From Antedon mediterranea (taxonomy: Eukaryota > Echinodermata > Crinoidea > Comatulida > Antedonidae): a DNA stretch of 64,000 nt. The DNA is taken from the NCBI RefSeq assembly GCF_964355755.1, contig NC_092676.1, positions 23,170,288-23,234,287 on the forward strand, written 5' to 3'. Below are positions 1-64,000 of the stretch, in pieces. The position numbers and the translations under genes were made by a program. The notes under the pieces were generated by a model that worked only from the letters and a program-made list of their open reading frames with translations, ran no database searches and had not been told where the DNA came from. The number at the start of each line of letters is the position of its first letter. Position 1 is the first letter of the stretch.

Positions 1-19
1 CGAATTTATTTATTTTCAG

Positions 20-3000
20 AGGTGTTGTTCGTTCTCAAAGTAACGCGGCATTCCACGACCCTTTCTATTGCCAAGACATCCCAATTGAAAATTGGAAAAT
101 AAACGACAGATGTTCGACAGACCCTATATTCGTCAAGGGTGCCCCAAATGTAAGTTTAAAATGTAAACACGTTTACAGAATCACAATATTTAATAAGAAA
201 GCAAATACTTCTATTATAACATGGTCGAATTAGTGTGTATAGTAAACAGTGCCTATAACATATTTGGGGTGACCTCACATAATAAGTGAGTTCCCAATTT
301 AACCAGAAAGTTTAGATTCGATTGCTTTTTAAAAATATTTTCTCTATTGACTTTTGCTATACAATTTTGAAATGATGTTCGTTATATGCTGTAATTATCT
401 TTACTAAAGCTCTGTCTACACTATCAAACAAGTTTGAATAGGGTAATGTGCCAAAATATGGTAGTGATATACCCAAATAAGGTAGTGATTTGACATCATC
501 AGGTCCATATATGGGCACATCACATTTTTGTCACAATAATAGTGTAAACAGCTTAACGTGTAATTTCACCATGTCTCAATTATACTTTTAGAGCTATAAA
601 TGGGTTTCTGGACCTTTATTTTTGTATTTTATCGAACGATTCATCCGGTTTATTCGTAGATATCAGACTGTTACAATTACACAGGTAAGATATTACTTGA
701 TAAGGCAAAAGTAGAGGTACGTCAGAATGCAAAACTGTAAAGTTGAAATAATACTGGTGTGCAAAGTTTTTGCGACGATATAGAGGGTGCTATAACATCT
801 ACTGTACAGAGCCATTTATTATTGGCTCTGTTTGTGTAACGTTAAGACAAAGAAAGTACTATCTTTGGCTTATAATATAGTAATAAGGGTAATAATGAAT
901 AGATTGCAACATTTTGTGTGACGATATAGAGGGCGCTATAACACCGTATTGTATCCCATTCATAATATCTCTGGTACTATACACAAAGATACATATTAAA
1001 TTATAGTGCTATCTTTGGTTAAGATAAGTTGTCTTTAAATATGTATACTGTTCAGTTAGTATCCGTAATTACATGACTAAAGGGTCTTTCACACCTGTTC
1101 CGGCACGATTTGAAATCAACGTTAATGTTTCGAAACATTGACGTTCAATTTCAAACCGTATCGGAACAGGTTTGAAAGACCCTTTATACGCGTACATTTA
1201 TGGTACTTTAATTGTTTCAGGTTGTAAATCACCCGTCTCGTGTTGTTGAGCTTAGAATGACGAAGAAAGGGTTCCGTATGTTACCAGGACAGTACATCTT
1301 TATCAAATGTCCATCGATTTCACATATCCAATGGCATCCGTTTACACTTACATCAGTGAGTACAGTAGGCCTAAATTGCCGTAAAGCTCTGTCTACACTA
1401 TCAAACTAGTATGGTATTGATATGCTTAAATACGGTAGTGGTATGACATCATCATGTCGATAACTGGGAACATCACATTTGTTTGTCACGTAAAGTTTGA
1501 TCACCCTCACAAACTCGCGGCTAGATTTCAAATTTTACAAAGAAAAAGATAGAACATTATGTTAACCTTAGCACTTAATTTCATATTGTTTAGGTCTTCA
1601 GCTCCAAACTAAGTTTCATGATGATAATACATATCAGAATAGAAATCTTACTCCCCTTCTGTTAGATTTGCATTGGCTATTTTAAATCGTTCTTTTGTAG
1701 TCGCCTGATGAAGGCTTCTTCAGCGTTCATATCCGTACTGTTGGTGACTGGACATCCTCCTTAGCTTTGGCTTGTGGCATTAACAGTGCAGAATCCGTAG
1801 CTGCTGAAGATCTTCCAAGGTATGTACGGTTTTACTTGGTTTGCTACTAGAATCAAAACAATCTAACAACAGGGCACTGCGCTCGCCTTGCCAAGATAGG
1901 AACTCGTAATAATCCTTTGATCTTATGTCTAGCTGCGACAAATAACAACAGTTCTGTACTATGTACATATTCTCCGGTGTTTGTTAAAATAAGAGGCGAC
2001 GTGAAACTGATCGTGTCACAGCCACAAATAAACCCGGAACTCAGCATCCTGTTGTTAGATACAGTCAAACTCTAGATTAAGGGTACATCTTCGAGATCGA
2101 ACAACGTGCCCCCTTAATAGGAACTTAATTGAATACAGTTGGTGTTTGTCATTATATTTCCCTCGTTAGTTTACAGGAAAGTGTCCTCTTAATAAAGATG
2201 TCCTCTCAATAGGTGCTTCTCAAAAGCGGTAATATAATACAGTACTAATCTAAAATTTAGGCCCACTTGTTTGAGATAAAGAACCTGGGTATAGGAATGA
2301 TTCATGTTTTTCAATACTTTTTCGGTAATAGAGAGAGTCTTCCATTGGGACTCACCATTGTTTAGGAGAAATAAACGAGGGAAAATTATTTAGTTTAGAC
2401 ACTACAAACTCCATGCATGCCTAGCCCTAATAAGGGGTACACTTTGAATCCCAAAGGTCAATTTATTTATATAAAATCATATAGATATCAAAACGTATGT
2501 ACTATTACCCTAATCAATTGATTTCTATTATTATTGTTTTATTGTTTATTTTAGAGTATCCGTTGACGGTCCGTTCGGAACGGCAAGTATAGATATCTTT
2601 GAATACGATGTTGGTATGTGTATTGGAGCTGGTATTGGTGTTACTCCATTTGCTTCCATCCTCAAATCAATCTGGTGAGCTAATTTATGAATAGACTAGA
2701 CTAGATCCACTCTAGTGAAGAGTGTAATTTATTGTGACGTGTATGATCTGGTGCTATTAGTAGTAGCTTATCAGGCCAACTGCGCCCTCTAAAAAGCAGT
2801 GAAAAGTTCAATCTTAACATTTTCCTATTTAGACCAGTAAAAGCATTGTTCAACCGGACAAATAAAATAGGTTGACATATTTCTAGATTCAATTTGACCT
2901 TTCCATCAAGCATTTAATTAAATGAAACTACTTATCTTTGAAGGAAGTTGGAAATTGTTCACATCGAAGTATGTTAAATAGTATTACAAACATGAGTTGT

Positions 3001-5841
3001 TTCTTTTATATCTTTGTATTGAATGAAGTTATAACGTTGGAACGTTGCCACTTCTCGACTTTCTTCTAGAGAACGGAACTTAATAATTATGTTGCATATT
3101 AAAGCCAAAAATCGGGGTAAATTGTGTAATATTTGTACATGTACATGATTTTTTTGGTCTACTTAGTAGACATGGTGATAATAGCCTATGATTCATTCAT
3201 ACATTGAGCCGTTTAATTATTGCAAAGAAAATTAACTGCAAATATAATTTAAGCTAATTGAGTGAATTGGAATATCGAATTGTCTTGTTAAGCATTTACG
3301 GATTGTGCAATAAATATAAACATTCCAAATTAGAGGGATTCTTTTTCGTTCTGATCCTGAGAATGTCAACTCACGGCGGCAGTACTGTCATGTATTTGAA
3401 TTGTACATCAAATACTATAAAGATTAAAATATGCATGTCTGAAAAAATTGCGTCGTCTGAAAAAATTGAAGACTAGTTAAGACCAAATATATTTCTAAGA
3501 TCTTGTTTTAAAATCATAGACCTATACATTGGAAGTCAATGGTTCTATATATTAGTAGAGGTCCACGGTTAGATCTTTTAAAGTTAAAACTTGTCCTGTT
3601 CCAAGCAGTTAATTATTAATTGTTCTATTTATTCGGAGAAAGTAACTCATTCATTTGTATGTTATTAAATATATAGGTACAGACTAAGAATCGGTGATAA
3701 AGATTTAAAACTTCGTAAAGTGTATTTTTTCTGGATTTGTCCCGACACAAATGCGTTCGAATGGTTTTCGGAACTTCTGTCCCGATTCGAAAATGATGTT
3801 TCAGAGTTAGGACTGTCTGACTTTCTTAACTACAACATTTATTTAACAAGAGGCTGGGGCTCAAAACAGGTAAATCCGTATATAATAATATGCTTATGTT
3901 TTGCATATCTAAAGCTGTTTCTACACTATTAACTAGTGTGATATACCCAAATATGGTAGTGATATTCCCAAATATAAACGTTATATGACGTCATCCATAT
4001 ATGGGAACATCACATTTTGTTGTCACATAAAGTCTGATAGTGTAAACAGAGCTTAATTAGGTCGTCCCAAATCGATATGTTATGTCCAATTTAAAGAAAT
4101 GTATCTCCAAATGTTATCTTTTCTATTCTTGTATTAAACTACTGTGTCAGATCTGACCAAATACCAAATACCAAATACCCAACTCCCTGACGAAAAGCTA
4201 CTCCACAGACTGTAGTTTAATAAAATTACAATCCTGTTGGTGCAGTACTCGCTGATTACTTGGGCTCGAATCTAACCACTAGCCATCAGCGCAAGCTCGG
4301 TGGTCTAGAGGTATGAACGCCAGTTAGTGATCTGGAGGTCGTGGGTTCAAGTCCCACCCGAGAATTACTTGCGAGTTTTTTCGAATGTATTCTCAAATGT
4401 ACTTCTATTTTTAGTTGTACTAGGTTGAATTTGAAACGAACATATCATGTTATAAATGCTAAATATGTTTACTTTTTGTTACTTTTTGTAATAGGCTAGA
4501 AATATATACCTGCATGAGCAAGATAATAAAGATCCGATAACAGGCCTAAGACAGAAGACACATTACGGTAGACCAAAATGGAAGGATATTTTTAAACAGA
4601 TCGCTTCAGATAATCCAGGGTTGGTCTATCAACATTATTTTAGTATATTACACGATAAAATGCTTTTCTAACTTATCTTACTATGTCTGTAGATACCTAT
4701 ATACAAAAAGAATATATGCTTATTGATTTTCATGAAAAAATCGATATATTTGTGACGTCATAAAATCTCGAGTTAGCTGTATCTTTAATATTGGCTGTAG
4801 ATTCATGCATGTTGCAAAGTTTTTTGCCAGTTTATAAGCGCGCTTTAAGTCATGCTTATTTCACGAGTGTCCATTTTGTTATAGTTTATAGTATATTTCT
4901 ACTTCACGTGATAATAATCAAAATGTTAAACAGAATTGTGGTCTTCCTGTCTCGGTGAATAACCAAAGAATGCAAAATACTTTCTTTTCCGGTTTTATTG
5001 ATTTAATATTATTCAATATTCTTAAGCATGTTTTGTTAATATCTTCAATGTTTATCTTTCACATATGAAAGTAATCCTTATATATCGTAAAAGTAAAATT
5101 CATTGAAAAGAAATCCGTAATAATTAATTTTGACCTAGACTACTCCTACCTACCTATCAGCGTGTGTCAGAAAGCAAAACAAAACAAAACGATATCTTAT
5201 CAAATTGGCAAGCTCTTACCAATATTTTTTTCAGGAAGAACAAAAAAGAACTTGTAGGCCTACGTGCCCTGAATAAAGACAATCGGAATAGGAAAATCCG
5301 TTTCAAATCCAATGCAGTTCCGTTACTGTTGTTGCTGTTGTCAAATCGACAGTGAAACACACCTTGAAAATAAACGTAGAATACGAGACGCAGGCGTACC
5401 ATACAATGATAAATAAATGCGATATATTCTTTGCTTATTCTCATTCGTTATTGCCAGTCATAAAACAACAACAACAAACAAACAACTACAAACTAAGTTG
5501 CTGCAGGAAACACAAAAGGGAACTAAATCCCTATGAAAAGAGCCAGTCTCACCCACTTACCGAGTAGTACATACAGATAAAATATAGCATTTCAATAAAT
5601 ATATCAGAAAATACAATATAGTTTCATGATTTAAACATGATTATAATAAAATTTTTGTTTAGATACACTTTCAAAATCCTTTTATGCATCTCTATGCTGT
5701 GTTTTTGTTGGCAGAATCGATGTAGGAGTGTTCTTCTGTGGACCTTCAGGTTTGTCGGACGTTCTTAAAAAGACAAGTCATCAACACTCTGGCACTGCTC
5801 AACAAGGCTGTCGATTCATCTACAATAAAGAAAACTTTTAA
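20..5841 (+). CDS. NOX: NOX2-type NADPH oxidase, C-terminal half (gene 1, partial)
   Basis: Eight exons: 20-149, 592-684, 1221-1355, 1701-1819, 2555-2674, 3677-3869, 4495-4619 and 5715-5841, giving about 346 residues in one frame with a TAA stop at 5839. Such enzymes pass electrons from NADPH through FAD and two hemes to oxygen, making superoxide outside the cell or in the phagosome. In order the sequence shows a last extracytoplasmic segment, a transmembrane helix ([19 protein letters not shown]), the FAD motif HPFTLTS, the nucleotide-binding stretch [15 protein letters not shown], the block [21 protein letters not shown], and the NOX2-like C-terminus NKENF. The heme-binding helices lie upstream of the window. 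Six of the eight exons have exactly the same length as, or differ by at most 6 bp from, those of the second NOX gene at 54.3 kb. The donor after 4619 (GTTGGT) is weak but is supported by the equal 125-bp exon length in the paralogue. AATAAA lies at 5941. Confidence 0.95.
405..556. mobile_element. MITE, family 'AAGCTCTGTCTACACTATCAAA', copy 1
   Basis: This lies in the first visible NOX intron. It begins AAAGCTCTGTCTACACTATC and ends TAGTGTAAACAGCTTAA, which are inverted copies of each other. Internally it has a ...ATATGGTAGTGATAT... block and a GGGCACATCACATTTTTGTCAC block. The same ends and internal blocks recur at 1383, 3911 and 57128. There is no coding capacity. Confidence 0.75.
1078..1188. 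repeat. Near-perfect foldback (hairpin) element
   Basis: The left arm starts AAAGGGTCTTTCACACCTGT and the right arm ends with its imperfect reverse complement, ACAGGTTTGAAAGACCCTTT. The two arms pair along almost the whole 110 bp, apart from a short centre near GTTTCGAAAC. It sits in a NOX intron, 32 bp before an exon, and looks like a solo foldback transposon. Confidence 0.75.
1383..1505. mobile_element. MITE, family 'AAGCTCTGTCTACACTATCAAA', copy 2 (truncated)
   Basis: It starts AAAGCTCTGTCTACACTATC just after a NOX donor site and keeps the internal GACATCATCATGT and GGGAACATCACATTTG blocks. The right inverted end is reduced to AAGTTTGATCAC. Confidence 0.7.
1845..2045 (+). repeat. Unclassified interspersed repeat (inverted copy at 56.2 kb)
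   Basis: This intron segment of NOX gene 1 matches, on the opposite strand, 56150-56335 in an intron of NOX gene 2. Shared stretches include GGAACTCGTAA, TCCTTTGATCTTATGTCT, CAACAGTTCTGTACTATGTAC-like sequence and GTGTCACAGCCACA. It has no coding sense and its class is unknown. Confidence 0.6.
2095..2235. repeat. Repeat with 'AGTGTCC-CTTAATA-GTCCTCTCAATAGG' blocks
   Basis: A decayed interspersed repeat in a NOX intron. Related sequence is at 57710-57870, where two tandem blocks read AGTGTCCCTTTAATAG and TGTCCCCTCAATAGGAGTTA. The class is unknown. Confidence 0.5.
3911..4054. mobile_element. MITE, family 'AAGCTCTGTCTACACTATCAAA', copy 3
   Basis: It starts AAAGCTGTTTCTACACTATT and ends GATAGTGTAAACAGAGCTTA, so both inverted ends are present. 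The internal GGGAACATCACATTTTGTTG block matches the other copies. It lies in a NOX intron. Confidence 0.75.
4294..4366 (+). repeat. tRNA-like sequence (degenerate SINE head or tRNA pseudogene)
   Basis: Both Pol III internal promoter boxes match the consensus: box A TGGTCTAGAGG at 4301 and box B GGTTCAAGTCC at 4344. The T stem (GTGGG/CCCAC) pairs perfectly. The acceptor stem pairs over only 5 bp, and the anticodon arm pairs CCAG/CTGG around an 8-base loop, so no anticodon can be assigned. The position inside a NOX intron and the imperfect stems suggest a retroposed tRNA-derived sequence rather than a working tRNA gene. Confidence 0.6.
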
Positions 5842-6070
5842 AAGCGATTGAAAATAGTCGAAACGACTGAAAACAGGATTACAATTTCAGTCTGGAACAG
5901 ATTAAACTGTTGGTAAAAAAAAGAATGTAAAAAAATGTCAAATAAAGATATATTTATAAAATATTTAAATGTAGAAAAAAAAATGTTATTGAAGATAAAT
6001 TTATGTAGGTAAAATGTTAAGCCCTATTATATAGTATATCATAAAACTCTCCTACGTCATTAATTATTAA

Positions 6071-6265
6071 AGCTTGGTTCCCACAAGCGACGCAACGTAA
6101 CGCAACGCAATCTACGTAACGTAAGCAAATGCCATTCTAATAATTGTGTTTTCCCCGCCAGAGTGAAATAAAACCTGCGATGTTTGCAGCATTATTGCGT
6201 CGTCGGTTCCTTCTTGTGATTACGCAATACAACATTTTGCGTCGATACATGATCTAGTATGAAGA
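6071..6265 (+). mobile_element. TTAA-flanked MITE (AGCTTGGTTCCCAC family), copy 1, right end decayed
   Basis: It is preceded by TTAA and starts AGCTTGGTTCCCAC. The body is rich in CGCAACG/CGTAACG and carries CCTGCGATGTTTGCAGCA and GATTACGCAATAC. The right end decays after TTTGCGTCGATAC. The 20 bases left of this copy match those left of copy 2, which points to local duplication as well as transposition. Confidence 0.75.
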
Positions 6266-7669
6266 CCTTATACAATATTTATTATACAATAATGCTCTGA
6301 TGGATCAAATGAACAGACTATTTATAAATTTGAATACGCCTTACATTTTGCATGGTGTGTGCCACGGTGTTGTTAGGCGATGTTAACACTAACGGGGTAT
6401 AGGCCATGGAGGCAATATACAGACATATTATAAATACACTTTATATTTCCTCAATGTATAGGCCTAGGCCTAAATTATACATTGGTTAGAGGTAATGCTA
6501 GTACTCATTGGTTGTGTATGTGTATTTTCTATGTTCTCAATGACGTCATATAGTGAATTGTAAAGGCCTATTATGTGAAAAAATAATTGAATGAACCGTT
6601 CCTTATCTGTGGTTTGATTGCTTAAGCGTTAATAAACCACGATCGAAAATCGAAGGACAACATTATAGGAATCGTGCCAATCATAATGAAACGGAAATGT
6701 GAAACCGTTTTTTGAACATTTTTTTTCTACAGCTCACTATGCCGGTCGGTCGGTTGGTCGGTAAACACTAACTTGAGCACGCGTTTTCAGCCATGCATTG
6801 ACTGTATACGCGTTACGCGTCGACGGATTCTAAATTAGGGTTCTAAAATGATTGTACAATTGTATATTATTTGATATTGAGTCTTTTCTATGATTCAAAA
6901 CTGTTTGACTAAAATTAGATTGCTTTAATTCATTTTCGATTACACTTTTAGTGTTGTTACGATTTTCTTTTTCAAGGAAATAATAATATCTTCAGGTACA
7001 ATCAACTATAATATTATACACTTTTATTAAATGTGTTATGTTATCATGCACGCATTTGCAATGATGTCCGCTTAATATGGGTTTCGTACTTTGTTTCTAT
7101 TTGTATTATCCATAATTTATATTTACCACAATTTGTAATGATAGGCATAGGCCTTATTCTGTTCTTGTTTTAGCCAAATTACATTATACGTAATAATTTC
7201 CTAACATGTTATTTTTTGTAACGTCTTTATTGTAACAAATGCATACAATAATAATATAATTTTGTTCGTGAGGCAAACCGGAAAGACTTAGGCCTACATG
7301 GATTATGAAAGCGGACCATGGCAAGGACGCAAAAGCGTAGGCCTACTAAATGTCAAATGTGTGCCCTAGATTCGCTACTATTTCAAAACTATAGTCCGTA
7401 ACTATACTGTGTAATAACGTACGTACAGTTTAAATTTTCGATGTGGTGCATGTCATTATTTGGATTTTTAAACTTCCGTAGTTGGAGATGGTTCAATTTT
7501 GTAACCTTGAGTTAGCAATATTAATAATGACATTGGCAATATTAGCCAACTCAATTATCTAATAAGTTAACGACGGAAGTTATGCGAATCTAGATCAGTA
7601 TAACGAAAAACTTTTTTTCCATATATGCTACAGTAATGTACAAAGCAGGCCTACGTCATTAATTATTAA

Positions 7670-7876
7670 AGCTTGGTTCCCACTAGCGACGTAACGTAAC
7701 GCAATCTACGCAACGCAAGAAAATGCCCTTCTAGTAATTGTGTTTGCCCCCGCCTGCGTGAAATCAAACTTGCGATGTTTGCAGAACTATATTGCGTCAT
7801 CGGTTCCCACGTGATTACGCAATAAACATTTTGCGTCGATACGTCGCTGCGTTGCGTTCTAGTGGGAACCAAGCTT
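7670..7876 (+). mobile_element. TTAA-flanked MITE (AGCTTGGTTCCCAC family), copy 2, complete
   Basis: Inverted ends AAGCTTGGTTCCCACTAG and CTAGTGGGAACCAAGCTT bracket about 205 bp, with TTAA directly outside on both sides. TTAA targets are characteristic of piggyBac-type transposases; assigning this non-coding element to that group is inference. The open frame on its minus strand is not a gene. Confidence 0.8.
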
Positions 7877-8495
7877 AAGATCTATTTAGGCCTAGCCTAC
7901 TAGTATATTACAACACGAATACTTTGCCCTGTCAATGTTAATGAAATACAACGAATATGTGTTTTTATTCGTGTTGACGATCATTATGTCGTCTGCTAGT
8001 CATCTCAATCCATAGCATTGCTTTTTGTTTCAGATATGCTAACATTTATAGGCCTAATGATGTAGGCCCATCTTTACTCTTTTTATTATGCATTGTCTGA
8101 GTAGATTCAACCCTTTTGGTGGTGGTTTCCTATATTAAAGTATTCATTCTTATTCATTTTGTTACAAAGCATTTGCACGATAGGGAACGGAAAGGGACTT
8201 CACCTTATGTGGACTCTTGTTTAATGTTACGTCGTGAAAGGAAATTATTTGCTTTTTACTACTTGATTGTAGAACTAGATACTACTATAACAACAACTCG
8301 TATAACACATTGAGTCAAATAAAATTCATGAATAATACATGAGAGTCGATTTTATTTCCTTATTTAATTTAAGACATATTCACTCCGATTTCGGTCTGCA
8401 ATCAATTAATCGAAACTCTGCAATTCGTTTAAAAGATTACTTAAAGACAATCGTATCAAGACAATATTCAAACTAATCAATTCGTTCAGTAAGCA

Positions 8496-11400
8496 ATGGC
8501 GACGTCAAATGAATACCGAGCAATACCCCAAGGTTGGTATATTTATTAATATACAACTAAATTTCTTGTAGACATGTACGCTCTTGCCTTATTTCAGTAG
8601 GCCTACTTAAGACCATAGTATTTACAGATCATTAGCGCAAATACTTGGTATGCGTACTAGACACATCGCAGCCCTTGCTGCATCGGCCTATACATTGTAT
8701 TATTTGTAAAAGGTCAATTTATTAGTTAAATAAGCGAATAGTAATTCTGTGTATAGGTTTTTGTTGTGTTATACTTATAAATTATAAGTAGGGCACCACC
8801 TCCACGTTATAAGTCGCATCTTTTTTTAGTTTCTAAGTCTATTGCCACTAACTATATAACGTGTCCTTGGTGTCTCTGACTTTGAATGATGTATCAATTA
8901 AAATAACGTTTTTCATATCATTTTTCTAATCCTTAGATATTTTGTCCCCCTGAAAAAAAATAGTCCAATTGGCTGCCAGGCAATGGGGTTGTGGTTGATT
9001 TTTCATTTTTTGGTGATTTCATGTGTGATTAACTTTTTCAAAATTACAAAATGTCCTACTCAAAAGTCTGATTTATTAATCTTCATTTTTTATGTTTTTG
9101 GGGACAATATGTCTTTAAGCTTATTGCCACATAATTTTACTAATAACAAGTAACGGATTTTTTAACTGTCGCTTTCGCTGTAGTGAGAACTAGGACTTTC
9201 AGTAAACATGGGAAAGATAGGCCTATTTCTATAATTCAACTATCAACAGTAATGTATAAAATCATGGATTGATATCCAAATTGCCAATTATGCAAGAAAA
9301 GTATGCACGTCATTATAAAACGTTTCTTTTTATAATTTATGATTTTAGATGATTCGTTTCGGGCACCAGTAGGCCAGGTAAGATACTTTTATTATACATT
9401 AATCAGACTTATTATTATTTATTTTCAACAAACATACGTATCATTGGAAGAGACATAGACCTATTACAAATAATAATTATTAGTGATACTCCGTGGAACT
9501 TCCAGGGTTCATCGCCCATAGAACGTATACTGTAGCCCTTATTCGGCTGCGTCACTTATTCGATTGAATCGCTAGGCCTACTCGATCGAATAGGCCTAAC
9601 AACTGCGTAATCCAGCCGGATCACTTATTTGACTGGATCTTATAATTCGGTCTCCTGCGACACATGTATGTATTTTCGAATGGATATTGATCAATCGACT
9701 GCGACACGTACTTATTCAGTATTCGACTTGATCTTATTCGACCTCCTGCAACACGTATTTATTCAGTATTCGACTTGATCTTATTCGATCGACTGCGACA
9801 CGTACTTATTCAGTATTCTACCGGATTATTATTTGATCGACTGCGACAAGTACTTATTCAGTATTTGACTCGATAGTATTTGACCTCCTGCGACACGTAC
9901 TTATTCAGTATTCAAATGGATCTTATTTGATCGACTGCGACAAGTATAAATAATCTTCATCTACGTGGACGTAGCTAATTCAACAACGTTTTTTTTTTTA
10001 TTAGACCGAAATCATAATTGCATTACTAAATAGAAGACGTATTTTTATTTTAAGGAAGCTACCAAACAATTTAAAGTAATTGAAAAAAAATTGTACCGAA
10101 ATAATAATTGCAGTCTCCTATTATTCCACTCAAGAACTTATTCGACTAGAGTGCTTGTTCGGGGTACACTTCACACTCGTTGACACTTCCGTTTCGAAAA
10201 ACGAGAGTTAAACGAAATTATGTTGTATTTTTGCTTCTACCATTTCCTCTATGCTTCTAAACAATGAAAATCTTATTACCTTTATTGTTTTTTTATTCTA
10301 AAACAAAACAGAAATTAATAATGAATTTAAAGTATCATATGTAGATATTACACAGCATAGGCCTATATAAATAAAATACGTCAATTATTGGCATTATAAG
10401 TAGGTATGTTGACTATCTGAACCATTACAATTACTAGAAGACGTATTTTTATTTTAAGGAAGCTACCAAACAATTTAAAGTATTTGAAAAAAAAAGGTAC
10501 CGAAATAATAATTGCAGTCTCATATTATTCCACTCACGAACTTATTCGACTGGAGTGCTTATTCGGAGTACACTTCACACTCGTTTACACTTCCGTTTCT
10601 AAAAACGAAAGTTAAACGAAATTCTGCTGTATTGTTGCTTCTGCCATTTTTTCCATGCTTCTACACGATGAATTTATCGTATTACCTTTGTTGTCTTTTA
10701 TTCTAAAACAAATAAACACAGAAATTAATAATGAATTTAAAGTATCATATGTAGATATTACACAGCATAGGCCTATATAAATAAAATACGTCAATTATTG
10801 GCATTATAAGTAGGTATGTTGACAATCTGAACCATTACAATTACTAGAAGACGTATTTTTATTTTAAGGAAGCTACCAAACAATTTAAAGTATTTGAAAA
10901 AAAAGGTACCGAAATAATAATTGCAGTCTCATATTATTCCACTCACGAACTTATTCGACTGGAGGGCTTATTCGGAGTACACTTCACACTCGTTTACACT
11001 TCCGTTTCTAAAAACGAAAGTTAAACGAAATTCTGCTGTATTGTTGCTTCAGCCATTTTTTCCATGCTTCTACACGATGAATTTATCGTATTACCTTTAT
11101 TGTCTTTTATTCTAAAACAAATAAACACAGAAATTAATAATGAATTTAAAGTATCATATTTTAGATATTACACAGCATAGGCCTATATAAACCAAGTACG
11201 TCAATTATTGGCATTATTACTCATCCGTTACATTACTGTTATAACTTAAATAGATCAGGTATTAGGCTACGAACTCCAAGAGCAAATCTTTGTAGAACTA
11301 GAAAATCCTTCGATAATGCAATTTTTAAATAGTTTTACATTTTTAAAAGTTTTTTTATTTTTAACGTTTTATCTTGTATTTTAATCTGTTAGGCCTATAA

Positions 11401-12922
11401 TACTGCACGTTTTAAATTGTTGCAACTTTTTTTTATGTTTTTTTTTAATTGTTGTTTTAATCTACCAAGCAAAGTGAATTTCCATATTTATGGACAAATA
11501 AAATTTCTTGAATCTTGAATCTTATAACAAAGAACTTATAACACAAGAATCTCCTGTTCGTCCAAAGCGCGTAACAATTTCGAAAGGCATTGTGGGATAG
11601 AATAGAGCTATGGGTGGCGCCATTGTGAGCCATGGAGTAGGGCGCCCGCATCAAATTAGAAAGTCAAAATCATAGAGGGGATCTGCTAATACTCTAGGGG
11701 GGGGGGGGGGTATAGAGTAATTGACTTCCTAGTTTGGAGGGGGCGCTGCTCCATGCTGTGAAATGGCGTCGCCCAGTTTGACCTTTTAACCCTGTACTTC
11801 CGATACTGTGTTTTGAATGCAAATTGAAGAACAGGAGATTCTTGTGTTATAAGTTCTTTGCTTATAAGTATAGTTGACAGTCCGAACCATCACATAAGGA
11901 AATGTGCTGAATGCTGTAAACTTAAGTACACAAACACCAAACATTTTAAATCATATTATCAAATATCCTAACAAATATCATATTTACTAAACAGAAGACG
12001 TATTTTTATTTTAAGGAAGCTACCAAAAAATTTCAAGTAAATGAAGAAAATGGTACATCAACTTTACTAATCCGAGTCACAGTATAGGGCTTTTCTTGAC
12101 AAAATGTTATTTGTATTTTAATTTAAAGAGAAGCTACCAAAACCAACCACCGATGTACACAAGATACAATACTCAACCTGCTCCGTCGGTGATTATCAGG
12201 AGGAACAGGCCTAACAATTACCTCTTTCAAGCCATACTCGTAACATTGTTTTGCTGTTGTCCATTTGGAACTATTGGTCTTTGTTACAGTGTGGAAGTAC
12301 GTTGATAATACTCTTGGCAAACATTGTTTTTACAGTATAGAGCTTTTCTTGACAAAATGTATTTTTTTATAATCTTAAATTGATTATTTTGTCTACAACA
12401 TTCTAATTTCATACAATTTTTTTCACAACATTATAAACTTAATAACAAAATCAGTTTAAAAAGACACAATTAAATTAATCCCAAGCGGCGCCCCGTAATG
12501 TTATTAGTAGGCCTATTATTTACCGGTATTTCAGATTCTTGTTTTGGCAAGAGGCTGACGTACTAATAATTGTAGTTTGATACATAGTTCATTGTTTACA
12601 AACTGCATGGTATAGGACTAATATTTGTTTTTTTCAAAACTGAACTTGTATCACAGCCTATTATCCCGGACTTGACATTCAACTATTATTGATAACGGAT
12701 GTTTTCTAATCGGTTTTCGGTTGATTTTTGAATTTTCAGAGTTCACAAAGGTTTGACGGAGGTGACGTGGAAGGCGCTGAAAGTTCCGCTAATATGGCAC
12801 AAAAATGGTCGATTGCCGGGCTTGTGTGTGGAATTTTGGCCATTATTCCTGCTGCTGTCATCCTTGTATGGTTTACAGTTTTGAGGGCCAATTCTTCCTA
12901 TGATCCATACGGACAAGAATAA
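8496..12922 (+). CDS. Dispanin / CD225 (IFITM-like) membrane protein, gene A
   Basis: Four exons: 8496-8532, 9349-9377, 12129-12296 and 12740-12922, about 138 residues. Exon 1 starts at ATG (MATSNEYRAIPQ) and ends in phase 1, as in genes C and E. Exon 2 reads DDSFRAPVGQ. Exon 3 carries a short Tyr/Gln/Pro-rich stretch, then RPNNYLFQAILVTLF and CCCCPFG-type sequence (FCCCPFGTIGLCYSVE). Exon 4 has SSQRFDGGDVEGAESSANMA, then a hydrophobic helix (WSIAGLVCGILAIIPAAVIL). This is the CD225 pattern: a membrane segment ending in a cysteine cluster, a cytosolic loop with GD-GA, and a second membrane helix. Family members act at endosomal or cell membranes, some restricting membrane fusion; the role here is unknown. 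Exons 3-4 are secure by homology to the neighbours; exons 1-2 are inferred from phase and splice sites. Intron 2 is packed with repeats. Confidence 0.85.
8930..9120. mobile_element. MITE, family 'AAAGATGTATTGTCCC', decayed copy
   Basis: It starts TTAGATATTTTGTCCCCCTG and ends GGGGACAATATGTCTTTAAG, which are inverted copies. Internal AATTGGCTGCCAG and CAAAAGTCTGATTTATTAAT match the copy at 47393-47717. It lies in intron 1 of gene A. Confidence 0.65.
9535..9950. repeat. Imperfect tandem repeat, unit about 55-60 bp
   Basis: The motif GACTGCGACACGTACTTATT plus CAGTATTCGACTTGATCTTATTCGA repeats about six times with substitutions, for example CTCCTGCAACACG variants. It lies in intron 2 of dispanin A and does not encode a conserved frame. 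Confidence 0.75.
10015..11215 (+). repeat. Three tandem copies of a ~409-bp unit carrying a relic of dispanin upstream sequence
   Basis: TACCGAAATAATAATTGCAG recurs at 10094, 10498 and 10907, so the spacing is 404 and 409 bp. Each unit holds GAAGACGTATTTTTATTTTA followed by AGGAAGCTACCAAACAATTT. The same block sits just upstream of the third exon of gene A (11993), of B1 (15695) and of B2 (25998). The 64-residue frames inside copies 2 and 3 are near identical only because the DNA is; nothing else suggests coding. Confidence 0.85.
11528..11860. mobile_element. hAT-like MITE with 7-bp target duplication
   Basis: Perfect terminal inverted repeats of about 32 bp: the left starts CAAAGAACTTATAACACAAG (11528-11559) and the right is its exact reverse complement, ending 11860. 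CTTATAA stands immediately outside both ends (11521-11527 and 11861-11867). The CAAAG terminus and a 7-8 bp duplication fit hAT elements; the family assignment is inference. It contains a G-run at about 11697-11710 and no transposase. It lies in intron 2 of dispanin A. Confidence 0.85.
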
Positions 12923-13019
12923 TTACTTGCTGCAAATCAACATTATATGGAAATGACTCAATACTTTCCTATGTTTAAATCATTTATCAAAATTCACCTG
13001 TATTAAGTCTGATTTTGTA

Positions 13020-13828
13020 ATAACCTGTCGTATTTGAACAAACTTGTCGTATTCTATAACTTGTCATATTCTGTAATAACCTGTCGTATTCTGTAATAAC
13101 CTGTCGTATTCTGTAATAAACCTGTCGTATTCTGTAATAAACCTTTCGTATTCTGTAATAACTTGTCGTATTCTGTAATAAACCTGTCGTATTCTGTAAT
13201 AACTTGTCGTATTCTGTAATAAACCTGTCGTATTCTGTAATAAACCTGTCGTATTCTGTAATAAACCTGTCGTATTCTCTAATAACTTATCGTATTGTGT
13301 AATAACCTGTCGTATTCTGTAATAACCTGTCGTATTCTGTAAATAACCTGTCGTATTCTGTAATGTCCTGTCGTATTCTGTAATAACTTGTCGTATTCTG
13401 TAAGAACCTGTCGTAATCTGTAATAACTTGTCGTATTCTGTAATAACCTGTCGTATTCTGTAATAACCTGTCGTATTCTGTAATAACCTGTCGCATTCTG
13501 TAATAACCTGTCGTATTCTGTAATAACCTGTCGTATTCTGTAATAACTTGTCGCATTCTGTAATAACTTGTCGTATTCTGTAATAACCTGTTGTATTCTG
13601 TAATAACCTGTCGTATTCTGTAATGTCCTGTCGCATTCTGTAATAACTTGTCGTATTCTGTAATAACTTGTCGTATTCTGTAATAACCTGTCGTATTCTG
13701 TAATAACCTGTCGTATTCTGTAATGTCCTGTCGTATTCTGTAATGTCCTGTCGTATTCTGTAATGTCCTGTCGTATTCTGTAATAACCTGTCGTATTCTG
13801 TAAATAACCTGTCGTATTCTGTAATATC
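13020..13828. repeat. 20-bp minisatellite
   Basis: About 40 copies of CCTGTCGTATTCTGTAATAA with point variants (TTGTCGCATT, TAATGTCCTG). Because 20 is not a multiple of 3 and the minus strand unit has no stop, all three minus frames stay open and give the same 20-residue periodic peptide. The apparent proteins of 89-190 residues here are artefacts. It starts about 100 bp after gene A and marks the left edge of the segmental duplication. Confidence 0.97.
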
Positions 13829-13940
13829 ATATTTTGTAACAAAATTGTCGTATTTTATATAAAAAAAAAACTTGTGGTATTTTGTAGTAAATTAATCAAT
13901 TACAAATACCCCAGTTTAAATTAACAAGGCCAACAGCCAT

Positions 13941-14699
13941 TAAGTCGCGTGCTACAATGCATAGTGATACCGGACCGACAGACAGACCGACAGACCGACA
14001 GACAGACAGACAGAGAGACCGACCGACCGACATAGTGAACTATACTGACCGAAATTACTGAACATGTTTAAAAATGTTGAAATGTTTAAAAACATTTATT
14101 TTTTTTAAATTTACACGTGCGTAGCCTGTCACTTTCGACGTGCTCGTATAACGTAATTTCGAGTTGAAAAGTAAGTCAAGAAAACAGAAATCGGGCAAAA
14201 AGAGTGCGCAATAACATTTAACGCGCAGTGCGCGCGCAAAAATATGCGCACTCATGGCAATTTTGTAAACGCTTAAAATTGCCTGAAATGTACTCTTATT
14301 TCATCGAAAATAAATTTTGAAAATGTTAAGCGCGTACGCATGCGTTACATGCGCTACGCACGTAATTGTATTGCCATATGATGATTTATGCCCTGAAATT
14401 TATGAGTACCAAATTTTATTTAATTGTGATTCATGGTTGTGAAGATATGATTACAAACGTGATTTCGTTAAATCGTGCGTAGACCGCGTAATTTTTTATT
14501 GCGCACCGTGAAAACATAACCACATTGATTCCTGGCCATAAGGAATATACTGTGAAAAATTGACCTAGCTAGATTAAACTGATATCAAGATAAGGTCAGA
14601 AAGCGATAAAACGCATAGTGATACCGGACCGACAGACAGACAGACCGACAGAGAGACCGACCGACCGACATAGTGAACTATAGAGTCGCTTCCACGCGA
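13941..14699. mobile_element. TA-flanked element with AGTCGCGTG ends, present only in duplication unit 1
   Basis: Unit 2 reads straight through (about 25003) where unit 1 has about 780 extra bp. The left edge is TA then AGTCGCGTG; the right edge is CACGCGAC then TA, consistent with a TA target duplication. Both ends carry a block CATAGTGATACCGGACCGAC followed by GACAGACC repeats and GACATAGTGAACTATA (13960-14042 and 14612-14682), repeated in the same orientation. Nineteen bases left of the element (ACAAGGCC...) are missing in unit 2 between two ATTA direct repeats, a separate small deletion. No transposase frame is seen. Confidence 0.7.
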
Positions 14700-15802
14700 C
14701 TAAAAACATCAGAATTCTTCATTACTGTCTCTGGTCCACAATTATGGAATGACAACTTTAAGACACCACAATCTATTATTGTGTTTCGGGCCAATGCTAA
14801 AAAATACTTAATTTCTTTATATAATGATTAATCTGATGTCGTAGGCCCCTATTTGTTTGTTTTTATTTTTTATTGATTTATTGTCTCAATGACCTTATAT
14901 GTTTACTTGGTAATTATATTATTTTAGTTTGATAGGCTCTTCACACGTGACAAGAATAATTTATTCTTCTAGTATAGATCCAATATGATTCTACTTGATT
15001 TGTTGTCTATTATGTAAATATTTTCTGTATTCATGTCATATTGAAATAAAAATAACCGTTGACGGAAAAAAAAGCTGTCGTATTTTGTAATAAAGTCTGT
15101 CGTATTTTGAAAACGTTCTAACTTACCTAGTTATGCATGTTCTTTCAATAGAGTACTTGTCTTAAAAATATATTATTGTTTGATGTTGCGTTTTTTAAGT
15201 TACGATGTCAAGATCACATTTGTAACATCTAATTTAAATAATTGATTTATGTTTCAAATATTTCTACCAAGAATTTCTATAATATCAGTTGGTTGATAGA
15301 ATATATTATACTTTATATGAATTACATTGGTCCAGGTGGATGGTTGGACCCAAACGTATTGTTGCATTGTATTCAAGTGTTCATTTGTAGTTGTACTAAT
15401 TTGTTATTGCATTTTACGAGCGGAAAGGGATTCCACCTGATAGTGTACTGTTTATTTCCTTTACTATACAATCCATAATATTAGAACTACAGTACTGTAT
15501 TAATGTTACGGTAAAGTAAACTTTATTATTTAGATTGTAATTAGGTCGGTTGACAGTCCGAACCATCACACAATGAAATGTGCTGAATGTTGTAAACTTA
15601 AGTACACAAACACTAAACACTTTAAGTCATATTCTGTGGTCACGAATTTATTCGACAACAAATATCCTAACAAATTTCACATTTACTAAACCGGAGACGT
15701 ATTTTTATTTTAAGCACGCTACCAAACAATTTAAAGTAATTGAAAAAAGAAATGGTACAATTATCAACTTTACTACACCGAATGCTTTATTTGTCATTTA
15801 AG

Positions 15803-16405
15803 GGAAGCTACCAAAACCAACCCACGATGTACACCACATACAATACTCAACCTGCTCCGGTGATTATCAGGACGACCAGGCCTAACAATTACCTCATTCC
15901 AGCCATACTCGTAACATTGTGTTGCTGTTGTCCATTTGGAACTATTGGTATTTTTTACAGTGTGAACGTACGTTAATAAATACAATAATAAATAAATAAT
16001 AATAAATACTTTTGGCAAACATTATCGGATTTTGCTACAGTATATATTATTAGTAGGCCTATTATTTACCAGTAATTCAGATTCTTGTTTTGGAAAGAGG
16101 CTGACGTACATTAATTGCAGTTTAATACACAGTTCATTGTTTACAAACTGCAAACTGAACCTGTATCACAGCTTATTATTATGATTTTATTTAATTTGTT
16201 ACAAATTGTTAATAATTGGTTTTTGGTTGAATTTTTTCAGAGTTCACAGAAGTTTGACAGCGGAGACGTGGAAGGCGCTGAAAGTTCTGCTAATGTGGCA
16301 AAAAACTGGTCGATTGCTGGCCTTCTGTGTGGGCTTTTGGTTGTTGTTGCTGTCATCATTTTAGAATTTACAGTGTTGAGCGCCAGTTCATACGGGCAAG
16401 AATAA
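15803..16405 (+). CDS. Dispanin / CD225 protein, gene B1 (5' exons not found)
   Basis: Two exons, 15803-15967 and 16241-16405. The first in-frame ATG is at 15827 (MYTTYNTQPAPV), giving 101 residues; upstream codons GSYQNQPT match gene A exon 3 in phase, so the true protein may begin in an upstream exon. Features: RPNNYLIPAILVTLCCCCPF, GTIGIFYSVN, then the SSQKFDSGDVEGAESSANVA loop and the helix WSIAGLLCGLLVVVAVIIL, ending SSYGQE. Homology to gene A begins only at about 15550, well inside A's second intron, so counterparts of A's exons 1-2 were probably not copied. It could be transcribed from its own start, spliced onto A's leader, or be silent. Confidence 0.8.
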
Positions 16406-18419
16406 TTCTTGTTGCAAAATATTAAGAAAGTGTCGGTAACCAATTCTGGTCATTTCGATACCCTGTTACCTCTAGCCCCCCTCCCTATGGCTGTTTCAGT
16501 ATACAAAGTCTCGGCGCAGAAAATGATTAGGCAAATAGTATAGTCTAAGCTGTAAATATTCGTGGTGCATACAGGATACATATTGACTCGGCAGGTATGT
16601 TTCCGATAGGCCTAATACGTACCACATCCTGTTCGGAAAGTGTTCAACCCAATTGTTGTATTTCTGGTCCGTCTCAAGTAAACCGGACGTAATAACCAAA
16701 GCTTACTAAAATTTGTAAAAAAAATATATGATAAATTTGAATAAGAACGTGCAAACATTCCTAAACATTTGTTAAAAAGAAAGCTGTTACTCTTATTTGT
16801 ACATACGAATTAAAACAGAAACACGACAGAGATATACAACTGAATTTTTGTTTGTCTCTTGTGGGTTTCCCACTTTTATTTTATCATCGTTAAGATATTT
16901 CATTCATTATGATGTTTACCATTATACATTATCTAATCTAATTCATCATAATTACAGTATTTGGTTTGTAACATGCTACAGAGCATAAGCTATTAAACTA
17001 TTTGAAGTATAAGAAAGTAGAAAACATGTATGTAGGCCTACCAATATAACATACATCTATACATACATCATATTCATGATAACATTTTTTTTCTTCATTG
17101 AAACTTAATTATCAAATTATCTATTTGTTTTATTTTTCTATTTATACATTTATAGATCACCATAATTTTAGTTAAATTGTGATTAGGCCTAACGTATTTG
17201 TTTGCCATTATACAATTATTAACACATCTCATGATTCATATAATATTTTAAACAATGTATATGTTACTAACATATGCATATATATAATAAAGGAAAGTAT
17301 TACACTGTAACACAAGTCAATAATTTGATATTAAATATTGAATTGCAAATATTAATGTATACATCTTAACCTTTACACGTTTAATGCATTGTATGAAAAG
17401 TTAATTATTGTGAATATTTATCTGGTCTGTAGTAATATTCATTTATCATCAGGCTGTAATGGGGTTTTTTTTCATCAAAACTTTAACCGATCCAAAATTT
17501 GTTTCGCTTTTATCTAAAATAATATTTATTATGTTTAGCCTAAATATTTGAAACAACGTTCACCCGTTCCTCCTCCATTTTACCACTCCGCTTGTGAAAG
17601 AAATCGAGAAAGAAATTCTACTCCTAGGCCTATATAAATGTTCAATTTTTTTGACGAAAAATGGACTAGCTAATATCAAAATTCAGTAAAAAAAATAAGC
17701 CAAAAATATGTCACTATGACATTTGTGTACAAACAATTTGATATAGGCCTACATTCAAATGATTCTTTAATGTAATTTGTTGGGTTTTTTTTATTTGAGG
17801 ATAGACCAATACAAATTGTACGCAAGAAGGATATTTAAACCAATTCAAAGGTGAAAAGTCCGTAATTGCGGACATTAAATTGATCACATCACTTTGTCTA
17901 TGGAAGCCAATTGTCCTAATTAAAGGTTACAGTGGAATTATACAAAAATTTCCCAACGAATTTTAAATTATCTCCCGGATGTATCAATGACTAATGAAAT
18001 TTCTTTCTTTCCGTTGAATGGCGGACCAAAGTCCTGGTGACAATACTGACATTTATGAATAGACATGGACATTTTATTTTCTATGTATTACTTTTACAGC
18101 ACTAAGAGACAGATTATTAAATGCTATAAACATTAGATTAAGTGTTAGAACAACCGCGAATGCTATTGTATTCAATATCTCAGTCAGTCTGATTGGTTCA
18201 TGTTCTTTTTGTATCGGTGTCCGTCAACAATAAACGCGTTAGCGTTGCACACATCAAACAATCCTGTGGAGATTACATGACTTCCTCCATAATGGCGTAA
18301 TCTCAACAAAAGATATTCTGATTGGTTTAAAAACTTTATTAGTTTATGGGATATGGAGCAGCGATTTTGATTGGTGGAATTAAGATTTATTGATTGATTA
18401 CGTCGGTCATGTGGAGGTC

Positions 18420-18427
18420 TATAAAAG
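18420..18427 (+). promoter_or_regulatory. TATA box of dispanin C1
   Basis: TATAAAAG lies 110 bp upstream of the start codon at 18530. Inverted CCAAT motifs (GATTGGT at about 18323 and GATTGGTGG at about 18370) precede it. The same arrangement is kept in C2 and, more diverged, in gene E. Confidence 0.75.
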
Positions 18428-18529
18428 ATCTCGATATTGTGCATAGATCAAAGCAAACTCAAATTCGATTTAATTCGTTCGGTCTAGGAGGACTACTTTC
18501 AATCTAGGAGGGACTTCATTATATTAACA

Positions 18530-21500
18530 ATGTCATCAGAAAAATATCAAGGTAGGATTATTAACATTTGTTATTTTACATTACAATACGTCTTATAGAA
18601 TATTTCATGTCATCAATGGTCTGTTTCCAAAACCAAATTATACTTAGATAATTTTTACCGCGTTCTTATAAAATAATTTCCTAAACATATCGTTTATTCC
18701 GACTTTTGATACATTATCGCATGGTCGCGCTTCAGCTTTCATAAATTGTATTTTGTTTAGAAAACACGTATTATAAAAACAAGCAAGCTAGTATAAAAGC
18801 GCATGTTAAAAGTCTGGTATTTTACATATGTCAACTTGGCCGACATAGGCCTAACATTTCCATCAGTGGCCGCGGCGTACACATCATTTACCAGGAAGTT
18901 GTGCCTCTTTTGGGTTAAATTTAGACCTAAATTTTGTTGTTGTCAAGTTAGGAACTCTGGCTAGACCAAACAGGTTGTTGGCTCCCTAGTAGCAACTTGA
19001 ACCTCCCGTCGTGATCGACTTGTGCATATTTTGAAGGAAGATTAAATCAATATTCCGTAATATTTTCCCATTTTTCCCTCATTGTGTACTCAGTTATTGT
19101 TATCTGACATCTGTTACTTTTTAATATTTGGATAAAAACCAAAACTCCTTCTTCAAAAATGCCAATAGAGTTGTATCTGTGTGCTATGTTTATTCTACAT
19201 CAAATTCTTTTTTTTTAGATTCATTTAGGCCTAGTTATTTCATTTATTTTATTTGAAGTAAGGTTTCGGAAGTTATATTTTTTTTAACTGAAAAGAAGCT
19301 CAGTTTAAATACATTTTAACAGGCGTCTCGATAAAACCGTTTCTTTTGAAACAAATAACACATACAATATTAATTTTTGATAACCTTGATAAAATAAGTA
19401 AATATATGCTATGCGTAGACTTTTTTGCCCTTAGTGTGGTATGATTCCGTCCTGTACCGATTGTTAAGATTAAGGTTCAGATAAATTAAAACTATTTTTC
19501 CGTAATGCAGCTTTACAATTTTAGGTATATAGATGTTTAACATTTCAAAAACATCTATTATATTATTAAATCTATTATTCTCAATTTGAATGAGTCGGTC
19601 AAAAACATGTACTGATGTTTAGGCTCTGATCAGGAAAATTGTAAAGCAGATATATTACTACCATATTTGGGCAAATCACACTTTTTTTGTCACATAACAT
19701 TTGATAATGTAAACAGGAATTTATATTGCTTACCTTGATTAAAGATGTATTGTCCCTTGAAACACAAAAAAATGAAGGTCAAAATATACTAAATTTTAAT
19801 TGGCCATATCAAAGTAATATTAAAGTTATTCACTTTAAGTCGAAAATTCAAGCCAAAAACAAAAATTTTACGTAATTAACAGCTAAATTAATTTGATTAC
19901 ATTTCGTCTGGAAAATAGCGAGCAAAAGTAAACAAAGATTTCAAACCATGAGTATAATTAGGATTGTTTACAACTCATCACGGTTAAAAGTTGTTTTCAC
20001 ACAGATCGCGCGGAAGTTTTATGATTTTGCATACAGAGTAGCCAAATAAGCGCATTGCATATGAGATATGTTTTGATCGAAAACTTTGACTGGAAGTCAA
20101 AGTTATTTTTTTAACCAAAAAACGTCTGTATTTCAGTTAAATGATTTTTGTTTCCGACTAATTTTTGGTGAAAGTTAATAACTATTATGATACTTCAAAA
20201 TGACCCACTTTTTTTCGAAATTTTTTAATTTTAATTTTTTTGGAATTTGACAAAGGGACAATACATCTTTAAATATGCGTTTCAGTCATTTTTACATTTT
20301 AGATCCTTCAGCTCAAACGAATCCCGGTTATCCAGTAGTTACGGTGAGTTACCTTATTTTATGTTTTAGAATATAATCCCACCTTGTAAAGTGACTTGAT
20401 AGGCAGCCAAAAATTAACTTATTTCACTGTTTACGTAAATTGAGTTACAATAGTGCAAGTCTGATGTTACGAATAAAGTTCTCTCATATTATTAATATCG
20501 GTGGAGAAACTCCATTCATAGTTTTAAAAAACAGAACTAATGATAGTTGAAATTAATTTTTTTAAACAAATGTCTGGAATGTTACTTCCAAAATTCAATC
20601 TTCATCAGCGCTGGTGCAATCCTCCAATTGAACCTCTATGGTGCAATAATCTTCCAATTGCACCTCCATGGTGCGTAGTCTGTAATGTTACTGCAATTTA
20701 GGATGATGATTGTGCAAAATCTTATTATTTTTCTAGTTGATTTGTTTTCCTTTGTTTTTTTAGTTATTGTTTAACATGGATGTACTATCTGAAATAAAAG
20801 AAGTTAATCAATGAATTAGTAGTCCTATTTGATAAATACTATAAACGTGCGTTATGAGAGTATTGTGTAAAGTGTAAACTATATTGTACAATAAATGGGA
20901 ATTTCAGTTATATTTGTTACATATAGTATAGTACAATAAGAACCATCATCTTGGGCACCAGTATTCAGAGGAGATCCATAAGGGGGGGGGGGGACACTTT
21001 ACCGTGAAACGAACGAGAAGCAATACATGTTTCAACCCCTGTTCAACCTTATGTATTTATCAACAAACTTTTTGCCAATGATTAATATATAAAATAAGTT
21101 AAATAAATAAATACATTTACAGCTAAATGGTGTCCTTCTCAGTCTAGGCCTATTACACGTAAAAGTCGTATGTGTGCCTCCGACGGGATGTTTGTTTGCC
21201 AACTTAAGTACCGTAAACATTTTAATGTGTTCTTATTTATTTTTTTATAGAATCCCCCTCCTGCCTACCAGCCACCACAAGGTTATCCAGCAGGACAAGT
21301 AAGTTACTTAAATATATTTTCAGAAAAAGCATATGTTGACATTAAGAATTATATTCCATATTTCTCACAGTAAGCCTCCAACTCTACCACCGTCTAGTTG
21401 TTTTTTTAAATATATTTTCATACGCATCCAACAGCGAGCAGTTCGCAAATTATAGGATGGATAAACCAAGGATGAGGGAAATTACACTCTTTCCTATCAA

Positions 21501-22583
21501 CCAGAGGACCATTTTAACGGGTTATTCTCTGCTATGTCATATTCTGTTTATTTGATGAAGATGAATTGAGTTCATTTTGGTGTCGTATTATTGTTTTGTT
21601 TTATACGAAATACCAATACAAATTACAGACAGTAAAAAGTTCGCCAATTACAGGATGGATAAACTATTTTATAATTCATCGTGATTATCTCACTTGAAAC
21701 GTAGGGGGTTGGAAGAACTAGGTCAGGATTGAACCCGGGAAGTTAAGCACGTTAACCACCAGCGCAGCCCCACTTTCATTAAGACCAACAGTAAAAAACA
21801 CCTTATCGCTCTATAATCACATTATTACTTTTATGTTTTCAGCCTGCCTACCCACCACAACCCCAACCTGCAGGTTACACCGCCTACAATGTCCAGCCCG
21901 TTCCAGTGACCACAATAACGACCGTAAGAACCAGGCCTAACAATTACCTCATTTCAGCTATACTTGTGACGTTATGCTGCTGTTGTCCATTTGGACTTAT
22001 CGGAATTATCTACAGTGTAGATGTAAGTTTATCCTTTTCTCCCTTAAACTTAAACTAAATTAAAAATATTCAATAATACAATTATTTGTTTTCTAAAAAA
22101 TATAAACATAATCCTATGTCGTTTCCATTTTTTTTAAAAACTTAATATTGTTTTTAACTGTTCCCTATACGACAGAAACGACAGTATTGTACCCCTTCCC
22201 CTGGATACGATTTACCATATTTTGTCGGTGATAAAAAATCATAATATTTTATTGTATATTCCGGGCGTCCGGGCAAATTCTGGAGCCAGCACTATGTACG
22301 GGGAGAGTAATCTGCTTTTGGTTTTAAAAATCAATGACGTGCTATATGAAAACAGGTTTTACGAATATTTTGAGCTGTTATGTTTTAACATGTCGATTAT
22401 TTTGTTTTTCAGAGTACGAGTAAGTTTGATAGTGGTGATGATGCAGGCGCCGCAAGCTCGGCTCGAACAGCCAAAAGCTGGACTATTGCTGGGCTGGTGT
22501 GTGGTATTATATGTATCACTATCTACGTCATATTGCAAGTTATCGCCGCGTCCAGCACTAATTCATATTCATATTCGTATTAA
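18530..22583 (+). CDS. Dispanin / CD225 protein, gene C1
   Basis: Five exons: 18530-18551 (MSSEKYQ), 20303-20343 (DPSAQTNPGYPVVT), 21251-21298 (NPPPAYQPPQGYPAGQ), 21843-22022 and 22413-22583, 153 residues with all phases consistent. The N-terminal half is a proline/glutamine/tyrosine-rich cytosolic tail. The CD225 core follows: RPNNYLISAILVTLCCCCPF GLIGIIYSVD, the loop SKFDSGDDAGAASS, and the helix WTIAGLVCGIICITIYVILQ, ending SYSYSY. The cysteine cluster could be palmitoylated, as in vertebrate IFITMs (inference). A TATA box lies at 18420 and AATAAA at 23170. A longer open frame at 22222-22728 overlaps the last exon in a different frame and is not the product. Confidence 0.92.
19741..20270. 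mobile_element. TIR element 'AAAGATGTATTGTCCC' in C1 intron 1
   Basis: It starts AAAGATGTATTGTCCCTTG and ends AAGGGACAATACATCTTT, inverted repeats of about 17 bp, about 530 bp long, ending 32 bp before exon 2. The same element is in C2 (30215-30761), so it predates the segmental duplication. No frame is seen. Confidence 0.8.
21715..21776 (-). repeat. tRNA-derived (SINE-like) fragment, intron 3 of C1
   Basis: On the minus strand the sequence reads GGGGCTGCGCTGGTGGTTAA and then CCCGGGTTCAATCCTGACC, that is, a degenerate box A and a near-consensus box B (GGTTCAATCCT). The identical fragment is in C2 at 32185-32247. Confidence 0.5.
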
Positions 22584-22908
22584 TAGCCGAACAGAAAAGG
22601 AAATACGACATGATGAAGATCCGTATATATACCCAGCGCAAATTATAGAAGCCGTTTGTTATGTTATTATTCTTGATCTGTGGACCGTTCGGTTTGATTT
22701 GTGGGTGAGGAGTCTCGATACTTTTTAGTGCCTGGACAACACCTCTGTCTCATTCTTTAACTTTTCTTCAAATTGTATGTAAAAACGTTTGCAGTATATT
22801 TACCACCTCGCTGCCGATAGTTGGTAGGAAATTAGACATAATCCTTTTTCTAGTTGCCTGTCTAGTCAATCTCTTCTTCTTTCCATCTTACAGCCTAAAT
22901 TTACAAAC

Positions 22909-23057
22909 TTGTTCCGTTTCACGGTGCAGTTAGTTCAATTCCTGATTTTCATTATTTAACAAAACCGTCATCCGTTCTGTGAAACGGAACAATATCTTAC
23001 TCTATGGCATGACTGTGGTTCACGCTTATGTCTCCATGACCCTGTCATGGAGACATA
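22909..23057 (+). promoter_or_regulatory. Two inverted repeats in the C1 3' UTR (RNA hairpins)
   Basis: The first is a foldback of about 85 bp, TTGTTCCGTTTCACGG... pairing with ...CCGTTCTGTGAAACGGAACAA (22909-22993). The second is a compact perfect hairpin, TATGTCTCCATGAC, loop CCT, GTCATGGAGACATA (23027-23057). The hairpin lies about 115 nt before AATAAA (23170). Both recur in C2 (33402-33561) and in decayed form at pseudogene D (37450-37590). A role in mRNA control is inference. Confidence 0.65.
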
Positions 23058-24097
23058 CGTTTCTGTTATTGTGTTGTATTATTGTATATATATTTTTTAT
23101 TTTCACCTTTATTGTGTATCAATGTAATTTAAGACTTTGTATTGAATGATTAATTAATGTTTAGAGAGTAATAAAGTGGGAAAAGAATGGAAATGTGTTT
23201 ACTTTATTTGATTTTTATTCAGTGAGTCGTCTGCTGAGCACACTTCGTGCTTTGTCAGTCATTACGAAAACGTTGTTTCGCATAGTAGGCCTACTTATAC
23301 CAGGGAGTTGCTCCGGCCTGCTTATACTATGTGCAAAATAATGATGCTAGGACATATACAGACAATGCCACCACTACAAACACACTTAAACAAAAATATA
23401 CAATATCTACACCTACCGCATAGGCTGTTGTCCTGATATGACGGATTTCAACAATCGTACACTTTTCCATATTTTCTCGAAAACAGATCATTCTGATTGG
23501 GTTATTAATAATAATAGATATATTTATATTGCGCAAATAAACAACGTCTCTATGCGCTCAACAATAAAGAAATAGAAAGAGTACAAAAAAGACAAAAAAA
23601 ACCATCAAGCTAGCACCCAAACCGGAGTATGGGGATACACCATCACCGCTAACTGGTGTGTAAGTACCCCAGTTAGCATCGGTTAAGTCTTTTCAGGGAT
23701 CCGGTGCCTCCAGTCTACTAGTAAAGAAACAACAACAGGCAAGAAAGGTGAACAAAAGCAAAAATAAAAAAAGGATTACAACGAGGCGATTGTGTAATAA
23801 ACTTTTTAGAAAATCCCTTGTTTAGTTTAGATTTGAATTTCTTGCATTGAAGGTACATTTCTTTTGTTAAGACTTCTTTTGTTCTTGTTCTATCGTTTCA
23901 GTCCACCTGTATCAAATTTGCATAGCCAAGTTCTATAAGTAATCAAGGCTTGGCTTAGGAGAGAGCATTTTAAGTAAGTTGAATTCCATGTTGTACCTTG
24001 TTTAAATACCTTATTGGACATTATACCATATTGGATACTACTGTACCTTGTTGAATTCTGAATTGAAAAGTTTGATTTTGAAAACTTGTATCTGTTA

Positions 24098-24336
24098 TTT
24101 ATTTTATTTTTATTTTTTATTTTATTTTATTCAATCAAAACCAACAGCGATAAATACCGCCACTAACAGGTTTGAAACATAAAACAATACAACATCAAAA
24201 ACGGTTAACAATAAAATACAGATAAAATATATATATATATATATAAAACATAGATCGGCATGCCATAAACAATTTCAATTAAAACAGGTTATGCAGGCTG
24301 TTCAAGAAGTGAATTTATATTTATTTATTTTTTATA
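24098..24336 (-). mobile_element. Retroposon 3' fragment inserted only in duplication unit 1
   Basis: Unit 2 lacks about 240 bp here (compare 34921). The inserted piece begins with T/A-rich simple sequence and contains ATTCAATCAAAACCAACAGC and CAGGTTTGAAACATAAAACA. The reverse complement of these occurs at 37780-37990, ending in an A-rich tail. This fits a non-LTR retroposon in opposite orientations at the two sites. Confidence 0.6.
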
Positions 24337-26106
24337 CACCTTGTACTTATTTATAGAAAGCCAGCAATGTAAGTTTAGTTTATTATCATTAATTTAGTTG
24401 TTCTTATACTCTAGGCGTAGTTTTTCGTGTTTATTCTGTTGATATATATTTGCTATTTGTTTAATAGAAATGTTCTTATTTTAATTCCTTATAGTTTGAA
24501 CAGTCATAGTTTGAGCCGTCATGTTCTGACTAAATCATAATAAATTAACAACTCAATTTTACTCCTATTTTCTAAATTGTAATAATTCTTACAACACCAG
24601 ATCTTCAACAACTGCAAAAAAACCTAATATACGAAAAACATACAATTTTACTTAGAATAACATCTTTTATTTACAAAGGACCTTATTATATGGAATAACT
24701 TACCACTCAATCTAAAAGCAATACCCCTCATAAATTCATTTAAACAAAATGCAAACAGATACTTATTTCAAACTATTTCGAACATTAGTATTCATAATTG
24801 CCTTAAGAATTTTTTCTCTCTCTCTTTATTGTTACTTTTTGTTTAATTAGACGAAAGAAAGAAGTGTAATGTCCTGTCGTATTCTGTAATAACCTGTCGT
24901 ATTCTGTAATATCATATTTTTTAACAAAATTGTCGTATTTTATAAAAAAAAAACCTTGTGGTATTTTGTAGTAAATTAATCAATTACAAATACCCCAGTT
25001 TAAATTAAAAACATCAGAATTCTTCATTACTGTCTCTGGTCCACAATTATGGAATGACAACTTTAAGACACCACAATCTATTATTGTGTTTCGGGCCAAT
25101 GCTAAAAAATACTTAATTTCTTTATATAATGATTAATCTGATGTCGTAGGCCCCTATTTGTTTGTTTTTATTTTTTATTGATTTATTGTCTCAATGACCT
25201 TATATGTTTACTTGGTAATTATATTATTTTAGTTTGATAGGCTCTTCACACGTGACAAGAATAATTTATTCTTCTAGTATAGATCCAATATGATTCTACT
25301 TGCTTTGTTGTCTATTATGTAAATATTTTCTGTATTCATGTCATATTGAAATAAAAATAACCGTTGACGGAAAAAAAAGCTGTCGTATTTTGTAATAAAG
25401 TCTGTCGTATTTTGAAAACGTTCTAACTTACCTAGTTATGCATGTTCTTTCAATAGAGTACTTGTCTTAAAAATATATTATTGTTTGATGTTGCGTTTTT
25501 TAAGTTACGATGTCAAGATCACATTCGTAACATCTAATTTAAATAATTGATTTATGTTTCAAATATTTCTACCAAGAATTTCTATAATATCAGTTGGTTG
25601 ATAGAATATGTTATACTTTATATGAATTACATTGGTCCAGGTGGATGGTTGGACCCAAACGTATTGTTGCATTGTATTCAAGTGTTCATTTGTAGTTGTA
25701 CTAATTTGTTATTGCATTTTACGAGCGGAAAGGGATTCCACCTGATAGTGTACTGTTTATTTCCTTTACTATACAATCCATAATATTAGAACTACAGTAC
25801 TGTATTAATGTTACGGTAAAGTAAACTTTATTATTTAGATTGTAATTAGGTCGGTTGACAGTCCGAACCACCACACAATGAAATGTGCTGAATGTTGTAA
25901 ACTTAAGTACACAAACACTAAACACTTTAAGTCATATTCTGTGGTCACGAATTTATTTGAAAACAAATATCCTAACAAATATCACATTTACTAAACCGGA
26001 GACGTATTTTTATTTTAAGCAGCTACCAAACAATTTAAAGTAATTGAAAAAAGAAATGGTACAATTATCAACTTTACTAAACCGAATGCTTTATTTGTCA
26101 TTTAAG

Positions 26107-26925
26107 GGAAGCTACCAAAACCAACCCACGATGTACACCACATACAATACTCAACCTGCTCCGGTGATTATCAGGACGACCAGGCCTAACAATTACCTCA
26201 TTCCAGCCATACTCGTAACATTGTGTTGCTGTTGTCCATTTGGAACTATTGGTATTTTTTACAGTGTGAACGTACGTTAATAAATACAATAATAAATAAA
26301 TAATAATAAATACTCTTGGCTAACATTATGAGATTTTGTTGACAAAATGAATTTTTTAATATTATCTTAAATTCATTTTTTTTAAGCATCTGTATACAGG
26401 CTTACACAATCAGGTAATAGAAAAACCTGTTTTGCATTCTGGTCCTGTCTTAAATACAAAATAAATTGAGGGGAAAAATAAGTTTAATTTGTCTACAAAA
26501 TGTTCTTCTGTAAGCAAAAGTATATTCTAATTATATACAGTTTTTTACAACCATTGCTATATATTATTAGTAGGCCTATTATTTACCAGTAATTCAGATT
26601 CTAGTTTTGGAAAGAGGCTGACGTACATTAATTGCAGTTTAATACACAGTTCATTGTTTACAAACTGCAAACTGAACCTGTATCACACAGCTTATTATTA
26701 TGATTTTATTTAATTTGGTTACAAATTGTTAATAATTGGTTTTTGGTTGAATTTTTTCAGAGTTCACAGAAGTTTGACAGCGGAGACGTGGAAGGCGCTG
26801 AAAGTTCTGCTAATGTTGCAAAAAACTGGTCGATTGCTGGCCTTCTGTGTGGGCTTTTGGTTGTTGTTGCTGTCATCATTTTAGAATTTACAGTGTTGAG
26901 CGCCAGTTCATACGGGCAAGAATAA
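26107..26925 (+). CDS. Dispanin / CD225 protein, gene B2 (5' exons not found)
   Basis: Exons 26107-26271 and 26761-26925. Its protein sequence from the internal ATG at 26131 is identical to B1 (101 residues). The intron is about 215 bp longer than B1's; gene A also has this sequence (TTGACAAAATG... near 12351), so B1 lost it by deletion. As in B1, no first exon is visible. Confidence 0.8.
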
Positions 26926-28885
26926 TTCTTGTTGCAAAATATTAAGAGAGTGTCGGTAACCAATTCTGGTCATTTCAATACCCTGTTACCTCTAGCCCCC
27001 CTCCCTATGGCTGTTTCAGTATACAAAGTCTCGGCGCAGAAAATGATTAGGCAAATAGTATAGTCTAAGCTGTAAATATTCGTGGTGCATACAGGATACA
27101 TATTGACTCGGCAGGTATGTTTCCGATAGGCCTAATACGTACCACATCCTGTTCGGAAAGTGTTCAACCCAATTGTTGTATTTCTGGTCCGTCTCAAGTA
27201 AACCGGACGTAATAACCAAAGCTTACTAAAATTTGTAAAAAAAAATATATGATAATTTTGAATAAGAACGAAAATTCCTAAACATTTGTTAAAAAGAAAG
27301 CTGTTACTCTTATTTGTACATACGAATTAAAACAGAAACACGACAGAGATATACAACTGAATTTTTGTTTGTCTCTTCTGGGTTTCCCACTTTTATTTCA
27401 TCATCGTTAAGATATTTCATTCATTATGATTTTATACATTATCTAATCTAATTCATCATAATTACAGTATTTGGTTTGTAACATGCTACAGAGCATAAGC
27501 TATTAAACTATTTGCAGTATAGGAAAGTAGAAAACATGTATGTACCAATATAACATACATCTATACATACACCATATACTAATTCATGATAACATTTTTT
27601 TTCTTCATTGAAACTTAATTATCAAATTATCTAGTTTGTTTTATTTTTCTATTTATACATTTATAGATCACCATAATTTTAGTTAAATTGTGATTAGGCC
27701 TAACGTATTTGTTTGCCATTATACAATTATTAACACATCTCATGATTCATATAATATTTTAAACAATTTTACTATATTTACTACATATGCATATATATAA
27801 TAAAGGAAAGTATTACACTGTAACACAAGTCAATAATTTGATATTAAATATTGAATTGCAAATATTAATGTATACATCTTAACCTTTACACGTTTAATGC
27901 ATTGTATGAAAAGTTAATGATTGTGAATATTTATCTGGTCTGTAGTAATATTCATTTATCATCAGGCTGTAATGGTTTTTTTTCATCAAAACTTTAACCG
28001 ATCCAAAATTTTTTTCGCTTTTATCTAAAATAATATTTATTATGTTTAAATAGTTGAAACAACGTTCACCCGTTCCTCCTCCATTTTACCACTCCGCTTG
28101 TGAAAGAAATCGAGGAAGAAATTCTACTCCTAGGCCTATATAAATGTTCAATTTTTTTGACGAAAAATGGACTAGCTAATATCAAAATTCAGTAAAAAAA
28201 ATAAGCCAAAAATATGTCACTATGACATTTGTGTACAAACAATTTAATATAGGCCTACATTCAAATGATTCTTTAATGTAATTTGTTGGTTTTTTTTTTA
28301 TTTGAGGATAGACCAATACAAATTGTACGCAAGAAGGATATTTAAACCAATTCAAAGGTGAAAAGTCCGTAATTGCGGACATTAAATTGATCACATCACT
28401 TTGTCTATGGAAGCCAATTGTCCTAATTAAAGGTTACAGTGGATTTATACAAAAATTTCCCAACGAATTTTAAATTATCTCCCGGATGTATCAATGACTA
28501 ATGAAATGTCTTTCTTTCCGTTGAATGGCGGACCAAAGTCCTGGTGACAATACTGACATTTATGAATAGACATGGACATTTTATTTTCTATGTATTACTT
28601 TTACAGCACTAAGAGACAGATTATTAAATGCTATAAACATTAGATTAAGTGTTAAAACAGCGAATGCTGGTTCATGTTCTTTTTGTATCGGTGTCAATAA
28701 ACGCTTAGCGTTGCACACATCAAACGATCCTGTGGAGATTACGTGACTTCCTCCAAAATGACGTAATCTCAACAAAAGATATTCTGATTGGTTTAAAAAC
28801 TTTATTAGTTTATGGGATATGGAGCAGCGATTTTGATTGATGGAATTAAGATTTATTGATTGATTACGTCGGTCATGTGGAGGTC

Positions 28886-28893
28886 TATAAAAG
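28886..28893 (+). promoter_or_regulatory. TATA box of dispanin C2
   Basis: TATAAAAG lies 110 bp upstream of the C2 start codon, with the same inverted CCAAT motifs upstream as in C1. Confidence 0.75.
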
Positions 28894-28995
28894 ATCTCGA
28901 TATTGTGCATAGATCAAAGCAAACTCAAATTCGATTTAATTCGTTCGGTCTAGGAGGACTACTTTCAATCTAGGAGGGACTTCATTATACTAACA

Positions 28996-31900
28996 ATGTC
29001 ATCAGAAAAATATCAAGGTAGGATTATTAACATTTGTTATTTTACATTACAATACGTCTTATAGAATATTTCATGTCATCAATGGTCTGTTTCCAAAACC
29101 AAATTATACTTTGATAATTTTTACCGCGTTCTTATAAAATAATTTCCTAAACATATCGTTTATTCCGACTTTTGATACATTATCGCATGGTCGCGCTTCA
29201 GCTTTCATAAATTGTATTTTGTTTAGAAAACACGTATTAAAAAACAAGCAAGGTAGTATAAAAGCGCATGTTAAAAGTCTGGTATTTTACATATGTCAAC
29301 TTGGCCGACATAGGCCTAACATTTCCATCAGTGGCCGCGGCGTACACATCATTTACCAGGAAGTTGTTCCTCTTTTGGGTTATATTAAATTTAGACCTAA
29401 ATTTTGTTGTTGTCAAGTTAGGAACTCTGGCTAGACCAAACAGGTTGTTGGCTCCCTAGTAGCAACTTGAACCTCCCGTCGTGATCGACTTGTGCATATT
29501 TTGAAGGAAGATTAAATCAATATTCCGTAATATTTTCCCATTTTTCCCTCATTGTGTACACAGTTATTGTTATCTGACATCTGTTACTTTTTAATATTTG
29601 GATAAAAACCAAAACTCCTTCTTCAAAAATGCCAATAGAGTTGTATCTGTGTGCTATGTTTATTCTACATCAAATTCTTTTTTTTTAGATTCATTTAGGC
29701 CTAGTTATTTCATTTATTTTATTTAAAGTAAGGTTTCGGAAATGAGTTATATTTTTTTTAACTGAAAAGAAGCTCAGTTTAAATACATTTTAACAGGCGT
29801 CTCGATAAAACCGTTTCTTTTGAAACAAATAACACATACAATATTAATTTTTGATAACCTTGATAAAATGAGTAAATATATGCTATGCGTAGACTTTTTT
29901 CCCCTTAGTGTGGTATGATTCCGTCCTGTACCGATTGTTAAGATTAAGGTTCAGATAAATTAAAACTATTTTTCCGTAATGCAGCTTTACAATTTTAGGT
30001 ATATAGATGTTTAACATTTCAAAAACATCTATTATATTATTAAATCTATTATTCTCAATTTGAATGAGTCGGTCAAAAACATGTACTGATGTTTAGGCTC
30101 TGATAAGGAAAATTGTAAAGCAGATATATTACTACCATATTTGGGCAAATCACACTTTTTTTGTCACATAACATTTGATAATGTAAACAGGAATTTATAT
30201 TGCTTACCTTGATTAAAGATGTATTGTCCCTTGAAACACAAAAAAATGAAGGTCAAAATATACTAAATTTTAATTTGCCATATCAAAGTAATATTAAAGT
30301 TATTCACTTTAAGTCGAAAATTCAAGCCAAAAACAACAATTTTACGTAATTAACAGCTAAATTAATTTGATTACATTTCGTCTGGAAAATAGCGAGCAAA
30401 AGTAAACAAAGATTTAAAACCATGAGTATACATTATGCATGATGCTAATTAGGATTGTTTACAACTCATCACGGTTAAAAGTTGTTTTCACACAGATCGC
30501 GAGGAAGTTTTATGATTTTGCATACAGAGTAGCCAAATAAGCGCATTGCATATGAGATATGTTTTGATCGAAAACTTTGACTGGAAGTCAAAGTTATTTT
30601 TTTAACCAAAAAACGTCTGTATTTCAGTTAAATGATTTTTGTTTCCGACTAATTTTTGGTGAAAGTTAATAACTATTATGATACTTCAAAATGACCAACT
30701 TTTTTTCGAAATCTTTTAATTTTAATTTTTTTGGAATTTGACAAAGGGACAATACATCTTTAAATATGCGTTTCAATCATTTTTACATTTTAGATCCTTC
30801 AGCTCAAACGAATCCCGGTTATCCAGTAGTTACGGTGAGTTACCTTATTTTATGTTTTAGAATATAATCCCACCTTGTAAAGTGACTTGATAGGCAGCCA
30901 AAAATTAACTTATTTCACTGTTTACGTAAATTGAGTTACAATAGTGCAAGTCTGATGTTACGAATAAAGTTCTCTCATATTATTAATATCGGTGGAGAAA
31001 CTCCATTCATAGTTTTAAAAAACAGAATTAATGATAGTTGAAATTAATTTTTTTAAACAAATGTCTGGAATGTTACTTCCAAAATTCAATCTTCATCAGC
31101 GCTGGTGCAATCCTCCAATTGAACCTCTATGGTGCAATAATCTTCCAATTGCACCTCCATGGTGCGTAGTCTGTAATGTTACTGCAATTTAGGATGATGA
31201 TTGTGCAAAATCTTATTATTTTTCTAGTTGATTTGTTTTCCTTTGGTTTTTTAGTTATTGTTTAACATGGATGTACTATCTGAAATAAAAGAAGTTAATC
31301 AATGAATTAGTAGTCCTATTTGATAAATACTATAAACCTGCGTTATGAGAGTATTGTGTAAAGTGTAAACTATATTGTACAATAAATGGGAATTTCAGTT
31401 ATATTTGTTACATATAGTATAGTGCAATAAGAACCATCATCTTGGGCACCAGTATTCAGAGGAGATCCATAAGGGGACCCTTTACCGTGAAACGAACGAG
31501 AAGCAATACATGTTTCAACCCCTGATCAACCTTATGTATTTATCAACAAACTTTTCACCAATGAGTAATATATAAAATAAGTTAAATAAATAAATACATT
31601 TACAGCTAAATGGTGTCCTTCTCAGTCTAGGCCTACTACACGTAAAAGTCGTATGTGTGCCTCCGACGGGATGTTTGTTTGCCAACTTAAGTACCGTAAA
31701 CATTTTAATGTGTTCTTATTTATTTTTTTATAGAATCCTCCTCCTGCCTACCAGCCACCACAAGGTTATCCAGCAGGACAAGTAAGTTACTTAAATACAT
31801 TTTCAGAAAAAGCATATGTTGACATTAAGAATTATATTCCATATTTCTCACAGTAAGCCTCCAACTCTACCACCGTCTAGTTGTTTTTTTAAATATATTT

Positions 31901-33073
31901 TCATACGCATCCAACAGTGAGCAGTTCGCAAATTATAGGATGGATAAACCAAGGATGAGGGAAATTACACTCTTTCCTATCAACCAGAGGACCATTTGAA
32001 CGGGTTATTCTCTGCTATGTCATATTCTGTTTATTTGATGAATTGAGTTCATTTTGGTGTTATTGTTTTGTTCTATATGAAATACCAATACAAATTACAG
32101 ACAGTAAACAGTTCGCCAATTACAGGATGGATAAACTATTTTATAATTCATCGTGATTATCACACTTAAAACGTAGGGGGTTGGAAGAACTAGGTCAGGA
32201 TTGAACCCGGGAAGTTAAGCACGTTAACCACCAGCGCAGCCCCACTTTCATTAAGACCAACAGTAAAAAACACCTTATCGCTCTATAATCACATTATTAC
32301 TTTTATGTTTTCAGCCTGCCTACCCACCACAACCCCAACCTGCAGGTTACACCGCCTACAATGTCCAGCCCGTGCCAGTGACCACAATAACGACCATAAG
32401 AACCAGGCCTAACAATTACCTCATTTCAGCTATACTTGTGACTTTTTTCTGCTGTTGTCCATTTGGACTTATCGGAATTATCTACAGTGTAGATGTAAGT
32501 TTATCATTTTCTCCCTTAAACTTAAACTAACTTAAGAATACTTAATAATACAATTAATTCTTGTCTAAAAAATATAAACATTATCCTATGTCGTTTCCAT
32601 TTTTTATTTAAATCCAGTATTATGTTTAACTTTTCCCTATACGACAGAAAATTGTTGTATTGTTGTTTTACCACATTTTGTCGGTGAAACAAAATCATAA
32701 TATTGTATTTTATATTCCGGGCGTCCAATACACCGGGCAAATTCTTCGAGCCAGCAATATATGTACAGGGAGAGTAATCTGCTCCTGGTTTTAAAATTCA
32801 ATGACGTGGTATATTAAAACAGTTATATTTTACGTAGAAATAAAGGTTTTACGAATATTTTGAGTTGTTATGTTTCAACATGTCGATTATTTTGTTTTTC
32901 AGAGTTCGAGTAAGTTTGACAGTGGTGATGATGCAGGCGCCGCAAGCTCGGCTGGAACAGCCAAAAGCTGGACTATTGCTGGGCTGGTGTGTGGTATTAT
33001 AGGTATCACTATCTACGTCATAATGATAATTATCGGCGCGTCCACCACTAGCTCATATTCGTCTTCTTACTAG
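28996..33073 (+). CDS. Dispanin / CD225 protein, gene C2
   Basis: Five exons: 28996-29017, 30794-30834, 31734-31781, 32315-32494 and 32903-33073, 153 residues. Exons 1-3 encode the same 37 residues as C1. Exon 4 differs at 3 of 60 positions, including TLCCCC changed to TFFCCC, which removes one cysteine of the cluster. Exon 5 differs at 10 of 56 positions, mostly in the second membrane helix and tail (ITIYVIMIIIGASTTSSYSSSY). This is more change than in the rest of the duplicated unit. AATAAA is at 33672. The MITE in intron 1, the tRNA-like fragment in intron 3 and the 3' UTR hairpins are shared with C1. Confidence 0.92.
30215..30761. mobile_element. TIR element 'AAAGATGTATTGTCCC' in C2 intron 1
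   Basis: Same element and position as in C1 (19741-20270). It has a 17-bp insertion relative to C1 near 30428 (ATTATGCATGATGC). Confidence 0.8.
32185..32247 (-). repeat. tRNA-derived (SINE-like) fragment, intron 3 of C2
   Basis: Duplicate of 21715-21776; the minus strand has box B-like GGTTCAATCCT. Confidence 0.5.
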
Positions 33074-33401
33074 CCGAAAAAGAAAAGACAATACGACATG
33101 CTGAAGATCCATATATATATATATACCCAGCGCAAATTATAGAAACCGTTTGTTATATTATTATTGATCTGTGGACGGTTCGGTTTGATTTGTGGGTGAG
33201 GAGTCTCGATACTTTTTAGTGCCTGGACAACACCTCTGTTTCATTCTTCAACTTTTCTTCAAACTGTATGTAAAATTAAAACTTTGCAATATTTACCACC
33301 TCATTGCCGATAGTTGGTAGGCAATTAGACAGAATCCTTCCTCTGGGTGCCTGTCTAGTCAATCTCTTCTTCTTTCCACCTTATAGCCTAAATTTACTAA
33401 C

Positions 33402-33561
33402 TTGTTCCGTTTCACGGCGCAGTTAGTTCAATTCCTATGATTTCCATTATTTAACAAAACCGTCATCCGTTCTGTGAAATGGAACAATATTATGTATCTT
33501 ACTCCATGGCATGACTGTGTTTCACGCTTATGTCTCCATGACCCTGTCATGGAGACATAAG
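33402..33561 (+). promoter_or_regulatory. Inverted repeats in the C2 3' UTR (RNA hairpins)
   Basis: Foldback TTGTTCCGTTTCACGG / CTGTGAAATGGAACAA at 33402-33487. The perfect hairpin CTTATGTCTCCATGAC, loop CCT, GTCATGGAGACATAAG at 33527-33561 has a stem 2 bp longer than that of C1. Confidence 0.65.
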
Positions 33562-34589
33562 TTTCTGTTATTGTGTTGTATTATTGTATATATATTTTTT
33601 ATTTTCACCTTTATTGTGTATCAATGCAATTTAAGACTTTGTATTGAATGATTAATTAATGTTTAGAGAGTAATAAAGTGGGAAAAGAATGGAAATGTGT
33701 TTATTTTATTTTATTTTTATTCAGTGAGTCGTCTAATTCTACGGTACTTACAACAACTGTTTTACTGAGCACACTTCGTGCTTTGTCAGTCATTACGAAA
33801 ACGTTGTTTCGCATAGTACTTATCCAGAGGGAGTTGCTCCGGCCTGCTTATACTATGTGCAAAATAATGATACTAGGACATATACAGACAATGCCACCAC
33901 TACAAACACACTTAAACAAAAATATACAATATCTACACCTACCGCATCCCCACAAAACTCTCAAAAACCACTTTGTTTGTGGTATAGGAGGAGGGGGATT
34001 GGTGGGTGTACAATTATCTAGGCTGTTGTCCTGATATGACGGATTTCAACAATCGTACACTTTTCCATATTTTCTCGAAAACAGATCATTCTCATTGGGT
34101 TATTAATAATAATAGATATATTTATATTGCGCGAATAAACAATGTCTCTATGCGCTCGACAATAAAGAAATAGAAAGAGTACAAAAAAGACAAAAAAAAC
34201 CCACCAAGCTAGCACCCAAACCGAAGTATGGGGATACACCATCACCGCTAACTGGTGTGTAAGTACCCCAGTTAGCATCGGTTAAGTCTTTTCAGGGATC
34301 CGGTGCCTCCAGTCTACTAGTAAAGAAACAACAACTGGCAAGAAAGGTGAACAAAAGCAAAAATAAAAAAAGGATTACAACGAGGCGATTGTGTAATAAG
34401 CTATTTAGAAAATCCCTTGTTTAGTTTAGATTTGAATTTCTTGCATTGAAGGTACATTTCTTTTGTTAAGACTTCTTTTGTTAAGACTTCTTTTGTTCTT
34501 GTTCTATGGTTTTAGTTCACCTGTATCAAATTTGCATAGCCAAGTTCTATAAGTAACCAAGGCTTGGCTTAGGACAGAGCATTTTAAGT

Positions 34590-34880
34590 AAGTTGAATTC
34601 CATGTTGTAACTTGTTTAAATAACTTATTGGACATTATACCATATTGGATACTACTGTACCTTGTTGAATTCCATGTTGTACCTTGTTTAAATACCTTAT
34701 GGGACATTATAACATATTGGATACTACTGTACCTTGTTGAATTCCATGTTGTACCTTGTTTAAATACCTTATTGGACATTATAACATATTGGATACTACT
34801 GTACCTTGTTGAATTCCATGTTGTACCTTGTTTAAATACCTTATTGGACATTATACCATATTGGATATGTACCTTGTTGA
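34590..34880. repeat. 72-bp tandem repeat (about four copies; one in unit 1)
   Basis: ACTACTGTACC recurs at 34651, 34723 and 34795, a strict 72-bp period. Unit 1 has a single copy at about 23975-24060, so the expansion came after the segmental duplication. Since 72 is divisible by 3, long periodic open frames appear on both strands (115 and 120 residues); these are not genes. Confidence 0.9.
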
Positions 34881-35454
34881 ATTCTGAATTGAAAAGTTTG
34901 ATTTTGAAAACTTGTATCTGTTATTTATACACCTTGTACTTATTTATAGAAAGTCAGCAATGTAAGTTTAGTTTATTATCATTCATTTAGTTGTTCTTAT
35001 ACTCTAGGCGTAGCCATATTGTTTATTCTGTTGATATATATTTGCTGTTTGTTTAATAGATGTTTAAATAATGTTCTTATTTTAATTCCTTATAGGTTGA
35101 ACAGTCATAGTTTGAGCCGTCATATTCCGACTAAATCATAATAAATCAACAACTCAATTTTACTCCTATTTTCTAAATTGTAATCATTCTTACAACACCA
35201 GATCTTCAACAACTGCAAAAAAAACCTAATATACGAAAAACATACAATTTTACTTAGAATAACATCTTTTATTTACAAAGGATCTTATATATGGAATAAC
35301 TTACCACTCAATCTAAAAGCAATACCCATCATAAATTAATTTAAAACAAAATGCAAACAGATACTTATTTCGAACATTAGTATTCATAATTGCCTTAAGA
35401 ATTTTTTTCTCTCTCTTTATTGTGCCTTTTTGTTTAATTAGACGAAATAAAGAA

Positions 35455-35989
35455 ATGTTTTATTTTCTCTCACTTAAATTAAATAATTAAATGTATATTT
35501 ATTTATCTGGAGGACCAAACTTAAAGCCTTGGCTTAATGCGTCCTCCTTAAACAATTTTATTTATTAATTTATGGTCTGTATTATTATTATATTGTGTGA
35601 AAACAATAAACATGAAACTCGAAAAACTATTATATTACCGTCATAATTGTCATCGACATATTGATATCGTCATACCGTACAGTATGTCGAATAAACTACA
35701 CGTATGGAATTGCTGCTGATTTGTTTTATTCTAATAATAATAAATAAATAAATAAAATAAATTAAATAAATAAAAAAAATAATTAATTAAATAAATAAAA
35801 TAAATAAAAAAATAAATAAAATAAATAAATAATATACTGGATATATATAGCGGCTAATGTATATTATTATTAATGATATGTGGACCTTTCGGGTTTGGTT
35901 TGTGGATGTCTCGGTCTTGTTCGTGTCAGGACATCACATCTGTCTCATTCTCGACCTTTTCTTCAAATTGTATGTAAAAACTGTTGCAA
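35455..35989. other. Spacer: A/T simple repeats and a displaced dispanin 3' UTR piece
   Basis: 35735-35830 is an (AAATA)n-type microsatellite. 35845-35985 matches the middle of the C-gene 3' UTR (GATCTGTGGACCGTTCGGTT... TTCTTCAAATTGTATGTAAA, compare 22675-22790). That portion is missing from the 3' UTR of pseudogene D at 37.4 kb. Confidence 0.6.
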
Positions 35990-37160
35990 TATAAGTGGTT
36001 TCACATTTAGATAAGAAGGGGACCTATGCTCGAGGGCTATTCATAGACTTTTCATCTGCATTTAATTTGATGCAGCCTCATATTTTAATGAATAAAATGT
36101 CTGAATGGAAGGTTAATCCTTACCTTGCTCTATGGGTTGGTGATTTTCTTACAAATCCGTTACAGTATCTCAGAGATTAGAAGGATCAACACTGGTGCAC
36201 CCCAGGGGTGTTGTCTGTCACCAAGTTTATTTACAATATATACTAGTGAATGTCGATCTTCATGTAGCATGTGTCATATAATCATACGCAGATGACATGG
36301 TACTGATTGGTCTATTGAAAAATGCTGACGATCATGTGTATAAGGCTGAATATGTTAAATTAATGTCATGGTGCAATGACAATTACCTTAAGATTAATTT
36401 TAATAAAACTAAAAAAATTATATGGGATTTTAGGAAAAAGAAAAATGAAAAAAGTTATCTGATAGTTAATGATCAGACAATTGAACGTGTTCATGAAACC
36501 AAATATCTTGGTACACATATTGATGATCAACTTAGTTTTGAAAAAAATACGGCCGAGATAATTAAGAAAGGTCACCAAAGGTTATATTTTCTAAGAAAGC
36601 TAAATAAATTTAATGTTAGCTGTTGTACTTTAAAATTATTCTATGAAACAGTTATTCAATCAGTACTAGTTATCTCTTTTATTGCTTGGTTCGGTAATTT
36701 AAATGAAACACACAAGAAAGGTCTCATTAGAATTACTAAGATAGCATCAAATATAATTGGTTGTACGGTTAATGATTTAAAATATCTTTATGAAAAACAA
36801 GTCTTAAGTAAAATTTTAGAAGATAAGAAACATCCATTACATATGAGATTTTTTAAGAACAAGTCAGGCCGGTTACGGGCTCCTAGAGCTGATACGGTAC
36901 GTCAAGAAATGTCTTTTGTACCAAATTCAACTCATATTTTTAACTCAAAGATTGTTAGATCATAATAGCGCACATGCAATATATATTTTAAAGTTTTACT
37001 GTTGATGGATGTTTAATTAATGTTTTTAAATTGTAAATTTGTTCTATGTATGATGTAATTATGAATGTTTTACCATATTTTTCTGTCGAGGAAAACAATT
37101 TTTCCATGTACAATTTATTTTATATGGAACGAATAAAGATTTGATTTGATTTGATTTGAT
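35990..37160 (+). mobile_element. Decayed LINE, reverse transcriptase fragment (CR1/L2-like)
   Basis: 5'-truncated, frameshifted non-LTR retrotransposon. 35995-36180 encodes GLFIDFSSAFNLMQPHILMN. Then, in shifted frames, GAPQGCCLSP (about 36198) and the catalytic YADD motif (36287-36298) appear, followed by a 222-residue frame (36297-36965) that continues the RT thumb and C-terminus (VKLMSWCNDNYLKINFNKTK). It ends with AATAAA and a (TTTGA)n tail at 37137-37160. The domain order and tail fit the CR1/L2/Jockey group; the clade is uncertain. Stops and frameshifts make it inactive. Confidence 0.85.
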
Positions 37161-37162
37161 AA

Positions 37163-37700
37163 TGTAGTCCTCCTAGATCGAACGAATTGGATCAGATTTG
37201 AGTTTGCATTGAAATAATATGCACAGTATGCAGGTGCCGCAAGCTCGGCTCGAACAGCCAGAAGCTGGACTATCGCTGAGCTGGTGTGTGGTATTATAAT
37301 GCTCACTATCTGGGTCATAATGTTAATTGTCGGCGCGTCCACGGCTAGTTCTAGTTATTCCTACAATACGTATTCGTCTTACTAGCCGAAAAGGAAAAGA
37401 CAAAACCTGTTAAAGATCCATTTATATACCCAGTGCAAATTATAGAAATCTGTCGGTTTCACGACGCAGTTCAATTCCTATTTTTTTTCATTGTTTAACA
37501 AAAACGGTCTTCCGTTCTGTGAAACGGAACAATTGTGTAGCTTACTCCATGGCATGACTGTTTTACGGTTATTAGCCCTGTCATGGAGACATATACCTTT
37601 CTGCTATTGTTTTGTTTCACCTTTATTATATATCAATGTATTTTAAGACTTTGTATTGATGATTAACTAACTAATGTTTAGAGAGTAATGCAATTTTTCA
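37163..37700 (+). pseudogene. Dispanin pseudogene D (last exon only, scrambled)
   Basis: 37230-37385 encodes GAASSARTARSWTIAELVCG and IIMLTIWVIMLIVGASTASS, ending YSSY stop, that is, the second half of a CD225 domain like the last exon of C2. The conserved glycine of IAGLVCG is replaced by Glu. There is no acceptor or loop start (SSSKFDSGDD is missing). Immediately upstream, 37163-37225 is the reverse complement of the C-gene promoter/5'UTR (compare 18433-18500, GTAGTCCTCCTAGA...). Downstream, the 3' UTR continues with its middle missing; that middle lies on the other side of the LINE at 35.85-35.99 kb. Confidence 0.85.
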
Positions 37701-37769
37701 TAGACTACCATATACATTTAATAATCATATTGATATTTTTACTAAAATTTATTTCAAAATGAAGATTAA

Positions 37770-37995
37770 ATGTTCACTTCTTGAACAGTCTGCATAACCT
37801 ATTTGATTATTATTATATCTCTTATTGTCATCATTTTAAATTAATAGCATGCTGATCTATATATATATTAATATTTATATATTTGTATTTGATTATCTGT
37901 TTTTGATGTTGTATTGTTTTATGTTTCAAACCTGTATATGGAGGTAATTATCGCTGTTGGTTTTGATTGAATATAACAAAATAAATAAAATAGAA
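37770..37995 (+). repeat. Retroposon 3' fragment
   Basis: Sequence from GTTCACTTCTTGAACAGTCT through GTTTTATGTTTCAAACCTGT to TTTTGATTGAATATAACAAA plus an A-rich tail. It is homologous, in reverse, to the unit-1-specific insertion at 24098-24336. Confidence 0.6.
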
Positions 37996-38482
37996 AAGTG
38001 GCAAAATATTTATAATATTACAATGGAAATGCATTGTTTATTTTATCAGTGAGTTGTCTACAGTAAAACCAAAGCAACGTAAAGTTGTTTGAGCACCGAC
38101 TTATTTTCAGATTTAGATTTCAGATTTAGATTCTAAGACGATTACCTCTTAGACATTACCGTCAAGGAAAAGTCCTAGATCAACTATTAGTATTACTCGC
38201 CCCCACCACCCGGAAATCCACAGAACTACCCTAAAACCATATCGCTCAGTTACCACGGGGATTTTTCAATGACTTGGTAGTTTTCCAGGGGCGGGTGTAA
38301 TTATCATCCAGGTCGCTAGCGAATTTCAACATGATTAAACACCCGTACTTCTTCTATGACGTTTTCCAAAAACGGATTATTCTGATTGGTTAAAAACTTT
38401 ATCAGTAATCTGATTATACTGAGCAACGGATTTGATTGGATAGAATTAGAATTCAGATGTTCCTTTTGTTTGCCTCTCGCAC

Positions 38483-38490
38483 TATAAAAA
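38483..38490 (+). promoter_or_regulatory. TATA box of dispanin E
   Basis: TATAAAAA lies 95 bp upstream of the start codon at 38578. Upstream, CTGATTGGTTAAAAACTTTA matches the C-gene promoters. A relic of the same promoter is at about 23436-23530 and 34040-34130 (CAGATCATTCTGATTGGGTT), downstream of C1 and C2. Confidence 0.7.
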
Positions 38491-38577
38491 GACAGGCTGT
38501 GTGAATGCATTTGTAATATACCGGAAACTCGAATCAAAATCAGATCTAATTTGTTTAATCATCACACTATATCAACA

Positions 38578-41500
38578 ATGTCATCAGATAAGACTCAAGG
38601 TAGGGGTATACACTTAAATGTATTCCTGTTTTTTTAATTACTGTACAGATTTTTAATACGCGGGAAAGTATAGTTGCTAAAATGGTTTTTAAAATGACTG
38701 CCAAAAACACGGTCTTATTTAAAAAATATAACCGTTTTGATGGGGGTGTGAATAAACCCTTTTATCCAGATGTTTTTACCCTTCGTTAAATTAGAAACCG
38801 TATCATAATAGGGGTCCCGTTATCACCCTTACCCTAACCTAAATTATTATTGGTATCAATATCAATACACATAAGTATATATTAATATCCTTGAGCATGC
38901 CCCTGTATTTTAAGCGTAATTCCCACTAGAACGCAACGAAACGCAGCAACGTATCGAATCGAAGTGATGTATTGCGTAGTCGCAAGTGGGAACCGACGAC
39001 GCAACAGTGCTGTAAAAATCGCAGGTTTGATTTCACGTAGGCGGGTACAAACACAATGATTAGAAGGGCATTTTCTTACGTTGCGTAAATTGCGTTACGT
39101 TGCGTCGCTAGTGGGAACCAAGCAACCTAGGCCTGCTAAAATGGCAAACCAATCTTCCAGTCTCTACCAGGAACGTTTAATAACGGTAAACGTATATGCC
39201 TACAATATCTTAATAGAAGATTCAGCGGACTGGAAATAATCTATTTTATTCATATTTTATGTAATGACATATGTATATTTCTGCTGTTCATAAATGCATT
39301 GTCCTTTGTATGCTGAATGCCAGTAATTACCTTCGTGGTAGGATTGCCATACTTTCAATATTGTTTGTAAAGAATAAAATAAAGTAAAATAATAAAACTA
39401 CTGAACGTTATGCTCCACTTGTCATAATTTATAAATAAAAGACAAAACGTTTCCTGGTGAAAAAGAAAGCATTGTCCTTTGTATGCTGAATGCCAGTAAT
39501 TACCTTCGTGGTAGGATTGCCATACTTTCAATATTGTTTGTAAAGAATAAAATAAAGTAAAATAATAAAACTACTGAACGTTATGCTCCACTTGTCATAA
39601 TTTATAAATAAAAGACAAAACGTTTCCTGGTGAAAAAGAAACTTAGGCCAGTTAGGCCTAAGTGCTGATTTTTACACCGATTCTCGTACGGTATCGACAA
39701 TAAACAACACACGCAGTGTCTTGTCTGCTGACTACAAGTAGCTTTCTCCCACATTATACAAACTGTTGACAGCTTTAGGCTAGAAAAACATTTATTTGTT
39801 CATAATAATATTATGTACGATAAAAATACGATTAAATAATCTTTCAATTTTATTTACTGTACTCACTCAGTATACGAATATTTAAACAAATAAAAAAGTA
39901 AAATAAATATAAACAAGAAATATTTCGTATAAAAAACGCCGCTCATCTCACGGTAACTACCGTCTACATGCATCTCACTATTTATAAGCAAATGGTTTCT
40001 TAGACTCTCTTTGGGGTGTGCGCATGCCCAGTTAGATTTTCCAAATACCCATTTTTTTTTTACCCAGCCGTAGTCTAGTAAACTGCTATAAGCTACCGCA
40101 TGGTACCATTATACCCTATGCTTCCGTTCTCTTAAATATAACTGCCTAAAGTAGCGGTGCGAAAAATGTTAAGCTGATTCAATTATTGATGAAGGAGACG
40201 TGAAGATAGTGTTTTTTTTATTTGACTTTATCGAAGCAGTACTGCAGAAAATGTTCTCAACATGTTACATATTTCTAATAAATGTTATAGATTTGTTAAA
40301 AAATATTTGTTGACAATTTTCTTCATAATTATCCCATACGGTGTAATTTACTGTCCCGCGCGAGGCGCGTATATGTACGGGTTGACTTTTTGGGGTCACT
40401 GAATTGCACTTTTTGAGCTAAGTTAAAAAAATGCAATTTTTCGGAAGGCCAAAACATTACACATAACAATAAAACCAACAATTACAGAAAGTTACAGTCA
40501 TAACAATGTATTTTGCATTTTTCCTAAACCTATTTAAAATACCTTATTTAGCCTCAGTCAATTTGGGTAGAAACTTCGCGTCTTCAAAGGTAATACAATC
40601 AAATTAATTTACTCTTTAACGGGCCTTAAGAAAAATGAACCTTTTAAAATATGTTTATGTTTTAGCCCCGTCTGCTGCTGCTTATACCAATCAAGTTTAT
40701 CCACCAAACACGGTAGGCTGTTTTATGTGTCATTCGTAGGTATAGTGTAGGTATAAACACGAAATTACGTATAGGTAGGCCTAATAATAAAATAATAATA
40801 TAGGCATATGTTTAGATTTGAATGAATATGGTGTAGGATACGGATTGTGATGTGCAAAACAACAATCAACCAATCACAAACAACCAACTAACTATCTCTT
40901 GATATCTGCGTTGCATATAATAAAAATAATAAAATATTATATTATACATATATTTTGAATTTTAGCCTGGGTACCCGCAAGCTCAACCTGCAGGTTTCGC
41001 TAACTATATCGTCCAGCCCGTACCAGTGACCACAATAACCACTGTGAGAACTAAGCCTAAGACTTACCTCGTTCCAGCTATAATTGTCACTTTATTCTGT
41101 TGTTTACCATTGGGAATTGTCGGAATTGTCTACAGCGTAAATGTAAGTTTTTTATTAAAAGTGAACAATACAAATGTTTTACACGGAACTACCCTTTAAC
41201 TACTGGCAATCCTGTTCTTCGTAATTTTCCAACTTTATTATTTTTTTTTTGCTTTTTGTTCAAATATATTATCCTTTTACTTTCTCCATTATATTAATGA
41301 TTTGTATGTAATGTTTTTCTTTTTAAATTAATATACATTAATGTTCATTGTTTGAACCATAACTCTTTCAAATATTATACAGTTATATAAAGCATTAAAG
41401 CAGAGAATTTTGTTATTTAATGTCAAACTATGCGGTTGTACACACATTGTGAGATTGACAACATTGTTTCATATCCATAGAAAACATTAAGTAACAAATA

Positions 41501-41744
41501 ATCTTTTTAAAAAAAAGAAACAAAACTGATCCAGTATAGGTGATAACACTTTTTTTGTTTAGTTAGGCCTAATTTTTCTGTGTTTTACGCTTTTGATTAT
41601 TTTGTTTTTCAGAGTTCGAGTAAGTTTAACCGTGGTGATGATGCAGGCGCCGCAAGCTCAGCTAGGTCAGCCAGAAGCTGGACTATTGCTGGTCTTGTGT
41701 GTGGTATTGTTATTATTTGTGTGAACGTCGTATTACGACTGTAG
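38578..41744 (+). CDS. Dispanin / CD225 protein, gene E (C-terminus cut by transposon)
   Basis: Four exons: 38578-38599 (MSSDKTQ), 40666-40712 (APSAAAYTNQVYPPNT), 40966-41142 and 41613-41744, 125 residues. It lacks the NPPPAYQPPQ exon of the C genes. The core reads TKPKTYLVPAIIVTLFCCLP LGIVGIVYSVN, the loop SKFNRGDDAGAASS, and the helix WTIAGLVCGIVIICVNVV, then RL and TAG. The cysteine cluster is CCLPLG instead of CCCCPFG, a feature shared with gene F. The TAG stop is the first codon of an inserted 5.4-kb element. The original ending, VLFSTYYSDYDY and stop, lies at 47141-47179 beyond it, matching gene F's RLVLFFTYY. The second membrane helix is intact, so the shortened protein may still insert in membranes. 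Confidence 0.9.
38914..39124 (-). mobile_element. TTAA-flanked MITE, copy in gene E intron 1
   Basis: TTAA at 38910, then the inverted-end sequence TTCCCACTAGAACGCAACG, ending CGCTAGTGGGAACCAAGC. The orientation is opposite to the copies at 7670 and 49765. Confidence 0.75.
39296..39641 (+). repeat. Tandem duplication, two copies of 173 bp
   Basis: GCATTGTCCTTTGTATGCTG starts at 39296 and at 39469; the copies are almost identical, so the duplication is recent. A diverged single copy is in the matching intron of gene F (50907-50985), showing that E and F share intron 1 by descent. Confidence 0.9.
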
Positions 41745-42029
41745 TGTAGGCCACTATGTAATTTCGTGTCATTTTTTTGTTAAAAGCAAAATTCCAGCTG
41801 ATTTAGTGTCTTTAGGATGTAAAGTAATGAAAAAAATATGTTGCCATTTTTTTAAAAAAGCTTAAGGGTGTCAAATCCAAGATGGCCGCCAATACGTAAA
41901 ATATCCAATAAATGTACCATATTGGACAAAGTAACACCCATTATGAATAATATTTTAAGTTCATATGGGTTCTCTGCTATATAAGAATTATTATAAACCT
42001 ATATTCCTTAGTATTCTGACATTTTGAAT

Positions 42030-42275
42030 TTCAAAATGGCCGCCATTTTTTAAAAATGGATTAAATTTCTTATTAAAACATGTACAAGTTATGACGTTGA
42101 TTGAAATCACATAAAATGATAGGCCTATGACAACAACATTGGTGATTAACACAAAATGGCGGCCATTTTGAATTTTAAAATGGCCGCCATTTTTTAAAAA
42201 TGGGTTAAATTTCTTATTAAAACTTGTATAAGTTAAATAAAATTAGATTGAAATATACAAAATGATATGCTTATG
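42030..42275. repeat. Repeated GGCCGCCATTTT palindrome blocks
   Basis: AAAATGGCCGCCATTTTTTA followed by AAATGGRTTAAATTTCTTAT occurs at about 42033 and 42178, and GGCGGCCATTTTGAATTTTA forms an inverted copy at 42165. They lie inside the left arm of the 5.4-kb element. Confidence 0.7.
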
Positions 42276-44599
42276 ACAACAACATGGTGATTAACACAAA
42301 ATGATGACCATCAGGAGGTCTACAGTACTGACTGTACACTTCTTCATATTAAAACATCTCATAAACTTCTTCAGTTAAATGACAACTAACTCTGCCAAAG
42401 TCCTTCAATGAAATATTTCTAATCTTGAATGCGATACAGTAAGTTGACCTTCCTTCGTTATCTACTACTGCATCCATCGAACTTCCACAGACTGATCTGC
42501 GTTTCCAGCAACCTTGTTCAGAAACAATTTGTCAAAATAACTGAAATACCTCATTTCACCGGCAAATAATCTCTATAGGAGTCTTCTTTTACTTTGATAA
42601 GTTTGTCACCTGTATTCACCGTCATATATATTTTTTGCCAATATTCGTCTTTTTCTTAGGATCCCATATAGACAGTTTTCCTTCTACAAGATTTTTACCA
42701 ATGCCTCAAACATTTTCTGTCCAATTTCATCATGCCATGGCCAACAAACACCTTTGTGCGAATTGCAGCATTCTTCATTAATCGGGATATCATCTCTCTT
42801 TAAATGTTAACTAAATTTGCCAGCTCTGATGAAATCATTAATTTGTGTTATTCCAATGATACCACGCTCAATTACCCATATCAATTGATGTAAATCCAGC
42901 AAGTCCCACACATACATGTCCTCTCATATACATATAGGGATATAGTTTAACCACATCATTTAGATTTCGTCGACTCTCTGTATTCAAGTTAATATCTTTA
43001 TGATCAGCCTCTTTCAAACAAAATGATACTTAACCTAGAATCTCTTTCTCTGTCTGCATTTGTAGAAGCAAGTTGTAGAGAGAAAGCAGAATTAGTGTGC
43101 TTTTGTCCTTTGGAGATGTTTTCCATTTAAGATATTTGTGTCACTGGTTGTATAAGTAATACAAGTTCACAAAAGCACTTGCCTCAACACTATTTTCACA
43201 ATGCTACATGTCCAAAAGCCATATAGTTCACCGGGTCGACATAATAATTGCTTTTTGATGTCATCTCCGTCCACGTCCACTCATCTAGGGCAAGAGTCAT
43301 CACCAGGCATTCTTGTCTTTCCCTAGTACATGAGTTTTTATACCACAACCATGTGCACTCATCAAACCAGTGTATAATGCTGGTCTGTCTGTAGGGGGTA
43401 CATATCTAATGAAATTGGTAGAGATTGTAGAAGATGAGAAGTAGGAGTTCATTCATTTACAAGATTTTTATAGGCAGAGCTGTATCTGTATTTCCTTCAA
43501 GCTTCTGCCAAAAGTTGACAGGTTGAAAACTTACCAACCATACTTGTGACTATGGCCCTGAAGGTTCAGACATTGAATTACATAGCAATAACGCATTTAT
43601 TATTTACCGTTATACAGGATTTCACAATAAGGTATAAATGCATATTATATTGTGGTCCTATCTCCTGTCAAGTTTCAGTTTCATGAAAAGAAATGAGATC
43701 TGTAATTTAGAATCTATATATAAATTATGGTTAATTAATTCTGACATAGACGAGCACAATGGAAAAACTTTGGAACAAATTTCTATCTCAGGTGTACCGC
43801 AAAATGTAAAACAGTTTTTACTATTACGATATTGTTCCATATTTCTATCTTAGGAATATATTATAAAGAGTTTTAAAACAAAATTTCTGATTCATTGGTA
43901 GATTTTCAACTCAATTTCAATTGTACGCGGTCAAAGTAATTTCCGGGTTCACGATGAGTTCACAGGTTCACCTTGCAACTACCTGGTTTCAGTTAAGTTG
44001 GTCGTTAGTGGCTATAGCTATTTTAGTTTTTTGTTTATTTTCGGATCGGACCGCGCGTGTAAAGGTACAGTAGTTAAAAAATAAATCCCGATAGCCGAGT
44101 TTTATTGAGTAAGCTGGCAGGAATAACTGTAGGCTATCTGTGTCCCATTAGGGTCCATATTGCAAGCCGTCTAAAACACCTTCCTTCTTGGGCCGAAACG
44201 GCCTACACTGTCGCGGAAGTTAGTTTCAAAAGATGTTTAAATTAAATAATGTATTATGATGGTATTTATTTGAATAAACGCCTCCCCAATAAAACATCAC
44301 TTTGAATAATAATCGCCTACACCCACCTACCCAACTATCTAATGAACGCCCATCCACATTAATTATACACACAATATTATATATACTATTTATAATAGAA
44401 TTCATTACACTGTTAACTATAATTTACCAAGCATTTGTTATAATTTTTTACCACTTTTCATATCTATTAGAGAATTTTATTTTATTATAAATGTTAAGAT
44501 ATTATTAAAACTAAAAAATCCCTCGAATAAGCATCTCCCTCAAATGAACTCTGCCTCCCCACCTCCGCCCTATAAAACAATAAACACTATACTATAAAT

Positions 44600-44872
44600 T
44601 CCCCATGTTGTGACACTTGCAATGTTATTGAGAATGATAAACATATGTTAGTAGAGTGCATAACAGTAAAATGTTTATGGAGAGAGATAAACGAAATAAT
44701 TAGAGCAGTAAGCATACATATTCCTGTTTTTTCTTTCAAAAGACTTTTATTTGAAACTGACAATAATTACGTAAATAAATTATACACTTTAGGAGCATTT
44801 TGTATTTATAAAGTAAAGATATTAAGTTTATTGGAAAAAGAAAAAAAAAATCAATCTCCTACAAATGTTTAA
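44600..44872 (+). mobile_element. LINE C-terminal fragment with zinc-knuckle-like zf-RVT motif
   Basis: Reading CDTCNVIENDKHMLVECITV KCLWREI from 44610, this has the Cys-x2-Cys-x7-His-x4-Cys spacing followed by Trp that ends many LINE reverse transcriptases. The frame continues to 44872, then comes AT-rich 3' sequence and a 35-base T run at about 44987. No RT core is present, so it is a 3' remnant nested inside the 5.4-kb element. Confidence 0.65.
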
Positions 44873-44986
44873 ATCTGAAAAAAATATAAGAAATATGTAA
44901 ATCTGCAGGTATACTGTATATGCTCAACCAGATTAAGGAAGAAAATATGTAAATGAGATACCATGAATGATGAATCTATTATGTTT

Positions 44987-45021
<35 letters not shown>

Positions 45022-45299
45022 CTTGCTACTATACTGTATGTTTTGTAAACATGTATACCTTGATGATTTGAAAACAAAAAGACAAAATGTGAAAAGCTTT
45101 TTATAGATTGATGATAAAAAAAAAATGATGAAGGATAAGAAGGTTTAGGTTTAAGTGGGGAAGTGTTTTCATCAAAGCTTTCATATTATAGGTATATACC
45201 GTATATATGTAATTTGCACATTCTTACTGCATGTGGAATTTTGAAATGATAAAATGGTTAAAAAGAAAAAAAAGAATGTCTAATTTTTTTAATGGATCA

Positions 45300-46335
45300 T
45301 TAAACACAAATGTTGTTAAATGATAATGTATGTATAAAAAAATAATAGAATAAATAATAAGTAAAAAAAAATAATGGAATGAACCCACATAGGAAAAAAA
45401 AAAGTTAAATGAAACTTTGATGGGTTATACTGTAGATGCAAAAAAGGATAATCTGTTGGAAATAAATTTTGTAAACATTTAAAGATCAAAAAAATCAATG
45501 TTAAAGGATGAGGAAAATATAATGTTAACAGTAAAAAGTTAGTAAGTAATTAGTATAACAGAGAATATGCATTGTTTAAATGAAAATATGTTTGCATAGA
45601 TAAATCCAAAGAAAAATAAAATGGGACAAACCCATGGGATGGATTTATTAAACATAAACGTATTATAATTGTATGAAATAAATATGCATGTAGATGAAAA
45701 AAAAAACAAAAACAACTATGTAAGAAAAAATAAGCTTTGTTAATGAAAATGTGTTATAGATAATATGTATAAAAAGAGGAAACTATGTAATCAATGTGGT
45801 TAAATGATAATGTATGTATAAACAAAATAATATATGGAAATAGTTTTTTTTTTTAAAGAAAATAAGTAAAAAAAAAAAAAAGTGGAATGAATCCACATAA
45901 GAGAAGAAAGTAAAAAAGTTAAATGAAAATTTAAGAAGTTATAGATGCAAAAAAGGATCTGCTGGTTTTGTAAACATTAAAGAACAAAAATATTAATATT
46001 AATGTTAAAGGATGAGAACAATATTATGTTAACAGTAAACATGTAGTAAGTAATGAGTATAACAGAGAATATGCATTGTTAAATGAAAATGTGGTAGATG
46101 AAAAAATTAAAAACAACTACGTAAGAAAAAAAAAAGCTTGTTAATGAAAATGTGTTACAGATAATATGTTTAATCAATGTGATAATATGTAAACAAATGA
46201 ATAAATAAGTATATGTATACAGATGATTAAACAAACATTGTAAATATAATGATATGTATAGTGTATAGTGAAAAATATATGTAAAGAGAACAGTGGTTTG
46301 GAAATAAAAGTGGGATGAACCCACATAAGATAAAA
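45300..46335. repeat. Tandem duplication of a ~507-bp A-rich unit
   Basis: GTTAAAGGATGAG followed by ATGTTAACAGTAAA and AGTATAACAGAGAATATGCA occurs near 45500 and near 46006; GGAATGAAYCCACATA recurs at 45377 and 45884, and a third diverged trace is at 46312. The long minus-strand frames in this stretch are low-complexity artefacts. Confidence 0.75.
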
Positions 46336-47140
46336 AAAAATAAACACTATACTTTAAAATGTTATTAATCATCTAAGACACTGTGAAACAGAGTAGGTTT
46401 AGTTTTTCGAATGTCTAGCATTTTCAATAATGGTAACCGACAGAAAACGTACAAGGAGAACGTCCTTCTAAAACCTTTTTACCCGAGTCATTATCATTCC
46501 GAGAACCTTCGTTTACACTTCCTAGAGGGGAGCGAGCAAACTAGAGGTCTAACCCTCTAGTTAGACGTAATTGTTGTTGAATATTTGATATAAATTGTTA
46601 AGTTGTTCCATACTTTTGCAACTCCAACTTTGAACGATTATTTAATTTAATAGTCATAGTGGGGTATTATATATCTGTTATATAGAGGAAATTGACAACT
46701 TTAGCCTTATATTTACAATTTACAATTCTGTGAGAAGTGACAATTTTAGAACATTGTGTACAAACAACAATTTATGCACACATATTTAAAAAAAAATATT
46801 TAAAGAATTTAATTTTTAGTGGCGGCCATTTTGAAATCCAAGATGGCCAACAGATTATCGCTTTACATAGTTAGGATTGTATAATGGGTACAGTAATACC
46901 ATCAAAACGGTCTTTTTCCGCATTCATAATTTGTATTATTGGTGATATTCTGATTTTTAATAGGGTTATTTGAATGTTGGCGGGCATCTTGAATTTGGTC
47001 CTTTAAATGTCTTTTGAAAAAATGGCAACATATTTTTTTTCATTCCTTATATTATCAAGATATGAAATAAAGTCAAAGTTTGCTTTTAACAAAAAATATA
47101 CACGACATTCATATAAACGACATACCAGCCTACACTACTG

Positions 47141-47313
47141 GTCTTGTTCTCCACGTACTATTCCGACTACGACTACTAGAGCCCATAGTGAAAGTTGTCG
47201 GGACTTCACGAAGAGGAAAGAATATACAGGATTATTTAAACATGTTCTACTTAGGCCTAAATATTCATATTTATTCAATTGCATAAAAGGGGAGAGTAGA
47301 AGATAGCAATAAA
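47141..47313 (+). pseudogene. Orphaned end of dispanin gene E (last 12 codons, stop, poly(A) signal)
   Basis: Directly after the right CTG, codons read VLFSTYYSDYDY and TAG (47177-47179). Joined in frame to ...VVLRL before the left CTG, this restores the gene F pattern RLVLFFTYY. Downstream, GAATATACAGGATTATTTAA and GGGGAGAGTAGAAGATAGCA match the gene F 3' UTR (AATATACAGGGTTATTTAAT, TGGAGAGTATACAAG). AATAAA is at 47308. Confidence 0.85.
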
Positions 47314-47392
47314 CAAAATAAAGTAAAATAATAATAATAATAATCAGATTTCGTTCGATTTTAGATTTCAGATGCCTTGGACATGAGTTCAT

Positions 47393-47717
47393 TACAGATG
47401 TATTGTCCCCCTGAAAAATAATGTTTACACTTTTTGTTTTGAATATGCCATATCACATAATAGTTATCCACTTTGACCATAAATTGGATCTAACAAAATT
47501 GTGATTTAAGGCAAAAAAATGGTCAAATTGGCTTCCAGATCAATAGATTTTTCGTTGAATTAAACCATTAATTATGTTATGTTAAGTGAAAACATTTTTT
47601 TTTTTTCGTTTTTTTTACGGAAGTAATTTGAACTGTTTGAACTACAAAATAACCTATTCAAAGTCTGATTTAATTAATTTTCATTCTTAATGTTTTTGAG
47701 AGACAATACATCTTTAA
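47393..47717. mobile_element. MITE, family 'AAAGATGTATTGTCCC'
   Basis: It begins AGATGTATTGTCCCCCTGAA and ends GAGAGACAATACATCTTTAA. Internal TTCAAAGTCTGATTTAATTAA matches the copy at 8930-9120. Another copy appears to start at 63922, at the very end of the window. Confidence 0.75.
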
Positions 47718-49213
47718 TTCATAATAATAATAATAATAATTCATATATTAAATACAGGAGTTGTTTAAGCTTGTGTAGTGTTGGGCTAGATTTGCTTGAT
47801 ATTATTATCTATATATAAATTTACGTAAGGGCAAAATTCGGTAAATCTCGGTTTATTTCTAGAATTTTAACTCGATGGTATATAAAGTTGGTTCATACTT
47901 TCGGTACTGATTTTAACCATCTGATGTAACCCTGTTTACTAATTAAATTGAGTTAGGTAATTAGTTATTGACGATTAAAACGAATTTAGGTTCAACGATT
48001 TGCCCCAAATAGGGGTGTTTTCCGATCGTGGTATACACTGTCTAATGGATGTCCATCTTGAAAAATACCCGCCACAAAAATACGAGGAGGCTTCGCATTT
48101 TCCTATCTCCTCCTACGATAATTATTTTTAATAGCTGAAAACTGGTTGAACAGCTAGGGTACAGCATCATAATGTTGAAGACAGGCCGATTTTCTTAAAA
48201 AAATACTATTTTGATAGATTTAATATACGATTATACAAATGTATTGATTTGCGATGAATGGAACATTCCAATCTCTGTTTCACAAAATGTCTATTCCCTC
48301 AGGCGTCGTAAAGGCAAGTACAGTACTGTATACTCGAAATTCGATCCATTTTTGTTTTCAATCTGTGCTGCAGAGGTTGGATATAATTTTTTTTAAACGG
48401 ATAATGAGCTAGCGTTTTCACTCGCCGTGTATTATGTACAAATATTTATTATTGCAGTTAAACCACCCACATCATCACCTTTCCCTCACTGGCATGAGTA
48501 GCGTTGTAAAACCAGTAGAGAATAGGCCTACGGTACATCACATGCCCTAAACGCAGAACAACTTTGGTGGGTAGGGTAGGAACCAACTTAAGTATGAATT
48601 GGCTCTAAGAAACAATTGAAAACCATTAGGCCTACTAATTAAGTTGAGTTAGATAATTTAATATTTATTGACGATTAAATCGAATTTATGATTTTCCCCG
48701 AATAGAGGTGGTTTTCACAAATTGTTTTACATTATATTATAAACATATACACGTCGTAGTGATGTATCGTTACATGTGCTGTACTATTTCAATCGACTAG
48801 GACGGTGATAGTTTCAACAAAGTATTACATCGCAATGTTTTACTGTGTTTAGTGGTATATTATTTGTAAAACATGAAAGCAATTAATATTTCATTACTAA
48901 ATGGATAAAGAATATATTTTAACATTGTTCCTCTTTGCACCCATCCTCTTCCCCATCCCTCAACCCTAATGTTACATACAAAACACAAATTAAGTTTGTT
49001 TAAATTTGACTTAAACAATTGGTCTTATTTTGTGACAAGTTTCTCTTTCGGAAGTAATAGGGTGCTAATTTTAGTTGAGTACATAAATCACAGTGTCTAT
49101 TTATTCGTTCCTGTAAACGACATGTATTATTGTCCTGCGGTACGTACATTTGAAATCGCCAGTTTTTTAACGCTGAAATTATTATGTATTCGAGAACCAT
49201 CTGTGGGCACGAC

Positions 49214-49250
49214 CTAGATGGTACGCGAGCGAAGCGAGCGTACCATCTAG
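49214..49250. repeat. Perfect 13-bp-stem palindrome
   Basis: CTAGATGGTACGC, spacer GAGCGAAGCGA, GCGTACCATCTAG. It is a short isolated hairpin in non-coding DNA; no neighbouring transposon ends are seen. Confidence 0.75.
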
Positions 49251-49764
49251 TAGTTTTAAATTCAAACAGATAATATTAATAGGTTGTTCAATAATCTGTG
49301 ATTGAACTTATTATAAAACGTTTCTAAAATGTAAAAGTCGACTGATAAATAATTGAATAAACATATTGAATTATTTGAAAAGTCCTAGAGTTGTATTTTG
49401 TTTGAAACTAACCCTACATTGTTATTGCAGGTATTAATATCAATATTAACATAATTATATCAATTATTAATTACTATATTAATATCCCAGAGCATGTCCT
49501 GTCCCTATTTCATCGTGTATTTTTTTTTTAAACACAGTATTTTTGTAATAATTGATTGCTTAAGCCTTCAAGCTCAGATTTTCAAATGAAGACGCAGCGC
49601 AAGCAAGCTGTCCAATGAAAAGCGACAGTGCGAATTATCCATCATTTCATTTCATTTATTTTGTCTCCATAAAAATACAAGAAAACATCACACAAAACCA
49701 GGCAGAGACAGGATTCCTAAAAAGCGAACTTAATCACATCGCGTGTGATTGGTCAAATAATTAA

Positions 49765-50157
49765 AGCTCAGTTCCCACTAGCGACGCAACGTAACGCAAC
49801 CTACGCAACGTAAGAAAATGCCCTTCCAATAAAAGTGTTTGCCCCCGCCTCCGTGAAATCAAACCAGCGATTTTTGCAGCAATGATGTTGCGTCGTCGGT
49901 TCCAACTTGTGATTACGCAATACATAACTTTGCGTCAATACGTCGCTGCGTTACGTTCTAGTGGGAACCACGCTTTAAGCGTGGTTCCCACTAGCGACGC
50001 AACGCAAGGACGTAACGCAACGCAAGTGAATTGACCAATCACAAGTGATGGCTTATTCGCTTGTGATTGCTAACTGTCTATAACTTCGCTTGTCATTGGT
50101 TAAAACGCTTGCGTTGCGTTTACGTCCTTGCGTTACGTTATATTGGGAACCAAGCTT
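49765..50157 (+). mobile_element. Two adjacent TTAA-flanked MITEs (AGCTTGGTTCCCAC family)
   Basis: The first, 49765-49974, runs from AGCTCAGTTCCCACTAG to CTAGTGGGAACCACGC, with TTAA at 49761 and 49975. The second, 49979-50157, starts GCGTGGTTCCCACTAGCGAC directly after that TTAA and ends TTGGGAACCAAGCTT. Its core differs (CAAGTGATGGCTTATTCGCTTG), so it is a different subfamily inserted at, or sharing, the same TTAA. Confidence 0.75.
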
Positions 50158-51453
50158 TACGTTGCGCTTACGTCCTTGCGTCTCTTGTGGGAAATACGCA
50201 TTAGTATTGCGCATTAATTTTTAAATGTTTAACATTTAACATTAGTTTCAACAGACATGAAGCTGATGCAGTTATCTCATTATTTGTCTCTTAATTTTGC
50301 GTTGATTTGTGGTAAAACGTAACATCTGTACAGATTCAAATAATCTTTATTGCAATCATAATATTTATAAAATAAATAGGATTGGATAATTACAATTCAT
50401 ATAAATACAATTGAACTATTACCATAACACACATAAAATTACCTACTACTAAAAACTCACTTTCGATAATGTATAACACTGAATTACACTTAGGCCTATA
50501 GTTCTAAAATTAATAGCACATAAATTAAAATGTTTGAAAAGTATTGCACCTGTGTAAAATAATTGAGTACAAGCAGGAAAAATAATACAATATAATATTT
50601 AGAAAAATCTAAATAATGGTTCAGGAAATAGCGGGTTAGTTCATGTGCATATAAAAAGGGACGAGATTCAGATTCATTGATAGTTGGCAAATAGACGGTT
50701 TCACCACCCGATTTTAACGACAAACCCATTCTTCCAGTGATGGACTTTCAATAACAGGAACAATAGAATATCTTAATAACAGCATAGAGATATTATAGTG
50801 CACTATAATATCTCTATAACAGATTCAGCGGACTGGAATAATAGTACCGGTATATCAGCCATATTTTATGTAATACGTACGGTATATTTCTGCTGTTCAC
50901 AAATGCATTGTCTTGTGTAGGTTGACTATCAGTAATACCTTTGTGTTAGGATTACCATACTTTCAATATTTTTGTAAAGAATTCTTAACAATATTAATGT
51001 TATGCACAACTACATCAGACAAATTCAACAATTGTTAAACTTTATAAATAAAAGAAAAAAGGCAGAACGCATTTGCGAAACAGAAAATTATTAGGGACTT
51101 TTAGATTTAGCGAACGTGCACACACGGGTGGTAGTCGACTCATGTTCTCGTCGACATATGAACATTTAGATTAAGTTGACATTTACGTGCCGGTGAGTGT
51201 GTAGCTTGGGCTTAGATCATTAATTTTCTGAACAAAGGCTGGCGTCCTAGTGATAAGAGCCAGTCCATAACCTGTATCATTAAAAGCTTTATTTAAAATA
51301 ACCAATACAAAACAATAATTCACAGTTTAGAAATATAATTTGACTGAAATTCACTTTACTACATTCGCAGAAAATCATCGCGAAATTCTCGGCAATGATT
51401 TTGGGTAAACTTTTGCAGTGTTATGACGTCATACGTCTACTGGTACTCTACTA

Positions 51454-51792
51454 TTGACAGTTGCAGACATGTATCTATAAGATGACTGTCAATAGTCAGT
51501 TAAGATCTACCTAATGACAGTTGCAGACATGTATCTAGATGACTGTCAATAGTCAATTAAGATCTACCTAATGACAGCTGTAGAAATGTATCTAGATGAC
51601 TGTCAATAGTCAGCTAAGATCTACCTAATGAAAGTTGCAGACTTGTATCTAAATGACTGTCAATAGTCAGTTAAGATCTACCTAATGACAGTTGCAGACT
51701 TGTATCTAAATGACTGTCAATAGTCAGTTAAGATCTATCTATTGACAGCTGCAGACTCTTATCTAGATAACTGTCAATAGTCAGTTAAGATC
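51454..51792. repeat. ~60-bp tandem repeat with internal inverted motif
   Basis: About six copies of TGACAGTTGCAGACATGTAT then CTAGATGACTGTCAATAGTC and AGTTAAGATCTACCTAA. TGACAG and CTGTCA within each unit allow small hairpins. It lies in the intron before exon 2 of gene F. Confidence 0.9.
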
Positions 51793-51920
51793 TAGCTAGC
51801 GTAATTGTGCATTTTTTTACCATTTTTATTCAGATAAAAACAGTTGTATAGTACAGATTTTTATGATGTATAGGCCTACATAACAAAAGTAAACCTTTTA
51901 AAAATATGTTTATATCTTAG

Positions 51921-52774
51921 ACTCGCCGCCGTCTACTGCAGCTTATACAAATCCCGTTTATCCAAACACGGTAAGTTTGTTTTATGTGTTTCATTCGTGG
52001 GTATAAACACGAAATAATTAACAATAGCGCTATCCGTAATTCACTGTCTGTAATTTGATTTGGCTACTTTATCGTATAGCGCACATTCCAACAATTAACC
52101 AATCATCAATCAGGAAAAAGATCAGTTTTGATATCTTAACTTTATTTGATAACTATAGGCCTATATTTTGTATTTTAGCCTGAGTACCCCCAAGCCGGGC
52201 CTGCAGGTTTCGCTAACTGCACCGTCCAGCCCGTACCAGTGACCACAATAACCACTGTGAGAACTAAGCCTAAGACTTACCTCGTTCTATCTATAATTGT
52301 CACTTTATTCTGTTGTTTACCATTGGGAGTTATTGGGATTGCCTACGGTATAGAGGTAAGTTTTTATTTTTAAATCAAAAGTCTTTAAAATATACACATT
52401 TTAATTTAATGTACAAATCAAATACTTTAAAGAAATCTCTGTGAACTTTGTCGTTTACCAATTTTTGTTGTTTCTTTTAAATAGGCCTACAATTTGCATA
52501 TAGGCCTATTAAATACAAACATAATCTTGGGTATATGAAAGTAATAATCGATAATGTGTTTACAGACATTTTTGATTGGGTATATCTAACTGTATTTCAA
52601 TCTTTCGATTTTGTTTTTTAGAGTTCGAGTAAATTTGACAGAGGTGACGATGAAGGCGCCCTGAGATCATCTATTACGGCAAGGAACACGTCGATTGTTG
52701 GTCTCGTGTGTGGTTTAACTTTTATTTGTCTTAACGTCATAACACGACTTGTATTGTTTTTTACGTACTATTAA
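51921..52774 (+). CDS. Dispanin / CD225 protein, gene F (first exon not found)
   Basis: Exons 51921-51970 (SPPSTAAYTNPVYPNT, entered in phase 1 as in C and E), 52179-52355 and 52622-52774, about 125 residues without the first exon. The core reads TKPKTYLVLSIIVTLFCCLP LGVIGIAYGIE, the loop SSSKFDRGDDEGALRSS, and the helix TSIVGLVCGLTFICLNVI, ending TRLVLFFTYY. Pairing with gene E is clear from the shared CCLPLG, the missing NPPPAYQPPQ exon and the homologous introns. A first exon like MSSDKTQ should lie upstream; without it the gene may be inactive or use a diverged leader. AATAAA is at 52863. Confidence 0.85.
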
Positions 52775-54329
52775 AATATACAGGGTTATTTAATCATTCC
52801 ATTCTATTTAATATACAATTTTGTTCAAGTGATTAAAAAAAATGGAGAGTATACAAGAAAACAATAAAATCACAATAAAAAGCAATAGACCTACATAATA
52901 CAATATACAAACACATTTTAAAATACTTAGATAATGTTTATATGACCGTTGTTAATGAGTGAGGTTTTTTTTATGGTATGCATAGTCAATACATTTTAAT
53001 AGTATTTTTACAGTTTGACGACAATGACTAGACTATTACAGATATTATTTGATAGGCAGAAGTTGCTTCTTTTTAGTAGGGGTTCTTTAGCACGAAATGT
53101 TTTGATAAAAGCATCATTAAGCATGCATGTTGTATGGATGGTACTTCAGTTTCAGTTTCAGATTTTATTTCACACAAAATATAACACAATACATACATTT
53201 TTCATTTTTTTAAAATATAAATGATAAAAAAATGTGTGTGGACATTGCATTAAGTCATTTGGCTTTAGGTCTGAACCTCCAAATGAAACAAATATATATG
53301 TATGTAAAAATAGTAATGACTGAAATAAGCAAGAAAAAATACAATGTATGCACTTATAAAAAAGAAAAGGAAAAAAAACTAAAGTTCATAACTATATGAA
53401 TTAATAATTGTTTATATATATAATTTTTTTTTTTAAACCTAAAGTATTTAACAATTTAAGATTAAAAGGCATATAGTATTCCATAAATATGGTCCATTAA
53501 ATAAAAGATGTCCTACGTAATAAAATAGAAAACCTTTCATAAATGATTTTTTTTTTTAATTTGAAGACCATATATTTCGCTCTTGGTTGGGTCCGCCCTT
53601 ATTTCTTTTATTTCATGTAGGACATGTCTACTAAATTTGTTGCTTTTATCAAAAGTGAACGGTCGACCTTTTATTCGTGCCAAGAACCCTACTCTAATGT
53701 TAGGTATTGCTTAATACAAATATATCAGGAGGAATGTTACCGTGTTTCCGTTATCAGACATAGGATGTATGATCAAACTTTAAAAACACATTTGTCTATT
53801 CGTTTTAATTGTTATTATTAGGGCCTACTCAGAGTGCAATCATGTACACAAAGGTTGAAAATCTAATTAGGCCTATCTAATATTTTTAATTAGCTTGGTT
53901 TGTACGGTTTAGGGACTTTTATTACTTTTTAATTACTTCTATGATGACAATAATTTTACTAAGCTATTAATTATTCTACGGAGCAGAATAGCTCTTTTTG
54001 CAGTTGTTATTAATTTAAACTTACAGACAATATAATTTCTCTTTGGACAATGTAACAAATGACGCATATTATATGAAATATTAAAAATACATTACTGTGT
54101 TTCAGTTTTCCATTTTTAAAAATTTATTTCAGTGTTTAATTAATTAAATCTCTAAGTCTCTAATGAAAATGTCAAAAGAATGTAGGAGGCGTATAGTACG
54201 ATATGCCGTGTAATTGGCGTTTCATACCTCTTCTCTTTCCGTCCGTGTTTGTTGATGTGTGACGAGCGGAAATAAACAAAGTTGTCTCAGCTCCGCCTCC
54301 TCCTCCCATTTATTACTCATTTAATTAAA
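52775..54329. other. Intergenic region between dispanin F and NOX gene 2
   Basis: No gene is seen. It holds T/A-rich simple sequence and a probable reversed retroposon tail beginning CAGTTTCAGTTTCAGATTTT at about 53146. The NOX gene 2 promoter should lie at its right edge; no TATA box is obvious there. Confidence 0.5.
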
Positions 54330-57300
54330 ATGGAAAACCAAACTTATCAAAATGTTACTGGAAAAAACGAACGTCATGAAACGTTGAAAATAAGATTCAT
54401 TAAATTTCTAAAGGAGTGGACTCATGTGGTATGCTTGATAAGTGCTATTTTTAAGACCTCTTAGTCTTATACTAAACAGGCTCTGGCCTAGCCTACTACC
54501 TAGCCTACTAGGCCAAGCCTCTTCTGCCTAGGCCTAGCTAGGTAGGGCCAGGGGATCCGGGCCAGGCTAGTTGGCCTCCCTCTGTACACTGTAGGCCGCC
54601 TACACTAGCTAGTAATAATTCCATTACATCATAATATGTAGGCCTAATTAAATTAGGCCCTATTTGATTGGTTTTGTTATACCAAACAGAATGAGCTCCC
54701 AAATAACAATAACATTCTGAAAACTATTTTTTTAGACTACCTAGGCCTAGTAGGCCTAGTATTTAATAAATCTCAAAATAAAGGCTTTTTTTATTATAAT
54801 ACATTTTTTATTATATTAATTTGATTTATTTTACCTCCTTTTTTTTTCATGTAGGTTTTATGGCTTTTAGCAAATCTTATATTTTGGTTAGTGGTTTATT
54901 TTGAGTATGAGAATGGCCCAGAATACTACTATATCCGATTATTAGCTGGGGTGAGTATGTTTACTAACAAATATATGTCATTTTAAATGTAAAGAAAAAT
55001 GTGTGTTTATTCATCGTCGATCGTTATCTCGTCCTAGTGTAAATGGGCTGTAAACTCACTGTCTGTAATTAATTACATTCATACAGCAATATTTTTAATG
55101 GTACACGCCCACATTTTGTTATGTGTCAAATAATAGGGCAATTCACCAATTTTTGACACATAACTGTTGATGATATTCAGATTCGATTAGATATCATATG
55201 ATATAAGTCATTCATACATATAGTACAATGATAATTGTTTTCTTGGCAAAAAACACAAAAAAAACAATAAACATATAATATTTACATTCATGATCAACAT
55301 GGAACTTAACATGATCAAGCAATATAGAATACAAAAAACCTAATGACCTATCTTTGGAACTCATTGTTGTGTAGTCTAATAGCGCTAAGTAAGAATGAAA
55401 AGTTATGTCTATTTGTTTTAACTGGAATAGATTGACACTATAGTTTATACAATTAGTAAACCAATTTTGTTTACAGTTAGATACAGGCCCACTGTAATAC
55501 AGGCCCTACTGTAATACAGGCCCACTGTAATACAGGCCCTACTGTAATACAGGCCCACTGTAATACAGGCCCACTGTAATACAGGCCCACTGTAATACAG
55601 GCCCACTGTAATACAGGCCCACTGTAATACAGGCCCACTGTAATACAGGCCCTACTGTAATACAGGCCCACTGTAATACAGGTCCACTGTAATACAGGAC
55701 CACTGTAATTTCTACATGAAGTTTACAAAGAAAAAAACCCAGACTAATTAGGCAATAAGTGTATCTTCACTACCTAACAAATACTTATATATTTTAACAT
55801 CTTACCTTCCACAGTACAATTGTTGAGAATGCATCTACAGAAAAGATAGAGATTTTATAATTAATACTCCAACTTCAGGCTTTTCTTTTACTTCTACTGT
55901 ATACTTTATTTTTCAACAGAAGTCACTGCCATTTGCAAAAGCCTGCGCCGCCTGTCTGAATCTCAACAGTATGCTGATTATCTTTCCTGTTTGTAGAAAT
56001 CTTATTTCTTTTTTCAGAGGATCCGTAAACACCCAAGCAGTAAGTACTGTATAAAAAATGAGAAAAATACAAAATGAGAAACAGCTTCCCCCCCACCCCA
56101 AAGTTTACAATGCATCTAATCAAGGCAATCTAATAACAGGATGTTGAGCTCTGGAGATCAAAGGGATTATCTGTGGCTGCGACACTATCAGTTCCACGCC
56201 ACTTAACACCGTTAATAAAAGACAGGATTTTCCACTGAGAATATGTACTGTACATAGTAAAGTTCTGTTGATATTTGTTGCAGCCAGACATAAGATCAAA
56301 GGACTGTTACGAGTTCCTGTTGTTAGATTGCTTTGGTCTGCATCTAATCATGACATATACGATTCAACAAAATCTGTATGCATGTTATTTTGTTCAAAAA
56401 GATGCAAGCTTAATGGTGATCCTGAATTATTTTTACGTAATAATTAATTTGTTACCACTATTAGCTTTGTCACATTATTAATAACAATGGCCCAAAAATA
56501 TGATGGTGACACAATGCAGCAATATTGATAATCCATAATTCATATGTATTATCATTATTTATTATTTATTTATTTATTTATTTATTCGGTATAATAAAAT
56601 ACATCCAATTACAAAACGACAGTCAAGGACTGAAATAAATTGCATTACAAATATATAAAAATAGGATAAAATAGCTATACAAAAATATAACCATCCTATT
56701 AAAATTGAATATTGTACCATGCATTAAGAAAACAGACATGAATAAAAAACATCAAAACATGCACTTCTTAAATATCTTACAATACTGGGGTACCAGTAAT
56801 TAAGTAATTTTAACAAGGAACCAAACAAGGCCCATTGAAAAACGAAACAAAGCTAATGGTTTAATTACAATAATACCATTGCGTATGATACCATGAAATA
56901 CTTCAGTGCATCAGCTATGCTTTTTATTTTCCAAAATTAGTTTAACTATAATTAGTAATTGGGCAAATAAAACACACAAACGTACAACATAATATTTAAA
57001 AGCACAGAGAACTGGGTTTCTAGATTTAAAAGTCTGATCTTTTTGACAACTCTATGAGTAAATACTGCTGATTCAGTTATGTTAAATTTGGTAATGGCTT
57101 ATTTCCAAGTTATGTATTACATTGTGTAAAGCTCTGTCTACACTATCAAACTAGTTTGATGTGATTTGTCCAAACATGATAGGGATATGCCTAAATATGG
57201 TACTGATATAACATCATCATGTTCATGTATGGGCACATCACATTTTGTTGTCACATAAAATTTGATAGTGTAGTCACTTTAGGTGGAAATTACTAATTTT

Positions 57301-60300
57301 GTTGTTTTTCTCTACACAGTGCTGTAAAAGAAGTGTACGACGTCTGCTCGACAAGAATTTGGTTTTCCACAAGACGTTAGCTTACGTCATTGTTCTTTTT
57401 ACTCTTGGGCACATAAATGCACACTATTTTAATTTTCAACATTTATACAATGCAAAAGTATACCCAGAAAGTGAAATTGAGAGGACACTTAGTTCCCTAT
57501 CGTATGGACAACCTGATACATGGGTTAATCCTGTGCAAGGGGCAACCAAGGTATTTTAATATTACTGTATGACTTGTTGATCTGGGTAGGAAATTAAGGG
57601 GTTGTGTTACACTCTGGTTGCATTAGCAATGGAGCATGGAAATATAGAGTAATTGTGGTACATGTGTACCTTGTACTTGTGTAATATGGTGGTATACAGT
57701 ATTAGAACCCCTATTAAGAGGACAAAATCCTGTAAAGTGTCCCTTTAATAGAGTTGTCCCCTCAACAGGAGTTGGCCGTAGTGTTAAAACATAGTGCACC
57801 TTGTTTGTTTAACCAGAAAGTGTCCCTTTAATAGGAGTGTCCCCTCAATAGGAGTTAGCGTTAAAACATAATAGTGCATCCAAACATCCAAGCTCTAACC
57901 CGGCCCAACGTTGCTTAACTTCGGTAATCTGACGAGAACCGGTGTTTCAATGTGGTAATGATGAAGATTATTATTATTATATAATAATTATAGTATAAAT
58001 GATGATTATTATTATTATTTCCAGACGGGTTATGGCCTTGGTGTTATTCAGCAAGTCCTTACCCGTGTGGCTGGATGGACTGGTGTTTTCATCACGATAG
58101 CATTGCTACTTATGTTCACCTCCGCAACTGAATTCATCAGGTTTCTATCTTTTTTGTGTCAGTAATTTTGTAACATTAATGCATCAATTGAGACGCCAAA
58201 TTTGTTCACAAGATAAATACTTTTATTTTTTCCGCTCATTAAACAAACAGTGATGTTGTGTAATTTAAAAGTGAAAAGAGAAAAAAAAAGTTATAATAAT
58301 AATAGTAATTATAGTAATAATAACTATGAAACCAAAAACCAAAACATCATTTTTGAAAGACAAACAAAAACATTACATTTGATTAATTATTAATTCTCTT
58401 TAAAAAAAACCCAAAAATTAGCGAAACAACCTGCTTGACAGTTTCGCTGTCGGATCGGCAGAAAAAATGACAAATATGTCATTAAACAGATTGACCTCTA
58501 GAGGTCCAATTCTGTCTAATGACCGTTATCGCTAATCTTTTTTTTTTTGAAAAAATTTAATCATTCATGAAAATTAGATGAACATTTTTGATAACATTAC
58601 ATTTGTTAACAGAAACTTTCTCCACTAATTTTATGAGACAACCTATGTATAATTAATTTTTTTTTGTGTCAATCATTTTGTAAAAATGCATCTTGTCGCC
58701 AAATTTGTTCATAAGATAAATTCTGTTATTTTTACTGCTCATTAAAACAAACGGGGATATTGTATAACTTGTATAAAGTGAAAAGAGAAAAAAAAAAGTT
58801 ATAATAACTATGAAACCAAAAACCAAACAACATTTTTGTAAGAGAAATAGAAACACGAATAGTCTTCTGAAAATTTATTTTGGCACGGAATACACTTTTC
58901 CAAACTTTCCCCAACTTTCCCCACTAATTTTACACACCAGGAATTTTCCAAAATGTTAATATTTGTATTAACAAAGTTTAATTAACCGAAATAATGTGCT
59001 CATACACATTGTTGAGATGTTCTTGAGTTAATAGTACTTTATTTGTACTAACAAAGTTTAATTAACCGAAATAATGTACTCGTACACATTGTTGAGATGT
59101 TCTTGAGTTAATATTACTTTATTTGTACTAACTAAGTTTAATTAACCGAAATAATGTAGTCGTACACATTGTTGAGATGTTCTTGAGTTAATAGTACTTC
59201 CTAAGTTTAATTTTATATTGTTAAAATGATTGAGTGACTTATTAAATTTAAAATGTCTTTTGTTTCAGGCGGTCATACTTTGAAACCTTTTGGTTCACAC
59301 ACCACTTATTTGTAGTCTATTATGCGTTTTTAATTGCCCATGGATCTGAGTAAGTTACTAAAGTGTGGTATCTATAGTATTAATAATTCAATAATTATTA
59401 TACAATAAAAAGGTATATTTACTGTATTGTAAATTTTTATCACTTTATCCACTTTTATTTCATTCTAATTTAAAGGCTTTTATCCAATTTTATTATTATG
59501 ATTATTAAAAGTAGTTGAATATGTCCCCTGCCCCCATTCTCCACAATGCCCAACCCCCATCCTGGATCACTGTATTATGATTTACTGTAAGATTATTTGA
59601 TTATTTTCTCACTGGCGAATGAGTGGCCAGACCGAATGAGTGGCCAGACCGAATGAGTGGCCAGACCAAGTGAGTGGCCAGAGCGAGTGAATTGCCAGAG
59701 CGAGTGAGTGGCCAAGCGGTTAAGACAGAGGAACCGTAATACCTTGCCATATTAACATCGGCAAGGCTTCAAGCCTCACTCGTTCCATTGTTCTGATGGT
59801 AGAACGAGTCTTCTCGGATAAACACTATGAACTGTGGGTCCAGTGTACACATCTGGCTCATGTGCACTTTAAAGAACCTAGTACATCTTTCGAGACGAGT
59901 AGGTGTAATACTGTATACACACACAGCCACTTCATTACTCATCAAGAAGGCCCCTTGATTGTCAGCATACGCTTAGGTTCACCTTCTATAAATAAGGTGA
60001 AAAAACACATTTTGCAATCTCAATTTTTACCTACACGGCTCCTTTTGTTACAAGACCTAATATTTTTCTTATAAACATCCTGTAAGCGCATCCGTTGTTT
60101 TTTTGCAGAGGAATTATACGTTATCAAACAAACGTTGACGAACACGATCCAACATTCTGTGCGGATTATCCTGGTAGTTGGCCGGAAATGAAGGAATGTA
60201 AAACGGAACCATTGTTTTCCGGTGGTGAATCAACGGTACTGTATCTATCCAAACTAACAGCTTAAATAAAATTATTTTTAAGTGCTATTAGTTGGGAACG

Positions 60301-63300
60301 TCACTTGAATTGGACTTTTTTTGTTTTTTATAATATAAATTTTACTTTTTATTGGTTTGGAACTTGATTGATAACTTGATTACTTTGTACTCTCTTGTTT
60401 TCTTTCAGAGCTGGAAATGGGTGATTGCACCATTAATAATCTATTTTATAGAGAGAATTGTCAGGTTTTATCGTAGCATACAGACAGTCACGATAACAAA
60501 AGTAAGACAATTATAAATCAAATATTAATCAAACAGTGGCCTGATTTCCCTAGTTTAGGAAACCTAAGTGGCCCTCCCAGTTCCAACGCTGGAGGCCTCG
60601 GATGTTTCTGGCCTTTTCAGCATATTTTAATGCCTGGGCACTGCTCATGGGCCCCTATAAGCTCTGGGTTTCTGTGTTTAGCTATTGGGCGCTCATAGCC
60701 GTTACACCACTGATAACAAACCATAACAAACAAGTAATTCGCATTGGGAGTCGCTAGAATACTGGCCACCTGTCGTTCATGCATCTACTAAAAGCACAGA
60801 GCTTGAACTGATGCCTAGGGTTAGAATCAAGCCGAAAGAAGCAGCACCCTATGATTATTAAATTATTAAATATTATCCAGAACAATGTGGTTGCCGGAAC
60901 TACAGTATTTTATGTTATTCATTGATTAATGTGTAATTGAGTAAACAATTGAAAAGAATTAGTTCCCACATTTGTCCGTCCTTATTCAATTTGGTTTCCA
61001 GTGTAAACACTGATCATAATAATAATCAATTGTTATTATTCTAGGTTATTGTACACCCGTCCCAGGTCATTGAACTACAAATGAAAAAGCCTGGGTTTGC
61101 TATGTTGCCTGGCCAGTACATATTTATTAAGTGTCCAAAGTTGTCCAACTTGCAATGGCATCCATTTACGCTGACATCCGTGAGTAATTCTGTTTAAAAA
61201 AATTTTTTTTTTCTTTTAAACCATATATTTAGTCGTATCATAATCTAATATACAGTACTACATGCCTACAATATTCTTATTATCCATAATTTATTCAGTG
61301 GATTTATGTTTTCTTTAGTGTCAAATTATTTATGGAAGCTTACCCACCCCATATCTTTTGTATATATTTGTGTTATGCTGTTTATAGTTAATTAAAATTT
61401 AAAATTAAATCATAATTAGTTTCAAAACTCCCAATTTTACATTTGGCAAATAAACGTGAGAAATGAATAACTATCAATCATATTATCAACAGCCACAAAT
61501 GGAGTCAATTTGGTTTAAAATCAATATAAATATATTTACAATAACTGTACTTCCAAACTTTGTCATTATGTAATGTGTTTTTTTTTGCAGTCACCAGATG
61601 AAGATTTTTTTAGTGTTCACATTCGTACTGTAGGAGACTGGACCCAAGCTCTTGCAAAAGCCTGTGGTGCCAACAGTGAGGACGAGATATATATGATGCC
61701 ATCAAAACTACCCAAGTACGTACAGTATTCACACTAGCTATTTGAAACTGTGTAGAGATGTTGATTATTGAATCTAAAATAACCAGAACTAATACCCTTT
61801 TCACACCTGCATAAATTGTTACAACGTGTTAAAAATTGTAACCAGTTTTGATCTCCTGATTTATTACACGTTACACATATGTGAACCGCAAGAAATCTCG
61901 GGAGAAAGCATACAGTAGTTGATTACAGCGCCATGAGCAATGGATGTTGGAATGGCGCTATATAAATCGAACGATTGATTGATTGATACTATGATTGGTC
62001 AGTTTATTACCAGGGCAATACACGTGCACCCAGGAACAACTTGAGACATCTCAGAACAAAAAAACAGGCCTCTCATAGGTGACGGTGTTTTTCACATAAA
62101 ATTGTCTTCACACCATGCAAACCTGGTTACAACTTTGTTACCTTTTGAAGGTGTGAAAAGGGTATAAGTGTGGTTAAACTAGAATAAAATAATCTCAATA
62201 TTTTGCATGACTTCAAAGCAATTTAAAGTTTAGAAAGCGTGGCATAATTTTCATTCTGCATATTGCAATCTGTGTTATCTTTACAGAATTGCAGTTGATG
62301 GACCATTTGGAACTGCAAGTATCGACATATTCAAATACCAAGTTGGTATGTGTGTGGCAGCCGGTATTGGTGTAACACCATTTGCTTCAATTTTAAAGTC
62401 AATATGGTGAGCCTATTAAAAAATGTGATCTTTTTTGCTAATACCTGTAGTTCGATAACATTAGTTCTACCAAACAGATGGTTAAAAATGATGTGAATTT
62501 GTAGCCTATTTGGGTTTTTTTTTTTTCATTTAAATTGCAATAAAGCTAACTAGATAATTTTATTTTATGTATTTAGTCACATGTGACCTGTTAGGTGGTA
62601 ATTCCAGGGATACAGGGGCTATTTTGTGAACCAGGGTAACCCCCTAATCGTCTCTAATAATGAACTGGGTTCTTTAAAGTACACACAAACACACTGTGTA
62701 CACAGGACCTACAGTTTATAGCCCTTATCCAAGAAGACTTGTTCCACCACCAAAACTGGGAGCGAGTCAGCCTAAAACCTTTGCCAATATGGTTTTCTCT
62801 TTTGGTATAGTTAATGTGCCTTAACCGCTCAGCCATTTGACTCACTCAGTATTTATTACCTAATTTAATGAATTACTTATTTTCAGGTACCGATTACTAA
62901 ACAATTCAGAAGATTTGAAACTTAAGAAAGTATATTTCTTTTGGATTTGTCCGGATACAAACGCATTTGAATGGTTCTCGGAGTTACTTGAACGATTTGA
63001 AAGCGATATGATTGAGAAAGGTCACGCAAACTTCTTAAATTATAATATTTATTTGACAAGAGGTTGGAGTTCGAAGCAGGTATGTTTATTTATATTAATA
63101 TCTGTATATACTAATATTAATACCGAGTTGAAACACAGGTTCTCGTCAGATTACCAAAGTAAGCAACGTTGAGCCCAGTTGCTTTCTGGAAGGGAGACCA
63201 TCTGGGAAAGCGCGTCAGGTGCTGTATATACCAGAGAGTGATGGTATAATGATAATATCGGACTAGCATGTGATAGGCATGGGTTAAAGCCTATCTGTAC

Positions 63301-63766
63301 CATACTGATTGTATCCTTAGGCAAGATTTTTTATTCTCATTGGATGGGATGTAAAGCCGTTGGTCCTGTGTATATGTTGCATGTTAAAGTAATGGTACAC
63401 TATTCTAAAAAGAGTTGGAGATAGTCTCTTGGTGTGGTTACAAGCTTTTTTGCAGGTGTGAAAAGGGTATTAGAGTGAGAATTTTCACTCCCAACACAAG
63501 TGTCTTTAAAGGAAGGTACAGTAACTCCAAATAAAGAGAGATAAAGAGAGAATTTGGCATTTTGATCTATTTAATCATTTTCAAGAATCTGAATATAGAA
63601 CATAGTATAATACAATTATATATAACTTTTTCTTTTTTTAGGCTAAAAATATTTATTTATTAGAAAATGAAAACACAGATGCAATTACAGGATTAAGACA
63701 AAAGACACACTATGGTCGTCCCAAATGGACGAGTATTTTTCCGGAGATTGCCAATGAAAACCAAGG
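54330..63766 (+). CDS. NOX: NOX2-type NADPH oxidase (gene 2, final exon outside window)
   Basis: Thirteen exons: 54330-54428, 54855-54950, 55920-56039, 57320-57550, 58025-58140, 59269-59349, 60109-60235, 60409-60501, 61045-61179, 61591-61715, 62287-62406, 62887-63079 and 63642-63766; 553 residues in one frame. The start ATG (MENQTYQN) has A at -3 and G at +4. Only about 33 residues precede the first helix ([16 protein letters not shown]), so there are no EF-hands or peroxidase domain, excluding NOX5 and DUOX types. Heme ligands appear as [16 protein letters not shown] and [16 protein letters not shown], each with the 13-residue His spacing of NOX2. [21 protein letters not shown] and [14 protein letters not shown] give the FAD and NADPH sites. 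The donor after 58140 (GTTTCT) is weak. The last exon (FCGP to the C-terminus) would follow 63766. Introns carry several SINE copies. Confidence 0.95.
54478..54650. repeat. Cluster of TAGGCCTA / CTAGGCC palindromes
   Basis: In the first intron of NOX gene 2, AGGCCTAG, CTAGCCTAC and TAGGCC motifs recur almost without spacing (for example TGCCTAGGCCTAGCTAGGTA at 54528). This is the densest patch of a palindrome that is scattered over the whole window. Confidence 0.7.
55484..55710. repeat. 16-bp minisatellite
   Basis: About fourteen copies of ACTGTAATACAGGCCC, a few with an extra T (CCCTACTG). It lies in a NOX gene 2 intron. The minus-strand frame with repeating [15 protein letters not shown] is an artefact. 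Confidence 0.95.
56150..56335 (-). repeat. Unclassified interspersed repeat (inverted copy of 1845-2045)
   Basis: Contains TTGCAGCCAGACATAAGATC and AAAGGACTGTTACGAGTTCC, the reverse complement of the NOX gene 1 intron repeat. Confidence 0.6.
57128..57275. mobile_element. MITE, family 'AAGCTCTGTCTACACTATCAAA', copy 4
   Basis: It starts AAAGCTCTGTCTACACTATC and ends AAATTTGATAGTGTAGTCAC; internal GGGCACATCACATTTTGTTG matches the others. It ends about 45 bp before NOX exon 4. A faint fifth copy is at 19622-19722 in C1 and is duplicated in C2. Confidence 0.75.
57884..57955 (-). repeat. 5S rRNA-derived fragment (SINE3-like head)
   Basis: On the minus strand: CACCGGTTCTCGTCAGATTA, CCGAAGTTAAGCAACGTTGG, GCCGGGTTAGAGCTTGGATG. 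This follows the conserved core of animal 5S rRNA, including the internal promoter box A (AAGTTAAGCAACG). The 3' third with box C is absent, so it is a retroposed piece and not a 5S gene. Confidence 0.8.
58150..58860. repeat. Direct repeat pair, offset about 515 bp
   Basis: 58150-58370 and 58667-58850 share GCCAAATTTGTTCAYAAGAT, CTGCTCATTAAA-CAAAC-like sequence, AAGTGAAAAGAGAAAAAAAA and AACTATGAAACCAAAAACCA. It is an imperfect duplication inside a NOX gene 2 intron. Confidence 0.75.
58961..59200. repeat. 80-bp tandem repeat, three copies
   Basis: ATTTGTAYTAACAAAGTTTA begins at 58961, 59041 and 59121, an exact 80-bp period with few substitutions. It lies just before NOX gene 2 exon 6. Confidence 0.92.
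59610..60070 (+). mobile_element. tRNA-derived SINE with 17-bp repeat expansion at its 5' end
   Basis: The tRNA-like head, 59697-59785, has a consensus box A (TGGCCAAGCGG) and a near-consensus box B (GCTTCAAGCCT), most like a leucine/serine-type tRNA with a long variable arm. The body follows (GTGGGTCCAGTGTACACATC, CACTTTAAAGAACCTAGTAC). In front, CGAATGAGTGGCCAGAC repeats about five times; it resembles the first 17 bases of the head, suggesting that the start of the SINE was tandemly amplified. The 92-residue open frame inside it is not a gene. Confidence 0.8.
61792..62165. mobile_element. TIR element 'ATACCCTTTTCACACCT' with embedded retroposon tail
   Basis: It begins ATACCCTTTTCACACCTGCA and ends AAGGTGTGAAAAGGGTAT; the next inner parts (GTTACAACG and GGTTACAACTTTGTTACC) also pair. 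A stray single end lies at 63455-63472. Inside, 61905-61988 is a probable nested retroposon 3' end (GGAATGGCGCTATATAAATC and a GATTGATTGATT tail). Confidence 0.75.
62640..62850 (-). mobile_element. tRNA-derived SINE, opposite orientation
   Basis: The minus-strand head is GTCAAATGGCTGAGCGGTTA, with consensus box A (TGGCTGAGCGG) and then AAGGCACATTAACTATA. The body carries GGTCCTGTGTACACAGTGTG and GTACTTTAAAGAACCCAGTT, homologous to the SINE at 59.7-60.0 kb. It lies in the NOX gene 2 intron before 62887. Confidence 0.75.
63130..63420 (+). mobile_element. 5S rRNA-derived SINE (SINE3-like)
   Basis: 63134-63232 follows 5S rRNA nearly to its 3' end: CAGGTTCTCGTCAGATTACC, AAAGTAAGCAACGTTGAGCC, CTGGAAGGGAGACCATCTGG, GTCAGGTGCTGTA. 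Box A and a degenerate box C region (GGGAGACCATCTGGG) are visible. A non-5S body follows (GATGGGATGTAAAGCCGTTG, GTCCTGTGTATATGTTGCAT). 5S-headed SINEs are the SINE3 class. The substitutions mark it as a SINE copy, not a 5S gene. Confidence 0.82.
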
Positions 63767-64000
63767 GTAAGTTTTTTTACTTTTTATAAAAAATAGGCAC
63801 CATCTTCGCTGCTTCTGGATATTGCCATTTTTAAAATGTTTTATTTTTTATGTTGTTTTTTAATCTGTTATATACTATAGAAGTTCAAACACACATTTAT
63901 CTTTATATTACTTACCATTTAAAGATATATTGTTTCCCTAAAAAAAAATTTTTTTTTAATATTCCATTTTAATTCCAAACCTGGGCAGATGAAGCTCGTT

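Follow-up and report, generated by a model that had tools for sequence, protein, structure and literature searches.

A recently amplified, non-autonomous TIR transposon interrupts the last exon of a dispanin-family gene in Antedon mediterranea

Introduction

In a cluster of genes for small membrane proteins, the dispanins (CD225 family), of the crinoid Antedon mediterranea, the last exon of one member, here called gene E, runs directly into several kilobases of unrelated DNA, and codons resembling the missing end of the gene follow on the far side. The cluster lies in a stretch of 64,000 nucleotides (the window; C7:23170288-23234287 of an assembly of 354 Mb in 18 contigs), and the locus raises the questions of what the inserted DNA is, whether the codons beyond it are indeed the severed end of gene E, and what the interruption means for the encoded protein. 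At a probability of roughly 95%, we consider that a non-autonomous DNA transposon with terminal inverted repeats (TIR), presumably mobilised in trans, inserted by cut-and-paste at a CTG codon of the last exon, that this codon was duplicated in the process and translation came to stop 12 residues early, and that the transposon itself harbours the end of a LINE-like retroelement.

Results

Junctions and the severed end of gene E

At the left junction, the last exon of gene E is open as far as a CTG (leucine) codon, which is directly followed by TAGTGTAGGC, and at the right junction GCCTACACTA closes the inserted DNA and is followed by a second CTG (Table 1). A sequence-only reading of the window had delimited the element at 41742-47137 with CTG on both sides, which proved exact to the base, as did all of its coordinates. 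The first triplet of the element is TAG (41742-41744), in phase 0 and in frame with the CTG, and it terminates translation immediately behind ...RL, such that gene E now ends ...NVVLRL*. Beyond the right CTG, the 12 codons GTC TTG TTC TCC ACG TAC TAT TCC GAC TAC GAC TAC, all still open, are followed by TAG.

Removal of the element and one CTG yields ...NVVLRL joined to VLFSTYYSDYDY*, which aligns without gaps across the junction with the end of the neighbouring gene F, ...NVITRLVLFFTYY*, a diverged paralogue of gene E (dS of ~0.34). The rejoined exon remains gap-free against gene F through the junction and for 22 bases beyond it, and the two sequences align again in the 3' UTR, in agreement with the earlier observation that the DNA past the element resembles that of gene F. 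The stop codon of gene F lies five residues earlier (TYY*), and the additional residues of gene E (SDYDY*) resemble the Tyr/Ser-rich tails of other genes in the cluster. The local alignment score of the severed end against gene F is 43.5, compared with a mean of 15.2 for shuffled sequences (sd 2.6, maximum 26, n = 1000), and only 2 of the 63,978 positions of the window, presumably those of the severed end and of gene F, attain the identity seen over its first 22 bases. The notion that gene E naturally ends at ...RL, up to which it is indeed open when read to the element's own TAG, and that the VLFSTYY similarity downstream is coincidental, is thus refuted by a match that none of the 1000 shuffles attained, that only two window positions reach and that extends into the 3' UTR; we regard it as having virtually no chance of being correct.

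A DNA search of the genome for a second uninterrupted relative of gene E recovered only the cluster and one exon on contig C1, none of which crosses the junction. The uninterrupted homologue that the sequence-only reading had called for is paralogue F, the sole one found, which in the one assembly compared would stand for the empty site; an allele lacking the element at the gene E site would read CGACTGGTCTTG.

Table 1. Positions of gene E, gene F and the components of the inserted DNA in the window.
Feature	Position	Strand	Basis or remark
Gene E (dispanin/CD225) internal coding exon, PGYPQ...VYSVN	40966..41142	+	Conserved with gene F, 52179-52355
Gene E last exon up to the insertion, SSSKFNRG...NVVLRL	41613..41741	+	Translation, alignment with gene F, CD225 profile
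Left 3-bp target duplication, CTG (Leu codon)	41739..41741	+	
Inserted DNA, 5,396 bp in total	41742..47137	+	Ends identical in other copies
Left terminal inverted repeat	41742..41892	+	Outer 10 bp perfect, ~78% identity further in
First AATAAA hexamer within the element, candidate poly(A) signal for gene E	41907..41912	+	Sequence only
Two tandem ~140-bp subterminal repeats with AAAATGGCCGCCATTTT palindromes	42020..42303	+	
Decayed protein-coding remnant, frameshifted and with stops	42350..43410	-	Common to the whole family
Nested insertion, left 15-bp duplication AATAAACACTATACT	44579..44593	+	
Nested LINE-like 3' end, A-rich tail	44594..46338	+	Private to the window copy among copies read
Nested insertion, right 15-bp duplication AATAAACACTATACT	46339..46353	+	
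Right terminal inverted repeat	46977..47137	-	
Right 3-bp target duplication, CTG	47138..47140	+	
Severed gene E end, 12 codons VLFSTYYSDYDY and TAG	47141..47179	+	Codons 47141-47176, TAG 47177-47179
Stranded gene E 3' UTR, AATAAA at 47308 and 47317	47180..47330	+	Homology with gene F 3' UTR
Gene F last exon, uninterrupted comparator (join at 52751)	52622..52774	+	

Structure of the inserted DNA

The insert had been described as a 5.4-kb TIR element, which holds for its span of 5,396 bp but not for its unity: it is a composite of a ~3,636-bp (~3.64-kb) transposon and a nested piece of ~1.75-1.76 kb. When the nested piece was compared with reverse-transcriptase models, the only match was a weak one to zf-RVT (E 0.5), and the label ‘LINE-like’ is therefore mainly structural. 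Within the transposon, the two subterminal repeats (42020-42158 and 42164-42303) are 88.7% alike, and the first AATAAA lies 165 bases from the left end. An Rfam search gave no match.

A recently amplified family

Genome searches with both element ends, which gave 178 and 158 first-look candidates, respectively, resulted in at least 40 near-identical copies scored per end, and the TIR pattern TAGTGTAGGCNNNTATGT has 106 matches genome-wide against one for the reversed control. The earlier reading had staked its case on the boundaries of such copies, and full copies agree with the window copy to the base in where they start and finish; they likewise bear out its remark that the ends, TAGTG...CACTA, run in the reverse of the CACTA order. 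A perfect 3-bp target duplication is present in 40 of the 42 copies for which both junctions were read, compared with 11.8% expected when flanks are randomly re-paired, the exceptions being L052 (AAC/TAA) and L124, which has an altered terminus. The TIRs and the fixed-length duplication found in many copies place the family among the TIR (class II, cut-and-paste) DNA transposons; a TIR element had been proposed from the window alone. The duplicated triplet is biased towards T-W-A (T at the first position in 26/40, A or T at the second in 37/40, A at the third in 26/40), with exact TWA in just 14 of 40 copies; the CTG of the window copy is atypical, although other copies depart from TWA as well.

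The family is recently amplified and non-autonomous, without an intact gene. Other copies are mostly 3.2-3.7 kb long, ten of which differ from each other by 0.1-3.3%. Relative to the sampled copies, 31 substitutions over 3,630 positions (0.85%) occur in the window copy alone, a value that serves as an upper-end guide to divergence since insertion, because some of these substitutions may stem from an unsampled sub-lineage. The other copies with 3-bp duplications that the sequence-only reading had expected from a genome-wide search were thus found, but the intact transposase that it also looked for was present in none of those read. No intact family gene was detected among 17 full copies, the remnant matches throughout the genome (138 and 159) are all short or stop-interrupted and include no intact ORF, and no autonomous member with the same ends was found among the copies read, only remnants. 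Three larger copies (6.5, 6.55 and 15.9 kb) were considered as autonomous members and rejected, their extra length being due to other nested elements; the long ORFs of large copies sit in such elements, one of them being a reverse transcriptase in L041. The family descends from an element whose minus-strand gene has decayed.

Discussion

Consequences for gene E

In its truncated form, gene E covers positions 1-66 of the 68 positions of the CD225 profile ahead of the insertion, with a score of 82.2 bits, compared with 81.9 bits with the tail restored (cut-off 27.1). Translation thus runs through the entire CD225 domain before it reaches the element's stop, and the loss is confined to residues past the domain, which probably comprise the final part of the second membrane segment and the tail. 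Because the domain is complete, the truncated protein may still work, and retention of function would be the last step of the scenario outlined here, in which gene E would also use a new poly(A) site within the element.

An alternative is that gene E was no longer functional when the element arrived, which would make the insertion neutral debris and the truncation inconsequential. The small tandem cluster with its duplicated copies would fit such a history, as would the stops inside the CD225 match in some exons of the cluster and a dN/dS between E and F of only ~0.52 across the shared coding exons, a ratio that says little on gene E after the insertion. Against it, the gene E exons examined are open with conserved splice sites, the internal exon of gene E is the best CD225 exon match in the genome, and the 12 severed codons have stayed open. 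We consider prior death of the gene unlikely, albeit with an appreciable chance. Still less probable, in our estimation, is the possibility that gene E now has its functional 3' end in the transposon, whose terminal TAG and internal AATAAA would replace the old stop and poly(A) site, so that the dispanin is expressed with a changed C-terminus. Since the target duplication spans precisely a single codon, an excision that left it in place would preserve the frame and restore the tail with one additional leucine, and under the new-3'-end reading the allele could alternate between the two C-termini.

Taken together, the preferred reading of a transposon insertion that cut the last 12 codons from gene E describes a clear and cleanly documented, but ordinary event, whereby a recently amplified non-autonomous transposon truncated a member of a tandem family. 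Its value lies in being a well-resolved case, in which a CD225-family gene has been shortened with its domain untouched and both junctions and the stranded end are readable, and in defining a recently active non-autonomous family with TAG-first ends. Because the ends begin with TAG, insertion into an exon in two of the three phases stops translation within two codons, whichever end is read. The family also provides an anchor for locating its autonomous partner in the same genome.

Relationship to known transposons and dispanins

The superfamily, left as unknown by the sequence-only reading, can be narrowed: the element is non-autonomous, is not a CACTA element, has no resident Harbinger transposase and is perhaps of the Academ type. 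The TAGTGTAGGC TIR ends, the 3-bp AT-rich duplications and the decayed gene fit the latter type best, and we treat it as the best lead, with about an even chance of being right, rather than an assignment. The decayed gene is related to intact ORFs of 1,150-1,550 aa elsewhere in the genome. In some older, more diverged copies a segment lost from the young copies is retained, HMESTHAFIKYFFAHDHLNYGRLLPLY followed by ...GIIGIT..., which aligns with an intact 1,547-aa frame at C8:1305750 (aligned fragment C8:1305546-1305852) reading HMASFNRMIPYFFRYDHYNYARWGPVY ... SGGIVGIT, with identities of 46-52% across 27-28 aligned residues (E ~1e-4 against a local database of small size). Old copies and the intact frame present the two motifs in the same order, and the match of the second stretch, around GIVGIT, comes from a single old copy and reaches no better than E 1.8. 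Similar intact frames occur at C8:16440127 (1,213 aa, E 0.008), C9:14397300 (1,147 aa, E 0.05) and C2:16418274 (1,524 aa, E 0.22), each match being weak individually. In layout, we take these large ORFs to correspond to the big transposon proteins of animals, possibly those of Academ; very large proteins of this kind are widespread in animals and may belong to the Academ type. No Pfam model names the intact relatives. Of two domains considered as a link to Academ, DUF6589 has its matches at other loci, as has the XPG nuclease (PF00867), whose model may miss a divergent domain. For the decayed gene, Pfam searches yielded neither a family nor a transposase; a weak UPF0489 match (E 0.013-0.04) and PDB matches to a C-type lectin (E 0.5-0.8) and Scone-R (E 0.007) were judged to be due to chance.

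Second to the Academ-type reading, and in our view rather doubtful, is derivation from PIF/Harbinger, which the leaning of the 3-bp duplications towards TWA and the abundance of Harbinger transposases in the same genome would favour. However, exact TWA is confined to the minority of copies given above, the decayed gene lacks a Pfam transposase match, and among the listed positions no DDE_Tnp_4 lies in a TIR-bounded copy, save for an ORF at C4:13906668, which lies inside the boundaries of an old relative. That ORF was rejected as the family transposase: it is located in a 5.1-kb insert that has separate TIRs, TGTYGTATKTGAATG (TGTYGTAT..., compared by eye on the boundary sequences), and an ATT duplication, and the insert is therefore a separate nested Harbinger element. 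Membership in CACTA/EnSpm (CMC), with which the family shares a 3-bp duplication and the CACTA motif in reversed order, is ruled out for practical purposes by ends reading TAGTG...CACTA instead of CACTA...TAGTG and by a genome that has just two Transposase_21 matches, both sub-threshold and neither near a listed TIR match.

Among described systems, the family compares most closely with AcademX, in which target duplications are 3 or 4 bp long, as opposed to 9 or 10 bp in AcademH (PMC10045372); its own 3-bp duplications fall within the AcademX range in 40 of 42 copies, whereas it encodes nothing intact and is set beside Academ by description only. With PIF/Harbinger it shares 3-bp duplications biased to TWA, but not strictly so, and none of the DDE_Tnp_4 transposases could be attributed to a copy. 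The family further parallels large non-autonomous TIR and MITE-like derivatives in combining TIRs, target duplications and similar copies with a lack of coding capacity, and presumably in being mobilised in trans; MITEs, however, are shorter than 800 bp (PMC5199201), whereas the present elements are far longer (3.2-3.7 kb) and have kept a decayed gene fragment. Gene E, for its part, resembles other dispanin/CD225 (IFITM-like) proteins, at 82 bits to the CD225 model PF04505, and differs from them in the last 12 residues, which the insertion has removed.

Candidate autonomous relatives and insertions within the element family

Four intact large open frames in the Antedon mediterranea assembly appear to be relatives of the element family's decayed gene, and their loci, two on C8 and one each on C9 and C2, may represent an autonomous transposon lineage that is still live; the single fragment read from these frames yielded no Pfam match. 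Across three family copies, namely those in the window, at L041 and at L056, three different inserted elements lie a few tens of bases apart, at window positions 44579-44593 and the equivalent place in the other two, and this part of the element interior is possibly an insertion hot spot. Nested in the L056/L057 copy is a 10.5-kb element that shows a TCTAAG duplication, carries an integrase-like ORF and has long inverted repeats (TATGGGGCGCCATAAGCAGC...); a further nested element there has the ends CAGGGCTCGCAGAATC.

Loci in the A. mediterranea assembly (G000)
Feature	Contig	Position
Intact frame, 1,547 aa	C8	1305750
Intact frame, 1,213 aa	C8	16440127
Intact frame, 1,147 aa	C9	14397300
Intact frame, 1,524 aa	C2	16418274
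Family copy with nested elements (L056/L057)	C11	14141378-14157244
CD225 exon cluster	C3	12.83-12.85 Mb
CD225 exon cluster	C3	17.04-17.20 Mb
CD225 exon cluster	C3	25.23-25.25 Mb
CD225 exon cluster	C4	16.62 Mb

Dispanin clusters and their surroundings

CD225 exons that score identically form additional clusters on C3 and C4, which suggests that dispanins have recently expanded in this genome. Within the window, segments 20000-24622 and 30491-35223 form a direct duplication (92-99% identity, spacing about 10.5 kb) carrying two dispanin copies. Overlapping long ORFs in three frames at 13064-13891 (minus strand) are built from ITEYDRLLQNTTGYYRIRQ-type repeats and represent a tandem repeat rather than a gene. 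Between dispanin genes, a 227-aa open frame at 36282-36965 (plus strand), containing SYADDMVLIG..., resembles in its sequence the end of a reverse transcriptase and looks like a LINE fragment.
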